Positions 1-54,542 of a stretch of 54,542 nt of DNA are shown one piece after another. Numbering within the stretch: the first letter of the stretch is position 1; every line of letters starts with the position of its first letter. Source of the DNA: Clostridia bacterium (GTDB lineage: Bacteria; Bacillota; Clostridia; Acetivibrionales; DSM-27016); contig JAOAIJ010000031.1 in assembly GCA_026414765.1 (NCBI GenBank), positions 1 to 54,542 on the forward strand, read 5' to 3'. Made by a program: the position numbers and the translations under genes. A model generated the notes under the pieces. The model was not told the origin of the DNA. It saw only the letters and a list, made by a program, of their open reading frames with translations, and did not search any database.

Positions 1-62
1 GCCCCCTTCTCTTGCTGCTTAAGAATTGCTATGATCTGCTCCTCTGTAAACCTTTTTTTCAT
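1..62 (-). CDS. IS3-family transposase OrfA, N-terminal fragment
   Basis: The first 20 codons are visible and begin MKKRFTEEQIIAILKQQEKG, the typical start of the HTH_Tnp_1 (IS3 OrfA, InsE-like) helix-turn-helix protein that binds IS ends and works with the OrfB integrase. The start is the ATG at 62-60, preceded by a good ribosome site (GGGAGGAAAGAACG). The rest of orfA and the frameshifted orfB would lie to the left of the window. Whether the element is intact cannot be said. Confidence 0.75.
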   Translation of the reverse strand, partial: MKKRFTEEQIIAILKQQEKG

Positions 63-141
63 CGTTCTTTCCTCCCGGATAATATTAATTATATCATCCG
101 GACTAACTTTGTGAATGGTATCCTTTTAGGGGAGCAGGTCA
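1..141 (-). mobile_element. Left end of an IS3-family insertion sequence, cut by the window edge
   Basis: Read on the minus strand, the segment begins with the terminal sequence TGACCTGCTCCCC (rev-comp of 129-141), which resembles the terminal inverted repeats of IS407-like IS3 elements. About 80 bases of leader follow, then a start of an IS3 orfA. The other end lies outside the window, so the inverted repeat partner and the target duplication cannot be checked. The element sits just downstream of a tRNA pair and its terminator, a common neutral landing place. Confidence 0.6.
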
Positions 142-190
142 ATGGGGCAAGGTCAGCATAATTAAGATATGTAAATTATTCTGTAAGGGT

Positions 191-225
191 AAAAACAAAA
201 AAGGCCTCAAGACCGAAGTCTTGAA
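191..225 (-). terminator. Rho-independent terminator after the tRNA genes
   Basis: On the minus strand a CAAGAC/GTCTTG stem with a TTCG tetraloop (208-223) is followed by GCC and a run of T. It lies 15 bases past the CCA end of tRNA-Thr and ends the tRNA transcript. Confidence 0.8.
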
Positions 226-239
226 ACCCTTAATTTCAC

Positions 240-315
240 TGGAGCCCTCAACCAGAATCGAACTGGTGACCTCATCCTTACCATGGATGCGCTCTGCCGA
301 CTGAGCTATGAGGGC
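240..315 (-). tRNA. tRNA-Thr (anticodon GGT)
   Basis: The minus strand folds as a full cloverleaf of 76 nt: a 7-bp acceptor stem GCCCTCA/TGAGGGC, a D arm with AGCTCAGTCGGCAGAGC, a CATCC/GGATG anticodon stem with loop ATGGTAA (anticodon GGT, threonine), a T arm ACCAG-TTCGATT-CTGGT and an encoded CCA end at 242-240. It is co-transcribed with the tRNA-Gly 13 bases upstream. Confidence 0.97.
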
Positions 316-328
316 ACAAATATGAAGT

Positions 329-402
329 TGGAGCGGGTGATGGGAATCGAACCCACGCAGTCAGCTTGGGAAGCTGATATTCTACCATTGAATTACACCC
401 GC
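329..402 (-). tRNA. tRNA-Gly (anticodon CCC)
   Basis: A 74-nt cloverleaf on the minus strand: acceptor GCGGGTG/CACCCGC, anticodon stem TCAGC/GCTGA with loop TTCCCAA (anticodon CCC, reading GGG), T arm GTGGG-TTCGATT-CCCAT and an encoded CCA. It is the first gene of a two-tRNA transcript with tRNA-Thr. Confidence 0.97.
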
Positions 403-484
403 AAGTCTAACGGATACCTTATCCAACAATTATCATCTGCAATGTCTGCTACATTTATACCCACCAATATCCGCAACGAAAGGA

Positions 485-513
485 ATTATAGCACAAATAA
501 CTTTATAAGTCCA
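485..513 (-). promoter_or_regulatory. Sigma-A-type promoter of the tRNA pair
   Basis: On the minus strand TGGACT (513-508) and a perfect TATAAT (490-485) are separated by 17 bases, about 85 bases upstream of tRNA-Gly. The -10 box is perfect; the -35 matches 4 of 6. The intergenic stretch 403-539 shows nothing else. Confidence 0.6.
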
Positions 514-539
514 GTACTTAATACCCTCATTAAATCAAA

Positions 540-1184
540 TTAAACTTTTCCTTCTTCAAGATATTTCTCCAATTTACGTTTTACTCTCTGTAGCGCGTTG
601 TCGATAGATTTTACATGCCTGTCCAGTTCCTCGGCTATCTCTTGGTAGGATTTCCCTTGAAGATACAGCGATAGCACTTCCCACTCCAGTTCGCTTAGTA
701 TTTCCCCCATCTTTACTTCGATGCCGTTGAACTCTTCGCGGTTTATAATCATTTCCTCAGGGTCGGTAATACTTTCCTCGCTTATAACATCCATAAGAGT
801 ACGGTCCGACTCTTCATCAAAAATGGGTTTATTTAAAGAAACATACGAATTTAGCGGAATATGTTTTTGTCTTGTTGCTGTCTTTATTGCAGTAATGATT
901 TGCCTGGTTATACAAAGTTCGGCAAAAGCACGGAAGGATGAGAGCTTGTCCTCGCGGAAATCCCTTATGGCTTTATAAAGACCTATCATTCCTTCCTGAA
1001 TGATATCTTCCCTATCGGCTCCTATAAGAAAATAAGTTCTTGCTTTAGCACGGACGAAGCTTTTATACTTATTGATAAGATATTCGAGGGCTCTACTATT
1101 ACCAGACCTTGCATCCTCAATTATTTCCTCATCAAGCATTGTAGTAAAGGTATGCGGCACTCCAGCTTGTGCATTTGACTTCAA
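540..1184 (-). CDS. sigH: RNA polymerase sigma factor SigH (sigma-30/sigma-H)
   Basis: Sigma-70 family factor of the SigH class, which in Firmicutes drives early sporulation and transition-state genes. The 214-residue length is close to the 218 of Bacillus subtilis SigH. Region 2 holds ALEYLINKYKSFVRAKA and the promoter-melting part REDIIQEGMIGLYKAIRDFR; region 4 holds a C-terminal helix-turn-helix (LSELEWEVLSLYLQGKSYQEIAEEL). The best start is the TTG at 1184, with AAGGGGGCG seven bases upstream; the first in-frame ATG (residue 16) has no ribosome site and would shorten the N-terminus. The neighbours yacP, rlmB and mrnC upstream give the conserved Clostridia order. Confidence 0.93.
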   Translation of the reverse strand: MKSNAQAGVPHTFTTMLDEEIIEDARSGNSRALEYLINKYKSFVRAKARTYFLIGADREDIIQEGMIGLYKAIRDFREDKLSSFRAFAELCITRQIITAIKTATRQKHIPLNSYVSLNKPIFDEESDRTLMDVISEESITDPEEMIINREEFNGIEVKMGEILSELEWEVLSLYLQGKSYQEIAEELDRHVKSIDNALQRVKRKLEKYLEEGKV

Positions 1185-1376
1185 AATAACGCCCCCTTAT
1201 ACATCTCAGTAATCAATCAAATTTGTTAAAAGTTTATAATAATCCAAATACCAGCATTAAGGAAATTTGTATCAATAAGCAAGTACATCCGTAACAATAA
1301 GGCCAAAAAAGCATATCGCAAGCCCGGAAAAGGCTACACATCCATAATTATATTTAAGAGGACGTGATGTGTCAAG

Positions 1377-1886
1377 CTAAAACTTACTCCTTCGCATCTT
1401 TTCAAGCTTTTCAAGCAGTTCCGGCTTTAGGTTTGACATTATGGTATTATCTTTAGCACCTGCATTTGTTATGTTTACCTTAAGATTATTTCCCGCCTGG
1501 CGCAGTTCTGATCTCAATTCTCTTGGCAAAACCCTTATACCGCCCTTGCGCAGAATCATAGTCTGTTCCAGATAATCTGCCGTTACAACTCTGATGGTAT
1601 GAATATTTCCCAAGTTGTATACAAACTTCTCTATATAGTTATCGGCAGTTTCATTCTCTTTTGTATATATAACTGTCAGGTTATCATAATTTTCCTTTTT
1701 CTCCTGACTTCCTTTTACAAGATGAGCGTCAAAGACAACCACTATATTATTCTTTTTATAGCCTTGATAATTTGACAGGATATCAAGCAGCTTGAGTCTG
1801 CAATCCTCCAGGGAGTCTGCACTGGGATCAAACAGATCGCTCCAAGCATTTATTACGTTGTAGCCGTCAATAACTAAATACTCCAT
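1377..1886 (-). CDS. yacP: NYN-domain ribonuclease of the YacP/Rae1 family
   Basis: A 169-residue NYN (PIN-like) nuclease. The N-terminal MEYLVIDGYNVINAW carries the first catalytic Asp, VVVFDAH the second, and ETADNYIEKF plus VVTADYLEQ the remaining acidic cluster expected for this fold. In B. subtilis the homologue Rae1 enters the ribosomal A site and cuts mRNA in the context of translation; that role is transferred from the family. A clear ribosome site (GGAAGATGGGTTC) precedes the ATG. The gene lies between sigH and rlmB on the same strand, as in many Firmicutes. Confidence 0.88.
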   Translation of the reverse strand: MEYLVIDGYNVINAWSDLFDPSADSLEDCRLKLLDILSNYQGYKKNNIVVVFDAHLVKGSQEKKENYDNLTVIYTKENETADNYIEKFVYNLGNIHTIRVVTADYLEQTMILRKGGIRVLPRELRSELRQAGNNLKVNITNAGAKDNTIMSNLKPELLEKLEKMRRSKF

Positions 1887-2076
1887 GAACCCATCTTCCT
1901 AACAAAAATAAAGAACCAAGTCCTCATCCTGCAGTCTTATTACTTGGTTCCCAATTATGTGATAACTGACATATCTGTATTATAATCGTTTTAAAGCTAA
2001 TTTCCAACAATAAATCCTGGCTGAATTTACTTAGTCTGAAAAAGCTGCCTTTTTTAGTTATGTATGAACCTTTTTA

Positions 2077-2895
2077 TCAGCCTCTCTGCCTGAGCACCTC
2101 AAACATGACAACAGCCCCTGCTACAGCTGCATTCAGCGAGGATATCCGGCCTTTCATAGGAATATTTACAATAAAATCACATTTCTCACTGACAAGCTTT
2201 CCCATACCTTCTCCCTCACTGCCTATAACCAGTGCAATAGCGCCTTTCAAATCATTCTTGAAGAAAGGCTTTTCACCTGATACATCTGTACCCACAACCC
2301 ATATATTTTGCTTTTTAAGGTAATCAATAGTCTGAGCAAGGTTAGTTACACGGGCAACAGGCACATACTCGACAGCACCTGCTGAAGCTTTTGAAACTGT
2401 AGCAGTTAGTCCTATCGACCTTCTTTTTGGTATCACTACTCCATGCGCTCCTACAGCATCAGCTGTTCTTAATATAGACCCAAGATTATGAGGGTCGGTA
2501 ATTTCATCCAGCAAAACTATGAAAGGAGGTTCTCCTCTCTCTTCAGCAATTTTCAAAATATCATCCACTTCTACATATTCCTTTACTGCTACAAAAGCAA
2601 TAACCCCCTGATGCGAATGTGTCTGGGATAAATTGTCAAGCTTGACCCTATCTACCTCCTGAAGAACTATACCTTTTTCTTTTGCCAGAGCTATAATCTG
2701 CTTTATTGACCCTTCCCTTTCTCCTTTGGCAACAAAAATCTTATTTATGGAACGTTCCGACCTTAATGCCTCCATTACAGAGTTCCGTCCCTCAAGCTTA
2801 TCCAGTCCCTCATTTACTTCTTCTCTTTCAGGCTTAAAACCTGTATTTTGTCTTATGCCCTCCCTGTTAGGCATTCTCTCTTTTTTATATGGCAT
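2077..2895 (-). CDS. rlmB: 23S rRNA (guanosine-2'-O-)-methyltransferase RlmB, SpoU/TrmH family
   Basis: SPOUT methyltransferase. After a basic N-terminal tail of about 37 residues comes the SpoU substrate-binding domain (EGRNSVMEALRS...INKIFVAKGE) and then the knotted catalytic domain with its three motifs: LLDEITDPHNLGSILRTADAVGAHGVVIP (motif 1), ALVIGSEGEGM (motif 2) and IPMKGRISSLNAAVAGAVVMFE (motif 3). RlmB methylates G2251 in the peptidyl-transferase P loop of 23S rRNA. The longer reading frame starts with a GTG abutting the ribosome site; the ATG nine bases further in, with AAAGGAAG correctly spaced, is preferred (272 residues). Confidence 0.9.
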   Translation of the reverse strand: MPYKKERMPNREGIRQNTGFKPEREEVNEGLDKLEGRNSVMEALRSERSINKIFVAKGEREGSIKQIIALAKEKGIVLQEVDRVKLDNLSQTHSHQGVIAFVAVKEYVEVDDILKIAEERGEPPFIVLLDEITDPHNLGSILRTADAVGAHGVVIPKRRSIGLTATVSKASAGAVEYVPVARVTNLAQTIDYLKKQNIWVVGTDVSGEKPFFKNDLKGAIALVIGSEGEGMGKLVSEKCDFIVNIPMKGRISSLNAAVAGAVVMFEVLRQRG

Positions 2896-3025
2896 CCGAT
2901 ACACTTCCTTTATTATATATTACACTTTACATTTATCATGCCCACTGCAAGCATAAAAATAACCAGTCATTTCCCTGGTTACGGTTAACAAAAAAATTGG
3001 AACTATACAACAGAATAGTCCAAAC

Positions 3026-3448
3026 TTACTTATCCGAAACAGACAAGCTCAGAATCTGCATTAACCGGCTAATATCCTTTTTCAGATATAAATACCCTAT
3101 AAGCGACTCAAATCCTGTGGCATATTTGTATTCTGTAACATCAGCGTTTTTAGGTATGGTTCCGGATTTTGCATTTCTTCCCCGTCTTACAATATCCTGT
3201 TCTTCCTGAGTCAAGTGTTCCAGAAGTTTATGTACTATATCTGACTGTGCTTTCGCCTTTACATACTCAATAGAATATTTATGAAGCTTGTGTACCGGCG
3301 CATTGCTCTTACTTACCAGCAAAGTGCGCACAAACACCTCATATACGGCATCCCCTATATATGCAAGTACCAAGGGGTTATACTGGCCTGCATCCTTTTC
3401 AATTGTCTTAAACCCATCCGACACACTTTTGAAAAAATCATTCAGCAT
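3026..3448 (-). CDS. mrnC: Mini-ribonuclease III (MrnC)
   Basis: About 140 residues made of only the RNase III catalytic domain, with no double-stranded RNA-binding domain. The signature LVLAYIGDAVYEVFVRTLL holds the catalytic Asp, and DVTEYKYATGFESLIGYLYL holds the second acidic cluster. Mini-III matures 23S rRNA ends in B. subtilis. The longest frame begins with a TTG (3460) right next to the purine-rich site; I prefer the ATG at 3448. It lies upstream of rlmB, 130 bases away, on the same strand. Confidence 0.9.
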   Translation of the reverse strand: MLNDFFKSVSDGFKTIEKDAGQYNPLVLAYIGDAVYEVFVRTLLVSKSNAPVHKLHKYSIEYVKAKAQSDIVHKLLEHLTQEEQDIVRRGRNAKSGTIPKNADVTEYKYATGFESLIGYLYLKKDISRLMQILSLSVSDK

Positions 3449-3647
3449 TAAGATTATCAACCTTATAATATTTGTAATTATTTTATTCCAGCTATAAACA
3501 GCAATAGTTTTTTACTATTTTCATATTATATACCATGAAAAAGGACAAGTAAACATTTACGGTTGTTCGACTTTCTTCTAACTTTAGGCTAACTTAACCG
3601 CTTGTGTGGTTTTCGTAAAATTTATAGATTGAACAGCCGCTACAAAA

Positions 3648-3684
3648 ATCAAAAAAGGGGATTGTCGTCGTACAATCCCCTTTG
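3648..3684 (-). terminator. Terminator of the cysE-cysS operon
   Basis: A 12-bp perfect stem AAAGGGGATTGT/ACAATCCCCTTT with a 6-nt loop, followed on the minus strand by a T run. It ends the cysES transcript 60 bases after the cysS stop. The rest of 3449-3745 shows nothing else recognisable. Confidence 0.9.
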
Positions 3685-3745
3685 ATCAATTTGCTATATC
3701 TGGCAAACCATTAGTTTCAGCTATTTTATATATCCCACAGCATGA

Positions 3746-5146
3746 CTATGCTCTTTTCCACTTTACCCCCTGCGGTGTATCTTCAAGGATTATACCCATT
3801 TCTTTAAGCCTATCTCTGATTTCATCTGCCAGCTTCCAGTTCTTTTCCTTCCTTGCCTGCTGTCTTTGACTGATCAGGTCTTCTACTTCACTTTCAAGGC
3901 TGCTCTCTTTTTTCTGAGCTATACCCAAAACACCGGTAAGTTCCATAATAAGTGAATAGCTGAAGTCAATAATAGCTTCGGAAGGATTTGACACCGAAGT
4001 TATATTTGAATTCACTTCCCTTACTATGTCAAAGATTGCCGCAATACCATCTGCGGTATTCAAATCATCATCCATTGCAGCAGTAAACTTTTGTTTCAGA
4101 CTAAGCAGTACGGAACTGAATTCCCTTTCGCTTTGTGTCATTTCAGCATCTGCCGCATGAGCCTTCAAGTGTTGCAAGTTATTCAGACAGTTATATATTC
4201 TCTCAAGCCCGTTTCTTGCCTGTTCCAAAAGCTCGGCACTGAAATTTATGGGACTTCTGTAGTGTGCTAAAAGCATAAAGAACCTGATTACCTCATAATC
4301 AAATTTTTCTGCGATATCTCTTACAGTAAAAAAATTGCCTGCAGACTTTGACATTTTCTCATTATTTACATTGATAAAACCATTGTGTATCCAGTACCTC
4401 GCGAAAGGCTTACCGCTTGCAGCTTCGCTCTGTGCAATCTCATTTTCATGGTGAGGAAATATCAAATCCTGACCGCCACTGTGAATGTCTATTGTCTCAC
4501 CAAGATATTTATTAGCCATAGCTGAGCATTCAATATGCCAGCCTGGCCTGCCTTTCCCCCACGGGCTGTCCCACGCAGGTTCTCCAGGTTTTTGAGCCTT
4601 CCACAGCGCAAAATCCATAGGGTCTTGTTTTCTATCATCCACATCTATTCTGGAACCCAGCTCGAGCTCCTCCAGATTGTGATGCGACAGTTTTCCATAG
4701 TCCCTAAACTTTTTAGTACTGAAATATACATCCCCGTCTACTGCATATGCAAAGCCTTTCTCTTCCAGAGTCTTAATCAACTGAATGATAGCATCTATAT
4801 TCTCAGTAGCTTTTGGGTGTTCTGTGGCTTCTCCTATCCCAAGTCCTTTTGCATCCACAAAGTATTCTTTTATAAACCTGTCCGCCAGTTCCTTTACCGT
4901 TATTCCTTCCTCATTTGCTCTCTTTATCATCTTGTCATCTATATCAGTAAAGTTCTGTACAAACTTAACACCATATCCTTTATAGGACAGGTATCTTCTC
5001 AATGTATCGAATATGATAAACGGTCTTGCATTTCCAATGTGAAAAAAGTTGTAGACTGTAGGCCCGCAAGAATACATTCTGACTTCATTCTTGTCTGTAG
5101 GTATAAATTCTTCCTTTTTTCTTGTCAATGTATTGTAAAGTTTCAT
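3746..5146 (-). CDS. cysS: Cysteinyl-tRNA synthetase
   Basis: Class I aminoacyl-tRNA synthetase that charges tRNA-Cys, 466 residues (the usual size). It shows the zinc-binding Cys in [10 protein letters not shown], the HIGH motif as [10 protein letters not shown], the zinc ligands in WHIECSAM...[15 protein letters not shown] and the KMSKS loop as [10 protein letters not shown], followed by a DALR anticodon-binding domain and the C-terminal [14 protein letters not shown] helix. The ATG has GGGGATTTATTTTAG before it. It follows cysE by 31 bases and shares its T-box leader. Confidence 0.97.
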
Positions 5147-5177
5147 CTAAAATAAATCCCCTTCCGTCTTCCTGATC

Positions 5178-5840
5178 CTATTGCCGGTCTTCGCTTTTGC
5201 AGACAGCCTTTTCATTTACTGTGTTTTCCAGATGTTCAAGCCTCATAAGCAGCTTGCATAATTCCTGAGCAACCGGATCCGGGTTGTGTATCTGATCCAG
5301 TTCTATAGATGGTGCTATTCTTACATTGCCTCTCCTTACTGCCCTTCCAGGAACCCCCACAACTGTAGTATTGGGCTCTACCTCACTTAGCACAACTGAG
5401 TTTGCTCCTATTCTTGAATTATCCCCGACCTTGAATGGTCCGAGAATTTTCACCCCTGCACTGATCAAAACATTATTACCGATAGTAGGGTGTCTTTTCC
5501 CTTTATCCTTCCCGGTTCCTCCGAGAGTAGCACCATGATAAATAGTGCAGTTGTCACCGATCTCAGCTGTTTCTCCAATAACTACTCCCATACCGTGGTC
5601 AATAAAGAGTCCTCTTCCGATTACAGCTCCGGGATGTATCTCTATTCCGGTAATAAATCTGGAAATCTGTGATACAAGTCTTGCTAAAAAAGACATTTTC
5701 TTATTGTAAAACCAGTGGGCAAAACGATGAAAGAATATCGCATGAAATCCCGGATACAGCAACATTACCTCAAGAGTTCCCTTTGCAGCAGGATCCCTCT
5801 CTGCAATTGACCTGGCATCGTATAAAAGTTCTTTAAACAT
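5178..5840 (-). CDS. cysE: Serine O-acetyltransferase
   Basis: Makes O-acetylserine from serine and acetyl-CoA, the first step of cysteine synthesis. An N-terminal helical region ([38 protein letters not shown]) is followed by a left-handed beta helix of hexapeptide repeats ([22 protein letters not shown]...GATLGGTGK) holding the catalytic Asp-His pair. I set the start at the ATG at 5840 because GCGGAGGTGGGTC sits directly before it; a longer frame to 5861 lacks a ribosome site. Length 220 residues fits the short Firmicute CysE. It is the first gene of a cysE-cysS operon under T-box control. Confidence 0.95.
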
Positions 5841-5918
5841 GACCCACCTCCGCAAAAACATTTTGACTACTCCCTTGTGAGGGATAAAAATTAAGTTCAG
5901 CTTTGACCCTTAACCTGC

Positions 5919-6190
5919 AAAAAAATAAAACCCACTTCTATAAATATATATTATAGAGGCGGGGTTAATCGCGGTTCCACTCTAATTCAAGGACATCCTT
6001 CTTAATGACAATAATTCTTTTATTGTACTCTGCATAACGGTGCTTCTCCGTGAAAGCCTACTTTATATGTTCAGCTTCAGATTCATGGGTGCACTTCCCT
6101 TATATACATACCTGAAACTGCTTTCAGCCTTTTGGCAGTCCCTCTCTTAAGGTGTATCCAAGATACTCTACCCATTCATTACCTTTATCA
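5919..6190 (-). promoter_or_regulatory. T-box leader of cysE-cysS, cysteine specifier
   Basis: The minus strand carries the T-box core AGAGTGGAACCGCG (near 5970-5983), which contains the tRNA-CCA-binding bulge. Upstream is a Stem I with AGAGAG and a specifier region GGAAGTGCACCC whose specifier reads TGC, cysteine (6093-6091). Downstream is a terminator hairpin CCCGCCTCTATAA/TTATAGAAGTGGG followed by T-rich sequence (5964-5919). Uncharged tRNA-Cys would stabilise the antiterminator and switch on cysteine synthesis and tRNA-Cys charging together. A TATAGT box near 6190 may be the promoter -10; its -35 is weak. Confidence 0.92.
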
Positions 6191-6390
6191 CTATATAATT
6201 TCTTTAATTTTAACAAATAAAACATTTTAAGTAAATAATAATTTAAGCAATTATGTAATATATATTTTACCCGTTTTTATGATTAATAAATCAATTTGTA
6301 TATTTTCAACCTAAAAAAGTTTTGAAATAATGTAACTTTTATTCATATCATATACCTGAATAAACATCTGTTAAAAAATCAATAATATAT

Positions 6391-6420
6391 TTGAATGAAG
6401 ATTGTAATTCTACCTATATT
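6391..6420 (+). promoter_or_regulatory. Probable promoter of the 6463 gene
   Basis: TTGAAT (6391-6396) and TATATT (6415-6420) are 18 bases apart, 42 bases before the ATG. The stretch 6200-6390 between this and the T-box is very AT-rich and shows nothing else. Confidence 0.5.
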
Positions 6421-6462
6421 ACAATCCTTTACTCTAGGCCAACTTTGAAAGGATGTGATTAA

Positions 6463-6831
6463 ATGGCTGATCAATACAATGGAACAAGAACCGCCGCATC
6501 CGGTGCAACCCACTTCATAATAAGATTACTTGTAGGAGCTATAGTACTAGCTATTACGGCAGCTTTAACACCCGGATTCAGAATATCCAACATCTGGTCA
6601 CTTATTATAGCATCTGCTGTACTAGCGGGACTGGATTATTTAGCATCCAGGCTACTTGGACTGAATGCATCTCCTTTCGGCAGAGGTATTACCGGTTTTA
6701 TTATGGCAGCCGTAATAATATACTTAACTTCAGCGCTCGTTGCAGGTTTTGATGTATCTATATGGGGCGCAATCATTGGCGCACTGGTATACGGTATAGT
6801 CGATGCAATTATTCCAGGCAAAGCTATGTGA
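6463..6831 (+). CDS. Small membrane protein of the phage-holin-4-2/YvlD family
   Basis: A 122-residue protein with four predicted membrane helices (about residues 18-38, 44-62, 74-94 and 97-117), rich in Ala, Gly and Ile, matching the Phage_holin_4_2 (YvlD) family of bacterial chromosomal proteins. Function is unknown for most members; B. subtilis YvlD is linked to cell-envelope stress. A good ribosome site (GGATGTGATTAA) precedes the ATG. It is a single-gene unit with its own promoter and terminator, so a phage origin is not indicated. Confidence 0.75.
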   Translation: MADQYNGTRTAASGATHFIIRLLVGAIVLAITAALTPGFRISNIWSLIIASAVLAGLDYLASRLLGLNASPFGRGITGFIMAAVIIYLTSALVAGFDVSIWGAIIGALVYGIVDAIIPGKAM

Positions 6832-6847
6832 CCGATATATCAAATGA

Positions 6848-6882
6848 ATAAAAAGGGATAGTGAGAGCTATCCCTTTTTGCC
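6848..6882. terminator. Bidirectional terminator between 6463 and the convergent 6917 gene
   Basis: Perfect stem AAAAGGGATAG/CTATCCCTTTTT (6851-6879) with a short loop. It gives a T run on the plus strand and T-rich sequence on the minus strand. Confidence 0.85.
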
Positions 6883-6916
6883 TTAGCAAATATTGCAATA
6901 CTAAGATTTCACGTTT

Positions 6917-7849
6917 TTAGTGTCCATGGTGATGATGATTGTCCATTCCTTCGTGCATATCCTGCTGTGCTTCTAGTGCGCCCGGAAAATCAAAAATCTG
7001 AGGAGGGAAGAATTCATCCACAGGGAACTCGATTGTCTCAAATAATTCACATGGGTTTTCTTCAGTAGCAGCTACGCACTCTTTATTTGGTACACAGTAA
7101 TCAAATGCCGGTATTACAAGCTGCACAAATCTAACCAGCTTAATAATGGAGAATAATCCAAGTGTAACGACAACTCTTCTGCGTGCAAAATCATCATCCA
7201 ATATACCTTCTATGTCATCTACATCATCGTCGTCATCATCAAACAAATCGGCAACATTCCTTGGCATCTGGTCTACACAGCAGCAGTGGTCATCAAATTT
7301 TTCACAGATTTCCTCAATCCTTGCGTTTAAGGCAATAGGTTCTGCAACTTCCACTTTGGAAATCGGCAGATTATCCTGTTGCAATCTTGATCTGACAGGA
7401 TCATCAATACCGCCTTCTACATAGTGAGCTTTAAAGATTTTTACACTACCTTCGGAACCGAAAAGTATAACTTTCTTATCATATAAAACCAAGCCGTTTT
7501 TTGTAATAACTCTTGTTCCACCGTTTCTTCTCGGTACAAAGAAGTCAAGAGTAACCCTGATAAAGTACTTAATGTCAACTGTATAAAACCCCCTCTTAAA
7601 AGGTACAGGTTCAATATCAGCGTATACATCCACTACTTCGGCTCTTCTGGCCTTTACATTGATAGCCCTATGTATTATTCTCCTTATGCAGTCAGTATTT
7701 CTGAATAAAACTCTTGCGTTTTCTATACAGTCTTTTTCTCTACAGGAGTCGAATACTTTTTCTACCTGTATGCAAACAGCTTCCCTGATTTTGCAAAGAT
7801 CTCTTTCGCAAATCAGACCGGCAACAACTTTGTCATGCTCGTGACCCAT
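6917..7849 (-). CDS. Conserved Asp/Cys-rich clostridial protein, possibly spore-coat related
   Basis: I do not recognise a named domain. The 310-residue product has a central beta-rich region (residues about 70-160), a cluster DDHCCCVDQ, a run of seven Asp (LFDDDDDDVDD) and a natural His-rich tail NHHHHGH. Eleven or more Cys residues, many in the first 60 residues as paired CxnC, suggest metal binding or disulfide crosslinking. Such compositions are common in clostridial spore-surface proteins, but that is inference. The start at 7849 follows GGGGATGTGAGT; a longer frame begins 21 bases upstream inside this ribosome site. Confidence 0.6.
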   Translation of the reverse strand: MGHEHDKVVAGLICERDLCKIREAVCIQVEKVFDSCREKDCIENARVLFRNTDCIRRIIHRAINVKARRAEVVDVYADIEPVPFKRGFYTVDIKYFIRVTLDFFVPRRNGGTRVITKNGLVLYDKKVILFGSEGSVKIFKAHYVEGGIDDPVRSRLQQDNLPISKVEVAEPIALNARIEEICEKFDDHCCCVDQMPRNVADLFDDDDDDVDDIEGILDDDFARRRVVVTLGLFSIIKLVRFVQLVIPAFDYCVPNKECVAATEENPCELFETIEFPVDEFFPPQIFDFPGALEAQQDMHEGMDNHHHHGH

Positions 7850-8095
7850 ACTCACATCCCCTTTCTTCATGTTCTCTATTGTGTTTTAAATTCACTGTCA
7901 ATTACATAATATGTTATTACTGTTTTTTGTGATACAACGCACGATGGAATTTAATAATTTTTATTTTTGAATTATTAACCCAAACAAAAGATAAAATCTA
8001 TTTTAAAATCATATAAATGTAATGCGAGGGTGAAGGATAGAGTTAAGGGGGTTCTTCCAGGCTTGCTTCGCATTAATATAGAAAGGTTGAGCAAA

Positions 8096-9532
8096 ATGTA
8101 TAACCCAAATAAAACACAATATATATTCAGGCAATCATCGGGAAAGGTCTGGAATTTTTACTATGATGACAGATCCGGCATCTGTTGCAGCACTTTAAAC
8201 AAACGGAATTCATGGACGGAATCGAACCTGATACAGGGAAATGTGCATCACCTTTTTTATGCGGATATGGATGTTGAAGGTTATATTCATCTTATAGCTC
8301 AAAATTTTCAGGGGAACCTGGTATACATCCTGGTTTCAGATGGAGACAGCAAAATTTACCCCGTATTAAATAGCAAAAACCCAAGTTGTTATGATAAACA
8401 TTTATCACTTATACCTTTTAAGGGCACTGTCCATATTTTGTATACCCTTAGACACAATACATCAGTTATTCTGGCACATCAGATTTTAAGCAGCGGAAAT
8501 ATAAATACACCTAAAGTGATTGATTATGTAGCAGAAAGTGATATTCCCTATTCATCGACGTATGATGCTTCGGGAAATATTTATGTGTTCTATCAGTCAT
8601 CGGACGGAAATTATTTTCAGACAGGATATAAGAAATATAACTTCATGCAAAAAAGCTGGAGCGACTTCACTCCCATAACCAGATATAACGGAAATACAGA
8701 ATCCCCCTGCGTCATCACTGATGATAAGAATATAATCCATCTGTGTTATCAACGGCGTTCAGCCAAACAACTGGATTTAGTCTATCAACAGAAGCTTCCG
8801 GATAAAAACATTTGGTCCAACGAAATAATAATACACAGTTCGTCCTATCCCTTTGAAAATGCATCATTGATTCTTACCGGAAGCAAACTGATAATATTCT
8901 GGGTCAGAGATGATACTATTTACCATTGTACCTCGGATGACACCGGCAAAAGCTGGACAAAAGCATCCAGATACCAATTTCCAGCCGGCAGGCAACTTGT
9001 ATGCCTTTCCTATAAATCAAACATTTCACCCAAGGTGGAAAAAATTATTGCCCCCAGAATACCGGGAACTTTGATCAACGGGTACCGGCTGGCATTCTAT
9101 CAGGAACCGCAAAGTACGGTTTCGGATATGTCTGCTGAAGACTTGCGCACTATGCTCCTTGACGGACTAAAATTATTAAAAGGAAGTGTCGATGAACTCA
9201 AGGAGGCAAACATAAATACGGATGAAGGCATAACAAAGCTAAAAGCACTTCAGCAGAGCATGGAAAAAGAAATGATAAAAAACTCACTGAAGCTTAATAT
9301 GCTTGAAAATGAAGTAAATCAGCTTAAGCAGGTATTCAGAAAGTTCGATGACTACTATGAGAAAATAAGCAATTTAAAAACGGGAAATAATTACGGCAAT
9401 ATATCGTATGAAGAGCAGAAAAACAGTCTTCTTTCTGATACAGTCAACCTCCATGCTTCTTCTGAAGAAAACAAAAAAAATAACAAGAAAAAAGAAGGCT
9501 CAGGAAGAGTATTCAGGCTGAAAAAATTTTAA
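8096..9532 (+). CDS. Propeller-like repeat protein with C-terminal coiled coil, unknown function
   Basis: A 478-residue cytoplasmic-looking protein without signal peptide. About residues 1-345 contain repeated Trp/Tyr-rich blades ending in motifs such as IHLIAQNFQGNLVYIL, VHILYTLRHNTSVIL, IHLCYQRRSAKQLDLVYQ and IIFWVRDDTIYHCTSDDTGKSWTK, the last resembling an Asp-box of sialidase-like beta-propellers. Residues about 360-450 form a heptad-rich coiled coil, followed by a Lys/Asn-rich tail. The ATG at 8096 with AAAGGTTGAGCAAA is preferred; the frame opens 66 bases earlier at a GTG that abuts its purine stretch. A surface- or spore-related role is only a guess. Confidence 0.6.
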   Translation: MYNPNKTQYIFRQSSGKVWNFYYDDRSGICCSTLNKRNSWTESNLIQGNVHHLFYADMDVEGYIHLIAQNFQGNLVYILVSDGDSKIYPVLNSKNPSCYDKHLSLIPFKGTVHILYTLRHNTSVILAHQILSSGNINTPKVIDYVAESDIPYSSTYDASGNIYVFYQSSDGNYFQTGYKKYNFMQKSWSDFTPITRYNGNTESPCVITDDKNIIHLCYQRRSAKQLDLVYQQKLPDKNIWSNEIIIHSSSYPFENASLILTGSKLIIFWVRDDTIYHCTSDDTGKSWTKASRYQFPAGRQLVCLSYKSNISPKVEKIIAPRIPGTLINGYRLAFYQEPQSTVSDMSAEDLRTMLLDGLKLLKGSVDELKEANINTDEGITKLKALQQSMEKEMIKNSLKLNMLENEVNQLKQVFRKFDDYYEKISNLKTGNNYGNISYEEQKNSLLSDTVNLHASSEENKKNNKKKEGSGRVFRLKKF

Positions 9533-9535
9533 TAC

Positions 9536-9800
9536 ATAAACAAAGAGAGCTCTACTGTGAGAACTCTCTAAAAGTGTTAGCCCCAAAATGCCGTTCACCT
9601 ATATTTTGACACCTAGCCTTAGCTAGGTGGGTGCCCTGCTGTACACATCAACCTTCCTCTGCCGTTGCATTCGTTTAAGCTCGAATGTCGGAATTAGCTT
9701 GAGGCCTGATATCTGTTTACAAACTCCGGACTCCCTTATGTCTGATGTAGGTTCAAAATAATAGGCTTATCCGTGCATTTCAGGATTTATCATCTCTGTA
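9536..9800 (-). ncRNA. Standalone structured RNA of about 265 nt, family unassigned
   Basis: The minus strand has a promoter (9807-9836), about 230 nt with no ORF, and ends in a hairpin AGAGAGTTCTC/GAGCTCTCT with TTTGTTT (9570-9534). Internal helices are visible, for example CACCTAGC/GCTAGGTG (near 9610-9632) and CATTCG/CGAATG (near 9667-9685). No gene lies downstream on this strand, since the next gene is convergent, so a riboswitch is unlikely and a trans-acting RNA is likely. 6S RNA or the clostridial raiA RNA are candidates; I could not match either with certainty. SRP, tmRNA and RNase P signatures are absent. Confidence 0.6.
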
Positions 9801-9806
9801 TCACTT

Positions 9807-9836
9807 ATTATATCATCACTTTTTGTTTTTTTTCAA
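9807..9836 (-). promoter_or_regulatory. Promoter of the standalone RNA
   Basis: TTGAAA (9836-9831) and a perfect TATAAT (9812-9807) are 18 bases apart on the minus strand, with an A-rich spacer. Transcription would begin near 9800. Confidence 0.7.
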
Positions 9837-9918
9837 TAAACCTGAAGATGTTTAAAACACTTTTAAAGAATATATTTGAAATAAACTCCAAAATACTCCG
9901 TTATACTTAAAAAATGAA

Positions 9919-10179
9919 TCAAATATACATCTTCTCGTACTTGTTTTTTGAAAACATAGGTATTATCTTATAGACTTCCCTTATGTACATCCTGCTGGAT
10001 ACAGCTTCACTTACGATAATATCCAAGTATTCAATGGGAAATTTCAGACTATATCCGCATCCTCCTTTTGCTATCTGACATGGTGTCGAAATAACCTCAA
10101 ATACATAACCTTTTGTCTCCAGTATCTTGCATAACCTAAAAGCGTAATTACCTGAATCAAACAATGCCAAGCAGTACAT
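9919..10179 (-). CDS. DUF3343 putative Se/S-carrier-like protein
   Basis: An 86-residue protein matching DUF3343 (PF11823): an N-terminal strand and helix, CLALFDSGNYAFRLCKILETKG, then the family signature STPCQIAKGGCGYSLKF and a C-terminal strand. Family members sit near selenium and sulfur metabolism genes and are proposed carriers; biochemistry is thin. The start at 10179 is chosen because AAGGGAGAG precedes it at the right distance and because DUF3343 proteins begin here; the longer frame (to 10245) has no usable ribosome site. Confidence 0.75.
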   Translation of the reverse strand: MYCLALFDSGNYAFRLCKILETKGYVFEVISTPCQIAKGGCGYSLKFPIEYLDIIVSEAVSSRMYIREVYKIIPMFSKNKYEKMYI

Positions 10180-10311
10180 AAATCCACTCTCCCTTAGCAT
10201 GCATATGCTGTCTGAAATCACAGGCAGCCGTTCAGCGTCCTGCATCTTTCAATAACATCATACTGAAAGAAAAGTTAGGGTGTTACATAATTTGTTTGAT
10301 TGTATTTATAT

Positions 10312-11199
10312 TTATTTTACACCTATTTTATTTTCTCTGGCATAATAAAAAAGATACTGTTGTGCAAAACCGGATAATCCGCCGAAATAATCCGCTGCAA
10401 ATGCCTGTATTTCTCTGAAACTGGCCTCCCTTTTAAAATACAGCTCTTCCATAACCCTCTTAACCCATACATCTGTAGGAAACACATCATACCTGGTTCC
10501 ACTGAAAAGCAGCGTACAGTCAGCTACCTTGTTTCCTACCCCCGGAAATCTTGTCAACTCGCTTCTACCGGCATCAGCGGTCATATCTTTAAGTTCCGTC
10601 AGATTCACTTCACCATTCATCACCATACGGGATGTATTTACTATATACTTGCACCTGAAGCCACCTTTACAGAATTCAAGATCCTCTACGCTTGAACCCG
10701 AGAGAGCCTTCACATCCGGAAAGGAGAAGTAGGATTTGCCATTATAAACCAGCTCATTGCCATATACCTTTGCAATAGCAGAAACCGTTCTCATGATCCT
10801 GGGTATCATATTATTTGCAGATATGATGAATGAGATAAGTGTTTCCCATATATCCTGCCTTAAAAGCCTTATGCCGTAACCAAATTTTATAGCTTCCCTC
10901 ATTATATCGTCCTTGCCCAAACACTCTTTGACAGCGGAATAATCCCTTTCCAGGTCAAAATAATCATACCATATATCCGTAAAGTCCTGTAAGCTTGAGT
11001 TGTTGATAATCAGCGTCCCTCCATCAAAGCTTACATTGACTACCTTGTCCCTGGCAACTCCCGTATAGCTGCCGTCTGCTTCTTTCATCCATCTGAAGCA
11101 TTGCCCGCATTCAAATATATGCACAGGGTTAAAGTCCCTTGTACCTTCCACAATAAGCCTGTCCTTCTCTTCTGTCACCTTATATCCCTTATAATCCAA
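10312..11199 (-). CDS. ogg: 8-oxoguanine DNA glycosylase/AP lyase, OGG1 type
   Basis: A 295-residue base-excision repair enzyme. Residues about 1-110 match the OGG_N domain (ECGQCFRWMKE), followed by the HhH-GPD domain with ISFIISANNMIPRI and the hairpin FPGVGNKVADCTLLF. The Schiff-base Lys is K224 and the catalytic Asp is D243 (FPTDVWVKR), as in human OGG1 K249/D268. It removes 8-oxoG opposite C and nicks the strand. The start is a TTG with GGGGAGATG nine bases before it; there is no nearby in-frame ATG. It seems monocistronic. Confidence 0.92.
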   Translation of the reverse strand: MDYKGYKVTEEKDRLIVEGTRDFNPVHIFECGQCFRWMKEADGSYTGVARDKVVNVSFDGGTLIINNSSLQDFTDIWYDYFDLERDYSAVKECLGKDDIMREAIKFGYGIRLLRQDIWETLISFIISANNMIPRIMRTVSAIAKVYGNELVYNGKSYFSFPDVKALSGSSVEDLEFCKGGFRCKYIVNTSRMVMNGEVNLTELKDMTADAGRSELTRFPGVGNKVADCTLLFSGTRYDVFPTDVWVKRVMEELYFKREASFREIQAFAADYFGGLSGFAQQYLFYYARENKIGVK

Positions 11200-11461
11200 T
11201 AATCATCATCTCCCCAGCCAGCACTGCATAGTAAACATCTATGGCGTATCTAACCACCATCTGTCAAATTTAAAGGCTCTTAGTATCGTACCATAAGCCA
11301 TTGGAAAAATCCGGGCCATATCAAAAAAATGCGCCCCTGCTAACTTACTATATATATTCCCTGTTTTTTCTGCTATAATTAATAAAAAATAAAACTACTT
11401 GCAATAAAATTCAGCAAATTAACACCTGACTAAATAATAAATCAAGAATAGGAAATACGCT

Positions 11462-12238
11462 ATGAAAGAGAGAATATATACAATACCTGTGACAGAAGCC
11501 TTCCGTGAAGAATGTGAATGCCCTGTATGCGTTCTTGAGAGGAAACTCGAAGATGAATATGTGGAATATGTTTTAGGACCATCCCTGATGGAACCCGAAG
11601 GCAGGATAGAGACTAATGAAAACGGTTTTTGCAGAAAACATTTCGAGCTTCTTTATGCGAAGCAATCCAAAAGGCATGGTTTGGGACTGATTCTTGATAC
11701 TCACCTCACAGAACAAAACAAAAAACTCAAAAAGATGTATGAGTCCAAATCAGGTGCGCTAAAAAAAGACTCGGAAATATCCCTGGTAAAAAACCTATCC
11801 AACAAGATCTCTTCCAAACAGACTGAAACAGAAAAACTGGTAGACCAGCTTATTAGTGAATTATCCAATCTCGAAAACAGATGTGCAGTATGTAACAAGC
11901 TGAACTTTACGTTGGATAGGTACGTTGATGTAATACTGTATTTATGGTTCAAGGAAGAAGATTTCAAAGCTCTGTTCAACTCAAAAAAGGGGTTTTGCCT
12001 GAAGCATACGAGAGTCCTTCTGGAAGGTACAAAAAAGTATCTTAATACAAAAGAAATGGCCATCTTTACAGAAAATCTTATAAAAATACAGCTTGAAAAC
12101 ATGGAACGGGTTCAAAGTGAAGTAAACTGGTTTACTAAAAAGTTTGATTACCGTTATAACGACGAACCATGGGGAAACTCCAGAGATGCCGTACCGAGAA
12201 GCATTCAAAAGATAACAGGCTATTGCGATTTAAAATAA
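11462..12238 (+). CDS. DUF6062 family protein with two CxxC...CxxH modules
   Basis: A 258-residue protein of the clostridial DUF6062 family, function unknown. It is built as two related halves: CPVC (residues about 20-23) with CRKHFELLYA (about 57), and CAVC (about 141) with CLKHTRVLL (about 180), each resembling a zinc or metal site, joined by a helical linker rich in Lys and Glu (about 85-130). AGGAAATACGCT precedes the ATG. It stands alone between an intergenic stretch (11200-11461, where a TATAAT at 11374 may belong to its promoter) and its own terminator. Confidence 0.75.
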   Translation: MKERIYTIPVTEAFREECECPVCVLERKLEDEYVEYVLGPSLMEPEGRIETNENGFCRKHFELLYAKQSKRHGLGLILDTHLTEQNKKLKKMYESKSGALKKDSEISLVKNLSNKISSKQTETEKLVDQLISELSNLENRCAVCNKLNFTLDRYVDVILYLWFKEEDFKALFNSKKGFCLKHTRVLLEGTKKYLNTKEMAIFTENLIKIQLENMERVQSEVNWFTKKFDYRYNDEPWGNSRDAVPRSIQKITGYCDLK

Positions 12239-12239
12239 A

Positions 12240-12275
12240 CGAGGTATGCGGACAAGCACCGCATACCTTGTTTTT
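12240..12275 (+). terminator. Terminator after the DUF6062 gene
   Basis: A 10-bp stem AGGTATGCGG/CCGCATACCT (12242-12268) followed by TGTTTTT. It lies right at the stop codon of the convergent 12274 gene. Confidence 0.85.
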
Positions 12276-12711
12276 ACAGCATACTTTCCAGAGTTTTCAC
12301 AGCATCACTGACCAGCCTTGGACAAATACACCGGAAATACTCCTTCTCCCTTGCTTCCTTCATTCCTTCCTCAGTACTTATATCACAATTCAGAAGTTCT
12401 CTGCAAATCACCGAGTTATTTATTTCCTTGTATCTTTTTATAAATTCCCTTACCATAGCATAAGTCTTTTCCTTGGATTCCCAGTCATTTTCCTTTGCCT
12501 GCCCAAACTTGAGCCCGATTACCATAAGCGCACCCGTCACAGCTCCACAAGTTTCTCCCATCTTCATCCCACTGCCAAAAGCGCATGAAACCTTCATAGC
12601 AGTATCCATATCCAGTCCAAATTCCTCACAATAAGCAGATAACACTGCCTGAGAACAGTTAAAACCTTTTGAAAAATACTCAACTGCATTTTCCGCTCTG
12701 CCCATACCCAT
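12274..12711 (-). CDS. C_GCAxxG_C_C family redox-type protein
   Basis: A 145-residue protein with the family's Cys pattern: NCSQAVLSAYCEEFG, then VSCAFGSGMKMGETCGAVTGALMVIGL, then C-terminal ICREL..CDI and RCICPRLV. The family is predicted to bind metal or do thiol redox chemistry; no reaction is established. AGGTAGGTT precedes the ATG. It is the last gene of an argD-marR-GNAT operon (31-base gap), which fits a thiol or stress theme in this region. Confidence 0.8.
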   Translation of the reverse strand: MGMGRAENAVEYFSKGFNCSQAVLSAYCEEFGLDMDTAMKVSCAFGSGMKMGETCGAVTGALMVIGLKFGQAKENDWESKEKTYAMVREFIKRYKEINNSVICRELLNCDISTEEGMKEAREKEYFRCICPRLVSDAVKTLESML

Positions 12712-12742
12712 AACCTACCTTTTCTAAATATCAAGATTCTTA

Positions 12743-13237
12743 TTACAGCAACTTTTCCATAATGACAACATCCAGCCACATGCCATCAAGCTGTCCATGC
12801 TTTTCAAAAACCCCTACTTCCCTGAAGCCCGACTTAACATACAACCTCTTTCCCATTTCATTAGAAGCAAGTGCCATCAAAATCAGTTTATGAAATCCCT
12901 GTTTTACGGCTTCTTTTATAAGAGAGTTCATCAGAAGCTTTCCCAGGCCCTTTCCTCTCATATCCCTCCGGATATATATAGACACATCGGCAGTCCCGCT
13001 GTAACAACACTTTGAATTATATACATTCAAAGATGCCCAACCGTAAACCTCGCCGGATCCGTTCCCAATAACGAGCACCTTGTGTTTTTCACTTCTTTCA
13101 AGCAGCCAGTGCACTCTTTCCTCTACCGTACTTAACGCTGTTTCGAAAGTTGCTACCCTGTCCTGAATTCCCTGGTTATATATATCAGTTATTGCGGGAA
13201 TATCTGTTTTCTCTGCTGTTCGCGCAAGATAAGCCAT
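12743..13237 (-). CDS. GNAT N-acetyltransferase, phosphinothricin/arsinothricin (ArsN1-like) subgroup
   Basis: A 164-residue GNAT enzyme. The N-terminus (RTAEKTDIPAITDIYNQGI) and VATFETALSTVEERVHWL match the phosphinothricin-acetyltransferase-like subgroup; the acetyl-CoA loop is RRDMRGKGLGKLLMNSLI and motif B is NEMGKRLYVKSGFREVGVFEKHG. ArsN1 members acetylate arsinothricin or phosphinothricin, others act on methionine sulfoximine; substrate cannot be fixed from sequence. It lies 16 bases after the MarR gene in the same operon, and a few kilobases from arsenite efflux genes. Confidence 0.75.
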   Translation of the reverse strand: MAYLARTAEKTDIPAITDIYNQGIQDRVATFETALSTVEERVHWLLERSEKHKVLVIGNGSGEVYGWASLNVYNSKCCYSGTADVSIYIRRDMRGKGLGKLLMNSLIKEAVKQGFHKLILMALASNEMGKRLYVKSGFREVGVFEKHGQLDGMWLDVVIMEKLL

Positions 13238-13253
13238 TTAACCCACCACCCTT

Positions 13254-13700
13254 TTATTCACAGCATTTGCTTTCATTTATTGCACGGAGCAGTATATCCA
13301 TACTCTCCAATACCTTCTGCCTGTCATCCTCCGGTATGGCAGTAAAAATTCTCTTATAATACACTTCCATACTTTCTTCAATACTCATAAACAACTCCTG
13401 CCCTTTTTCCGTAAGCTTGATTGTCACATACCTTCTGTCTTCAGGGTCCGTTTCCCTCACAGCCAGTCCATTATTTACCAGGTTGTTCACTGTACGGCTC
13501 ATGGTACTGTTATCAAGGTTTAAAGTCTCTGCCAGTTCATTAAGAGAAATCTTCTCTGTCCTTCCCATTTCAACTATTGCATGACATTGGGCCAGTGTTA
13601 TTTCGCAACTGGTAAATTCACTTTTTTCCAATATGCCCAGCTTTCTTACAAGAATTCTTAGCGCTTCCCTGAGAACCTTCTCATTTACAGGTGTCTTCAT
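13254..13700 (-). CDS. MarR-family transcriptional regulator
   Basis: A 148-residue winged helix-turn-helix protein. The recognition region is KISLNELAETLNLDNSTMSRTVNNLVNNGLAVRETDPEDRRYVTIKLTEKG, including the DxR wing signature. Dimer helices flank it, and a C-terminal ESKCCE offers two Cys. It follows argD by 12 bases and precedes the acetyltransferase, so it probably autoregulates the operon through the TATATTGCAA repeats in front of argD. TAGGAGGAATGGCAG precedes the ATG. Confidence 0.88.
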   Translation of the reverse strand: MKTPVNEKVLREALRILVRKLGILEKSEFTSCEITLAQCHAIVEMGRTEKISLNELAETLNLDNSTMSRTVNNLVNNGLAVRETDPEDRRYVTIKLTEKGQELFMSIEESMEVYYKRIFTAIPEDDRQKVLESMDILLRAINESKCCE

Positions 13701-13712
13701 CTGCCATTCCTC

Positions 13713-14906
13713 CTACCTGATTACCTTATCCAATACTCTGCACAATATATCCATCATCTCATCTATATGCGTGAACTCTACAATCAATGGGGGTATCAGC
13801 CTCATAGTGGAAGGCTTGGGCGAATTGACAATAAGCCCTTCCGCCAAACACTCACGCACCATATCCTGACCATTTTCCCCGGGAAGGTCAAAACCTATCA
13901 GCAAACCCTTTCCCCGTATATTTTTTATACCATATACATCTTTAATCTCATTGAGTTTTTTGATTATATACTGGCCCTTTTCTTTTGCTTCAGCGGGCAA
14001 ATTCCTCCTTATGACTTCACTTACTACCGCGTAGCCTACGGTCATGGCTAATGGCTGTCCGGAGTAAGTCCCTCCTTGATCCCCTGCTTCAAAAATATTA
14101 TACTTTTCCTTTGTCAACATTGCAGACAAGGGGAATCCCCCTCCTATTCCTTTAGCAAGTGTCATTATATCCGGCTCAACGCCATACTGTTCGTAAGCAA
14201 AAAGGTTTCCAAGCCTTCCTATACCGGTCTGAATCTCATCAAAAATCAGCAGGATACCCTTTTCGTCGCAAATTTTTCTTAATTCTCTTATGTATGCTTC
14301 ATCAGCGGGATTTACTCCACCCTCACCCTGGACAGGTTCAAGCATAACAGCACAAGTCAGGGGAGTTATCGCTGCTTTTATGGCTTCAATATCATTGAAC
14401 CCGACGTGGACAAAACCCGGTATCTTTGGAGCAAACAAATCTTTCCATGCCTGCTTCCCCGTTGCCGACATGGTCGCCAAAGTACGTCCGTGGAAGCCAT
14501 TCACAGTAGTAATAATCTCGTATGCGCCATTAAGGTGTTTTGCCCCGTACTTCCTTGCAAGCTTAATCGCACTTTCATTAGCCTCTGCTCCGCTGCTCAG
14601 AAAGAACACCCTGTCAAAGCAAGAGTTTTCTGTAAGCAGTGTTGCAAACTCTATCATGGGCTTATTATAGAATGTAGGACTTGCATTTACCAGAACAGAT
14701 GCTTGCTTTGCCAATGCTTTTGAAATAGCCTCAGGACTATGTCCGAGACAATTTACCGCCCACCCTCCGATAAAATCCAGATAACATTTGCCATCAGTAT
14801 CCCACAAATACATTCCTTCTCCATGTTCCATTACTTTATCGGGTCTGGCAGCAGTATATAGTATATGATTTTTTGCATTCGCGAGTAATTCATCAGTTTT
14901 TTGCAT
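13713..14906 (-). CDS. argD: Class III PLP aminotransferase, acetylornithine aminotransferase-like
   Basis: A 397-residue class III aminotransferase. Visible landmarks are the phosphate-binding SSGAEANESAIKLARKYG, the cofactor-stacking NGFHGRT, the Asp of FDEIQTGIGRLG that holds the pyridine nitrogen, and the PLP Lys in TLAKGIGGGFPLSA. The best match in style is ArgD (N-acetylornithine/succinylornithine aminotransferase). No other arginine genes are near and it shares an operon with a MarR regulator and an ArsN1-like acetyltransferase, so a different omega-amino substrate is possible. GGAGGGAAATT precedes the ATG. Confidence 0.82.
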   Translation of the reverse strand: MQKTDELLANAKNHILYTAARPDKVMEHGEGMYLWDTDGKCYLDFIGGWAVNCLGHSPEAISKALAKQASVLVNASPTFYNKPMIEFATLLTENSCFDRVFFLSSGAEANESAIKLARKYGAKHLNGAYEIITTVNGFHGRTLATMSATGKQAWKDLFAPKIPGFVHVGFNDIEAIKAAITPLTCAVMLEPVQGEGGVNPADEAYIRELRKICDEKGILLIFDEIQTGIGRLGNLFAYEQYGVEPDIMTLAKGIGGGFPLSAMLTKEKYNIFEAGDQGGTYSGQPLAMTVGYAVVSEVIRRNLPAEAKEKGQYIIKKLNEIKDVYGIKNIRGKGLLIGFDLPGENGQDMVRECLAEGLIVNSPKPSTMRLIPPLIVEFTHIDEMMDILCRVLDKVIR

Positions 14907-14931
14907 AATTTCCCTCCAGCTGCATTAATTA

Positions 14932-14978
14932 TATATTGCAATTATTGTAACATTAAACTGTTGTATATTGCAACTGTT
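14932..14978. promoter_or_regulatory. Two TATATTGCAA-type repeats, probable MarR operators
   Basis: TATATTGCAATTATT (14932-14946) and TATATTGCAACTGTT (14964-14978) are direct repeats 32 bases apart, each centred on the palindrome TTGCAA. They lie 26-72 bases upstream of argD, in the promoter zone of the operon that encodes a MarR protein, which is the expected operator position. Protein binding is inference. Confidence 0.5.
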
Positions 14979-14999
14979 ATTTTGTAATTAAATTACGCC

Positions 15000-15038
15000 T
15001 TGACACTTTTTGATTGTTCGATTACTATAGAACTATGG
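15000..15038 (+). promoter_or_regulatory. Promoter with embedded operator 1 of the Cys-rich ArsR-type regulator
   Basis: A perfect TTGACA (15000-15005) and TACTAT (15023-15028) lie 17 bases apart. The first copy of the 27-bp operator (15012-15038, core ATTGTTCGATT) covers the spacer, the -10 and the start codon. Start of transcription would fall at or within a few bases of the ATG at 15035, so the mRNA may be leaderless; no ribosome site is visible. Confidence 0.55.
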
Positions 15039-15343
15039 AAGCAACCGATTTAGTAAAGATATTCAAAGCACTATCAAGCGAACAGAGACTGAATCTTTTC
15101 AGGCTTTTATATGATTGGTGTGAATCTGACAACGGTAATAATGGTGACTATACCTGTATCGGAGGTATAGAAAAATGCTTTACAAAAGCATGCTGTTCCA
15201 TGTCCCTGTCACGTTCCACCATATCGCACCATTTTAAGGAACTGCAAAATGCGGGTCTTATTTCCTATACCCGAAATGGACAGTGCTTTGTGTGTAAAAT
15301 CAACATGAACGCAGTGCAGGCCATAAGAGATTTTTTAAAGTGA
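15035..15343 (+). CDS. ArsR/SmtB-type regulator with Cys-rich sensing region
   Basis: A 102-residue winged-helix protein beginning MEATDLVKIFKALSSEQRLNLFRLL. The recognition helix is SLSRSTISHHFKELQNAGLISY. Between helix 2 and the recognition helix is an insert with five Cys: CIGGIEKCFTKACCS plus C28, and a further C in the wing (GQCFVCKI). This suggests sensing of metal, metalloid or thiol-reactive compounds. Three 27-bp operators flank the gene, one over its own start and two before gshA, so it probably controls itself and glutathione synthesis. The frame opens upstream at a TTG inside the operator; the ATG at 15035 is preferred. Confidence 0.85.
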   Translation: MEATDLVKIFKALSSEQRLNLFRLLYDWCESDNGNNGDYTCIGGIEKCFTKACCSMSLSRSTISHHFKELQNAGLISYTRNGQCFVCKINMNAVQAIRDFLK

Positions 15344-15355
15344 TTTTTTTGCCAA

Positions 15356-15382
15356 AATTGTTCGATTGTTATGAAACAATAG
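15356..15382. promoter_or_regulatory. Operator copy 2 upstream of gshA
   Basis: Core ATTGTTCGATT followed by TTATGAAACAAT. It is an imperfect dyad (ATTGTT...AACAAT) and agrees with copies 1 and 3 at most of 27 positions. Confidence 0.65.
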
Positions 15383-15409
15383 ATTATTTGCAGCATATTT
15401 TTTTAGCAT

Positions 15410-15437
15410 AATTGTTCGATTGTTGTAAAACTATTGG
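15410..15437. promoter_or_regulatory. Operator copy 3 upstream of gshA
   Basis: Core ATTGTTCGATT followed by GTTGTAAAACTATT, spaced 54 bases from copy 2 (about five helical turns). It ends 25 bases before the gshA ATG, so binding would block the gshA promoter. Confidence 0.65.
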
Positions 15438-15462
15438 AATAACAAATAGCTAGGAGGGTATT

Positions 15463-16950
15463 ATGAATTGGAATTTCACACAATTATCCGAATTATTTGC
15501 ATCCGATGATAAAAGCAAACTGCTGCTGGATGGGAATTGGGGCCTGGAAAAGGAGTCACAGAGAGTCACAGTATCAGGTGATCTTGCACTAACAGCCCAT
15601 CCTCCGGCATTCGGAGATAAACTTGAAAATTCGGAAATAACTACAGACTTCTCTGAAAGTCAGCTGGAACTAATAACACCGCCTTTTGATTCCGTAGAAA
15701 AGACATACGAGTACCTGGAAAGATTGCAAAACGTAGCTGAAAATCAAATCGGCGATGAATTGCTCTGGCCCCTCAGTATGCCTCCCAGACTTCCAGATGA
15801 AGACAAAATCCCCATTGCAAGATTCAGCAATACCGCTGAAGGAAAAGAAAAAGAAATATACAGAACCGGACTTGCATTGCGGTACGGAAAAAAAATGCAG
15901 ATGATTTCCGGGATTCATTACAACTTTTCTCTCGGTGACAAAATGTTTGATTATCTGTATGAACAAACAGGCAAAGGTGTGCAGAAACAAACTTTTAAAA
16001 ACATGCTGTATTTTGCCTTGATCAGGAATTATCTCAGGTACAGGTGGCTGTTAATATATCTTTTTGGAGCATCCCCTTCTGCTCACCCCACTTTTTACTC
16101 GACATTAGATAAAGAGCTTGAGAAAATATCAAAATGCTGCCCCGAATGCTGTATCTCAGAAGACCGATACGAACAGTATTCGACTTCCCTGCGGGTAAGC
16201 AGGTTTGGCTATTCAAACGCTACACCCGATAATTACACAGGGTACTACAACAGCCTTGAGGAATATAGTCACGGTATCCGCAAATTGATGGCTACCAAAA
16301 GTGAAAAATTTTCGATGCTGGGTGTATTCAGAAACGGACAACAGCTTCAGCTAAACGACTACATACTGCAAAAGGAAAGTGAGTTTTATTCATCCATACG
16401 CCCCAAACAGATTGTCCGTAATGGAGACTCACAACTAAATTCCCTGAAAAAAAACGGAGTGAAGTATCTGGAGGTCAGGATTCTTGACCTGAATCCCTTT
16501 GAAAGAACCGGCATCAGTTTAAATCAGCTATATTTTCTACAGGTATTCATGCTGTTCTGCTTATTTGAACAGAGTAAGCCACTCTCACATACAGAGCTGG
16601 AAAAGGTCAACAAAAACCACCATATAGTAGCACTATCCGGTAGAAAGCCCGGATTAATACTTTACAAATACAATAATAGTAAAATTACAATAAAAAAGTG
16701 GAGCACTGATATATTCAGAAAACTGAGAGCTATTGCTTTAATGATGGATCAAGGCATGGGAGGCCATACATACGAAGCATGCATTGAAAAAGAACACAAA
16801 AAGATCATTGATCCCTCGCTGCTTCCATCAGCACAAATATATACGGAAACAAGGAAAAACAATGAAAGCTATCTGGATTTCGGTATCCGGAGAGCAATAA
16901 TAAACAAACAGCCTAAAAAAATATTGGGAGGTAAGACAAGTGATAAGTAA
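15463..16950 (+). CDS. gshA: Glutamate-cysteine ligase (GshF N-terminal type)
   Basis: A 495-residue gamma-glutamylcysteine synthetase of the E. coli class I type, which is also the N-terminal half of bifunctional GshF. Landmarks include GNWGLEKESQRV at the N-terminus, TDFSESQLELITPP (Glu ligands for Mg), the strongly conserved ISGIHYNFSLGD, SLRVSRFGY and VKYLEVRILDLNPFERTGIS. It makes gamma-Glu-Cys. TAGGAGGGTATT precedes the ATG. The stop overlaps the start of the next gene by 11 bases in another frame, so the two halves of a GshF-like enzyme are separate, coupled genes. Confidence 0.93.
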   Translation: MNWNFTQLSELFASDDKSKLLLDGNWGLEKESQRVTVSGDLALTAHPPAFGDKLENSEITTDFSESQLELITPPFDSVEKTYEYLERLQNVAENQIGDELLWPLSMPPRLPDEDKIPIARFSNTAEGKEKEIYRTGLALRYGKKMQMISGIHYNFSLGDKMFDYLYEQTGKGVQKQTFKNMLYFALIRNYLRYRWLLIYLFGASPSAHPTFYSTLDKELEKISKCCPECCISEDRYEQYSTSLRVSRFGYSNATPDNYTGYYNSLEEYSHGIRKLMATKSEKFSMLGVFRNGQQLQLNDYILQKESEFYSSIRPKQIVRNGDSQLNSLKKNGVKYLEVRILDLNPFERTGISLNQLYFLQVFMLFCLFEQSKPLSHTELEKVNKNHHIVALSGRKPGLILYKYNNSKITIKKWSTDIFRKLRAIALMMDQGMGGHTYEACIEKEHKKIIDPSLLPSAQIYTETRKNNESYLDFGIRRAIINKQPKKILGGKTSDK

Positions 16951-17935
16951 AGATTACGAAACTCTGGAGCTTTCCACACAAATACTCATAAAGGAGGCGA
17001 TATCCCGGGGAATCAACGTTAAAGTACTGGACCGGAGTGATAATTTCATCAGGTTAAGCAAGGAAGGTAAGAGTGAATATGTAAAGCAAGCCACCAGAAC
17101 ATCTGCTGATACATATATTGCTCCTCTGATAATGGAAAACAAGGAAGTAACAAAGCTTATCTTAAAAGAAAACGGTATTAGTGTACCTGATGGAATTACT
17201 GCAGAATCATTGCAGGATGCCATGAACGGATTTCCCCGCTTCATCGGCAAGGATGTAGTAATAAAGCCCAAATCAACCAACTTCGGCAAGGGGGTTGTTA
17301 TCTTGAAAAATCTCCATTCACAGGAAAACTATCAAAATTCTGTCGTGCAAGCATTGAAGTATGACAGCTCTATCCTTATAGAAGAGTTTATTCCCGGCAG
17401 GGAGTTTAGATTCCTGGTCATTGGCGATGAGGTTTCAGCCATATTGCACAGAGTGCCTGCCAATGTAACAGGTGACGGCGTGCATACCGTCGAGGACCTG
17501 GTACACGTAAAAAATAAAGATCCCCTGAGGGGAAAAGGTTATGTAACACCACTGGAAAAAATAAACCTTGGGGATGTGGAAAAGGAATATTTAAGACTTC
17601 AGGAGAAGGACATCAGGTATATCCCCGCCCCCGGAGAGACAGTATACCTCCGTGAAAATTCCAACATAAGTACCGGTGGTGACAGCATCGACTATACGGA
17701 TGAGATTATGGATGCCTATAAGACAATTGCCATTAACTCGGCAAAATCTGTAGGAGCAAAAATTTGCGGTGCTGATATCATCATTAAAGATATATATAAA
17801 GAACCTGACGGTAAAAACCACAGTGTCATTGAACTGAATTTCAATCCCGCGCTGCATATTCACAATTTCCCATACCAGGGCAAAAACAGGCATGTAGAGA
17901 AAAAGGTATTGGATTTGCTGGGATTTAAGGTTTGA
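16940..17935 (+). CDS. gshB: ATP-grasp glutathione synthetase (GshF C-terminal type)
   Basis: A 331-residue ATP-grasp ligase that adds glycine to gamma-Glu-Cys, matching the C-terminal half of GshF rather than E. coli GshB. Visible parts: a lid and ATP-binding region VVIKPKSTNFGKGVVIL, ILIEEFIPGREFRFLVIGDEVSAILHRVPANVTGDG, and Mg ligands in GADIIIK...VIELNFNPALHIHNFP. The start is a GTG at 16940 with a correctly spaced GGGAGGT inside gshA. A single-nucleotide insertion/deletion could fuse or split the pair; the separate ribosome site argues that the split is real. Confidence 0.92.
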   Translation: MISKDYETLELSTQILIKEAISRGINVKVLDRSDNFIRLSKEGKSEYVKQATRTSADTYIAPLIMENKEVTKLILKENGISVPDGITAESLQDAMNGFPRFIGKDVVIKPKSTNFGKGVVILKNLHSQENYQNSVVQALKYDSSILIEEFIPGREFRFLVIGDEVSAILHRVPANVTGDGVHTVEDLVHVKNKDPLRGKGYVTPLEKINLGDVEKEYLRLQEKDIRYIPAPGETVYLRENSNISTGGDSIDYTDEIMDAYKTIAINSAKSVGAKICGADIIIKDIYKEPDGKNHSVIELNFNPALHIHNFPYQGKNRHVEKKVLDLLGFKV

Positions 17936-17955
17936 AGAAAACTACGATACTTTCG

Positions 17956-17987
17956 GGCTACCCGCCGGATTCGCGGGTAGCTTTTCT
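17956..17987 (+). terminator. Terminator of the gshA-gshB operon
   Basis: GCTACCCGC/GCGGGTAGC stem (17957-17981) with a 7-nt loop and TTTTCT, 20 bases after the gshB stop. Confidence 0.9.
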
Positions 17988-18115
17988 CATTAACCAGAAA
18001 TTAACACAAAATTAGCACAATACAGTTTTATTTGTTGCTCATGTTGTATATAATAATAGTATAATCGCTTATACGAATACAAGAATATATCAGAATGTCA
18101 AGGAAGGGTTTACCA

Positions 18116-18454
18116 ATGAAAAATCTCTTAAACGTTTTAAAGTGCCTATCTGACGTAACCCGGCTAAGGATACTGAATCTACTGTATGAAAAGGAGCTGT
18201 GTGTATGTGATATAATGGAAACCTTGCAGATTACACAAGCCAAAGCATCAAGACACCTGACATACCTAAAGAATGCAGGTTTGGTAACAGACAGAAAACA
18301 TGCCCAGTGGGTATACTACTCTTTGATAAGAGATACCGAAAACAAGTTTCTTGATAATCTGGTATTTGATAATTTGAGAAGCCTGGACCAATTTTTAAAA
18401 GACTTGCAGCGCCTGGATGACTGGATACGGAACAGAAAAACTCATTGCACCTGA
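18116..18454 (+). CDS. arsR: Arsenic-responsive repressor ArsR
   Basis: A 112-residue ArsR/SmtB winged-helix repressor. The alpha-3 arsenite-binding motif is intact as ELCVCDI, followed by the recognition helix TQAKASRHLTYLKNAGLV; a further Cys near the N-terminus (VLKCLSD) and one at the C-terminus could complete or extend the site. Binding of As(III) would release it from DNA. The ATG at 18116 with GGAAGGG is preferred to the in-frame ATG 21 bases upstream. A TATAAT at 18060-18065 is the likely promoter -10. It is followed after 39 bases by acr3. Confidence 0.93.
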   Translation: MKNLLNVLKCLSDVTRLRILNLLYEKELCVCDIMETLQITQAKASRHLTYLKNAGLVTDRKHAQWVYYSLIRDTENKFLDNLVFDNLRSLDQFLKDLQRLDDWIRNRKTHCT

Positions 18455-18493
18455 CTACAAAGTGCTGCAAAAAATCGAAAGGAGCCTAAATTT

Positions 18494-19570
18494 ATGCAGA
18501 TAGAAAATAAAGACAGACTCTCATTCCTGGACAGATACTTGACATTATGGATATTCCTTGCAATGGCAATAGGTATTGCAAGCGGCTATCTGTTCCCTGA
18601 CCTTGCAGAATCATTGGAAGGTATGAGTACCGGTACCATTTCATGGCCTATAGCAATAGGACTCATAATCATGATGTATCCGCCTCTTGCGAAAGTAAAG
18701 TATGAAGAAATAGGCAAAGTAACAAAAGATAAAAAAGTTTTCACCTTTTCACTCATACAAAACTGGATAATCGGGCCGGTCCTGATGTTTGTACTGGCTG
18801 TACTCTTACTTCCGGATTTTCCGGGCTATGCAGTCGGCCTTATCATTATAGGCCTGGCTCGATGTATAGCAATGGTAATTGTATGGAATACACTTGCAAA
18901 GGGAGACAATGAATACTGTGCCGCTTTAGTTGCGCTTAATTCCATATTCCAGATACTTTTCTATTCCTTCTTTATTTACCTTTTTGTAAAATTCATACCT
19001 GGAATTCTAGGGTTGGATTGGAAAGTGGAAGGTTTGGAAAAGGTGACAATATGGAGTGTTGCTCAAAGCGTATTGATCTACCTGGGAATTCCTTTTGCGG
19101 CAGGGTTTGTTACACGTTTCAGTCTGATCGCCGCTATAAGCAAGGACTGGTATGAAAAGGTATTCATACCAAAAATATCACCTCTGGCACTGATTGCACT
19201 GCTGTATACCATCGTTGTAATGTTTGTTCTGAAGGGGCAGCTCATAGTAGCGCTTCCAGGCCATGTTGTTCGGATTGCCATTCCTTTACTGATATACTTT
19301 GCCGTCATGTTTTTTGTCAGTTTTTACATGTCTTACAAGGGCGGTTTTAAATACGACCGGACAGTATCACTCTCCTTTACTGCAGCAAGTAATAATTTTG
19401 AGCTTGCTATTGCAGTAGCTGTCGCCGTATTCGGTATAGGCTCCGATCAAGCCTTTGCAGCCGTAATAGGCCCACTGATCGAAGTTCCTGTCATGATAGC
19501 TTTAGTTAATGCTGCTTTGATATTTAGACGCAAATATTTCAAGGAAGATGAGCTGCCAAGCAAACCATGA
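18494..19570 (+). CDS. acr3: Acr3-family arsenite efflux permease
   Basis: A 358-residue, ten-helix BASS-superfamily transporter of the Acr3 family that exports As(III) (and some Sb(III)). The N-terminus [28 protein letters not shown] is typical, and the essential membrane Cys is present in [13 protein letters not shown]; the helix-9 conserved stretch [20 protein letters not shown] is also present. AAGGAGCCTAAATTT precedes the ATG. It forms an operon with arsR, and the thioredoxin reductase gene follows after 107 bases. Confidence 0.96.
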
Positions 19571-19677
19571 TGTCAGACTGAAAATATATTTTCCTCCATA
19601 TACTTAAGTGCCTATGGCTTATATAAGCAGAAATGTAATATGGAAAAATAATAAAATTTATTTAAGAGGTATATATT

Positions 19678-20595
19678 ATGTATGATGTAATCATAATCGG
19701 CGGCGGCCCCGCAGGACTTACTTCTGCTATATATTCATCAAGAGCTGGGCTTGATACATTACTCATAGAAAAAAAATTCCCGGGCGGACAAATGGCAACA
19801 ACCAGCCAGATGGAAAACTACCCGGGGTTTAAGGAACCGATATCAGGGGCTGAGCTTGCAATGCACATGGAAGATCAGGCTAAACATTTCGGGGTAAAAA
19901 TAATATATGAAGATGTTATTGATACGGTTTTGGATACAGTTACAAAAACCATCAAGACCAGCAATGCCCTTTACCAGTGCAAAGCTGTTATCCTGTGCAT
20001 GGGAGCCTACCCGCGGCTTTTGGGGCTTCCTGGTGAAAAACGGCTGACAGGCTCTGGAGTATCCTACTGTGCAACTTGTGACGGCGCATTCTTTAAGAAT
20101 ATGACAGTGGCAGTTGTAGGAGGCGGAGATACTGCTGCCGAAGACGCCCTGTATCTATCCAGATTCTGTTCGAAGGTATACCTTATCCATAGAAGAGATA
20201 CTCTTAGGGCTGCAAAAGTCCTGCAAAATGCTATGTTTACAAACAGTAAAGTGGAATTTATCTGGAATTCTGTAATTGAAGATATATACGGTAAATTCAG
20301 TGTTGAAGGGCTACAACTAAGGAATCTGAGAACAGATGAAGTCTTTGATGTTCAGGTTGATGGCTTGTTTGTTGCCGTTGGAAACATCCCCAGTACCAAT
20401 CTTGTAAAAGGAAAGGTAGAATTGAACCAGTGGGGATACATTGTAACCGATGAAAATATGCAGACCAATATATTTGGTGTATTTGCGGCAGGGGATATAA
20501 GAGAAAAGCCGCTGCGGCAGGTGATAACAGCCGCCTCCGATGGTGCGACAGCCGCCTATTCGGCAGAGCGCTATATAAGTGATAATACCTGGTAA
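19678..20595 (+). CDS. trxB: Thioredoxin reductase (NADPH), TrxB/ArsT-like
   Basis: A 305-residue two-domain flavoprotein. It shows the N-terminal FAD motif GGGPAGLTSAIYSSRAG, the redox disulfide SYCATCDG with C131 and C134, the NADPH motif GGGDTAAEDALYLS with HRRDTLRA, and the C-terminal FAD motif GVFAAGDIREKPLRQVITAASDGATAA. It reduces thioredoxin or thioredoxin-like proteins. Position right after acr3 suggests support of arsenate reduction or repair of thiol damage (ArsT role), but no arsenate reductase arsC is seen here. AAGAGGTATATATT precedes the ATG. Confidence 0.94.
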   Translation: MYDVIIIGGGPAGLTSAIYSSRAGLDTLLIEKKFPGGQMATTSQMENYPGFKEPISGAELAMHMEDQAKHFGVKIIYEDVIDTVLDTVTKTIKTSNALYQCKAVILCMGAYPRLLGLPGEKRLTGSGVSYCATCDGAFFKNMTVAVVGGGDTAAEDALYLSRFCSKVYLIHRRDTLRAAKVLQNAMFTNSKVEFIWNSVIEDIYGKFSVEGLQLRNLRTDEVFDVQVDGLFVAVGNIPSTNLVKGKVELNQWGYIVTDENMQTNIFGVFAAGDIREKPLRQVITAASDGATAAYSAERYISDNTW

Positions 20596-20666
20596 TCACA
20601 TGTATTTCTGCAATACATATGATCACCAGATTACTCTTGGAAATTTTATTCAAGGAGGAGACACAT

Positions 20667-21377
20667 ATGAAATTTGCGGTAATTGGGGATATTCACAGCA
20701 ATATATATGCACTGGAAAGTGTCATAGAAGACATAAAAAAGAAGGATGTTGACCTGATACTCTGTACAGGCGATATGGTAGGGTATGCCCCATTTCCAAA
20801 TGAAGTGATAGATATGATAAGGGCCAACAATATTCTTTCTGTACAGGGCAACTATGATAAGGCCATAGGGAACAGCGAGCTGGTGTGCGGATGTGACTAT
20901 AAGGATGAAAAGCAGCTGGAGCTGGCAGGAATGTCTGTTATGTTTACAAACAAAACAATAACCGAAAAGAACAGAAAATACCTGAAAGAGCTGCCAGGAA
21001 AGGTAACGCTGAAAGCCGGTGAGTACAGCATTTGTCTGGTGCACGGCAGCCCCCGGAAGATTAATGAATACCTATTTGAAGAGTCGGATGAGGTGAAGGA
21101 AGTCACAAAAGAACTGGAAGAAGACATTCTGATATGCGGGCACACTCACAAGCCATACTATAACGTAATAAACGGAAAGCACATAGTAAATTCAGGATCG
21201 GCAGGAAAGCCAAAACACGGTAATCCTAATGCAACATATGTGATTTTAAATATCAATGACACTGACATAAACGTTGACATTGTAGAAGTACCCTATGATT
21301 ACGAGAAAACTGCAACAGCTATCGAAAATACCGGACTGCTGCCGGATGAATTTGCCTGTCTGCTAAGAAAAGGATAG
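20667..21377 (+). CDS. Calcineurin-like metallophosphoesterase (YfcE/MJ0936 type)
   Basis: A 236-residue phosphoesterase with all metal motifs: GDIHSN, GDMVGY, GNYD, HGSPR and GHTHKPYY near the C-terminus. This class hydrolyses phosphodiesters or phosphomonoesters; the natural substrate is unknown. The start is the ATG at 20667 with AAGGAGGAGACACAT; a longer frame to 20619 has no ribosome site. It lies 71 bases after trxB, probably in the ars transcript. A cluster CGC in its middle is unusual for the family. Confidence 0.85.
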   Translation: MKFAVIGDIHSNIYALESVIEDIKKKDVDLILCTGDMVGYAPFPNEVIDMIRANNILSVQGNYDKAIGNSELVCGCDYKDEKQLELAGMSVMFTNKTITEKNRKYLKELPGKVTLKAGEYSICLVHGSPRKINEYLFEESDEVKEVTKELEEDILICGHTHKPYYNVINGKHIVNSGSAGKPKHGNPNATYVILNINDTDINVDIVEVPYDYEKTATAIENTGLLPDEFACLLRKG

Positions 21378-21414
21378 TAAAGTACCCGGCGGTTAGCCGG
21401 GTCTTTTACTATCG
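21374..21414. terminator. Bidirectional terminator between the ars unit and the convergent permease
   Basis: A perfect hairpin ACCCGGC-GGTTA-GCCGGGT, extended by AGTAAAG/CTTTTACT arms, giving T-rich tails on both strands. It overlaps the phosphoesterase stop. Confidence 0.9.
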
Positions 21415-21421
21415 CATTATG

Positions 21422-22717
21422 TCATATCAAATATCTGAAGAACAAGTATACAGAGCTTATGACGATAGTAAGGAGCATCACGGGGAAAGCCACTTTAAAG
21501 AATTTACCGAAGGTAATTTTATGTCCCGCATCTTCAGCCATTCCTATTGCAATTACATTTGCACTGGCTCCGACAATTGTTCCGTTTCCACCCAGACATG
21601 CCCCTAGGGATAGTGCCCACCAGAGGGGTGCTATATTCATTCCGGATATTGCACCTATATCTTTTATCATAGGAATCATTGTTGCTACAAACGGAATATT
21701 ATCGACAAATGCCGATGCTATGGCAGACACCCAAAGTATAGCTAAAGCTGTAAGCATCAAATCACCTTCCGTTATATCCAGCACTCCTTCTGCCAGCATC
21801 TTAATAACTCCTGTTTCCCTAATGCCACCTACAAGTATAAACAGTCCTACAAAAAAGAATATTGTTTTCCATTCCACTTCCTCAAGAATACTGCTGACCT
21901 TAACCTTTGCATTTGTCCCTACACTGGTCAAAAGCAGCAGTAATACTGCTCCCGCAATGGCTATGGTAGCCGATTCCAGATGCAACGTACCATGAAGTAC
22001 AAATCCCAGAATTGTAAGCCCCAGTACTGCTAAACTTTTTGTCATTAACCCTCTATCTTTTATTGCTTCATTTTCATCCATAGACATTATCTTTTGCTTC
22101 GCATCATTATTTGTAACCAGTTTCTTTCTATATATCAAAGCAAAGATGTAAGTGGTCAATAGCAGCAGAGGAATAGCAATAACTGCATCATTTATGATAA
22201 AGTCCATGAAACTGAGGCCGACCGAGCCCCCAATCATTATGTTGGGCGGATCTCCTACAAGAGTTGCCGTTCCACCTACATTAGAAGCAAATATCTCTGC
22301 AATGATGTAAGGAATAGGATTCAAACGCAAATCCTTTGCAATACTTATTGTTACAGGAAGCACCAGAAGTATGGTAGTGACATTATCCAGCATCGCTGAA
22401 AGTACGCCTGTTATTATCGATAAAAGTATCAATATCCTTAAAGGCTCTCCCTTTGCAACTTTAACAGTTCGTATGGCAAGATATTCGAACAGACCAGTCT
22501 TTTTCATTATCATTACTATGACCATCATACTTATAAGAAGTCCCAAAGTATTAAAATCAATTTCCTTAAAAGCATGTTCCTGTGTGATTATCTTGGTCAG
22601 AACCATCAGTGACGCACCTAGTAAAGCCACAACAGTACGGTCTACCTTTTCTAGGATAATCAGAATATACGTTACAATGAATATCACTAAAGATAAAATA
22701 AGATTCAAATCCTTCAT
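21422..22717 (-). CDS. ArsB/NhaD-superfamily permease (SLC13/OCA2 P-protein type)
   Basis: A 431-residue membrane protein with about 11-12 helices of the ion-transporter superfamily. Diagnostic stretches are MLDNVTTILLVLPVTISIAKDL and ASNVGGTATLVGDPPNIMIGGSVGLSFMDF in the first half and FVDNIPFVATMIPMI and GACLGGNGTIVGASANVIAIGMAE in the second (the paired hairpin motifs). These families move Na+/H+, arsenite or carboxylates. Nearness to acr3 suggests an oxyanion or metalloid role, yet the structured leader upstream may point to an ion such as Na+. GGAGGTAAATATTA precedes the ATG. Confidence 0.85.
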   Translation of the reverse strand: MKDLNLILSLVIFIVTYILIILEKVDRTVVALLGASLMVLTKIITQEHAFKEIDFNTLGLLISMMVIVMIMKKTGLFEYLAIRTVKVAKGEPLRILILLSIITGVLSAMLDNVTTILLVLPVTISIAKDLRLNPIPYIIAEIFASNVGGTATLVGDPPNIMIGGSVGLSFMDFIINDAVIAIPLLLLTTYIFALIYRKKLVTNNDAKQKIMSMDENEAIKDRGLMTKSLAVLGLTILGFVLHGTLHLESATIAIAGAVLLLLLTSVGTNAKVKVSSILEEVEWKTIFFFVGLFILVGGIRETGVIKMLAEGVLDITEGDLMLTALAILWVSAIASAFVDNIPFVATMIPMIKDIGAISGMNIAPLWWALSLGACLGGNGTIVGASANVIAIGMAEDAGHKITFGKFFKVAFPVMLLTIVISSVYLFFRYLI

Positions 22718-22769
22718 TAATATTTACCTCCAAAAATAGTATTATCAAGCATCATAAAAAGATGCACAC

Positions 22770-22862
22770 ACCAAAAAAGGCGGAATGCTCATTTACATGA
22801 GCTTCCCACCCCAGAAGCCAAAACTCTTGAAAACGGATAAATCCAATCCGCCCAACCGGTCA
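22770..22862 (-). promoter_or_regulatory. Candidate riboswitch or attenuator upstream of the ArsB/NhaD permease
   Basis: On the minus strand GGCGGA (22852-22847) pairs with TCCGCC (22784-22779), closing a junction with three inner hairpins: GGAT/ATCC, GCTTC-TGGGGTGG-GAAGC and GCTCAT-GTAA-ATGAGC. The closing strand is followed at once by TTTTTT, so the closing helix acts as a terminator. It ends about 55 bases before the gene. I could not place it in a named class; Na+-I (DUF1646) is one option to test because the gene resembles Na+/H+ antiporters. Confidence 0.55.
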
Positions 22863-22990
22863 CATTATTAAAATCTTATATTATTATATTCGATATAGAA
22901 AAGTAAATCAATGATTATTCTATACTTTTTCATATCCTTCCACATTCATAACAAGTTTCATTTCATCCCCCTGTATCTGATCTCTTCATA

Positions 22991-23881
22991 CTAAAAACCT
23001 GTTTCACTATATAATGATACTTCCTGACCGCTCATGTTCCTTTTATAGTATAGATACCTTTTATTAAGAACATGATTCTCTTTCTCTACATAATCATTCA
23101 ATACCCTTTTTAAATCAAGTACATCATTCATTTCAAAATACCCTGTTTTGCCATAAACAAATTTGACAGCATGTATTGTTCCCTTGGCAAATGCCTGCCT
23201 CGAAAATGATTCATGAGATATTTCAATCTTGTCATCCTCTCCCACTATCATCACTTCATGCTTTCCTACAACACCGCCTGCACGGACAGCATTGATAGGA
23301 ATATCGGTTTTTACATCTGTTGTCCCGGAAAACTTTAATCCCTTTTCTATTTCCTTTGCAATTTTCAGAGCAGTACCTGAAGGTGCATCTTTTTTGTTTT
23401 TATGATGGACCTCTGTTATCTGAAAATCATAATTGTTCAAAATGTTGGAAGCGAGATTAGTCAGAAGCATAAGCACATTTACTCCTAACGTGATGTTTGG
23501 TGCGTACACAATTCCATTATGGTATCTGCGTGTAAGGACAAAAAGTTTTTGAAGAGCAATTTTAGAAAAACCCGTTGTTCCTATGACAATATTGACCTTC
23601 ATTTTAGAAAACAGCTTTGCATTTCTGATAGTTGCCTCTGGTTTTGAAAAATCCACTACCACATCAGGCTTTGTTCTAAAAACTGTTTGCTCTATGTTAT
23701 CAGGCCCCTGAACAACCAGACCTGTGTCTTTACAACCTAGTATTTCACCCAGATCTTTCCCTGTTTTGAGGCTTCCAGAACTGCAAATCACAGATACAAG
23801 CTCTATATTTTCCTGATTCAGAAGAGTTTTTGCTATCTCCTTCCCAGTCTTGCCCAATCCTATCAAACATACCTTGATCAT
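22991..23881 (-). CDS. dapB: 4-hydroxy-tetrahydrodipicolinate reductase-like protein
   Basis: A 296-residue DapB homologue acting in lysine and diaminopimelate synthesis. The nucleotide-binding start is KVCLIGLGKTGKEIAKTL, the substrate-domain signature is ITEVHHKNKKDAPSGTALKIA with the catalytic His pair and Lys, and VDFSKPEA and VIGTTGF are conserved. It is longer than usual (about 250-270), with an extra C-terminal tail of about 35 residues. No other dap genes are near, so it may be a second copy. TTTGGAGGTTTTGAT precedes the ATG. A c-di-AMP riboswitch lies upstream. Confidence 0.88.
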   Translation of the reverse strand: MIKVCLIGLGKTGKEIAKTLLNQENIELVSVICSSGSLKTGKDLGEILGCKDTGLVVQGPDNIEQTVFRTKPDVVVDFSKPEATIRNAKLFSKMKVNIVIGTTGFSKIALQKLFVLTRRYHNGIVYAPNITLGVNVLMLLTNLASNILNNYDFQITEVHHKNKKDAPSGTALKIAKEIEKGLKFSGTTDVKTDIPINAVRAGGVVGKHEVMIVGEDDKIEISHESFSRQAFAKGTIHAVKFVYGKTGYFEMNDVLDLKRVLNDYVEKENHVLNKRYLYYKRNMSGQEVSLYSETGF

Positions 23882-24017
23882 ATCAAAACCTCCAAATAAT
23901 AATAGGTTAGTGTCATCTTAATATAAGATGTATATCCTATACTGCCGGCAATCATTCTTAAGTTTTTCCTGCACAATGCATAAATTTAATTATCATATCT
24001 TATTATTATGCATAATT

Positions 24018-24046
24018 AAAGCCACAGAGAAGTCTCTATGGCTTAT
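24018..24046 (-). terminator. Expression-platform terminator between the c-di-AMP riboswitch and dapB
   Basis: On the minus strand AAGCCATAGAGA-CTT-TCTCTGTGGCTT followed by TAATTAT. It lies 45 bases after the aptamer and 137 bases before dapB, the position expected for riboswitch-controlled termination. Confidence 0.65.
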
Positions 24047-24091
24047 ATGCAAAAAACGTATACCTGTAAAAGGGTATAATCAATAAAGCAT

Positions 24092-24288
24092 ATCAATCAC
24101 CTTCTCCTCCAACGCTTACGAGATTAGCTGACGGATTCGGATCGAAAGAGTTGACCCTAAACGATATACTGTCCTATGGACAAAATCGTCATTCACCCCA
24201 ATGTAGCGAATATTATTCGCTGAAACAATTCCAACTGTCAGTCCGGAACTGTCTGGTTCTCCCGCTCTTTACAGATTCAGCGCAGTTT
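24092..24288 (-). promoter_or_regulatory. c-di-AMP riboswitch (ydaO-yuaA type)
   Basis: The minus strand carries the conserved blocks of this class in order: GCGCTGAATCTG, GAGCGGGAGAACCA, TTGGGGTGAAT, then GATCCGAATCCGTCAGCTAA and CTCGTAAGCG, ending GGAGGAGAAGG. The class senses cyclic di-AMP and usually turns off genes for cell-wall remodelling and potassium or osmolyte uptake. Here the next gene on the strand, past a terminator, is dapB. Confidence comes from several separate conserved blocks, recalled rather than searched. Confidence 0.88.
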
Positions 24289-24350
24289 ATATTATATTCA
24301 GTTTATATTAATTGTTCCCAGCTATATGATGCATATACTAAATTATATGC

Positions 24351-24644
24351 TCATCTGCCATATTTCTTGAATAAATCATCAAGTGCTTCCCTTAAAACTT
24401 CTCTCAGAGCCCTTTTTACAAGAAGTATGTTCAATTCATCCCCGTGTCTAGTTATTTAGTCTATGTCCGCCAAATTCTGGCTATACACTGAAATCAACTT
24501 TTTAATAACTTCATCGCCAATAGGATACCCATAAATCTAATTAATATTCTCAAAATTATCAATATCTGCAACCGCTATACTAAAAGGCCCATCTCCACGA
24601 GAGATGAGTTCCTCCACTTTTGAAATGAATTCTTCTTTTGAAAC
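24351..24644 (-). pseudogene. Decayed GGDEF (diguanylate cyclase) domain
   Basis: One frame reads PFSIAVADIDNFENIN, stop, IYGYPIGDEVIKKLISVYSQ, then NLADID, stop, ITRHGDELNILL. This is plainly a GGDEF domain (FAxxDIDNFKxIND, YGHxxGDEVL, RxGGDEFxILL). Stops lie at 24539-24537 and 24458-24456; the signature has lost one Gly and reads HGDEL; no start or N-terminal sensor is present; and the tail after NILL is unrelated. It is a remnant without function as a cyclase. Confidence 0.8.
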
Positions 24645-24669
24645 CAGTCAGGGAAATACTCCCTGACTG
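24645..24669. terminator. Inverted repeat after the 54-codon gene
   Basis: A perfect 10-bp stem CAGTCAGGGA/TCCCTGACTG with a 5-nt loop, 3 bases after the stop of the 24672-24836 gene. It has no strong T run, so termination is likely but not certain. Confidence 0.5.
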
Positions 24670-24671
24670 CC

Positions 24672-24836
24672 CTACTTCATCCATTTGCGCTTTTCCTTTC
24701 TAGATGTCACACCTTCACTCTTGTCTTTATTTACATCAAATACATTATCTGCATACTGATCTAATCTCGACGGTTTACTCGAAGGCCGCTGTGGATTCCT
24801 AGTATTGGGTGAATTGCTCGTTCCCCTGTCTGACAT
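24672..24836 (-). CDS. 54-residue hydrophilic protein, unknown
   Basis: A short frame with an excellent ribosome site (GGAGGTGATTTTG before ATG at 24836). The product is polar and disordered-looking: an N-terminal half rich in Ser, Asn, Pro and Arg (MSDRGTSNSPNTRN), a middle DQYADNVFDVNKDKSE, and a basic end SRKEKRKWMK. It has no Cys and no membrane segment. It could be a minor spore protein given the neighbourhood, but I recognise no family. Confidence 0.55.
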   Translation of the reverse strand: MSDRGTSNSPNTRNPQRPSSKPSRLDQYADNVFDVNKDKSEGVTSRKEKRKWMK

Positions 24837-24969
24837 CAAAATCACCTCCTATAAATATTCTTTGTGATTTAAAGAAATAAATACTTTGACTGCAAACTTC
24901 ATTAGGTGTAACACAATACTTAGCTCTCGAATAAAATACATATTGAGACTAGATTAAGGAGGTATTTTT

Positions 24970-25083
24970 ATGGGAAACAAAGGTTTTTTAGGCGGAGTAT
25001 TTGACAATGATGAAGTTCTATGGTTTATTATCCTGTTCCTTTTACTGTTCTGGGGATGCCGTGGACCCGCATGCAACGATTAA
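24970..25083 (+). CDS. YjcZ-like small membrane microprotein (37 aa)
   Basis: AGGAGGTATTTTT precedes the ATG. The 37-residue product begins MGNKGFLGGVFDNDEVLWFI and continues with ILFLLLFWG and a short CRGPACND tail: a Gly-rich head, one hydrophobic helix and a Cys-containing end. This is the layout of the YjcZ-type sporulation microproteins. A close relative is encoded at 28488-28625 on the other strand. Confidence 0.75.
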   Translation: MGNKGFLGGVFDNDEVLWFIILFLLLFWGCRGPACND

Positions 25084-25238
25084 GAATTATTAACTGCTAA
25101 AATTTAATGGCAGGTATCAATTCAAACATACCAATCGTGAACCGAAAATATGGTTAATCTCTGTCAAAGCATGGATTACCAATAGATTTAGTAATATACA
25201 GATATAATTATCTAATGTAATAATATACAATTGGACTT

Positions 25239-25340
25239 AAGACTGCTTTTATATATAATTATACTAGTTGGGATAGCAGACCGGCACACAGGTTACATGC
25301 CTTTATCCAACAGTATAATGTTACATAAGCAGTCTTTTTA
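25239..25340 (+). ncRNA. Long imperfect hairpin RNA upstream of the amidase gene
   Basis: AAGACTGCTT (25239-25248) pairs with AAGCAGTCTT (25327-25336), followed by TTTTT; inside, TATACT/AGTATA (25260-25265 and 25312-25317) and GTTGGGATA/TATCCAAC (25267-25275 and 25304-25311) continue the helix around an apical loop with GGCA...TGCC. The helices are strongly paired and the outer one is a terminator. It may be an attenuating leader for the amidase 38 bases downstream or an independent small RNA. I recognise no named class. Confidence 0.55.
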
Positions 25341-25377
25341 TATTTCTCAATAAATTTCATAAATACATGGTGAATAT

Positions 25378-26181
25378 ATGTTTTTAAACAGGAATACATA
25401 TGCGAAAAAACAATTATCGGAATACTTCCCGGTCTTACTATTTGTTCTGATGACAATAGTACTTTTAGGTATACTGTCCTCATGCAACGCTGCGAAAACT
25501 GCCGGAATTTCAGAGGTATCCCCGTCTGAAGACAAGGCCCCACAGGTCAGCCCTGAAAAAAAAGCTGAGCCAATGGAAGTAGTAATAGTTATAGACGCAG
25601 GGCATGGGGGAGAAGACTGGGGGACATACTATGGAAGTGTCAAAGAAAAAAATATAAATTTGAGTATAGCTCTCAGGCTTGGCCCTCTTCTAAAAAAGCA
25701 CGGCATCAGGATAGCATACACAAGAGAAAAGGATGAATTTATAGGGCTTAGAGAAAGAGCTGAGTTGGCGAACACTCTGAATGCTGCGTTATTCATCAGT
25801 ATACATAATAACAGAATGCCCGGAAACCCCAAATACAAGGGGACGGAAACACTTTATGCAGCTGCAGCCAATCATAGATTTGATACAATGACAGATAAGA
25901 AGCTGGCAAGAATCATTCAGAACGAGCTTGTCGATAAGCTTAAAACCTATGATAACGGTATCATCTACAGGCCCGAGCTGGCAGTTTTGCGGAGGACAAG
26001 CATGCCTGCAGTTATTGCAGAGATCGGCTACATTTCCAACAGTTCAGACAGGGAAAAACTATCTACCGAAACATTCAGGCAGAAGACTGCTGAAGCCTTA
26101 GAGGCTGCCGTACTAAAAGCATTGGAGGAAATGGGAGCAGGAAAAGATGCTTCCGGCAAATGGATGGTACTTGGAAAATAA
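25378..26181 (+). CDS. N-acetylmuramoyl-L-alanine amidase (Amidase_3), lipoprotein-like
   Basis: A 267-residue zinc amidase cutting the MurNAc-L-Ala bond of peptidoglycan. An N-terminal membrane segment (YFPVLLFVLMTIVLLGILSSC) ends in a lipobox-like LSSC, then a Pro/Ser/Lys linker, then the catalytic domain: VIDAGHGGEDWG (Zn His), EKNINLSIALRLGPLL (Zn Glu), SIHNNRM (Zn His) and PAVIAEIGYISNSSD (catalytic Glu). It is closest to CwlD-type amidases used in spore cortex or sporulation. The ribosome site (GGTGAATAT) is weak, so expression may be low or controlled by the upstream hairpin. Confidence 0.88.
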   Translation: MFLNRNTYAKKQLSEYFPVLLFVLMTIVLLGILSSCNAAKTAGISEVSPSEDKAPQVSPEKKAEPMEVVIVIDAGHGGEDWGTYYGSVKEKNINLSIALRLGPLLKKHGIRIAYTREKDEFIGLRERAELANTLNAALFISIHNNRMPGNPKYKGTETLYAAAANHRFDTMTDKKLARIIQNELVDKLKTYDNGIIYRPELAVLRRTSMPAVIAEIGYISNSSDREKLSTETFRQKTAEALEAAVLKALEEMGAGKDASGKWMVLGK

Positions 26182-26248
26182 TAATCTATTCACATATCCT
26201 GGACAATTCAATTATGTTAACATTTGAATGCTGTGCTACATATAATAA

Positions 26249-26277
26249 AATTGTTCTTAAAAAAAGAACAGTTTTAT
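26249..26277 (+). terminator. Terminator-like hairpin after the amidase
   Basis: TTGTTCTT/AAGAACA stem with A-rich loop, followed by GTTTTAT. It is weak but well placed. Confidence 0.5.
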
Positions 26278-26352
26278 AGTGCCGCTTAATTACTTAGCGG
26301 CCTGTAGGCCTGACGCAAGCAAATAGTATAAAACATAAAGGGGGATATGACA

Positions 26353-26685
26353 ATGACGTATAGGGAAGCACTGGAAGATAACATGCAACGCTTCTATCTG
26401 ATTTCAGGCAAAAAAAGAAAAGGGAAAACCAGGTATGATACCTCCAAAATAAGCCCTCCATCAGCTGATAGCGCTTCATCCGGAAGTGTTTTACATATAT
26501 CACTTCCTGCCGGTACAGAAGTGGAGCTTCTAAACATAATTGAATTGATTTCCCCTAGTGGAGTCAGCCTTGAAGCAAGACTGCCTTTCATAGAGGGTGG
26601 AGGTTTTTCTAAGCTTGTATCATCGGAACTGTCTAAAATTATTAACTCCATACAAGAAGCAGGAGGCACGGTAGAAATGTATTGA
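26353..26685 (+). CDS. Small clostridial protein, paralogue 1 of a tandem pair
   Basis: I recognise no named domain. The 110-residue product has a basic N-terminal third (LISGKKRKGKTRYD), then a conserved core: VLHISLPAGTEVELLNIIELISPSGVSLEARLPFIEGGG and a C-terminal SKIINSIQEAGGTVEMY. The core repeats in the next gene (26851-27093), so the two are paralogues. The beta-rich core with PAG and SPSG turns suggests a small structural or binding domain. The ATG at 26353 is preferred because the GGGGG site is 8 bases away; a second ATG lies 6 bases upstream. No signal peptide or Cys is present. Confidence 0.6.
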   Translation: MTYREALEDNMQRFYLISGKKRKGKTRYDTSKISPPSADSASSGSVLHISLPAGTEVELLNIIELISPSGVSLEARLPFIEGGGFSKLVSSELSKIINSIQEAGGTVEMY

Positions 26686-26694
26686 TGCAAGATC

Positions 26695-26727
26695 CAAAAA
26701 GGCTCACTTAACGTGAGTTTTTTTATT
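26695..26727 (+). terminator. Terminator after paralogue 1
   Basis: CTCAC-TTAAC-GTGAG stem (26703-26717) flanked by A5 and T8, so it may also act on the other strand. Confidence 0.8.
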
Positions 26728-26850
26728 GATTCCTTATCTATTAGTCCATCTTCATTTTGCAAAAGAAATAATTGATTTACAACTCTTTATGGTAACAATT
26801 CTTTGTATTATTCATAGACTGATAATATAAAGCAGATGGAGGTGTGATAT

Positions 26851-27093
26851 ATGTCAAAAGAAAACTGCAATACTCATTCACAGCCATGTCCTCAATTGCC
26901 GGGAACTGTTCTTAGGATTTTCATCCCTGCAGGAGCAGTTATTAACCTGTTAAACCTGATAGAGCTATCCTCCCCAAGTGGTATCTGTGTAATAATCAGA
27001 TTGCCCTTCCTGGGTGGAAAGTGCTCCGGCGTTGACCTGATGGGAATAATGAATTCCATAAGATCTGTTGGTGGAACGGTGGAACTCGCATAA
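26851..27093 (+). CDS. Small clostridial protein, paralogue 2 of a tandem pair
   Basis: An 80-residue product sharing the core of the preceding gene: LPGTVLRIFIPAGAVINLLNLIELSSPSGICVIIRLPFLGGK, then GIMNSIRSVGGTVELA. It lacks the basic N-terminal part and instead starts with a short Cys/His/Pro-rich head (NCNTHSQPCPQ). GATGGAGGTGTGATAT precedes the ATG. It has its own intergenic region after a terminator, so the pair is probably separately transcribed. Function unknown. Confidence 0.65.
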   Translation: MSKENCNTHSQPCPQLPGTVLRIFIPAGAVINLLNLIELSSPSGICVIIRLPFLGGKCSGVDLMGIMNSIRSVGGTVELA

Positions 27094-27097
27094 GCAA

Positions 27098-27130
27098 ACA
27101 GAAAGGATTGGTTCTTCTGGCCAATCCTCC
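27098..27130 (-). terminator. Probable terminator of the GDT1-family gene
   Basis: AGGATTGG/CCAATCCT stem (27104-27128) with a 9-nt loop; on the minus strand it is followed by TTCTGTTT. Confidence 0.45.
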
Positions 27131-27144
27131 TACATAGAATTACG

Positions 27145-27897
27145 CTATTCCTTGTCAGGCAAGGGGTTTCTGTTTTTCATCCTGCAATATTCCGTTACTT
27201 CGTTATTCCCGGAGTCCTTTACTGAACTACCTTTAAGTATGTAATAAGCTGCTATTCCGGTAACAACCGCCAGCACCGACAGTATCCCCAATGTTGCCGG
27301 TATACTGATTCCCAATTCCCCTGTCGAAACTTGAAAACAGCCGATAAAACCGAATAATATAAAAGCACCTGCCGAAATAAGTTTAATAGTTCTTTCCGGT
27401 ATTTTCTTGCACATGACCACACCAATGCAGATACCAATTGCATCCGCTATGAGCATACCTGTAGTTGTTCCCATCAGTATCCCCACCGGATCGTTTGGAA
27501 ATTTTGTTGCAAGCGCTATTGTTGCAAGCTGAGTCTTATCACCGAGTTCTGCAATGAAAAACGCAATGGTCACGGTCATAACCGCCCCAAATCTTGAAGG
27601 CCTGTTCTCCTCACCTTCCAGTTTATCTCCACGTATTGTCCATAGACCGAAAAAGATAAACGAAAGAGCCGCCACACCTTGTATCCATATCTCAATCGAA
27701 TGGAATCTTGTGATAAAATTTCCTACAGCAACGGCAAGTGCATGATTAAACACCGTAGCTATAAAAACCCCGATTAATACCTTGGAGGCCTTGTAACGAG
27801 TGGCAAACGCCATAGCCAAAAGCTGGGTTTTATCCCCCATCTCAGCCAGAGTAACTGCCCCTACCGAAAAAAGAAATGCAATTAAAGTAGAATACAT
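27145..27897 (-). CDS. GDT1/TMEM165 (UPF0016) family Mn2+ exporter
   Basis: A 250-residue membrane protein with two homologous halves of three helices, each holding the family motif: AEMGDKTQLLAMAFATRY (near residue 18) and AELGDKTQLATIALATKF (near residue 115), joined by a soluble loop (GDKLEGEENRPSR). Bacterial members (MneA/Mnx types) export manganese, others calcium. The Mn2+ riboswitch upstream strongly supports manganese. The C-terminal tail is polar. GAAGGGACTGATTGC precedes the ATG. Confidence 0.92.
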   Translation of the reverse strand: MYSTLIAFLFSVGAVTLAEMGDKTQLLAMAFATRYKASKVLIGVFIATVFNHALAVAVGNFITRFHSIEIWIQGVAALSFIFFGLWTIRGDKLEGEENRPSRFGAVMTVTIAFFIAELGDKTQLATIALATKFPNDPVGILMGTTTGMLIADAIGICIGVVMCKKIPERTIKLISAGAFILFGFIGCFQVSTGELGISIPATLGILSVLAVVTGIAAYYILKGSSVKDSGNNEVTEYCRMKNRNPLPDKE

Positions 27898-28087
27898 GCA
27901 ATCAGTCCCTTCACATTAATTTTCTTTTGTTTGCACTTGTGCTCTTCCGAAGTATTGATGAAAAGCTGGCACGCGCATAAATTCGAAATTCCATCGTCCA
28001 GGAAATCTATTGCATTATCTCACAAAAGCTTTATCTTTAACCGCTTCAAGAATCTAAAATAATAACAAAAATGGACTTTCCTAGACA

Positions 28088-28266
28088 ATAAAAAAAGACT
28101 CAAACACAACCCCATAAACGGATTATGCTAAAAGTCTCGCTACCTGTAATCAGAATACCCTGAAATAATTCAGTTCTTCCAAATTCCTTATCCGGCTACA
28201 AAGCCAGGTTTGGCACAGCCTCACCAGTATGTTGACTTTGTAATTAAAACTACTCCCTCTTAACAA
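28088..28266 (-). promoter_or_regulatory. Mn2+ riboswitch (yybP-ykoY) with terminator
   Basis: On the minus strand the conserved start AGAGGGAGTAG (near 28265-28255) is followed by GTCAACATAC, a loop AAACC, and at the 3' side GTAGCGAGAC (near 28145-28130). The last aptamer strand runs into a terminator AGACTTTTAGCATAA...TTTATG...AGTCT with TTTTTTT (28135-28088). Mn2+ binding should hold the 3' strand in the aptamer, prevent the terminator and turn on the GDT1-family exporter. A 190-base leader separates it from the ATG, in which I see nothing else. Confidence 0.88.
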
Positions 28267-28272
28267 AAATAT

Positions 28273-28300
28273 CTTATACCAAGTAAAACAAATTTGTCAA
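28273..28300 (-). promoter_or_regulatory. Promoter of the Mn2+ riboswitch transcript
   Basis: A perfect TTGACA (28300-28295) and TATAAG (28278-28273), 16 bases apart, start transcription just before the aptamer. Confidence 0.8.
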
Positions 28301-28383
28301 CCCCTTAATAAACTTATTCATGTATTATGACTTTTTCCTTCTATAGATTATAATACTATTGTTGCAAATATTGCAGCATAATG

Positions 28384-28417
28384 CAAAACAAAGAGGAGGT
28401 GTTATCCCCCTCTTTGC
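28384..28417 (-). terminator. Terminator after the 45-codon gene
   Basis: CAAAGAGG/CCTCTTTG stem (28389-28416), followed on the minus strand by TTTTGC. Confidence 0.8.
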
Positions 28418-28487
28418 TATACATCAGCAGCCAAAGCCGCTTCCTCTCTCTTCAGCCCTTTTCATTACCTTTTTAATAAATTGTCTA

Positions 28488-28625
28488 TCAGCAAGCAGCA
28501 CCCGCTACAGGACCAGTACCATATCCATGATTATAGTTGCAATAGAAGAGCAGCAGGAAAAGAATTATGAACCAAAGCAATTCGTCATTATCGAATAAGC
28601 CACCAATAAATCCCTTGTTTGACAT
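28488..28625 (-). CDS. YjcZ-like small membrane microprotein (45 aa)
   Basis: The 45-residue product begins MSNKGFIGGLFDNDELLWFI, continues ILFLLLFY, and ends in a Tyr/Gly-rich tail with VAGAAC. It is a clear paralogue of the 37-residue product at 24970-25083: both share GF(I/L)GG(L/V)FDNDE(L/V)LWFIILFLLLF. A purine-rich site with ATGGTTTTA precedes the ATG; a stronger site is not evident. YjcZ-like proteins are made in the spore or mother cell in Bacillus; here this is inference. Confidence 0.8.
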   Translation of the reverse strand: MSNKGFIGGLFDNDELLWFIILFLLLFYCNYNHGYGTGPVAGAAC

Positions 28626-28780
28626 TAAAACCATTCCTTTCATAAACATATTCTTATCAATAGCATGATATTCGCCCTTATTTCTAAGTGTTACTATATA
28701 TGATCTAAAATTTATAAGCAGATGTTTATGCCTGACACTAATTCACACATGATGCAACCAGTATTAGTTAAGGTGTTATG

Positions 28781-28809
28781 TTGACAAATTACGCATTTAC
28801 AGGTAAAAT
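28781..28809 (+). promoter_or_regulatory. Promoter of the MBL-fold gene
   Basis: A perfect TTGACA (28781-28786) and TAAAAT (28804-28809) are 17 bases apart. The promoter lies inside the longest open frame, which shows that the true gene start is further in, at 28862. Confidence 0.75.
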
Positions 28810-28861
28810 ACATATGAATATATGTTCATACAATAATGTCATAGATATGGAGATGAATAAT

Positions 28862-29707
28862 ATGCGTATAAGTATGCTAATAGAAAATCAGAAAGCCGAA
28901 AACAGTGCTCTTAAAAACGAGCATGGGCTTTCTATGTATATTGAGAAAGGAAATGAAACCATACTATTTGATACAGGGTATTCAGGCCGGTTTATAGAAA
29001 ATGCTGAAAAAATGGGATTAAACCTCGAGAAGGTTGATACAGTAATACTGTCCCACGCCCATAACGATCACTGTGGAGGACTTAAAGAGTTTCTCGATAT
29101 GAATAAAAAAGCAAAAGTATACATAAGTAAAAACGCCCGTCAGGATTTTTATTTTAAAATGCTTTTCGTAAAAGAATACATAAGCGTTCCAAAGGAGGTA
29201 TTCCATAAACACGGAGACAGATTAAAATATGTAGACAGTTTTTTGGAAATTACAAAGGATGTCTACCTATTTTCCGGCGTTACTTCCCGTAATATACCCT
29301 TGGGGAAATCAGCCGAAAAACTTCTGGTTAAGATTAATAACAGCTTTCAGAGGGATAGTTTCGACCATGAGCAGATATTAGCCGTTAATAACGGAGGAAA
29401 ACTAGTAATACTAACCGGTTGCAGTCATAATGGGATAACAAACATGATAGATACTGTAAAACAGCATTTTCCCTCAATGCCTGTTCAAGCTGTCATCGGA
29501 GGCTTTCATCTAATGGGATTTCCTTTTAAAAGCATACTTGGAGAACCTAAAGATTACATAATCAAATTGGGGAAAATGATGAATTCCTATAATATAGAAA
29601 AAACATATACTGCTCATTGCACAGGTGATAAGGCTTATAAAATCCTGAAAGAAGTAATGCAGGACAGAATAAGCTATATGCATACAGGAATGCAGATCGA
29701 ACTTTAA
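28862..29707 (+). CDS. MBL-fold metallo-hydrolase (COG1237 type)
   Basis: A 281-residue metallo-beta-lactamase-fold protein. It shows LFDTGYSGRF, the metal motif LSHAHNDHCGGL, LTGCSHNGITNM and IGGFHLMG, and a final metal ligand in YTAHCTGDKAY. These match the COG1237 group, named after an archaeal enzyme proposed in methanopterin synthesis; the bacterial substrate is unknown. The ATG at 28862 with GGAGATGAATA is chosen because the longer frame contains the promoter. It stands alone before the sporulation pair. Confidence 0.85.
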   Translation: MRISMLIENQKAENSALKNEHGLSMYIEKGNETILFDTGYSGRFIENAEKMGLNLEKVDTVILSHAHNDHCGGLKEFLDMNKKAKVYISKNARQDFYFKMLFVKEYISVPKEVFHKHGDRLKYVDSFLEITKDVYLFSGVTSRNIPLGKSAEKLLVKINNSFQRDSFDHEQILAVNNGGKLVILTGCSHNGITNMIDTVKQHFPSMPVQAVIGGFHLMGFPFKSILGEPKDYIIKLGKMMNSYNIEKTYTAHCTGDKAYKILKEVMQDRISYMHTGMQIEL

Positions 29708-29831
29708 CCCGCAAAGCTTGTTTGCCTGTAAATGGATATATATGAACAAATTAAAAACTATATTTAGTTTTTGACTGGTTAAACTATTTAAGACATATAT
29801 CAAACGATTCTTGAGCATGGAGGTATTTTCC

Positions 29832-30344
29832 ATGAACATAGTTTTAACCTTATTGGCAGTCGTAATATTCCTCGTTATTTTGTTGTTTATAACTGCTCTC
29901 AGAATTATTTTTACATTCAATTCCGATAAGGAGAATATAAACCTGACACTACTGTGGCTATACCCTTTTTTAAAGGCAGTAATTACAAATGAAGGCCCCA
30001 AACTGATGCTTTCAGTCTATCTGCTTAATAGGAACATAATGAAAAGAGAATTGGGAGTGGGTAAATCAAAGATTAGAGCAAACAAACTGGAACTGATAAG
30101 GCAGGTTAAGACTACTGATGCCAATGTTAGCGTTTCATACGGCTTCAGAGATCCATTCATCACAGGGGTTGCTTGTGGAGCCATAAATATAGCTTCACAA
30201 TTCATAAATATAGATTCAGTTAATCAAAACCCGGATTTTGTTGCAGACAATGACTATATTTATGTTGATGCAACTGCTAAAGTAAACCTGGGTTCGGCAC
30301 TTTTGAACCTTTACAGAACGCATAAAAACAGTTCTGGCGATTAA
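29832..30344 (+). CDS. DUF2953 membrane protein (YtfI-like)
   Basis: A 170-residue protein with one N-terminal membrane helix (IVLTLLAVVIFLVILLFITAL) and a soluble part containing TLLWLYPFLKAV and a characteristic SYGFRDPFITGVACGAINI segment, then YIYVDATAKVNLG. This is DUF2953; in Bacillus the homologue ytfI lies directly before ytfJ, exactly as here, so both probably serve spore germination or coat permeability. ATG at 29832 with GGAGGTATTTTCC is preferred over a TTG 21 bases upstream. Confidence 0.8.
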   Translation: MNIVLTLLAVVIFLVILLFITALRIIFTFNSDKENINLTLLWLYPFLKAVITNEGPKLMLSVYLLNRNIMKRELGVGKSKIRANKLELIRQVKTTDANVSVSYGFRDPFITGVACGAINIASQFINIDSVNQNPDFVADNDYIYVDATAKVNLGSALLNLYRTHKNSSGD

Positions 30345-30376
30345 TTATTCATAAAAAATAGGGGAGGAGAAAAATA

Positions 30377-30838
30377 ATGGATCAACAACAGCAAGGACAG
30401 ACATTTACACAGAATCTTGATACGCTTTTTAACAATCTCGAAGATTTCACAAAAAAAGAAGGTGTCATGGGCAAACCTGTAACTTATGGTGATAAAACAT
30501 TAGTCCCTATAATGTCCGTAACACTTGGCTACGGTAGTGGTAATTCAGCAGCAAAAAATCAGCAGAATAATACCGGAGCAAACCAGTCAGGTGCTTCCCA
30601 GGGAGCCGGAATGAATGCAGGAATGGGTGCTCTTGGTCTTGGAGCAAGAATAAGTACCGATGCTATTGTAGTAATTGATAAGGATAATGTATCACTTCTT
30701 CCTGTAGATCAAAAAGCTAATATGGGACAGATGATGGATAAAATACCTCAGATGCTGATGAATATGGGGCAGAACAAGCAGGGGCAGCAAGGGCAGCAAG
30801 GGCAGCAAGGACAACAAGGACAACAGGGGCAGCAGTAG
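30377..30838 (+). CDS. gerW: Spore protein GerW/YtfJ family
   Basis: A 153-residue GerW (YtfJ) family protein. The core has FNNLEDFTKKEGVMGKPVTYGDKTLVPIMSVTLGYGSG, a Gln/Asn/Gly-rich insert, then GLGARISTDAIVVIDKDNVSLLPVD. YtfJ is a forespore protein made under SigF and needed for normal germination in Bacillus. The C-terminus ends in repeated GQQ triplets coded by 9-base DNA repeats. GGGGAGGAGAAAAATA precedes the ATG; it follows the ytfI-like gene by 32 bases. Confidence 0.9.
   Translation: MDQQQQGQTFTQNLDTLFNNLEDFTKKEGVMGKPVTYGDKTLVPIMSVTLGYGSGNSAAKNQQNNTGANQSGASQGAGMNAGMGALGLGARISTDAIVVIDKDNVSLLPVDQKANMGQMMDKIPQMLMNMGQNKQGQQGQQGQQGQQGQQGQQ
30782..30836 (+). repeat. 9-bp tandem repeat coding GQQ in gerW
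   Basis: About six copies of GGGCAGCAA with variants (GGACAACAA) lie at the end of gerW, coding (GlyGlnGln)n. In-frame 9-base units allow length change without loss of frame. Confidence 0.85.
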
Positions 30839-30864
30839 CGGAATAGGAGATCTCATCTAACAAA

Positions 30865-30898
30865 TAGCCCACTCTAAAATATTTTATTGAGTGGGTTA
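30865..30898 (+). terminator. Terminator of the ytfI-gerW unit
   Basis: GCCCACTC/GAGTGGGT stem with an AT-rich loop and TTATTT tail. A second inverted repeat (CAGCCTCTAAC/GTTAGAAGCTG, 30945-30972) follows; it lacks a T run on either strand. Confidence 0.7.
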
Positions 30899-30999
30899 TT
30901 TACCTTCTCTTATAATCTGAAAATATGAAATATATAGCAAGCAGCCTCTAACCAAAATTGTTAGAAGCTGCTTCATGCTTTTATATCAAGATATTCCGC

Positions 31000-31302
31000 T
31001 TACCCTTGCTGCTGCATATTCAAAACATTATCTGCTGCTTTCATATCCACCCTTATTTGCTCCTGAGGGTTATATGCATGATAATAACCTTTATCCATCA
31101 TATAGTTTGTGATTCTTTCATGTGTTCCTATTGCCACATCCAACTGTCTGCGTAATACATCTCTTACCTGTGGTGATGCAGTTTCAGAAAGAGCCATGGC
31201 ATAGCTCTTTATCGCTGTTTTTGAAGCAAGCAAAAAATCTGTAGCTATTACCTGTTCAGTCATATTACCCATTCCAGCCATATTCTGTATCATATTTGTC
31301 AT
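31000..31302 (-). CDS. cotF: CotF-family spore coat protein
   Basis: A 100-residue CotF (PF07875) protein of four-helix, ferritin-like type: EQVIATDFLLASKTAIKSYAMALSETASPQVRDVLRRQLDVAIGTHERITNYMMDKGYYHAYNP. It is a component of the spore coat in Bacilli and Clostridia. GAGAGGGTGAATAA precedes the ATG. The next gene upstream on the strand is a second CotF-like gene, 35 bases away, so they form an operon. Confidence 0.9.
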   Translation of the reverse strand: MTNMIQNMAGMGNMTEQVIATDFLLASKTAIKSYAMALSETASPQVRDVLRRQLDVAIGTHERITNYMMDKGYYHAYNPQEQIRVDMKAADNVLNMQQQG

Positions 31303-31337
31303 TTATTCACCCTCTCTCAATTTTTGCTATAAACCCA

Positions 31338-31607
31338 TTATTGTATGTTTGTGCCGGTTCCTGTAGTTGTCCCTGTTGTAGTTCCTGCAGTCCCCATTGC
31401 AGCACCCAGATCCGATTGTTGAATCAAGCCCTGCAATTCTCTTATATGACCCTGTGCAGCAGTAAAATCAGTCTGAAGCAGTGATTTCAACTCCTGATCC
31501 TTTACCAGACCTGCCATCGTTGCTGATTTGGTAGCACACACGTTTTTAAATGTCAGAAGTTCGTGCAGTTCAAAGGTTTCATGTGGTGCAATTCTGTTAT
31601 TTGGCAT
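31338..31607 (-). CDS. CotF-like spore coat protein, second copy
   Basis: An 89-residue protein starting MPNNRIAPHETFELHELLTFKN, then KSATMAGLVKDQELKSLLQTDFTAAQGHIRELQGLIQ, matching the short CotF-related partner found next to cotF in many Clostridia. The C-terminus is low in complexity (Gly/Thr/Ala). The ATG at 31607 with AAGGAGGTGTGCGAAT is chosen; the frame extends to 31655 without a ribosome site. Confidence 0.85.
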   Translation of the reverse strand: MPNNRIAPHETFELHELLTFKNVCATKSATMAGLVKDQELKSLLQTDFTAAQGHIRELQGLIQQSDLGAAMGTAGTTTGTTTGTGTNIQ

Positions 31608-31740
31608 ATTCGCACACCTCCTTAATTTATTTGATTCCCGCATTATTATTCTCAAAAATAATAAAAATACTCACAAAAAACTAATATCGTAAATAAACAA
31701 AAGCACTTTAGTAATTCTCTTCTAAAGGCAGCTAAAATTT

Positions 31741-31773
31741 TTACAGCCTGTAAAATTAACTTTTACAGGCTGT
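31741..31773 (-). terminator. Perfect 13-bp inverted repeat after the glycerol-1-phosphate dehydrogenase gene
   Basis: ACAGCCTGTAAAA/TTTTACAGGCTGT (31743-31773) with a 5-nt loop. On the minus strand the tail is AAAAATTTT, on the plus strand TATTTAT, so either strand may use it. Confidence 0.6.
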
Positions 31774-31781
31774 TATTTATC

Positions 31782-32849
31782 CTAAATATTGAATATCTGA
31801 GCGAGTATGCTATCTTCATACATAACCTTTTTTGCCTTTTCCCTATACTCAGGGATATGTATATAGGTCATTCTGTTCGGTTTTATAGATGGTGCCGTAT
31901 CAATGGCTTTTTCGTAGTCTGCAGCACTTAATCCAAGAGTATTTACAAAGCTGAAAAAGCCTGTATCCGTCAGAAATTTTCTTATTCTTTCATGACGATG
32001 GTTATGGACAATGCTCATTATATAGGTTGCGATACCTACTTGTATCCCGTGCAATTGAGGCTTATCTGTCATTTTATCAAGGGCATGGGATATAAGATGT
32101 TCACTGCCGCTGGCAGGTGAGCTGTTGCCGGCTATCTCCATGGCAATGCCGCTCATGGTAAGCGAATCCACAAGTTCCTTTATAAAAAATTCTTCTTTGA
32201 TATCGCTATAAGGCATCCTTGCAATGCTGTTCACTGATTTTTTGGCTATCATAACAGCAAGGTCATCTACCCTGGTAATACCCTGCTGTTCCTCATACTG
32301 CCAATCATAAACAGCAGTTACTTTGGACACGATATCACCTATACCAGAATAAATGAATTTCTCAGGTGATTTTTTTATTATGCCAGTATCAACAATGATG
32401 CCATAGGGTATCCGTGCATGAACCGATGTCCTGCGTTCATTAATATACAGGGAGCAGCCGGAGCTTGCAAACCCGTCATGGGCCGTAGATGTAGGAATAC
32501 TGATAAAAGGCATATCGTTTAAAAAGGCAATGTATTTTGCTACGTCAAGTACCTTTCCCCCACCTATCCCCACTATAGCTTCCGTTTCAGAGGGAATAGA
32601 GAAGGCTTTTTCCATTATGTACTCCATGGAATTCCGGTCGCAGTCAAAATCTCCCAGCAAGCGTAAATCAGGGCTCTCCTTTAAAGTCTGAAAGATTATC
32701 TCCCCAAATAATTCCCTGATTCCTTCACCTAAAAACAAGGAAATCTTTTTAATTCCGGCCTTGGTAATAAGCCGGCCCATTTCTTTCAGCTTGTCTGTTC
32801 CTACTTCCAGAATTACCGGAATAGATATTTTATGTGTCTGAGCCTTCAT
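31782..32849 (-). CDS. sn-Glycerol-1-phosphate dehydrogenase-like protein (AraM/EgsA family)
   Basis: A 355-residue iron/zinc-dependent dehydrogenase-fold protein. It shows IVGIGGGKVLDVAKYIAF, PTSTAHDGFASSGCSL (metal and phosphate site), GSEHLISHAL and HGIQVGIATYIMS (metal His). The family reduces dihydroxyacetone phosphate to sn-glycerol-1-phosphate; in Bacillus AraM supplies heptaprenylglyceryl phosphate synthesis. The HAD phosphatase gene overlaps its first 20 bases, so the two are translationally coupled. GAGGTGGTTTT precedes the ATG. Confidence 0.85.
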   Translation of the reverse strand: MKAQTHKISIPVILEVGTDKLKEMGRLITKAGIKKISLFLGEGIRELFGEIIFQTLKESPDLRLLGDFDCDRNSMEYIMEKAFSIPSETEAIVGIGGGKVLDVAKYIAFLNDMPFISIPTSTAHDGFASSGCSLYINERRTSVHARIPYGIIVDTGIIKKSPEKFIYSGIGDIVSKVTAVYDWQYEEQQGITRVDDLAVMIAKKSVNSIARMPYSDIKEEFFIKELVDSLTMSGIAMEIAGNSSPASGSEHLISHALDKMTDKPQLHGIQVGIATYIMSIVHNHRHERIRKFLTDTGFFSFVNTLGLSAADYEKAIDTAPSIKPNRMTYIHIPEYREKAKKVMYEDSILAQIFNI

Positions 32850-33498
32850 AAAACCACCTCTTTTCTACGAGATCCTTTTCTATCTGATAAAAGTCGGTAA
32901 AAGGAATAAACGGGATACCTTCTCTTGCAAGAAGCTCACTAAGTTCACCTCTTGCATATACCGTATCCGCAGCTTTTGCCGCACCCAGATCAGGCTCGCT
33001 GTCACCTGCAAAAAAGATATAACCGTAATCTTTACGCAAACCTTCGACAACCTTCCTCTTGTCCAGTCCAAAAACCTCAGAATAGTGATCACTACTTGGG
33101 TCTGGCACTATTTCAATACCACCGTTTTTGTATACTCCGTTCATCGATATGACATGAGCATCTTTTATTTGCAGATGATTCAATAAAATATTTATATAAT
33201 AAGATGTTCCTGCACTGACTATATAAAAGTCCCCGCCAGCGTCCTTTACCTTCCTCATAAACCCCGCAGCGTTATCATCAATCGGTATTTTAAGAATCTC
33301 TTCAAGCAAATCCCTTTCACTTAAGTCTGTGGAACCAAATATTTTGTTTAAAAACTCCACGTTTATTTTCCTTGTCTTTTTCCAGTTGAAGTATAGCTCC
33401 CTTCCCTTATCACCTAAGTATTTCTCAATAACTATATGGTAAAAGTCCTTTGATGTCAGTGTTCCGTCAAAATCAGATACAAATGCGAATCTTTTCAT
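32830..33498 (-). CDS. HAD-superfamily phosphatase (MtnX-like)
   Basis: A 222-residue HAD phosphatase. Motif I is FVSDFDGTLTSKDF (nucleophile Asp, acid Asp), motif II is IVSAGTSYY, and motif IV is FFAGDSEPDLGAAKAAD, with a C1 helical cap (KTRKINVEFLNKIFGST). The family includes MtnX of methionine salvage, but none of those genes is here. Coupling to the glycerol-1-phosphate dehydrogenase-like gene suggests it dephosphorylates that product or a related glycol phosphate. The ATG at 33498 with GGGGGCTGAAA is preferred over an upstream frame extension to 33540. Confidence 0.82.
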   Translation of the reverse strand: MKRFAFVSDFDGTLTSKDFYHIVIEKYLGDKGRELYFNWKKTRKINVEFLNKIFGSTDLSERDLLEEILKIPIDDNAAGFMRKVKDAGGDFYIVSAGTSYYINILLNHLQIKDAHVISMNGVYKNGGIEIVPDPSSDHYSEVFGLDKRKVVEGLRKDYGYIFFAGDSEPDLGAAKAADTVYARGELSELLAREGIPFIPFTDFYQIEKDLVEKRWFYEGSDT

Positions 33499-33736
33499 TT
33501 TCAGCCCCCAATCCATTCCTGTCGAATGATTTCTTCCCATTTTCCCTTTTGTTGAATCATTTTTTTATATTGCTTGCTATTAACCTGTTCCTGCAAGTAA
33601 ATTTAGTAAACCCGGTTTGCTCCTTAGTCAACTTTGTTATCCTTTCCCATTTTACCACTAATTTATACGACAGTCATAGTTCAAAGAGAAACTTTACTCA
33701 CATTAGAAATATAAAAAAGTAGTTTCCATGTAAAAC

Positions 33737-33766
33737 AAAAAATCCGGGCAAATAATTCCCGGATAT
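33737..33766 (-). terminator. Terminator of the NRPS/PKS-etf operon
   Basis: On the minus strand ATCCGGG-AATTATTTG-CCCGGAT followed by TTTTTG, 70 bases after the etfA stop. It separates the cluster from the HAD-dehydrogenase pair. The remainder of the gap 33499-33835 shows nothing recognisable. Confidence 0.88.
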
Positions 33767-33835
33767 CCCATTCAACAGACTTATTCCAGCATGGTTGTGC
33801 TAGCATGACAGACTTTAGCAGATGATTTCACACTA

Positions 33836-35029
33836 TTAACTGACCCTGATCTTTAGTTCCTTTATCAAAGCCTGCAATATTTCTACAGCATCACCCACAA
33901 TACCAAAATCCGCTATTTTAAAGATAGGCGCCTCGGGGTCATTATTTACTGCTATTATCACATCCGAAGTAGACATGCCTGCAAGGTGCTGGATAGCTCC
34001 GGATATTCCAAATGCAAAATAAGCCTTGGGCCCTACGGTTTTGCCTGTCTGGCCTATCTGATGGCTATATTCGATCCACCCTGCATCGACAATAGTGCGT
34101 GTCGCACCTACTGCAGCACCTAAAACCTCTGCAAGTTCTTCAACAAGCCTAAGGTTCTTCCTGTCCCCTATACCTCGTCCTGCAGAAACTATAATATCTG
34201 CATCTGCGAGATTTACCATTTGGTTTGATAGATTTACTATGTCCTCTATCTCGACTTTCAGCTTCTTTGGTATCAGAACATCAGGTTTAATTATTTCTCC
34301 CACCCTTTTGAAGTCGGGTTTGGGCGCTTTCATAACCTTTGGCCTTACGGTTGACATCTGCGGCCTGTGATTTGGACATATTATCGTAGCCATAATATTC
34401 CCACCGAAGGCCGGCCTCGTTTGTAACAGTACTCTTTTTTCCCGGTCAACCTCCAATGACGTGCAGTCCGCAGTAAGGCCTGTATCAAGCCGGGACGCAA
34501 TTCTGGGAGCAATGGAACGTCCATATGTTGTTGCGCCGATAAGTACGATCTCCGGTTTATACCTTTGCACAAGCTGAACAAAAATATCCGTATACGCCTC
34601 ATCATTAAAAAGTCTTAGTTGTGGACTGTCAATCATGTATACTTCATCGGCACCATACGCTATAAGTCCCCTCGCAGTTTCTTCAATGCCATAGCCCATT
34701 AAGACTACAGAGAGCCTAACCTCAAGCTCATTTGCAATCTTCCTGCCTTCTCCCAGAAGCTCTAAAACCACATTGCTCACAGTACCGTACCTTATCTCCC
34801 CGAAAACCCAGACTCCCACATATTCAGATATATCCGCCGGCTTTTCGTTTCCATGATTGTAATAATCTATCGCATCGAACCTGCATGACGTAATACATGC
34901 ACCGCATTGTGTGCAGCCAGTCAGGATTGAAGCTTTTTCCTCTTTAATCCTTATTGCATCGTAAGGACACGTATATGTACAGAGCTTACAGCCTGTACAC
35001 TTGTCTTTATTGATATATAAATTATACAT
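33836..35029 (-). CDS. etfA: Electron-transfer flavoprotein alpha subunit with N-terminal 2[4Fe-4S] ferredoxin domain
   Basis: A 397-residue EtfA. Residues about 1-55 form a ferredoxin domain with two clusters (CTGCKLCTYTCPYDA and CTQCGACITSCRFDA). The N-terminal flavoprotein domain follows, then the FAD domain with SAGRGIGD, ATRTIVDAGW, SHQIGQTGKTVGPKAYFAFGISGAIQHLAGM and NNDPEAPIF. This extended form is typical of anaerobes and serves acyl-CoA or related dehydrogenases, sometimes by electron bifurcation. It starts two bases after the etfB stop and closes the biosynthetic operon. Confidence 0.93.
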   Translation of the reverse strand: MYNLYINKDKCTGCKLCTYTCPYDAIRIKEEKASILTGCTQCGACITSCRFDAIDYYNHGNEKPADISEYVGVWVFGEIRYGTVSNVVLELLGEGRKIANELEVRLSVVLMGYGIEETARGLIAYGADEVYMIDSPQLRLFNDEAYTDIFVQLVQRYKPEIVLIGATTYGRSIAPRIASRLDTGLTADCTSLEVDREKRVLLQTRPAFGGNIMATIICPNHRPQMSTVRPKVMKAPKPDFKRVGEIIKPDVLIPKKLKVEIEDIVNLSNQMVNLADADIIVSAGRGIGDRKNLRLVEELAEVLGAAVGATRTIVDAGWIEYSHQIGQTGKTVGPKAYFAFGISGAIQHLAGMSTSDVIIAVNNDPEAPIFKIADFGIVGDAVEILQALIKELKIRVS

Positions 35030-35031
35030 TT

Positions 35032-35835
35032 TTACCCCCGGTTAGTTACTTTCATAAACTGCATTGACATAAGCCTATCAGCTAATCTCCTTACCTGCTC
35101 TTGGGGTTCTCCTTCAATCATTTCCCCCTGAACCTCATAGTTCGGAATAAAGGTTTTAACTACCTGTGTAGGTGATCCTTTCAAGCCGCATCTTTCCTTA
35201 TCCACATTGATATCATCCGCTGTCCACCTTTTGACCTCTACCGCCTTTGCCCTCAGCACACCTCTGATGGAAGGCATCCTCGGCTCATTGATCCCCTTTA
35301 CTACCGTAATTACAGCAGGCAGAGTCATGCCAATTATCTCAAACCCCTCTTCAAAAAGCCTTTGACATTTTATATAGCCACCCCTGATTTCCTCTATCTT
35401 TTTAACATATGTTGTGTGGGGAATTCCAAGTTTTTCTGCCAAACTGGGTCCTACCTGAGCTGTATCACCATCGCTGGCCTGTTTACCGCATATGACAATA
35501 TCATAATCGGCAATTCTTCTTATAGCCATTGAAAGTACATAGGATGTAGCAAGGGTATCCGATCCGGCAAATGCTCTGTCACTCAGCAGGATAGCTTCAT
35601 CCGCTCCCAGTGCGATAATATCTTTTAGCATCCCTGAAGCAGAAGGAATTCCCATACTTAGTACCGATACCTTTCCTCCAAGCTTCTCCTTTATTCTGAG
35701 TGCCTCTTCAACTGCATATGAGTCAAAAGGATTTATGGTGGACTCAACACCTTCCCGGATGATAGTGTTTGTATCCCTGTTCATCCTGACTTCCGTACTT
35801 ACAGGAACCTGTTTTACACACACTATAATATTCAA
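35032..35835 (-). CDS. etfB: Electron-transfer flavoprotein beta subunit
   Basis: A 267-residue EtfB: MNIIVCVKQVPVSTEVRMN at the N-terminus, then ADYDIVICGKQASDGDTAQVGPSLAEKLGIPHTTYV (AMP or bifurcating-flavin loop) and LPAVITVVKGINEPRMPSIRGVLRAK (recognition loop). The start is a TTG at 35835, with AAGGAGATGAGATT before it; the upstream in-frame ATG lies inside or ahead of this site. It is 39 bases downstream of the acyltransferase gene and 2 bases upstream of etfA. No dehydrogenase partner is in the window. Confidence 0.92.
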   Translation of the reverse strand: MNIIVCVKQVPVSTEVRMNRDTNTIIREGVESTINPFDSYAVEEALRIKEKLGGKVSVLSMGIPSASGMLKDIIALGADEAILLSDRAFAGSDTLATSYVLSMAIRRIADYDIVICGKQASDGDTAQVGPSLAEKLGIPHTTYVKKIEEIRGGYIKCQRLFEEGFEIIGMTLPAVITVVKGINEPRMPSIRGVLRAKAVEVKRWTADDINVDKERCGLKGSPTQVVKTFIPNYEVQGEMIEGEPQEQVRRLADRLMSMQFMKVTNRG

Positions 35836-35874
35836 AATCTCATCTCCTTCGAAAATCACGGTTCTCCTTCATGC

Positions 35875-36828
35875 TCATACAACTACTGCCTCTACCAGCT
35901 TAATAAGATTCTTTTCGTTATTGAATGGAGTAATAATGGAGTAAATATCGGTTAGGCTTTTACTGCCTAGGTTGTACTTTGCAAAGTTCGCAAGAGTACC
36001 CGACGGCCCCATATCAATGTATATACATTCCCCCATTTTTTCAATTTCTTTTACAGCACTAATAAAGTTAATAGGTTTCCGCACCACATCCCAGAAATAT
36101 CCGTAGTCAACAGATTCCTCCCTGCCTCCTGTAAGGCATGAAACAAAATTTACACGGGGGCTGCTCAAGGGTTTGGTTTTAATAAACTCCTTAAAATCAA
36201 ACCCAGCAGGATCAATCATAGACGAGTGAAAGGCATATGATACCGGCAACCTCTGAAATACATATACTTTGGCTTTCAAGTATCTTTCAATTTTTTCCAA
36301 TCCGCTAAGGCTTCCACACACTACAAAATGTGAGTGATAGTTTACAGAAACCAGCTCCGAGTTCTGATACAGTACCGGTTCCTCTTCGAATATTTTGGTA
36401 TCATTGATTATAGCAAGCATACCGCCGTTTTCGCAGTGCTTTTCCATTGCTTCCGCCTGTTTTACAACACACTCCAAGGCGTCCTCACAGCTCATTACAC
36501 CAGAAATTGCTGCCGATACAAATTCACCCAGGCTGGCTCCTAAAACATATTGGGGGTAAATACCTCTCTCCATGACAGCCTTTGCTATCGAGTATTCTAA
36601 AATAAAAATCGCAGGGTGTGTATACCGTAATCGACTAAAAACCTCAATCTTCATTCTTTTTTCGTCATACAACACTTTGATTACGGATTCACCTGTCATG
36701 TCCTGATACATTTCATCCAGCTTCTTCATCCAGCCTCTAAACGCTGAATCCATCAAGAACAACTCCCGGCCCATATTGTAATACTGCGCCCCTTGGCCCG
36801 AAAACATAAAAACTATAGGTTTTTTCAT
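35875..36828 (-). CDS. Discrete acyltransferase (trans-AT) of the PKS
   Basis: A 317-residue FabD-fold acyltransferase. It shows FMFSGQGAQYYNMGREL, the catalytic Ser in LGASLGEFVSAAISG, and the catalytic His in PVSYAFHSSMIDP. The usual His before the active Ser (GHSxG) is Ala here. It is expected to load malonyl onto the AT-less modules of the neighbouring PKS; an acyl-hydrolase (proofreading) role is possible, since trans-AT clusters often have both. GGAGGATGAATAT precedes the ATG; 15 bases separate it from the MATE gene. Confidence 0.88.
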   Translation of the reverse strand: MKKPIVFMFSGQGAQYYNMGRELFLMDSAFRGWMKKLDEMYQDMTGESVIKVLYDEKRMKIEVFSRLRYTHPAIFILEYSIAKAVMERGIYPQYVLGASLGEFVSAAISGVMSCEDALECVVKQAEAMEKHCENGGMLAIINDTKIFEEEPVLYQNSELVSVNYHSHFVVCGSLSGLEKIERYLKAKVYVFQRLPVSYAFHSSMIDPAGFDFKEFIKTKPLSSPRVNFVSCLTGGREESVDYGYFWDVVRKPINFISAVKEIEKMGECIYIDMGPSGTLANFAKYNLGSKSLTDIYSIITPFNNEKNLIKLVEAVVV

Positions 36829-36843
36829 ATATTCATCCTCCGA

Positions 36844-38313
36844 TTATGCCCCTATTCCTATTCCCTTTCCTTTTATATGCAGCTTTTTTATATAGCTTCT
36901 TCCCCAAAGGAGAGCTATGATAAATGAAATCACATTCCCTGTTCCTACCCCTATGAATACTCCATACATTTCCATTTTAGCATAATGTATCAAAAGCAGT
37001 GATAATGGAATTGAGATTATACCCATACGGATAATTACCAGAACCAGATCCGGAATAGGTCTGCCTGTAGCCTGGAATGTAGATGAAACCACCATTGAAA
37101 CCGCTACCCAGATAGTTGTAAATGCCAGCAATCTTACCTGTCTTATACAGCCTTCTACAACCTCAGGCCTGGAAGAAAACAAGCTGTAAATACCAGGAGA
37201 GGTAATGAAGTACAAAAGTGCGACACCCGCACAAATGGCAGCACATAACATCAGATTAACCTTGAATATTTTCTGTGCTCTCTCCAGGTTACCGCGCCCG
37301 AAATTTTGGCCTATCATGGTTATTGTTGTTGCAGCAATGGCTGCTCCAGGAATAATCAATATCTGATCCAGCCTGGTAACCAGTACCCATGAGTTCATTG
37401 CCTCCTGGCTTATGGAGCTCACTATGTTGTTCAAGACAATGGAGGAAATACTGATTGAAAACAGTCCCAGTGAGGCCGGAATACCTATTCGCAAAATCTC
37501 TTTAACCTGTTTTATGCTTGCCTGAAAAACCCTCCATCTGATTGGTATAACTGTCTTTTTCCTTAAAAACAAGTACAGGAAATAAAACTCAGTCAACCCT
37601 ATTGCCAATGTAGTTGCAAGAGCGGATCCCCTTACTCCGAGCCCGAATACAAAAATCAAAACCGGATTAAGTATTATATTGAATGCTGTTGACAGAAATA
37701 TGGATATCCCAAGGTATTTCATAGAACCTTCCCCTTGCAAGATACCGACAAACGCATGTGTTAAAAACAGCAGCACCATACCCGGAAGCAGGAAATTGAA
37801 GTAATCAATACCATATTGTATTGTTTCCGCTGTTAACTGGCTACCAGCAATGAAATGAACCATATCCCCCCCGAAAATCAGGCCGGAAATCAGAGTGAAC
37901 GCTCCTATAATTATGGCCAGAAATAGTCCTGAATCCGCAGCATTATTTATTACCTTGTCATTTTTCTCACCAATGCCCCGGGCTATCAATGAGCTGATAC
38001 CTAGCAGCAAACCGGTTGCTAGATTTATAACACACGAATAAATGGGATATACCAGGCCCGTGCCGCTGATCATAGCGGTTGACTGTCTGTTTATCATTGA
38101 GATAAAAACAGTGTCCACTATTATATAGGCGAAGGCAAGAAACTGGCTGATTATTATTGGAATACTAAGTTTTAAAGTGGTAGATGCTATAGGCCCTTCG
38201 AAAATCCCTGATATGGCCTCCTGCTTTTTTACGGTTTTTTCACTGCCCGGCACCATAGTTTGATTTTCAGTATCTGCAGCAGCATTCATATTAATATCCT
38301 TTTTCTCTTCCAT
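36844..38313 (-). CDS. MATE-family efflux transporter
   Basis: A 489-residue, 12-helix MATE (NorM/DinF-like) antiporter with an N-terminal cytoplasmic tail of about 35 residues. Each half starts with a typical segment (STTLKLSIPIIISQFLAFAYIIVDTVFISMI; ILRIGIPASLGLFSISISSIVLNNIV). It exports drugs by Na+ or H+ exchange. In this operon it is the likely exporter and self-protection gene for the NRPS/PKS product. AAAGGGAGATAAAAA precedes the ATG; the NRPS stop is 67 bases upstream. Confidence 0.9.
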   Translation of the reverse strand: MEEKKDINMNAAADTENQTMVPGSEKTVKKQEAISGIFEGPIASTTLKLSIPIIISQFLAFAYIIVDTVFISMINRQSTAMISGTGLVYPIYSCVINLATGLLLGISSLIARGIGEKNDKVINNAADSGLFLAIIIGAFTLISGLIFGGDMVHFIAGSQLTAETIQYGIDYFNFLLPGMVLLFLTHAFVGILQGEGSMKYLGISIFLSTAFNIILNPVLIFVFGLGVRGSALATTLAIGLTEFYFLYLFLRKKTVIPIRWRVFQASIKQVKEILRIGIPASLGLFSISISSIVLNNIVSSISQEAMNSWVLVTRLDQILIIPGAAIAATTITMIGQNFGRGNLERAQKIFKVNLMLCAAICAGVALLYFITSPGIYSLFSSRPEVVEGCIRQVRLLAFTTIWVAVSMVVSSTFQATGRPIPDLVLVIIRMGIISIPLSLLLIHYAKMEMYGVFIGVGTGNVISFIIALLWGRSYIKKLHIKGKGIGIGA

Positions 38314-38380
38314 TTTTTATCTCCCTTTCAAAATATTTATGTCTCTATAATGCAGCAGAACGTACACGTATTGATTTATA

Positions 38381-41300
38381 TCACCCCTTGATATCGTCAA
38401 TACGCAGTTTTCCTTCATAGAAGACTCGGGGATTTCTGATTGAATCCTTTGGGGGCATTTCAATCAAATCGCAAATATCAGATATGCGCTTTTGTACCGG
38501 ATTAACCAGAATATCTTCCAATACCTGTTGGAAATTCCTTATCAGACAGGAAATCGACTCATCATTGAAAACATTCCTGTAGTAAGACATGTGCAAAGCC
38601 AGCTCACTCTCCGGATAAAGATCCACTCTCAAAGGAAATCCCATTTTGGATACAAAGAAGTGGTTTGGCGTTTTTGCATTTAGTTCTTCTACTGTCGCGT
38701 TCTGGAACACAAGATAATTCTGGGCAAAGGGCCTGTCAGCCGGTATCAGGTTCCACTCCTGGAGCCTTCTCAGCGGAGTATTCTGATATCTGCTGAGTTC
38801 AACTATCTGTGCCATCAGGTTTTTAAGCCATTCCAGCAGCAAATCACTGCTGGATATCCTGACACGCAGCGGAATGATGTTAAGGAAAGGCCCTACCATA
38901 TCTTCAACACCCTTCAGTGCTACAGGGCGGCCGTTTATGATAATTCCGTAGACAATATCATTCCTCCGTGAATAATAGCTTTGAATCAATGACCATGTGC
39001 CTTGTACCAGTGTACCAAGTGTCAAACGGTACTCTCTGGCCAGCTGTCTGAGCTTATCCGAGGTTTCCCTGGACATTTTTATGCACTGACGGGCAAATCC
39101 GCTTTCATTATCAGGCTTGTTTCCCGGAATACCGCTGGCAAGAGGAGTAGGCCGGTCAAAATCCCTGAGCTTGTTTTCCCAAAAAGCTCTTATCTGTGAA
39201 AGGTCTTCTTTTTGTATTATAGCGACACAATCCTTATATTTTCTAATTTGTTTCAAATTAACGGTCTGACCTTTTAGGAAGGCATTTAATATTTTGTCAA
39301 ACTCATCAAAGATTGTATTAAAGCTCCACCCATCAAGGCACATGTAGCTGAAACTGAAGAGGAGCAGGCTGCAGTCCTGCATCTGTCCGATAAATACACG
39401 TATTCCCCTTGGTTTGCCGAGCTCGATTCCCCTTGTACGGTCGTCTTTTAAAAACTCCTCCAGCCTCGCATCTCTCATTTCTTCGGATATCTCACGCCAA
39501 TCCTCATATGCAAGTGATATCTTCACGTTTTTATGTACCAACTGAAGCGGTTTGTCAAGCTCCTCCCAGACAAAAGAGGTTCTTAGCGCCTCATGCCTGT
39601 CTACCAATGCCTGCCACACATTTTCGTAAAAATCTATATCCCATCCTCCTGAAAAAGGCACTATCATCATGTTCTGAACAAGGAACAGCCCTGTTTCAGG
39701 TGATGAGAGATAGCGGTTCAGCATATGCTCCTGAAATGGAGCCAACGGGTATACATCCTCAATATCACCACTGCTTAATATTTCTTTAATCTTTTTCCTG
39801 TCCCTCTCTGAGTAATCAAATCCGGAGAAATCATCCTGCACTTGCAATTCACCTGTGCAGGTTTCCGATTCCAAAGCAGCAGCTAGTTCAGATATAGTCT
39901 GGTACTTAAACATATGCTGCGGTGTTATCTCGACTCCTTTCTGCTTTGCCCTGGCTACCACCCTGATACTGTGGATGGAGTCCCCTCCCAGACTGAAAAA
40001 GTTATTATTGGTTCCAACACGCTCCAAACCTAAAACCTCAGCCCAAACCTCAGCCAGAATCTTTTCTGCCGGAGTAACAGGCGCCATAATGTTCTCTCCT
40101 GAATCCGGCAACTCCACAACCGGAGCCGGCAATGCTTTTCTGTCAAGTTTACCGTTTGAATTTACCGGCATCTCTTTTATTACTACAAAGCTTGACGGTA
40201 TCATATGGTCAGGCAGCTTTTCCTTCAGATACCCGCGAAGCTCCGGTACCAGTCTGTTTGCAATTCTATCCAGCAAAGGATTGTTTGCATAACTGTCCAG
40301 TCTATGATAGTTCTTTTTCAGTCCGCTTTGGGCAATTACCGCAGGATTCTGCTGTAAAACCGATTTATGCTTTAAAGTAATTTCATAACTTCCGTCAGCC
40401 GCTCCACTGCACCAGACAATATCAGCGCCATAATCCAGCCTGTCGCACAAACCCCATATTGTCTCAGGGTCCACACCTTCGTCCTGGTCCTGCAGGCTGC
40501 ATATATGTCTTATCTTTTCCACGTTCTCTCCAGGCTCAAGTTTTTTCAGTATGGATAATTTTCTGTTTACGGATTGGTTCCTTGCATTGGGTATGTTTGT
40601 AATATGCAGTAGTTCGGGAGGATCATTTTTTAATATTTCTTCAAGCCTGTCAATATTCATATCCTCCTTGTGCCAGTCAAAATTTATGGCTTCCCTCTCT
40701 GCTGCAGGACTTCCTCCGACATGAAGAATGACGTCATACCTGTACCGGGTCAGTTCATTATGGTATTTGCCTCTTTTCAATTGAACCTCCACATGGGATA
40801 TTTCAGACAGTTGTTCTTTAAGTGCCAGAAAAAACTCGGGATCAATCAGCAGCTCCTGCTCCTGCCTTATGCGTTTTGAAACCCGCTGTTTTAGTTGTTC
40901 TATAGTAAGAGAGGACAGCGCCTTTTCAAGCTCTATATCAGTATGGAAGGTTTCCAGCAGGGAAAAGTTGCGTATATCACCTAAAAACACAGCCCCTCCG
41001 CCATTATGGTTAACCATCTGTACAGCCTTCTTCAGCACACTCAGGAAGTAGTTCACATCAGGGAAGTACTGTACAACGGAGTTGAGTACAACTACATTGA
41101 ACCCTTCATCATCAAATACACTGAAATCATCTGCATTTTTTCTCAGCAGCTTTACATGCGACAAATCCTTTCTCTTTTCAATCAGGTTATTTCTGACATA
41201 ATCAAGAACCATTGACGAGATGTCGCTTCCCCAATACTTATCACACCGGGGGGCAATCCTGGACAATAGCAGCCCCGTACCACAGCCTATTTCCAATACC

Positions 41301-44300
41301 TTCTCCGGTTTTAATGCCAGAATGCGTCCAACTATAGCATCCACCCACTCACGCATTTCCTCTGCAAGCAGCGGGAGACCCGTATAGCTGCTGTTCCAGC
41401 TTGAAATATTAAAGTCCGCCTCAATATTTTCAGTATTGGTTTTGTATGCCTTGTCAAATACCGTTTCCCACTCGGATACCTGTGAATCATGCAGGTTTTC
41501 TGCAGGCAGGCCTTTCTCCTCTGCCCTCTCCTGCAGATCGGAAATTACATAAGCTACTAGTTGCTTGTGGTCAGGCATATGCTCATATTCCTGGACAACA
41601 ACGGCAGCTTTTTGCACACCGGGATGCTCCTCCAGGACAGCTTCAATCTCCCCAAGTTCTATACGTATACCTCTGATTTTAACCTGAAAATCTATCCTTC
41701 CAACGTACTCTATATTACCGTCGGGCAAATAACGGGCCAAGTCACCGGTCTTATAAAGGCGTGCTCCCTCTTCTCCACTGAAAGGATCGGGTATGAATTT
41801 TTCTTCAGTCAGTTCAGGGCGGTTATGATATCCGCGGGCGACCTGAATCCCGCCTATATGTAATTCGCCGGGAACACCTGTCGGTACGGGATTCAGATTC
41901 TTATCCAGAATATAAATCTGCGTATTGGCAACAGGACGACCTATGGGTACCATGCGCTGTTCGCTTCCCCTGCGGCACGCCCAATAGGTAACATCTACTG
42001 CAGCTTCAGTAGGTCCGTACAAATTATGCAAGCCGGCCTTTAGGCGTTTGTGGAAGAGCTCCTGGGTGGAGAACGACAATGCCTCGCCACTGCTGATAAC
42101 ACGCTTTAACGTATCACAGTTTTCAATCCCCTCTTCTTCAAGAAAAACCTGGAGCATGGAGGGAACAAAATGGATTGTTGTAATTCCTTCTTTTTGTATG
42201 AGTCGTGAAAGGTACGAAGGGTCCTTATGGCCTTCAGGCTTAGCCAGCACCATACAAGCTCCCGTTATTAACGGCCAGAAGAATTCCCAGACTGATACGT
42301 CAAAACTGAAAGGGGTTTTCTGAAGGACACGGTCTGTCTCATTCAGCCCATATTCCTCCTGCATCCACAAAAGTCTGTTTACTATTCCTTTATGGGTATT
42401 CATAGCGCCCTTGGGCTTGCCCGTAGACCCTGACGTATAAATCATATAAGCAAGATTACCACTTGCCGTCCTGCAGCCACTGCCGTCCTGGCTCTCACAG
42501 CTTAATACTTCCATATCCGCATCTATACATACAACTTCAGAGTTGTTTGCAGAAATAGTATTTGCTAGCTTCAGCTGGGTCAGTATTAATGGAGGCTTTG
42601 AGTCTTCCAGCATAAAAGCCAGACGCTCGGCCGGATATGAAGGATCCAGCGGAACATACGCTCCCCCGGCCTTTAAGATTCCCAACAGGCTGACAATAAG
42701 TTCAAGGGAACGCTCCATACATATTCCCACCAAGGTCTCCGGTCCCACTCCCTTTTTAATCAGATAGCTTGCCATTTGATTTGCTTTCCGGTCAAGTTCC
42801 TTGTAAGTAAGCTTATTATCCTGGAAGAGGACTGCAGGTGCATCCGGAGTCCTATCAACCTGACGCTCGATGATTTCATGGAGACACATATCCCCTTGCG
42901 GGTATACAACTGCAGTATCGTTCCATTCATACAGCAGCTTTTGTTTTTCTTCTTCGGACATTACGGGAAGATAAGCTATCCCCTTCTCCGGATTGGAAGC
43001 TATCCCCTGCAGGAGGATTTTGTAACTTTCTAAAATTCTAGCAACAGTAGACTCGTTGAAAATATCCGAATTATACTCCACATCCGCATCAAGATAATCA
43101 ACTTTATCTATGACCTCAATCCACAGATCAAACTTGGAGGTATCGTTGCGTACCTCATTTATTGCATCTACAGACAATTTCAATTCGGAAACCTCTGTTC
43201 TTTTAGGCATGGGAATATTCTGCAGGACAAAACACACCTGGAATAGCGGATTCTGGCTCAGATTGCGTTCGGGCTGCAGTTCATCCACAAGTACTTCAAA
43301 GGGCAGGTCCTGGTGCTTGTACGCATCATTGGCTTCTTCACGAACCCTCCCCAATAATTCTCTAAAGCTCGGATTACCGGAGAGATCGGTTTTCAGCACT
43401 ATAGTGTTAACAAAAAATCCGATAAGATTTTCTACCTCAACCCTGTTGCGGTTGGCTATCGGTGTTCCTACCATAATGACTTCCTGGTTCGTATATCTGT
43501 AAAGCAATACCTTCAATGCAGTGATCAGTATCATGAAAAGTGTTGCATTTTCCTGTTCGCACAGTTCCTTAATGCGTTTTGTAACTGAAGGCGGAATCCG
43601 GAACTTTATGTTCCCGCCCCTGAAGGATTGAATAGGCGGCCTTACACGGTCAGCCGGCAATTCCAGTGCACTTCTCTCCTTGCCGAGTTTTTCTTTCCAA
43701 TAAGAAAGCTGTGATTGGATAATCTCCCCTTGCAGCCATTTACGCTGCCATACGGAAAAGTCGGAATACTGTATAGGTAGTGCCGGAAGCGGCGAAGGCT
43801 TTCCTGCCGAGAATGCCATATACAGGGTCATCAGTTCTTTCAATAATAGTCCAATTGACCATCCGTCAACTACTATGTGATGGATATTCACAAGCAGTAT
43901 ATGCCTGTTTTCGTCTAAGCGGCATAACAAAGTACGTATGAGAGGCCCCTTGGTCAAGTCAAAAACATGTCTTCCTTCTACTGTTTTCAGCTTCTGCATC
44001 TGCTTTTCCATTTCGCTGTCACTATATTCTCTTAAGTCTGCTACAGGCAGTTTCAACTCAAGCTTTGGTGAGATTTCCTGGTATGCCTGCCCGTTTATGC
44101 TCTTAAAAGTAGTACGCAGTGCTTCATGCCGGCTTATTATTTCATTGATGCATTTCTCAAGTATTACAGTATCTACTTCACCGGACATGCAAAATTCCAC
44201 AATCGCGTTATAAGCAGGATTATTAGGTACCAGTTGGTCTAAAAACCACAGTCTCTGCTGTGCATAAGATAACGGAACAGGTTCATTTCCCGGGCGTGGC

Positions 44301-44413
44301 TGTATAGCCGTAGCGGCAGTATCCGATTTAAAACCCTTCAGTTTTTCGAGCAGGGCCAGCTTTTCTGCAGATAGCCTGGCCTTACGTTCTTGAAGTATCT
44401 CATCTTTAGACAT
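38381..44413 (-). CDS. NRPS module C-A(Ser)-NMT-PCP with terminal atypical C domain
   Basis: A 2010-residue one-module NRPS. C domain about residues 45-480 (LSYAQQRLWFLDQL; active HHIVVDG). A domain about 500-960 (YTSGSTGKPKG; LYGPTEAAVD); the ten-residue pocket reads DVWHISLVDK, a serine code. An N-methyltransferase is inserted in the A domain (EIGCGTGLLL near 1043). PCP with LGGDSI, Ser 1479. A last condensation-like domain about 1555-1990 begins DIEDVYPLAPFQEHML but its HHxxxDG motif reads SYMCLDG (residues 1689-1695). No thioesterase or reductase. It should take the beta-ketoacyl chain from the PKS protein, couple N-methyl-Ser and release the product by an unusual route. Confidence 0.93.
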   Translation of the reverse strand: MSKDEILQERKARLSAEKLALLEKLKGFKSDTAATAIQPRPGNEPVPLSYAQQRLWFLDQLVPNNPAYNAIVEFCMSGEVDTVILEKCINEIISRHEALRTTFKSINGQAYQEISPKLELKLPVADLREYSDSEMEKQMQKLKTVEGRHVFDLTKGPLIRTLLCRLDENRHILLVNIHHIVVDGWSIGLLLKELMTLYMAFSAGKPSPLPALPIQYSDFSVWQRKWLQGEIIQSQLSYWKEKLGKERSALELPADRVRPPIQSFRGGNIKFRIPPSVTKRIKELCEQENATLFMILITALKVLLYRYTNQEVIMVGTPIANRNRVEVENLIGFFVNTIVLKTDLSGNPSFRELLGRVREEANDAYKHQDLPFEVLVDELQPERNLSQNPLFQVCFVLQNIPMPKRTEVSELKLSVDAINEVRNDTSKFDLWIEVIDKVDYLDADVEYNSDIFNESTVARILESYKILLQGIASNPEKGIAYLPVMSEEEKQKLLYEWNDTAVVYPQGDMCLHEIIERQVDRTPDAPAVLFQDNKLTYKELDRKANQMASYLIKKGVGPETLVGICMERSLELIVSLLGILKAGGAYVPLDPSYPAERLAFMLEDSKPPLILTQLKLANTISANNSEVVCIDADMEVLSCESQDGSGCRTASGNLAYMIYTSGSTGKPKGAMNTHKGIVNRLLWMQEEYGLNETDRVLQKTPFSFDVSVWEFFWPLITGACMVLAKPEGHKDPSYLSRLIQKEGITTIHFVPSMLQVFLEEEGIENCDTLKRVISSGEALSFSTQELFHKRLKAGLHNLYGPTEAAVDVTYWACRRGSEQRMVPIGRPVANTQIYILDKNLNPVPTGVPGELHIGGIQVARGYHNRPELTEEKFIPDPFSGEEGARLYKTGDLARYLPDGNIEYVGRIDFQVKIRGIRIELGEIEAVLEEHPGVQKAAVVVQEYEHMPDHKQLVAYVISDLQERAEEKGLPAENLHDSQVSEWETVFDKAYKTNTENIEADFNISSWNSSYTGLPLLAEEMREWVDAIVGRILALKPEKVLEIGCGTGLLLSRIAPRCDKYWGSDISSMVLDYVRNNLIEKRKDLSHVKLLRKNADDFSVFDDEGFNVVVLNSVVQYFPDVNYFLSVLKKAVQMVNHNGGGAVFLGDIRNFSLLETFHTDIELEKALSSLTIEQLKQRVSKRIRQEQELLIDPEFFLALKEQLSEISHVEVQLKRGKYHNELTRYRYDVILHVGGSPAAEREAINFDWHKEDMNIDRLEEILKNDPPELLHITNIPNARNQSVNRKLSILKKLEPGENVEKIRHICSLQDQDEGVDPETIWGLCDRLDYGADIVWCSGAADGSYEITLKHKSVLQQNPAVIAQSGLKKNYHRLDSYANNPLLDRIANRLVPELRGYLKEKLPDHMIPSSFVVIKEMPVNSNGKLDRKALPAPVVELPDSGENIMAPVTPAEKILAEVWAEVLGLERVGTNNNFFSLGGDSIHSIRVVARAKQKGVEITPQHMFKYQTISELAAALESETCTGELQVQDDFSGFDYSERDRKKIKEILSSGDIEDVYPLAPFQEHMLNRYLSSPETGLFLVQNMMIVPFSGGWDIDFYENVWQALVDRHEALRTSFVWEELDKPLQLVHKNVKISLAYEDWREISEEMRDARLEEFLKDDRTRGIELGKPRGIRVFIGQMQDCSLLLFSFSYMCLDGWSFNTIFDEFDKILNAFLKGQTVNLKQIRKYKDCVAIIQKEDLSQIRAFWENKLRDFDRPTPLASGIPGNKPDNESGFARQCIKMSRETSDKLRQLAREYRLTLGTLVQGTWSLIQSYYSRRNDIVYGIIINGRPVALKGVEDMVGPFLNIIPLRVRISSSDLLLEWLKNLMAQIVELSRYQNTPLRRLQEWNLIPADRPFAQNYLVFQNATVEELNAKTPNHFFVSKMGFPLRVDLYPESELALHMSYYRNVFNDESISCLIRNFQQVLEDILVNPVQKRISDICDLIEMPPKDSIRNPRVFYEGKLRIDDIKG

Positions 44414-44463
44414 ATTTAATCCCCCTATTTTGTATTTTCATATTCCTTAACCAGATTTCTTTT

Positions 44464-47400
44464 TTACAATAGACTCAACTGTTCCAGCATATCCTCTGGA
44501 AGCTCTTCTATCTTATCAATCAGCACTTCTTCCACAATTTCAGCCATACTGGACACAGTTGAAGCGCCAAATATGTTTTTTAGGTTGATTTCGAAGGGGA
44601 AGCTCTTTTCCAGCCTTGAAATAATTTGGGTTGCCATAATCGAATCCCCGCCCATATCATTGAAATCATCATAAATGCCTACATGCTCCATGCCGAGTAC
44701 TTCCTTCCATATATCCGAAATTCTTTTTTCCAGCATGTTGAGCGGTGCTGTATAACTATCTGCTGTATTGCTGCTTTCATCCTGATTCTTGTTTACAATG
44801 TCTCCAGTAGTATTTACTGCCCTTCTTTCAATGTAACTCTCTGGCAAATCCCTATTTGCCGGCAAGCCTACAGTTTTTGGCCTATTCTTCTCAGGAACCC
44901 AGTATTTTTTATAGGAGAACGGATACTCTGGCAGCGGAATTCTTACATATTGATTCTTTGGGAACATCTGTTCAAACTCCAGAGCATAGCCCTGAACATA
45001 CAGTTCGGCAATAGCTGACAACTGTTCAATAAAGTCGCTAGTATCAGTACCGTCAGCACATTCCCTGATGCACTGATTACCCATACGCCTTAAAATAGGC
45101 TGCTCCCTGCGGCTGTGCTCAACAATTTCGCAAGAATAAACCTGTGGTAAGTTTTTCTTTTCCAGCCACTTTTGCAAAAGCATTATAAACTCATCCATAT
45201 TTCTGACAACACACGCCAACCGATGATTGTGATGCTTCCGTCCCACCAGTAGTGTAAAACTCAAATTACCCGGATCCACCTGCTCCTCATGCTCACAGAA
45301 CTGAATCAACTGCACGGCACGTTGCTTTAGTTGTTCGTGGGTTCTTGCAGACAGTACCATAAGGTATCCCGGCTTTTCACTATGCACTCTGTCCAGTACA
45401 GGAGCCTCTTCAATAACAACATGGGCATTTGTTCCACTGAATCCGAAGGAGCTTACCGCAGCACAACGCTTTGAACCCGGCCTGACAATCCAATCCTTGA
45501 GCTCCGTATTCACAAAGAACGGGCTATCATCAAACCGGATATTCGCATTTCCGCTCTCAAAGTGGAGAGAAGGTGGAATCTGCTTATTTTTCAATGACAA
45601 AAGTATTTTAATAACTCCGATTACCCCTGCTGCATGGGCGGCATGCCCTAGGTTTGTCTTTATTGATCCTATGGCGCAAAACTGACTTTTATCAGTATAT
45701 GTTCTGAAAGCACGTGTTATTGCATCATATTCAATAGGATCACCAAGTTTGGTGCCAGTTCCGTGTGCTTCCACCATCTGGATGTGCTCCGGATCTATAT
45801 TGAACGTATCGTATACATGGCGTATCAAACGTTCCTGGGAGACAGCGCTTGGTGCAGTAATACCATTGGTCCTGCCATCCTGGTTTATTCCGGTTCCGCG
45901 TATGACCCCGTAAATATGGTCACCGTCATTAACAGCATCTTCAAGTCTCTTCAATACCAAAGCTCCGACACCCTCCCCGGGAACAAAACCGTCTGCCCGG
46001 TCATCAAATGCGTAGCAGCATCCTGTGGGTGAAAGCATACCTGCACGGTTTCCTACCAGATATATACCGGGAGTACAATTCATATAAACTCCACCGGCTA
46101 CGGCCATATTTATTTCATTAGCCCTTAATGCCTGGCAGGCAATATGAATTGCAACCAGCGAACTGGAACAAGCTGTATCTATGGATACCGCCGGGCCTTT
46201 CAGATTCAGGTAATACGCAACACGTGCAGGAATAACCGAGCTGTCGTTTCCCCAGAAGGATTGAGGCGGAGGATTGTCTCCAAACAACTGGTCGTAGTCT
46301 CCACGTCCACAACCTGCATATACGCCGCACTGCAGTCCTTCGTCCACCGCTCCTGTATAACCGGCATCTTCCAGAGCCTTCCATGATTCTTCCAGGAAAA
46401 GCCTCTGCCTGGGGTCCATATAGGTTGCTTCAAGCTCTGATATATTGAAAAAGAGCGGATCAAAAAGGTCGATATCCTCGAGGAAGCTGCCATGTTCGCA
46501 TATACCTTCCTTACCCTTGAAATATTCCCGTATATTCCAGCGGGATGCTTTTCCCATCAAATCAGTACCTTTTGCAAGATGCTCCCACAATTCATAGACT
46601 GTCCTGGATTTTGCAAAACGGCCGCTCATACCGACTACTGCAATTCCATCCTGTTTCGCCACCCTGCCTGATACTTTTTCTATGTGAGGGGCACTGTAAG
46701 CGCTTGTTTTCCGTTCATCCGGCTGCTTCCTTCTCCACTCACCGGGTATAGATATGGATTTCTTAGGGTTTTCAAGCGCCGGGTTTTCCCCTGAAGGCCC
46801 AAGACCTTTACCTGACGGCGTGCTTACCTTCAGAATGGCTGACAGGGCGCTTTTGTTCTCTCTTGCAATATAACCGGCCAGTTGTTTTACATTGTTGTAA
46901 TCAAAGAGCACCGTTGTTTGTAGTGTCAGGTTCAGCTTCCTATTGAGCATATTCACAAGGTTAACTGCTATTATGGAGTCCACACCGTACTCAGAGAAGC
47001 TGCTTTCATCCTGTATTTTATGTTCTTCCATTTTTACAGCCTCAGCTACACTCTCCCTTATTACCATAAGCACATGCTCTTCTATCACTTGGTCGCTTAT
47101 ACCGGGCACTTGCATGACTGTATTTGATTTATTTTTTACAGCATTCAAACTATTCTGTTGTTTTTCCACTACAGCATGGTTTTTCCTATCTTCTGCATCA
47201 GTAGTAATCCGTTCAGTTTCCACAGCCTGCCCTCCTCCCTGTTTTTGCCGTATAATCCCGTTGCTCTCGGAAATAATAATCTGCTGCCCCATCTCACATG
47301 CATCCTCGAAAGCGAAGCATACTCTCCTGAAGCCTTCGGTTTCCAATGTCTCTTTGAAAGTCTCGGGTGTCAGTAAAGGACAGCCCGGAATGCGCAGCCG

Positions 47401-50400
47401 TGAATCTTCATAAAGCCACCAACCTTCCAGAAGTCCAAAGGTCAGATGGGAAAAAAGGTTGTTTCTTATTATTTCATTCAGTATAAATAATCCGTTTTTC
47501 CTTAATACGGCTTTTATGTTCCGTAAAGTATGCCGTATGTTTTTTGTGGCGTGCAGGATATTTGTCGCAATTAAAACATCATACCCTCCGGCATCAATAC
47601 CCTGCCCGTCTATAGGCATTTCTGCATTAAGAAGCTTATAGGTGAGGTAGGGATTCGCGCTGCCATACTCTTTTTCTGCATGTATCAGAAAGGCCTTCGA
47701 TATATCTGTATAACAGTATTCCTCAATATGTCCGGCATAAGGCTTGAGCTTTTCAAACACCTTAACACTGGTAGAGCCCGTACCTGCTCCTATTTCTATA
47801 ATCCGTACCCTGGCGCGGGCATCAGCCTTGATCCTTTCTTTTATGTATATTTCTAGAATACCGGCAACAGCTCCATTGAAAAAATCCACAATTGCATTGC
47901 TTTTATATACACCCTCCACTAATTCCATAGAGGAGTTTGGAAACATAACATCGGTTGCCTTTTTCTTTCCTGTCAGTATTTCCGGCAATACTCGCATTGT
48001 CGCCTCTGCCAGGATAACCTGGGCTTTCATATCCGGATCCTTAATCCAGGCCTCCTTCCTGCCGTTCCACTCCGCCCACGCTTCATCCATATTGGCTGGG
48101 GCCATGTCAGTTACAGAGAATTTTTCTCCATCACATATGAGATAACCATTCCTTGAAAGAACCTGTAGGCTTTCCATGAGCCATCTTTCATACATATCAT
48201 CTAACCCGTTTTTAAAGCCGAGCCCTTTTAGTAAAAACTCCTTTTCCCGGAAGAGGCCTAAGGACTGTAGCTGGCTCCACAACAATCTGCAAAGCATTTC
48301 TTCCATTTCCTTGCCTTTATACATCAGTTCAGAAAACATATCCGTGATATCAGAACCAGCTATTGCATCAGTACCTGAGTCATACTGCAGGAGTCTGTCC
48401 GCAGGCATACCCCCGGTTTTCTCCTTCAGGTATGCTGCAAGACTGCCCAAGGTTGAGTGCTCAAAAAGTACCTGGAGGGATATTCCCGTACTAAGCCTTT
48501 GGTTCAGTGTCTCAACAAATTCCTCCAGTTTCACGTGATCAAAGCCATATTCCTTGAGATCCACATCCATATCAACATCACCGGAGCTGACCATAAGAAT
48601 TTCGGCTGCGGTTTTTACCAGGGAATCCTTTATACTTTCAGTCATTTCATTGTCATCATGTTTACTATCCGCAGGGGTGAGTCCAATACCTCCCTCCTGC
48701 TCTTCAGAAGCCGAAACGAGGTTGTATATGCAATTAATTCTTGACTCTACAACTTCAGGATATACCTTTATTACTTCACCGGAGTCCACCCCCTTCACAC
48801 CAAGGGCCTTTGTAATTTTTAAAAACGCGATCTGGTTTACGGGTCCCGCCAGTAGAGTTTCCAGAACTTCCATCGCCTCCGGGGCTTTAATGGAATCAAT
48901 GCCGGCTTCCGACATTCTATCCTTGTATTCCTTCGAGGCAACTACCCCCTCATTTCCCCAGAATCCCCAGTTTATTACCTTCACACGGCATGTCCACTCA
49001 TTGGAAAGCTGGCGCGCAAATGCATCTTTGTATGCACAGCCGGAATTGTAGTTGCTCTGTCCCGGAGACTTAACAAATGAATTAACTGAGGAAAAGAATA
49101 ACGCAAAATCCAGGGCTTCGTTTTTAAAAACCTGAGCTGTACGTACACATATATCTATCTTTGCGGCAAGTACATCCCGGAATATTTCCTCTTCCATGTT
49201 TGCAAGGCTCTGGTCCTTCAATACGATGGCAGAGTGTATTACTCCGTTTATTTTCGCATGCTGCTTTTTAATCTCTCTATAGGCCCGCTGCAGAGCTTTG
49301 ATGTCTCTTGCATCCGCCGCAATGTATTGGGGAGCCGATCCCAAAGCTGCCAGCCTGTCCAGTTTTGCCCGGATACTTTCATCTATTTCCCTACGGCCAA
49401 TCCATATGATTTTTGCTCTGTAGGTACGGATCATATATTCGCTCCATGCCTCTCCTATGCCGCCGGCTCCTCCGATTACCACATACACCCCTTCTGTTGT
49501 ATACAAAGTCTTCTTCACCGGAGGCTGCTGCAAAGATACGAGCTTTTGCTCATGCCATTCCCCCTTCCTGTATGCCAGGGTCTTTCCGGGTGTGTCAAAG
49601 GGGATAGTAAATATTTCCTGTAACGGCCACTGGGAATCCGTATCCATATCAATCAACCGTATATTCCAGTTCCTGTATTCTCCGGCCAGTGTTCCTGCAA
49701 GACCATAAACAGCCGAGTGTGCCGGATTTATTGTTTCTGCTTCAAATACAGGCTGTGCAAGAGTTGTAATTATTGTCCATCCCAGAGGTTTGCTTCCATA
49801 TCCCAACCGGAGCAGTGCTTTTATCATCCTGAAACAGCATAAAACCCCTCCATCCTGCTCTGTTATCCGTACATCATCCATAAGCCCTTTCAGGCGGCGT
49901 GGTACTATCCAGACAATATGTCCGATCGACCCCTCAGCTTCAAATTTCCTTACAAAGCTGTCGATAGACTCATCGTTACTGATGTCCAATACACTAGCAT
50001 CGGGATAAAGCTGCTTAATTCCGGTAATATCTCCACCTGTTCCTCCGACAATCACAACATGCTCTTCCGTCCTTGGGCAAAGCCGCCCCTTTTTGACAAC
50101 ACAGGTGTCCCATACCGGAGTCAGCATGACAGTTCCTGCATAAGGCTTTGCAGCATCTTTTGCAGAAGCTGTTCCTGACATGTTTCCAGGCTGTTCACCC
50201 CCCTCAAGCGCCCGCGATGAAAAACCAATCACCCTGACACATACATTTCCGCTGTCATCACATATATCAATATCCTGCTTTCTGATTCCGCCATCTCCGC
50301 TGCTTCCCCCACTATTGCGTATGAAGGCCCACATTGACTTTGTACAGCCTTTATATACTTCCACATCCTCCAGGGCAAAAGGCAAAGTCACCTTGGCAGA

Positions 50401-53400
50401 CGCTTCACGTCCGGAAGACATAAAATCCGCTGAGCCTTTTTGCAGACCCACCGCAGCCTGTATAGCAGAATCCATAAGACTGGGGTGCAATACATAATCC
50501 CCCCAGGTTTCGGATGCCGATTCAGGCAAGCTGAGCCTGGCCAATACATAATCCTGTCCCAAATATACGGTTTGCAGTCCCTGATAACACGGCCCATAGT
50601 CAATGCCCATCTGCCTTATGGATTCATAAAACTTTTCCGTATCAAAGCCATCCTGGCTGCATCCCGCCAGTAACTCCTCAATATCCAGTACCGGCATATC
50701 TGACATGGGATAAAACTCTGCAATCCCCTGGCTGTGCAGTACTTCTCCCATCTCATCTCCATGCGGATTGCTGTATACTTTATAGAAAATCTCTCCGTCT
50801 TCCTGCGGCATCAGGCCAATATGTACCTGTATTTCCTGTGCACCGGCAATAATAGGTCTGACCCATACTACATTCTTTATGCGAATACCTGCCTGTTGTC
50901 CGGCAAGAATTCCTGCAAAACGGCTTACTGCCTCTCTCGCCATTTCCAGATAAGTTACGCCCGGCAATACCGCCTGGTCCTTTACAAGGTGCTCGGCAAT
51001 AAAAAATTCTTGTCCCGTAATATTTGTACTGAACCTATACTCGGAAAAATCAGATGTATTCCGGTGCAGCAGCGGATGAATCAAAGCTGCCTTGTCAATA
51101 CCGGTAAAAGTTCCGGCAGTTTTTTTTGCATTAATATCGGGAGCCCAGAAGCGTTCCCCGGCAAAGGGATATGTGGGCAGACTGATTTTAAGCGGTTTTT
51201 TCCCTGAATACATTAAACTCCAGTCGATTTGCAGCCCTTTTGTCCAAATATCCGCAAGCTTCTCAAGCTCTCCTTTTGACATCCATTTTTCAACTACATC
51301 CCTGCAATCCTCATCATTACGGAATAGTTGTACTGTCTGGTTTGATACCTTCGAGTCCCCTGTAAAGCACCCTTCGATATCTTCCTTTCCCAGCAAGAAC
51401 TTCTCCAGCTTTTGTATCAGCTCCTCAAGAGAATTTACTAAAAAGACTGCCCTGCTTTCCATGGCCTGCCGCCCCACCTGAAGAGTGTATGAAACTTCCG
51501 CCGGATTCAGTTGTTTTTTCCCTGGAGCCTTTAAAAATTCACAGAGTATCCTTGCGTATTCATTCAGGCGGTCTCTGTTCTTTGCGGCCAGAGGAATCAC
51601 ATATCCTTTACCGGAAGCTGCTTCATCAATATACTCATGATTCCCTGCTCTGATATATTCCTCAAAAATTGCATGGGCATTGGTTCCCCCGATTCCAAAG
51701 GAACTTAATGCCGCTCTGCGTGGCAGCAAAGAGGTTTCCCATTTCTTCAGCTTATCCACAACATAAAACGGGGATTCCTTCTGATCTATATTGGGGTTCG
51801 GCTCGTTATAGTTTATTGATGGGGGTATTTCACTATTATACAGGCTCAATGCGACCTTGATGCAGCCTGCCAGCCCTGCAGCCGTATCAAGATGTCCTAT
51901 ATTTGTTTTTACCGACCCTATCCCACAGTACTGGCGCTTTTCAGTATATTGCATGTAAACATCCCTAAGCGCAGCAAATTCAACAGGATCTCCTAGCTTT
52001 GTCCCGGTTCCGTGGGCTTCCACATAGCTGATGGTCTCCGGATTGATATCCGTGGTATTCAGCACCTTCTGGATGACATCAGCCTGTCCTTTGACACTTG
52101 GAGCATAATATCCAACCTTGTCAGCCCCGTCATTGTTTATCCCTATTCCCCTTAGTACAGCATAGATATTATCACCATCCCTTATGGCATCCAGGGCATT
52201 TTTCAGCATGATGACGGCAACTCCTTCACCGCTTATCATTCCATCCGCTGAAGCATCAAAGGTTTTGACATGTCCGTCGCTGGAAAAATTCAAACCGTTC
52301 TGGTGCATATATCCCAGATTGGCTGAAGGAAATATGGTTGCACCTCCTACCAGTGCATATTTCGATTCTCCGGATTTCAGACTCTTATAAGCCGAATGAA
52401 GCCCTACCAAAGATGAAGAACAATTGGAATGGATAAAAAAGCTGGGCCCCTTCAATCCCAATTTATATGAAACCATTGTCGGTATAGTACCACCCTGGGC
52501 TAAAAGCCACGATACATACTCATCCGAATTCTTCAGTACATCATCTGTTTTTGTTCCACGCAGGGCAGCCTGATAAAAACTGCTGCTTGCAGACATGAAA
52601 ACACCTGTTTCAGGGATCTGCTTCGGAGTATAACCGGCATCCTCAACAGCTTTCCATGAATGCACCAGCAAAAGTCTCAACTGTGGATCCATAAACTCTG
52701 CATCCTTGTGGGAAATATTAAAAAAGCCTGAATCAAATAATTCTTTCCCTTCAATTGTCGATTGCACAGGAACATAATTGGAATTATTGATTATTTCTTT
52801 AGATAGCCCGGTTTCAGCAAGTTCCTCTTCTGACAGCAGCCTGACGCTTTCTGAGCCATTGTGCAGATTTTCCCAGAATTCAAAATGGTTTTTCGCACCC
52901 GGGAACTGGCATGATATTCCGATTATTGCCACACTATCCTCAAGATATTGGGGATAATCCCCTGTATCACTCTGTTTCCTGCTTTCTTTGATTCTGATAT
53001 CCAATTGCGCAGTTATTTCTTTTTGTTCCCATTTCAAACTGTTGTCATTCCCCTTCTTCTCTGCTATATAAGCACTGAGCTCTTTTATATTGGAGTATTT
53101 AAACAGCATGGTCACCGCAAGATCAACGTCCAGCTCCGTCTTTATCCTCTGAACTACTGTGACCGCAAGAACAGAGTCCCCTCCTATATCAAAGAAACCG
53201 TCTTCCGTACTTATATTTTCAACTTTCAAAACATCTTTCCATATTTTCAACACACTTTTTTCTACTTCCGATTGTGGCGCGCTTACCTTATGATTCCTTG
53301 CCAGTTCTATCTTACGGTTCATCAGTTCTTTCCGGTCAATTTTTCCGTTTGGTGTTAAAGGTATCTTGTCCAACGGTATAAACAACGCGGGCATCATATA

Positions 53401-54542
53401 TTCCGGCAGCCGGGCTTCCAGAAAGCCGCGCAGCCGGTTTGGTCCAGTACGGCTGCTGACGCTGTCCGCCATTTCCGATTTCCTGTTTTTTAAAACATAG
53501 TATGCTATAAGCTGCTTGGTGTCCTCCTGATTTCTGACAACTACGGCACAGTTTTCAATATCCGGATGAGAAAGAAGCTGGTCTTCAATCTCCCCCAGTT
53601 CAATACGGTGTCCGCGGATTTTTACCTGATAATCCAGCCTGCCAAGAAATTCAATATTTCCATCAGAGAGCCAGCGGGCCAGATCACCTGTCTTATACAT
53701 TTTTGTTCCCGGTTCAAAGGGATTGTCTATAAATTTCTCTACGGTCAGCCCCGGTTGATTCAGGTACCCTCTGGCCAGCCCGTCACCTGCAATGTGAAGT
53801 TCACCCGGCATGCCTATGGGCATCGGATTCAGGTGGCTGTCAAGTATATAAACTTTAGTATTTGCTATAGGCTTGCCTATAGTGACCGGCTCGGTTTTCC
53901 TTATATGCTGGACTGTAGACCAGATGGTTGTTTCTGTCGGTCCGAACATGTTCCACACGTCACAGTTGTTCTGAAGGAATTGATGCTTCAGTGCTTCAGG
54001 AAGTGCTTCCCCACCACAAAGAATTTTGATACCCTCTTCATTTTTCCAGCCTGCTCTGAAAAGCATCGTCCATGCAGCAGGCGTTGCCTGCATTATTGTT
54101 GGCCTAAGTCTTTTGATTTCCTGTTTAAGCTTCTCTGCATCCTTAATCTTTTCAGCATTACAAACATATACTTTTGCACCTTTTATCAAAGGCAGGTACA
54201 ATTCCAGCCCTGCAATATCAAAGCAGTAAGTTGTTATGGCAAGCAATGCATCCTGTGACACCAGTCCCGGTGTATTGCCCATGGATATCAGAAAGTTTGT
54301 CAAGCCTTTGTGAAGTACCATAACCCCTTTAGGTTTTCCGGTGCTTCCGGATGTATATATGACGTAGGCCAGGTGGCCGGGACATACCTCCCTTGCAAGA
54401 TGTTTTATCCCTTTGGCCCCATTCTCTATCTTTTTCCATTCACTGTCCAGGCTAACCCTCCTGAGTCCCGCAGCCGGCAGATGTATCTTGTCCTTCAGCC
54501 CTTCCTGGGTCAACACTATGGACACCTTGCTGTCCTGTATCA
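44464..54542 (-). CDS. Hybrid NRPS/trans-AT PKS: A(Gly)-PCP-KS-DH-KR-(ACP*)-cMT-ACP-KS-ACP, 5' end beyond the window
   Basis: About 3358 residues are visible; the frame runs off the right edge inside an A domain, so a GTG near 54525 is not the real start. Counting from 54525: A domain to about 410 (YTSGSTGKPKG; pocket DILQLGMIWK, a glycine code), PCP (GGDS, Ser 451), KS1 about 525-960 (active C702 in HSNCSSSL), DH about 1145-1430 (His 1179), KR about 1480-1850 (GGAGGIG), an ACP-like domain with His 1997 where Ser should be, cMT about 2080-2420 (EIGAGTGS), ACP (Ser 2517), KS2 about 2620-3050 (C2786 in DTACSSSL) and ACP (Ser 3295). AT domains are absent and KS flanks end in LPxYPF linkers, as in trans-AT systems. 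Confidence 0.93.
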   Translation of the reverse strand, partial: IQDSKVSIVLTQEGLKDKIHLPAAGLRRVSLDSEWKKIENGAKGIKHLAREVCPGHLAYVIYTSGSTGKPKGVMVLHKGLTNFLISMGNTPGLVSQDALLAITTYCFDIAGLELYLPLIKGAKVYVCNAEKIKDAEKLKQEIKRLRPTIMQATPAAWTMLFRAGWKNEEGIKILCGGEALPEALKHQFLQNNCDVWNMFGPTETTIWSTVQHIRKTEPVTIGKPIANTKVYILDSHLNPMPIGMPGELHIAGDGLARGYLNQPGLTVEKFIDNPFEPGTKMYKTGDLARWLSDGNIEFLGRLDYQVKIRGHRIELGEIEDQLLSHPDIENCAVVVRNQEDTKQLIAYYVLKNRKSEMADSVSSRTGPNRLRGFLEARLPEYMMPALFIPLDKIPLTPNGKIDRKELMNRKIELARNHKVSAPQSEVEKSVLKIWKDVLKVENISTEDGFFDIGGDSVLAVTVVQRIKTELDVDLAVTMLFKYSNIKELSAYIAEKKGNDNSLKWEQKEITAQLDIRIKESRKQSDTGDYPQYLEDSVAIIGISCQFPGAKNHFEFWENLHNGSESVRLLSEEELAETGLSKEIINNSNYVPVQSTIEGKELFDSGFFNISHKDAEFMDPQLRLLLVHSWKAVEDAGYTPKQIPETGVFMSASSSFYQAALRGTKTDDVLKNSDEYVSWLLAQGGTIPTMVSYKLGLKGPSFFIHSNCSSSLVGLHSAYKSLKSGESKYALVGGATIFPSANLGYMHQNGLNFSSDGHVKTFDASADGMISGEGVAVIMLKNALDAIRDGDNIYAVLRGIGINNDGADKVGYYAPSVKGQADVIQKVLNTTDINPETISYVEAHGTGTKLGDPVEFAALRDVYMQYTEKRQYCGIGSVKTNIGHLDTAAGLAGCIKVALSLYNSEIPPSINYNEPNPNIDQKESPFYVVDKLKKWETSLLPRRAALSSFGIGGTNAHAIFEEYIRAGNHEYIDEAASGKGYVIPLAAKNRDRLNEYARILCEFLKAPGKKQLNPAEVSYTLQVGRQAMESRAVFLVNSLEELIQKLEKFLLGKEDIEGCFTGDSKVSNQTVQLFRNDEDCRDVVEKWMSKGELEKLADIWTKGLQIDWSLMYSGKKPLKISLPTYPFAGERFWAPDINAKKTAGTFTGIDKAALIHPLLHRNTSDFSEYRFSTNITGQEFFIAEHLVKDQAVLPGVTYLEMAREAVSRFAGILAGQQAGIRIKNVVWVRPIIAGAQEIQVHIGLMPQEDGEIFYKVYSNPHGDEMGEVLHSQGIAEFYPMSDMPVLDIEELLAGCSQDGFDTEKFYESIRQMGIDYGPCYQGLQTVYLGQDYVLARLSLPESASETWGDYVLHPSLMDSAIQAAVGLQKGSADFMSSGREASAKVTLPFALEDVEVYKGCTKSMWAFIRNSGGSSGDGGIRKQDIDICDDSGNVCVRVIGFSSRALEGGEQPGNMSGTASAKDAAKPYAGTVMLTPVWDTCVVKKGRLCPRTEEHVVIVGGTGGDITGIKQLYPDASVLDISNDESIDSFVRKFEAEGSIGHIVWIVPRRLKGLMDDVRITEQDGGVLCCFRMIKALLRLGYGSKPLGWTIITTLAQPVFEAETINPAHSAVYGLAGTLAGEYRNWNIRLIDMDTDSQWPLQEIFTIPFDTPGKTLAYRKGEWHEQKLVSLQQPPVKKTLYTTEGVYVVIGGAGGIGEAWSEYMIRTYRAKIIWIGRREIDESIRAKLDRLAALGSAPQYIAADARDIKALQRAYREIKKQHAKINGVIHSAIVLKDQSLANMEEEIFRDVLAAKIDICVRTAQVFKNEALDFALFFSSVNSFVKSPGQSNYNSGCAYKDAFARQLSNEWTCRVKVINWGFWGNEGVVASKEYKDRMSEAGIDSIKAPEAMEVLETLLAGPVNQIAFLKITKALGVKGVDSGEVIKVYPEVVESRINCIYNLVSASEEQEGGIGLTPADSKHDDNEMTESIKDSLVKTAAEILMVSSGDVDMDVDLKEYGFDHVKLEEFVETLNQRLSTGISLQVLFEHSTLGSLAAYLKEKTGGMPADRLLQYDSGTDAIAGSDITDMFSELMYKGKEMEEMLCRLLWSQLQSLGLFREKEFLLKGLGFKNGLDDMYERWLMESLQVLSRNGYLICDGEKFSVTDMAPANMDEAWAEWNGRKEAWIKDPDMKAQVILAEATMRVLPEILTGKKKATDVMFPNSSMELVEGVYKSNAIVDFFNGAVAGILEIYIKERIKADARARVRIIEIGAGTGSTSVKVFEKLKPYAGHIEEYCYTDISKAFLIHAEKEYGSANPYLTYKLLNAEMPIDGQGIDAGGYDVLIATNILHATKNIRHTLRNIKAVLRKNGLFILNEIIRNNLFSHLTFGLLEGWWLYEDSRLRIPGCPLLTPETFKETLETEGFRRVCFAFEDACEMGQQIIISESNGIIRQKQGGGQAVETERITTDAEDRKNHAVVEKQQNSLNAVKNKSNTVMQVPGISDQVIEEHVLMVIRESVAEAVKMEEHKIQDESSFSEYGVDSIIAVNLVNMLNRKLNLTLQTTVLFDYNNVKQLAGYIARENKSALSAILKVSTPSGKGLGPSGENPALENPKKSISIPGEWRRKQPDERKTSAYSAPHIEKVSGRVAKQDGIAVVGMSGRFAKSRTVYELWEHLAKGTDLMGKASRWNIREYFKGKEGICEHGSFLEDIDLFDPLFFNISELEATYMDPRQRLFLEESWKALEDAGYTGAVDEGLQCGVYAGCGRGDYDQLFGDNPPPQSFWGNDSSVIPARVAYYLNLKGPAVSIDTACSSSLVAIHIACQALRANEINMAVAGGVYMNCTPGIYLVGNRAGMLSPTGCCYAFDDRADGFVPGEGVGALVLKRLEDAVNDGDHIYGVIRGTGINQDGRTNGITAPSAVSQERLIRHVYDTFNIDPEHIQMVEAHGTGTKLGDPIEYDAITRAFRTYTDKSQFCAIGSIKTNLGHAAHAAGVIGVIKILLSLKNKQIPPSLHFESGNANIRFDDSPFFVNTELKDWIVRPGSKRCAAVSSFGFSGTNAHVVIEEAPVLDRVHSEKPGYLMVLSARTHEQLKQRAVQLIQFCEHEEQVDPGNLSFTLLVGRKHHNHRLACVVRNMDEFIMLLQKWLEKKNLPQVYSCEIVEHSRREQPILRRMGNQCIRECADGTDTSDFIEQLSAIAELYVQGYALEFEQMFPKNQYVRIPLPEYPFSYKKYWVPEKNRPKTVGLPANRDLPESYIERRAVNTTGDIVNKNQDESSNTADSYTAPLNMLEKRISDIWKEVLGMEHVGIYDDFNDMGGDSIMATQIISRLEKSFPFEINLKNIFGASTVSSMAEIVEEVLIDKIEELPEDMLEQLSLL

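Follow-up and report, generated by a model that had tools for sequence, protein, structure and literature searches.

How does a finished chain leave a nonribosomal peptide synthetase (NRPS) whose last domain is a condensation (C) domain without the histidines of its HHxxxDG motif? The question is raised by P0001, an NRPS encoded on a contig of 54,542 nucleotides from a Clostridia bacterium (JAOAIJ010000031.1, hereafter the window), whose features are collected in Table 1. An earlier note on this DNA had offered two answers: either the last domain, which we call C*, is a dead remnant and the chain comes off spontaneously, or it has been recast as the release catalyst, for example as a Dieckmann cyclase acting on a beta-keto N-methyl-seryl thioester. 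On balance we favour, with modest confidence, the reading that C* actively releases the product, as a catalyst of the lajollamycin (Laj10) type, and does not form peptide bonds, a judgement that draws on comparisons of sequence.

Table 1. Features of the P0001 locus (positions in the window; residues are those of P0001).
Feature	Position	Strand	Basis
Metallo-beta-lactamase-fold protein, outside the operon	28778-29707	opposite to the operon	Pfam
Stand-alone acyltransferase-like protein (trans-AT)	35875..36828	(-)	NCBIfam, under curated cut-offs
MATE-family exporter	36844..38313	(-)	NCBIfam
NRPS P0001, 2010 aa: C - A (Ser-type) - methyltransferase - PCP - C* (terminal)	38381..44413	(-)	reading frame, Pfam
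C-terminal tail of P0001, FYEGKLRIDDIKG	38384..38422	(-)	sequence comparison
Terminal C* domain (residues 1550-1985); PF00668 match 38489-39760	38459..39766	(-)	Pfam, AlphaFold model
Arg1929 of C*	38627..38629	(-)	alignment column
Tyr1900 of C*	38714..38716	(-)	alignment column
SYMCLDG (residues 1689-1695) in place of HHxxxDG	39329..39349	(-)	translation, alignment
PCP (residues 1453-1514), would carry the chain offered to C*	39872..40057	(-)	Pfam
Methyltransferase domain inside the adenylation region (Methyltransf_12 match, residues 1039-1138)	41000..41299	(-)	Pfam
Adenylation domain, serine-type pocket like EntF	41537..42868	(-)	Pfam, pocket comparison
First C domain, ordinary HHIVVDG	42932..44278	(-)	Pfam
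PKS-NRPS P0002, open at the contig end; last module KS-ACP without KR	44464..54540	(-)	Pfam

Two C domains were found in P0001 by Pfam, and the PF00668 match to the terminal one is well formed (model positions 2-440, 223 bits). The translation bore out the motif described in the earlier note, with S1689 and Y1690 at the histidine positions and D1694 and G1695 kept; the second histidine of HHxxxDG is thus absent from C*. The span given there for the domain, 39295-39760, takes in its motif-bearing N-terminal part, whereas the whole domain is longer (Table 1). The modelling that had been suggested gave a complete condensation fold (AlphaFold, pLDDT 88.7, pTM 0.88), whose best aligned structure, 8f7h, covers nearly the whole domain (Z 37.7, rmsd 3.1 over 422 residues). 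The fold is the same as that of canonical condensation domains such as SrfA-C, PvdL and McyB, and the sequence matches to PvdL and McyB reach E ~3e-72, but C* lacks both histidines, has Tyr and Arg at two further columns and has no module downstream: P0001 stops 13-35 aa past C*, depending on the match used, and an acceptor module is absent. HtmB2-CT, whose terminal position we take from its name, shares the C fold (Z 31.8) but is distant in sequence (3e-10). Similarly, the fungal CT domain of TqaA, which is terminal in its protein, belongs to the same fold class, although its sequence is also distant (E 2e-13).

The genes after P0001 encode the MATE exporter and the acyltransferase-like protein. 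Thioesterase, reductase and alpha/beta hydrolase families were not matched by Pfam in P0001, P0002 or 20 further window ORFs, nor by NCBIfam in P0001 and P0003-P0008 (best 25 families listed where more matched), in agreement with the earlier claim that no such enzyme is encoded in the operon; C* itself matched PF00668 and C-domain structures. If C* were a dead remnant, release would be spontaneous or would depend on a protein coded elsewhere, for example the metallo-beta-lactamase-fold protein or the product of a gene outside the cluster. The metallo-beta-lactamase-fold gene is a remote alternative as the releaser.

The window stops inside P0002, and another contig of the same genome, C6, has the beginning of a C domain at its end. 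A single Brevibacillus protein matches, in order, this C-domain start and the first A domain of the window (56% and 47% identity), a weak hint that C6 could hold the upstream part of the window cluster; paralogues in the same genome score close to these matches (133 vs 142 bits and 454 vs 463 bits), and C7 is a further contig that ends after a C domain. The reading frames of C6 include an AT, an acyl-CoA dehydrogenase, an AMP-ligase and a PKS, and no thioesterase family was matched in the six C6 ORFs scanned. If C6 belongs to the cluster, its acyl-CoA dehydrogenase would be a partner for the EtfA/EtfB pair of the window.

What C* would be offered can be read from the domains before it. At the pocket positions of the Stachelhaus code, eight of nine compared residues of the P0001 A domain equal those of E. 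coli EntF (DVWHISLVD vs DVWHFSLVD), a serine-activating enzyme, and serine is thereby supported as the substrate. Since no KR follows the last KS of P0002, a beta-ketoacyl chain is expected to reach P0001.

A second assembly line (the twin) is encoded in the same genome; its NRPS frame, likewise of 2010 codons, is 54% identical to P0001 and also ends in an HH-less C domain (NLMVQDG). Further relatives of C* were found in the Clostridia MAG SKW257 (same contig as G032), in three Brevibacillus species and a Peptococcaceae MAG, in Thermosporothrix and Tengunoibacter, and in Prauserella and two Streptomyces genomes (G921 and G971), so that the clade spans Firmicutes, Chloroflexota and actinomycetes. 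All 12 C* compared follow a C-A-methyltransferase-PCP series, as seen by Pfam for the window, SKW257 and G921 and by alignment or motif for the rest. C* is protein-terminal (40 aa or fewer left) in 11 of the 12, compared with 4 of 118 C domains retaining the second histidine, 7 of these 118 being cut by contig edges; the pattern scan for relatives used a motif favouring HH-less domains, from which the frequency of HH loss is not to be read, and terminal position was not selected for. The earlier note had also asked whether relatives share the altered motif after beta-keto modules. The Prauserella and Streptomyces relatives do share SYxCLDG, and the PKS module before the NRPS had no KR match in all seven clusters compared (window, twin, SKW257, B. 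fortis, Tengunoibacter, Prauserella and G921).

C* was found in at least 7 of 398 genomes of the class of Brevibacillus (six more genomes besides B. fortis, E 1e-142), in at least 1 of 391 genomes of the window's class, namely its own (E 1e-142), and in at least 2 of 392 Streptomyces genomes (1e-125); in the window's order at least 3 of 58 genomes matched at 1e-55, one of them G018. These counts are lower bounds owing to strict cut-offs, and those for the classes and for Streptomyces scored the best four candidates per genome. PCP-C* matched 622 plasmid records with a best identity of about 35%, and a single-sequence scan of genome contigs gave no match.

We compared 134 C domains, kept after dropping duplicate loci, scores below 110 bits and short matches. 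In a tree of 64 rows built without the seven motif columns (leaving out L032 and six near-duplicates of other domains), the 11 HH-less terminal-type domains grouped together (SH-aLRT 98), and they did so again in a 32-row subset of the same rows (99/96). The second motif position is His in all 43 close HH relatives and in none of the 11 C*, and DGWS is invariant across the 12 aligned C*. By profile score the Streptomyces C* (470 and 467 bits) are not set apart from the best HH domain (473 bits). Tyr at window column 1900 occurs in 12 of 12 C* and in none of the 118 C domains retaining the second histidine; Arg at column 1929 occurs in 12 of 12 and in one of the 118. Y1900 and R1929 may have a role in C*.

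Outside the clade, 4 of the 134 domains lack the second histidine: three internal cyanobacterial domains, which are in this count and in neither tree, and the terminal domain of G018. The latter was taken in as a C* member by score and then dropped, as both trees place it outside the clade; it reads WTSLFDNWS, has T at the Tyr column and sits on a long branch of unsure placement. Since G018 lost its histidines apart from the clade, HH loss alone proves nothing. Three of these four domains also have Arg at the Arg column, so Arg is not unique to the clade and may go with loss of the second histidine in general, whereas Tyr does not. Random loss of the motif, which the earlier note had named as evidence against a recast domain, was not seen within the clade, and domains elsewhere can lose the motif too; inside the clade the loss is common to all members and paired with Tyr and Arg, which argues for more than chance.

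These comparisons also bear on the idea of a dead remnant. Both histidines are missing, and the case of G018 shows that such losses can recur. On the other hand, the clade is conserved over three phyla with a full fold and an invariant DGWS, Tyr and Arg are present in every member, and dN/dS of C* is low, 0.11-0.17 in four close pairs (three of Brevibacillus and one of Streptomyces; the window domain has no close pair). In the same pairs the other domains gave 0.06-0.10 (C1), 0.04-0.29 (A) and 0.11-0.20 (MT). We therefore regard the dead remnant, as an explanation for the window, as very unlikely. C* is an HH-less terminal C domain in a conserved clade whose members are likely release domains, with a lajollamycin-type domain as its nearest relative.

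The closest relatives of C* are not those of the rest of its NRPS. With the motif columns excluded, the window C* groups with the Prauserella and the two Streptomyces C* at 100/100, and its placement with the other Firmicute C*, an alternative chosen after the first tree had been seen, was rejected (p-AU 2.9e-6). The C1, A, MT and PCP domains of P0001, in contrast, are 56-76% identical to those of the twin, SKW257, Brevibacillus and Peptococcaceae proteins and 39-59% identical to those of Streptomyces and Prauserella. C* itself is 31-36% identical to all nine domains compared, and 34-36% to the laj-type ones. The motif SYxCLDGWS(Y/F) is common to the window C* and the actinobacterial C*, the relatives reading SYLCLDGWSY, and the C-terminal tail of P0001 resembles FREG(E/R)FV(V/I)(N/K)D(V/I)LAL in the C* proteins of Prauserella and Streptomyces, FxEG being common to both. 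The A-domain pocket of the actinobacterial proteins differs from the serine-type pocket of the window. Since C* is nearest to actinobacterial domains but the rest of the NRPS to Firmicute ones, an exchange of the release domain, with a crossover near the PCP-C* linker, seems the simplest account.

The product link within the C* clade comes from its actinobacterial side only. In the Streptomyces genome G921 the cluster runs from a P450 and an adjoining NOS (C1:5454521-5455594) through a KS/linker-ACP-KS-AT-DH-KR-ACP PKS and long trans-AT PKSs to a C-A-MT-PCP-C* NRPS, followed by two AT proteins, HBDH, an acyl dehydrogenase and FkbH homologues; this order and content are those of the published laj cluster, as far as the excerpts of its description go (PMC10831120). 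We had considered G921 as an oxazolomycin cluster and dropped this in favour of lajollamycin: the SGGKDS cyclodehydratase motif was not found in it and a NOS is present. In Prauserella a NOS lies on the same contig as C* (C2:67585), and in G971 the NOS genes are on contigs other than that of C*. We also rejected the idea that methoxymalonyl genes mark every C* cluster, because FkbH is patchily distributed. By tblastn, matches of at least 287 bits occurred only in Thermosporothrix, Prauserella, the two Streptomyces and G018; the Tengunoibacter match was weak (117 bits, 27% identity), and none was found in the stretches searched, some of them partial, of the window, the twin, SKW257, Brevibacillus and Peptococcaceae.

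According to the excerpted text of the lajollamycin paper, lajollamycin is a spiro-beta-lactone-gamma-lactam and not a tetramate, Laj10 is an NRPS of 2004 aa that is 49% identical to OzmL of oxazolomycin, and its authors trace the Ser and Thr variants to Laj10 and put forward a release "catalyzed by Laj10" (PMC10831120). In the same excerpts the spiro-ring step is assigned to Laj10 with no domain or mechanism given. Denitrolajollamycin B accumulates there without Laj2 or Laj3 (PMC10831120); since it forms without the P450 or the NOS, neither is required for the rings. The remaining entries of the laj table are PKS, PKS-NRPS, AT, methoxymalonyl-type and regulator genes (PMC10831120), and because no other obvious ring-closer appears in the table, the terminal domain of Laj10 is the natural candidate.

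P0001 resembles Laj10 and OzmL, a likeness seen through the gene order and content of the G921 cluster and not through Laj10 or OzmL sequence, in being an NRPS of about 2000 aa with the order C-A-MT-PCP-C*, the SYxCLDGWS-type motif near the C-terminus and a similar tail, in following a KR-less module on a trans-AT line, and in the clade support given above. It differs in its EntF-like serine pocket, in the low identity of C* and in its surroundings: the window ORFs scanned with Pfam and NCBIfam matched neither a NOS nor a P450 family, and for the methoxymalonyl set (FkbH, HBDH, acyl dehydrogenase) a tblastn search of the window gave no relative. The product of the window cluster must therefore be a compound other than lajollamycin; by analogy it would carry the same spiro-beta-lactone-gamma-lactam ring system.

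For the lajollamycin-type release we propose the following course, whose atom map we worked out from the substrate and the class of product. The last PCP would carry its chain as a beta-ketoacyl-N-methyl-seryl thioester, which C* would hold in its condensation tunnel. C* would promote attack of the seryl alpha-carbon on the beta-ketone, an aldol step giving a gamma-lactam with a tertiary alcohol, and the seryl hydroxyl would then attack the thioester, forming the spiro-beta-lactone and freeing the product. Both closures need a folded substrate and a base but no acceptor amine, and a C fold lacking HH is consistent with this. That C* does this chemistry itself, and that the two rings close in this order, is what we would predict. 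One point in the literature counts against the proposal: a review, in the portion consulted, reports that oxazolomycin labelling was interpreted as three glycines and not as serine.

The same thioester can also yield a tetramate, and the Dieckmann guess of the earlier note has to be weighed at this point. A carbanion between the two carbonyls would attack the seryl thioester, and an N-methyl-5-hydroxymethyl tetramic acid would be released. For epifadin (EfiE) and malonomycin, published proposals assign tetramate release to a terminal C-like domain (excerpts of PMC11310079), and epifadin too is made by a trans-AT line from a Firmicute. We liken C* to both by description and not by sequence: EfiE has a terminal C-like domain after a single amino acid module fed by a PKS, although its amino acid is Asp, and for the malonomycin terminal domain a Dieckmann release was proposed (PMC11310079). 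However, the nearest SYxCLDG relatives lie in lajollamycin-type clusters, whose product is a spiro-beta-lactone-gamma-lactam, and a review and a 2023 paper, in the parts seen, give R, TE, KS, PyrD3/4 and free Dieckmann enzymes as tetramate cyclases and no C domain. Within the literature excerpts consulted, only the epifadin and malonomycin proposals, the palmerolide text and the Laj10 statement linked a terminal C domain to the release of a tetramate or lactone. A KS search of plasmids returned no Staphylococcus among the matches listed (best 60 of 1261 records), and no C* was found in seven plasmid neighbourhoods of KS matches (12 kb flanks or to the record end). We judge a Dieckmann cyclase unlikely for the window, the lajollamycin-type closure being the more likely of the two. 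Position and context thus support the earlier idea of a recast release catalyst, but the Dieckmann chemistry suggested for it has become the second choice.

A further explanation is that C* only recruits or positions a partner, release occurring by hydrolysis or by an external alcohol or amine and, in some species, through a second acyltransferase of the C superfamily. In SKW257, the protein indeed continues past C* into a further C-superfamily domain (a third PF00668 stretch, with a PapA_C match under the cut-off), and Brevibacillus has a free homologue downstream (28% identity). C domains for release have also been described in palmerolide, basiliskamide and phormidolide, according to the excerpts of PMC8739492. 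Against this, tblastn with that protein matched only SKW257 and Brevibacillus among 11 clusters, several of them partial, and no such gene is listed in the laj table (PMC10831120). A mere recruiter is accordingly doubtful in our view, less probable than the Dieckmann cyclase and only a little more so than the dead remnant.

Returning to the lajollamycin-type closure, a broader proposal can be made, to which we give somewhat less than even credence: C* would represent a new catalytic class of the condensation superfamily. Lacking HH and using a Tyr/Arg active site, it would form an aldol C-C bond and a beta-lactone on a carrier-bound chain, explain warheads of the oxazolomycin and lajollamycin type, travel between assembly lines as a swappable release domain and reach Clostridia. 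If true, the formation of the spiro-beta-lactone-gamma-lactam ring system would have a named and testable catalyst, and a class of domains known to make amide and ester bonds would gain a histidine-free member that forms C-C bonds. Loss of HHxxxDG is not to be taken as the sign of a dead domain. A search rule would also follow, namely a protein-terminal C domain that has lost HH, carries Tyr and Arg and stands after a KR-less module and a C-A-MT-PCP module, and this rule would find candidate beta-lactone antibiotics in Clostridia and Brevibacillus.

Another contig of the genome to which the window belongs (G000:C6, loci L132 and L133) may be the upstream part of the window cluster, which breaks off in the window at position 54540. 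Matches of this contig and of the window to a single Brevibacillus protein fall in order, with a gap of about 460 aa; support for this placement is weak, because the genome's own paralogues score nearly as high. The C* domain (the terminal condensation clade without the HHxxxDG histidines) of the paralogous line in this genome reads NLMVQDGWSY, and nitrogenase-like reading frames (NifH-like and MoFe-like, called by eye) lie near that line.

An alpha/beta hydrolase is common to the Brevibacillus and Peptococcaceae C* clusters (48% identity); no match to it was found in the window by tblastn. In the SKW257 MAG, one protein carries C* followed by a second C-superfamily domain, and a free protein homologous to the latter is encoded downstream in Brevibacillus, where it adjoins an asparagine-synthase-like gene and a P450.

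The WTSLFDNWS domain of L024 comes after an apparent E domain. An FkbH set lies near it, as does an ATP-pyrophosphatase-like frame with SGGKDS. Internal cyanobacterial C domains of Pelatocladus and Calothrix (L035, L036) read HTSILDG or HNSILDG, the second histidine being gone; they have Arg in the column of window residue R1929 and lack the Tyr of C*.

The window C* protein has a tail similar to the one found in C* proteins of actinobacteria; this tail of the window protein is a possible docking element.

Coordinates of features in the window and in related loci
Feature	Location	Strand	Remark
Second C-superfamily domain/protein	L023 10776-12053; L030 13228-14544		PapA- or wax-ester-synthase-like, sub-threshold matches
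Alpha/beta hydrolase	L115 16140-16964; L050 8015-8818		
Second, paralogous trans-AT/NRPS line with own C*	L001 (G000:C42) 9014-15043; also L027, L028	minus	
Terminal C domain without HH	L024 5353-11400		WTSLFDNWS; not in C* clade
Further operon genes	window 31782-35859		EtfB, EtfA (ferredoxin-fused), HAD-IB phosphatase, glycerol-1-phosphate-dehydrogenase-like protein
C-terminal tail of C* protein	window 38384-38422		FYEGKLRIDDI
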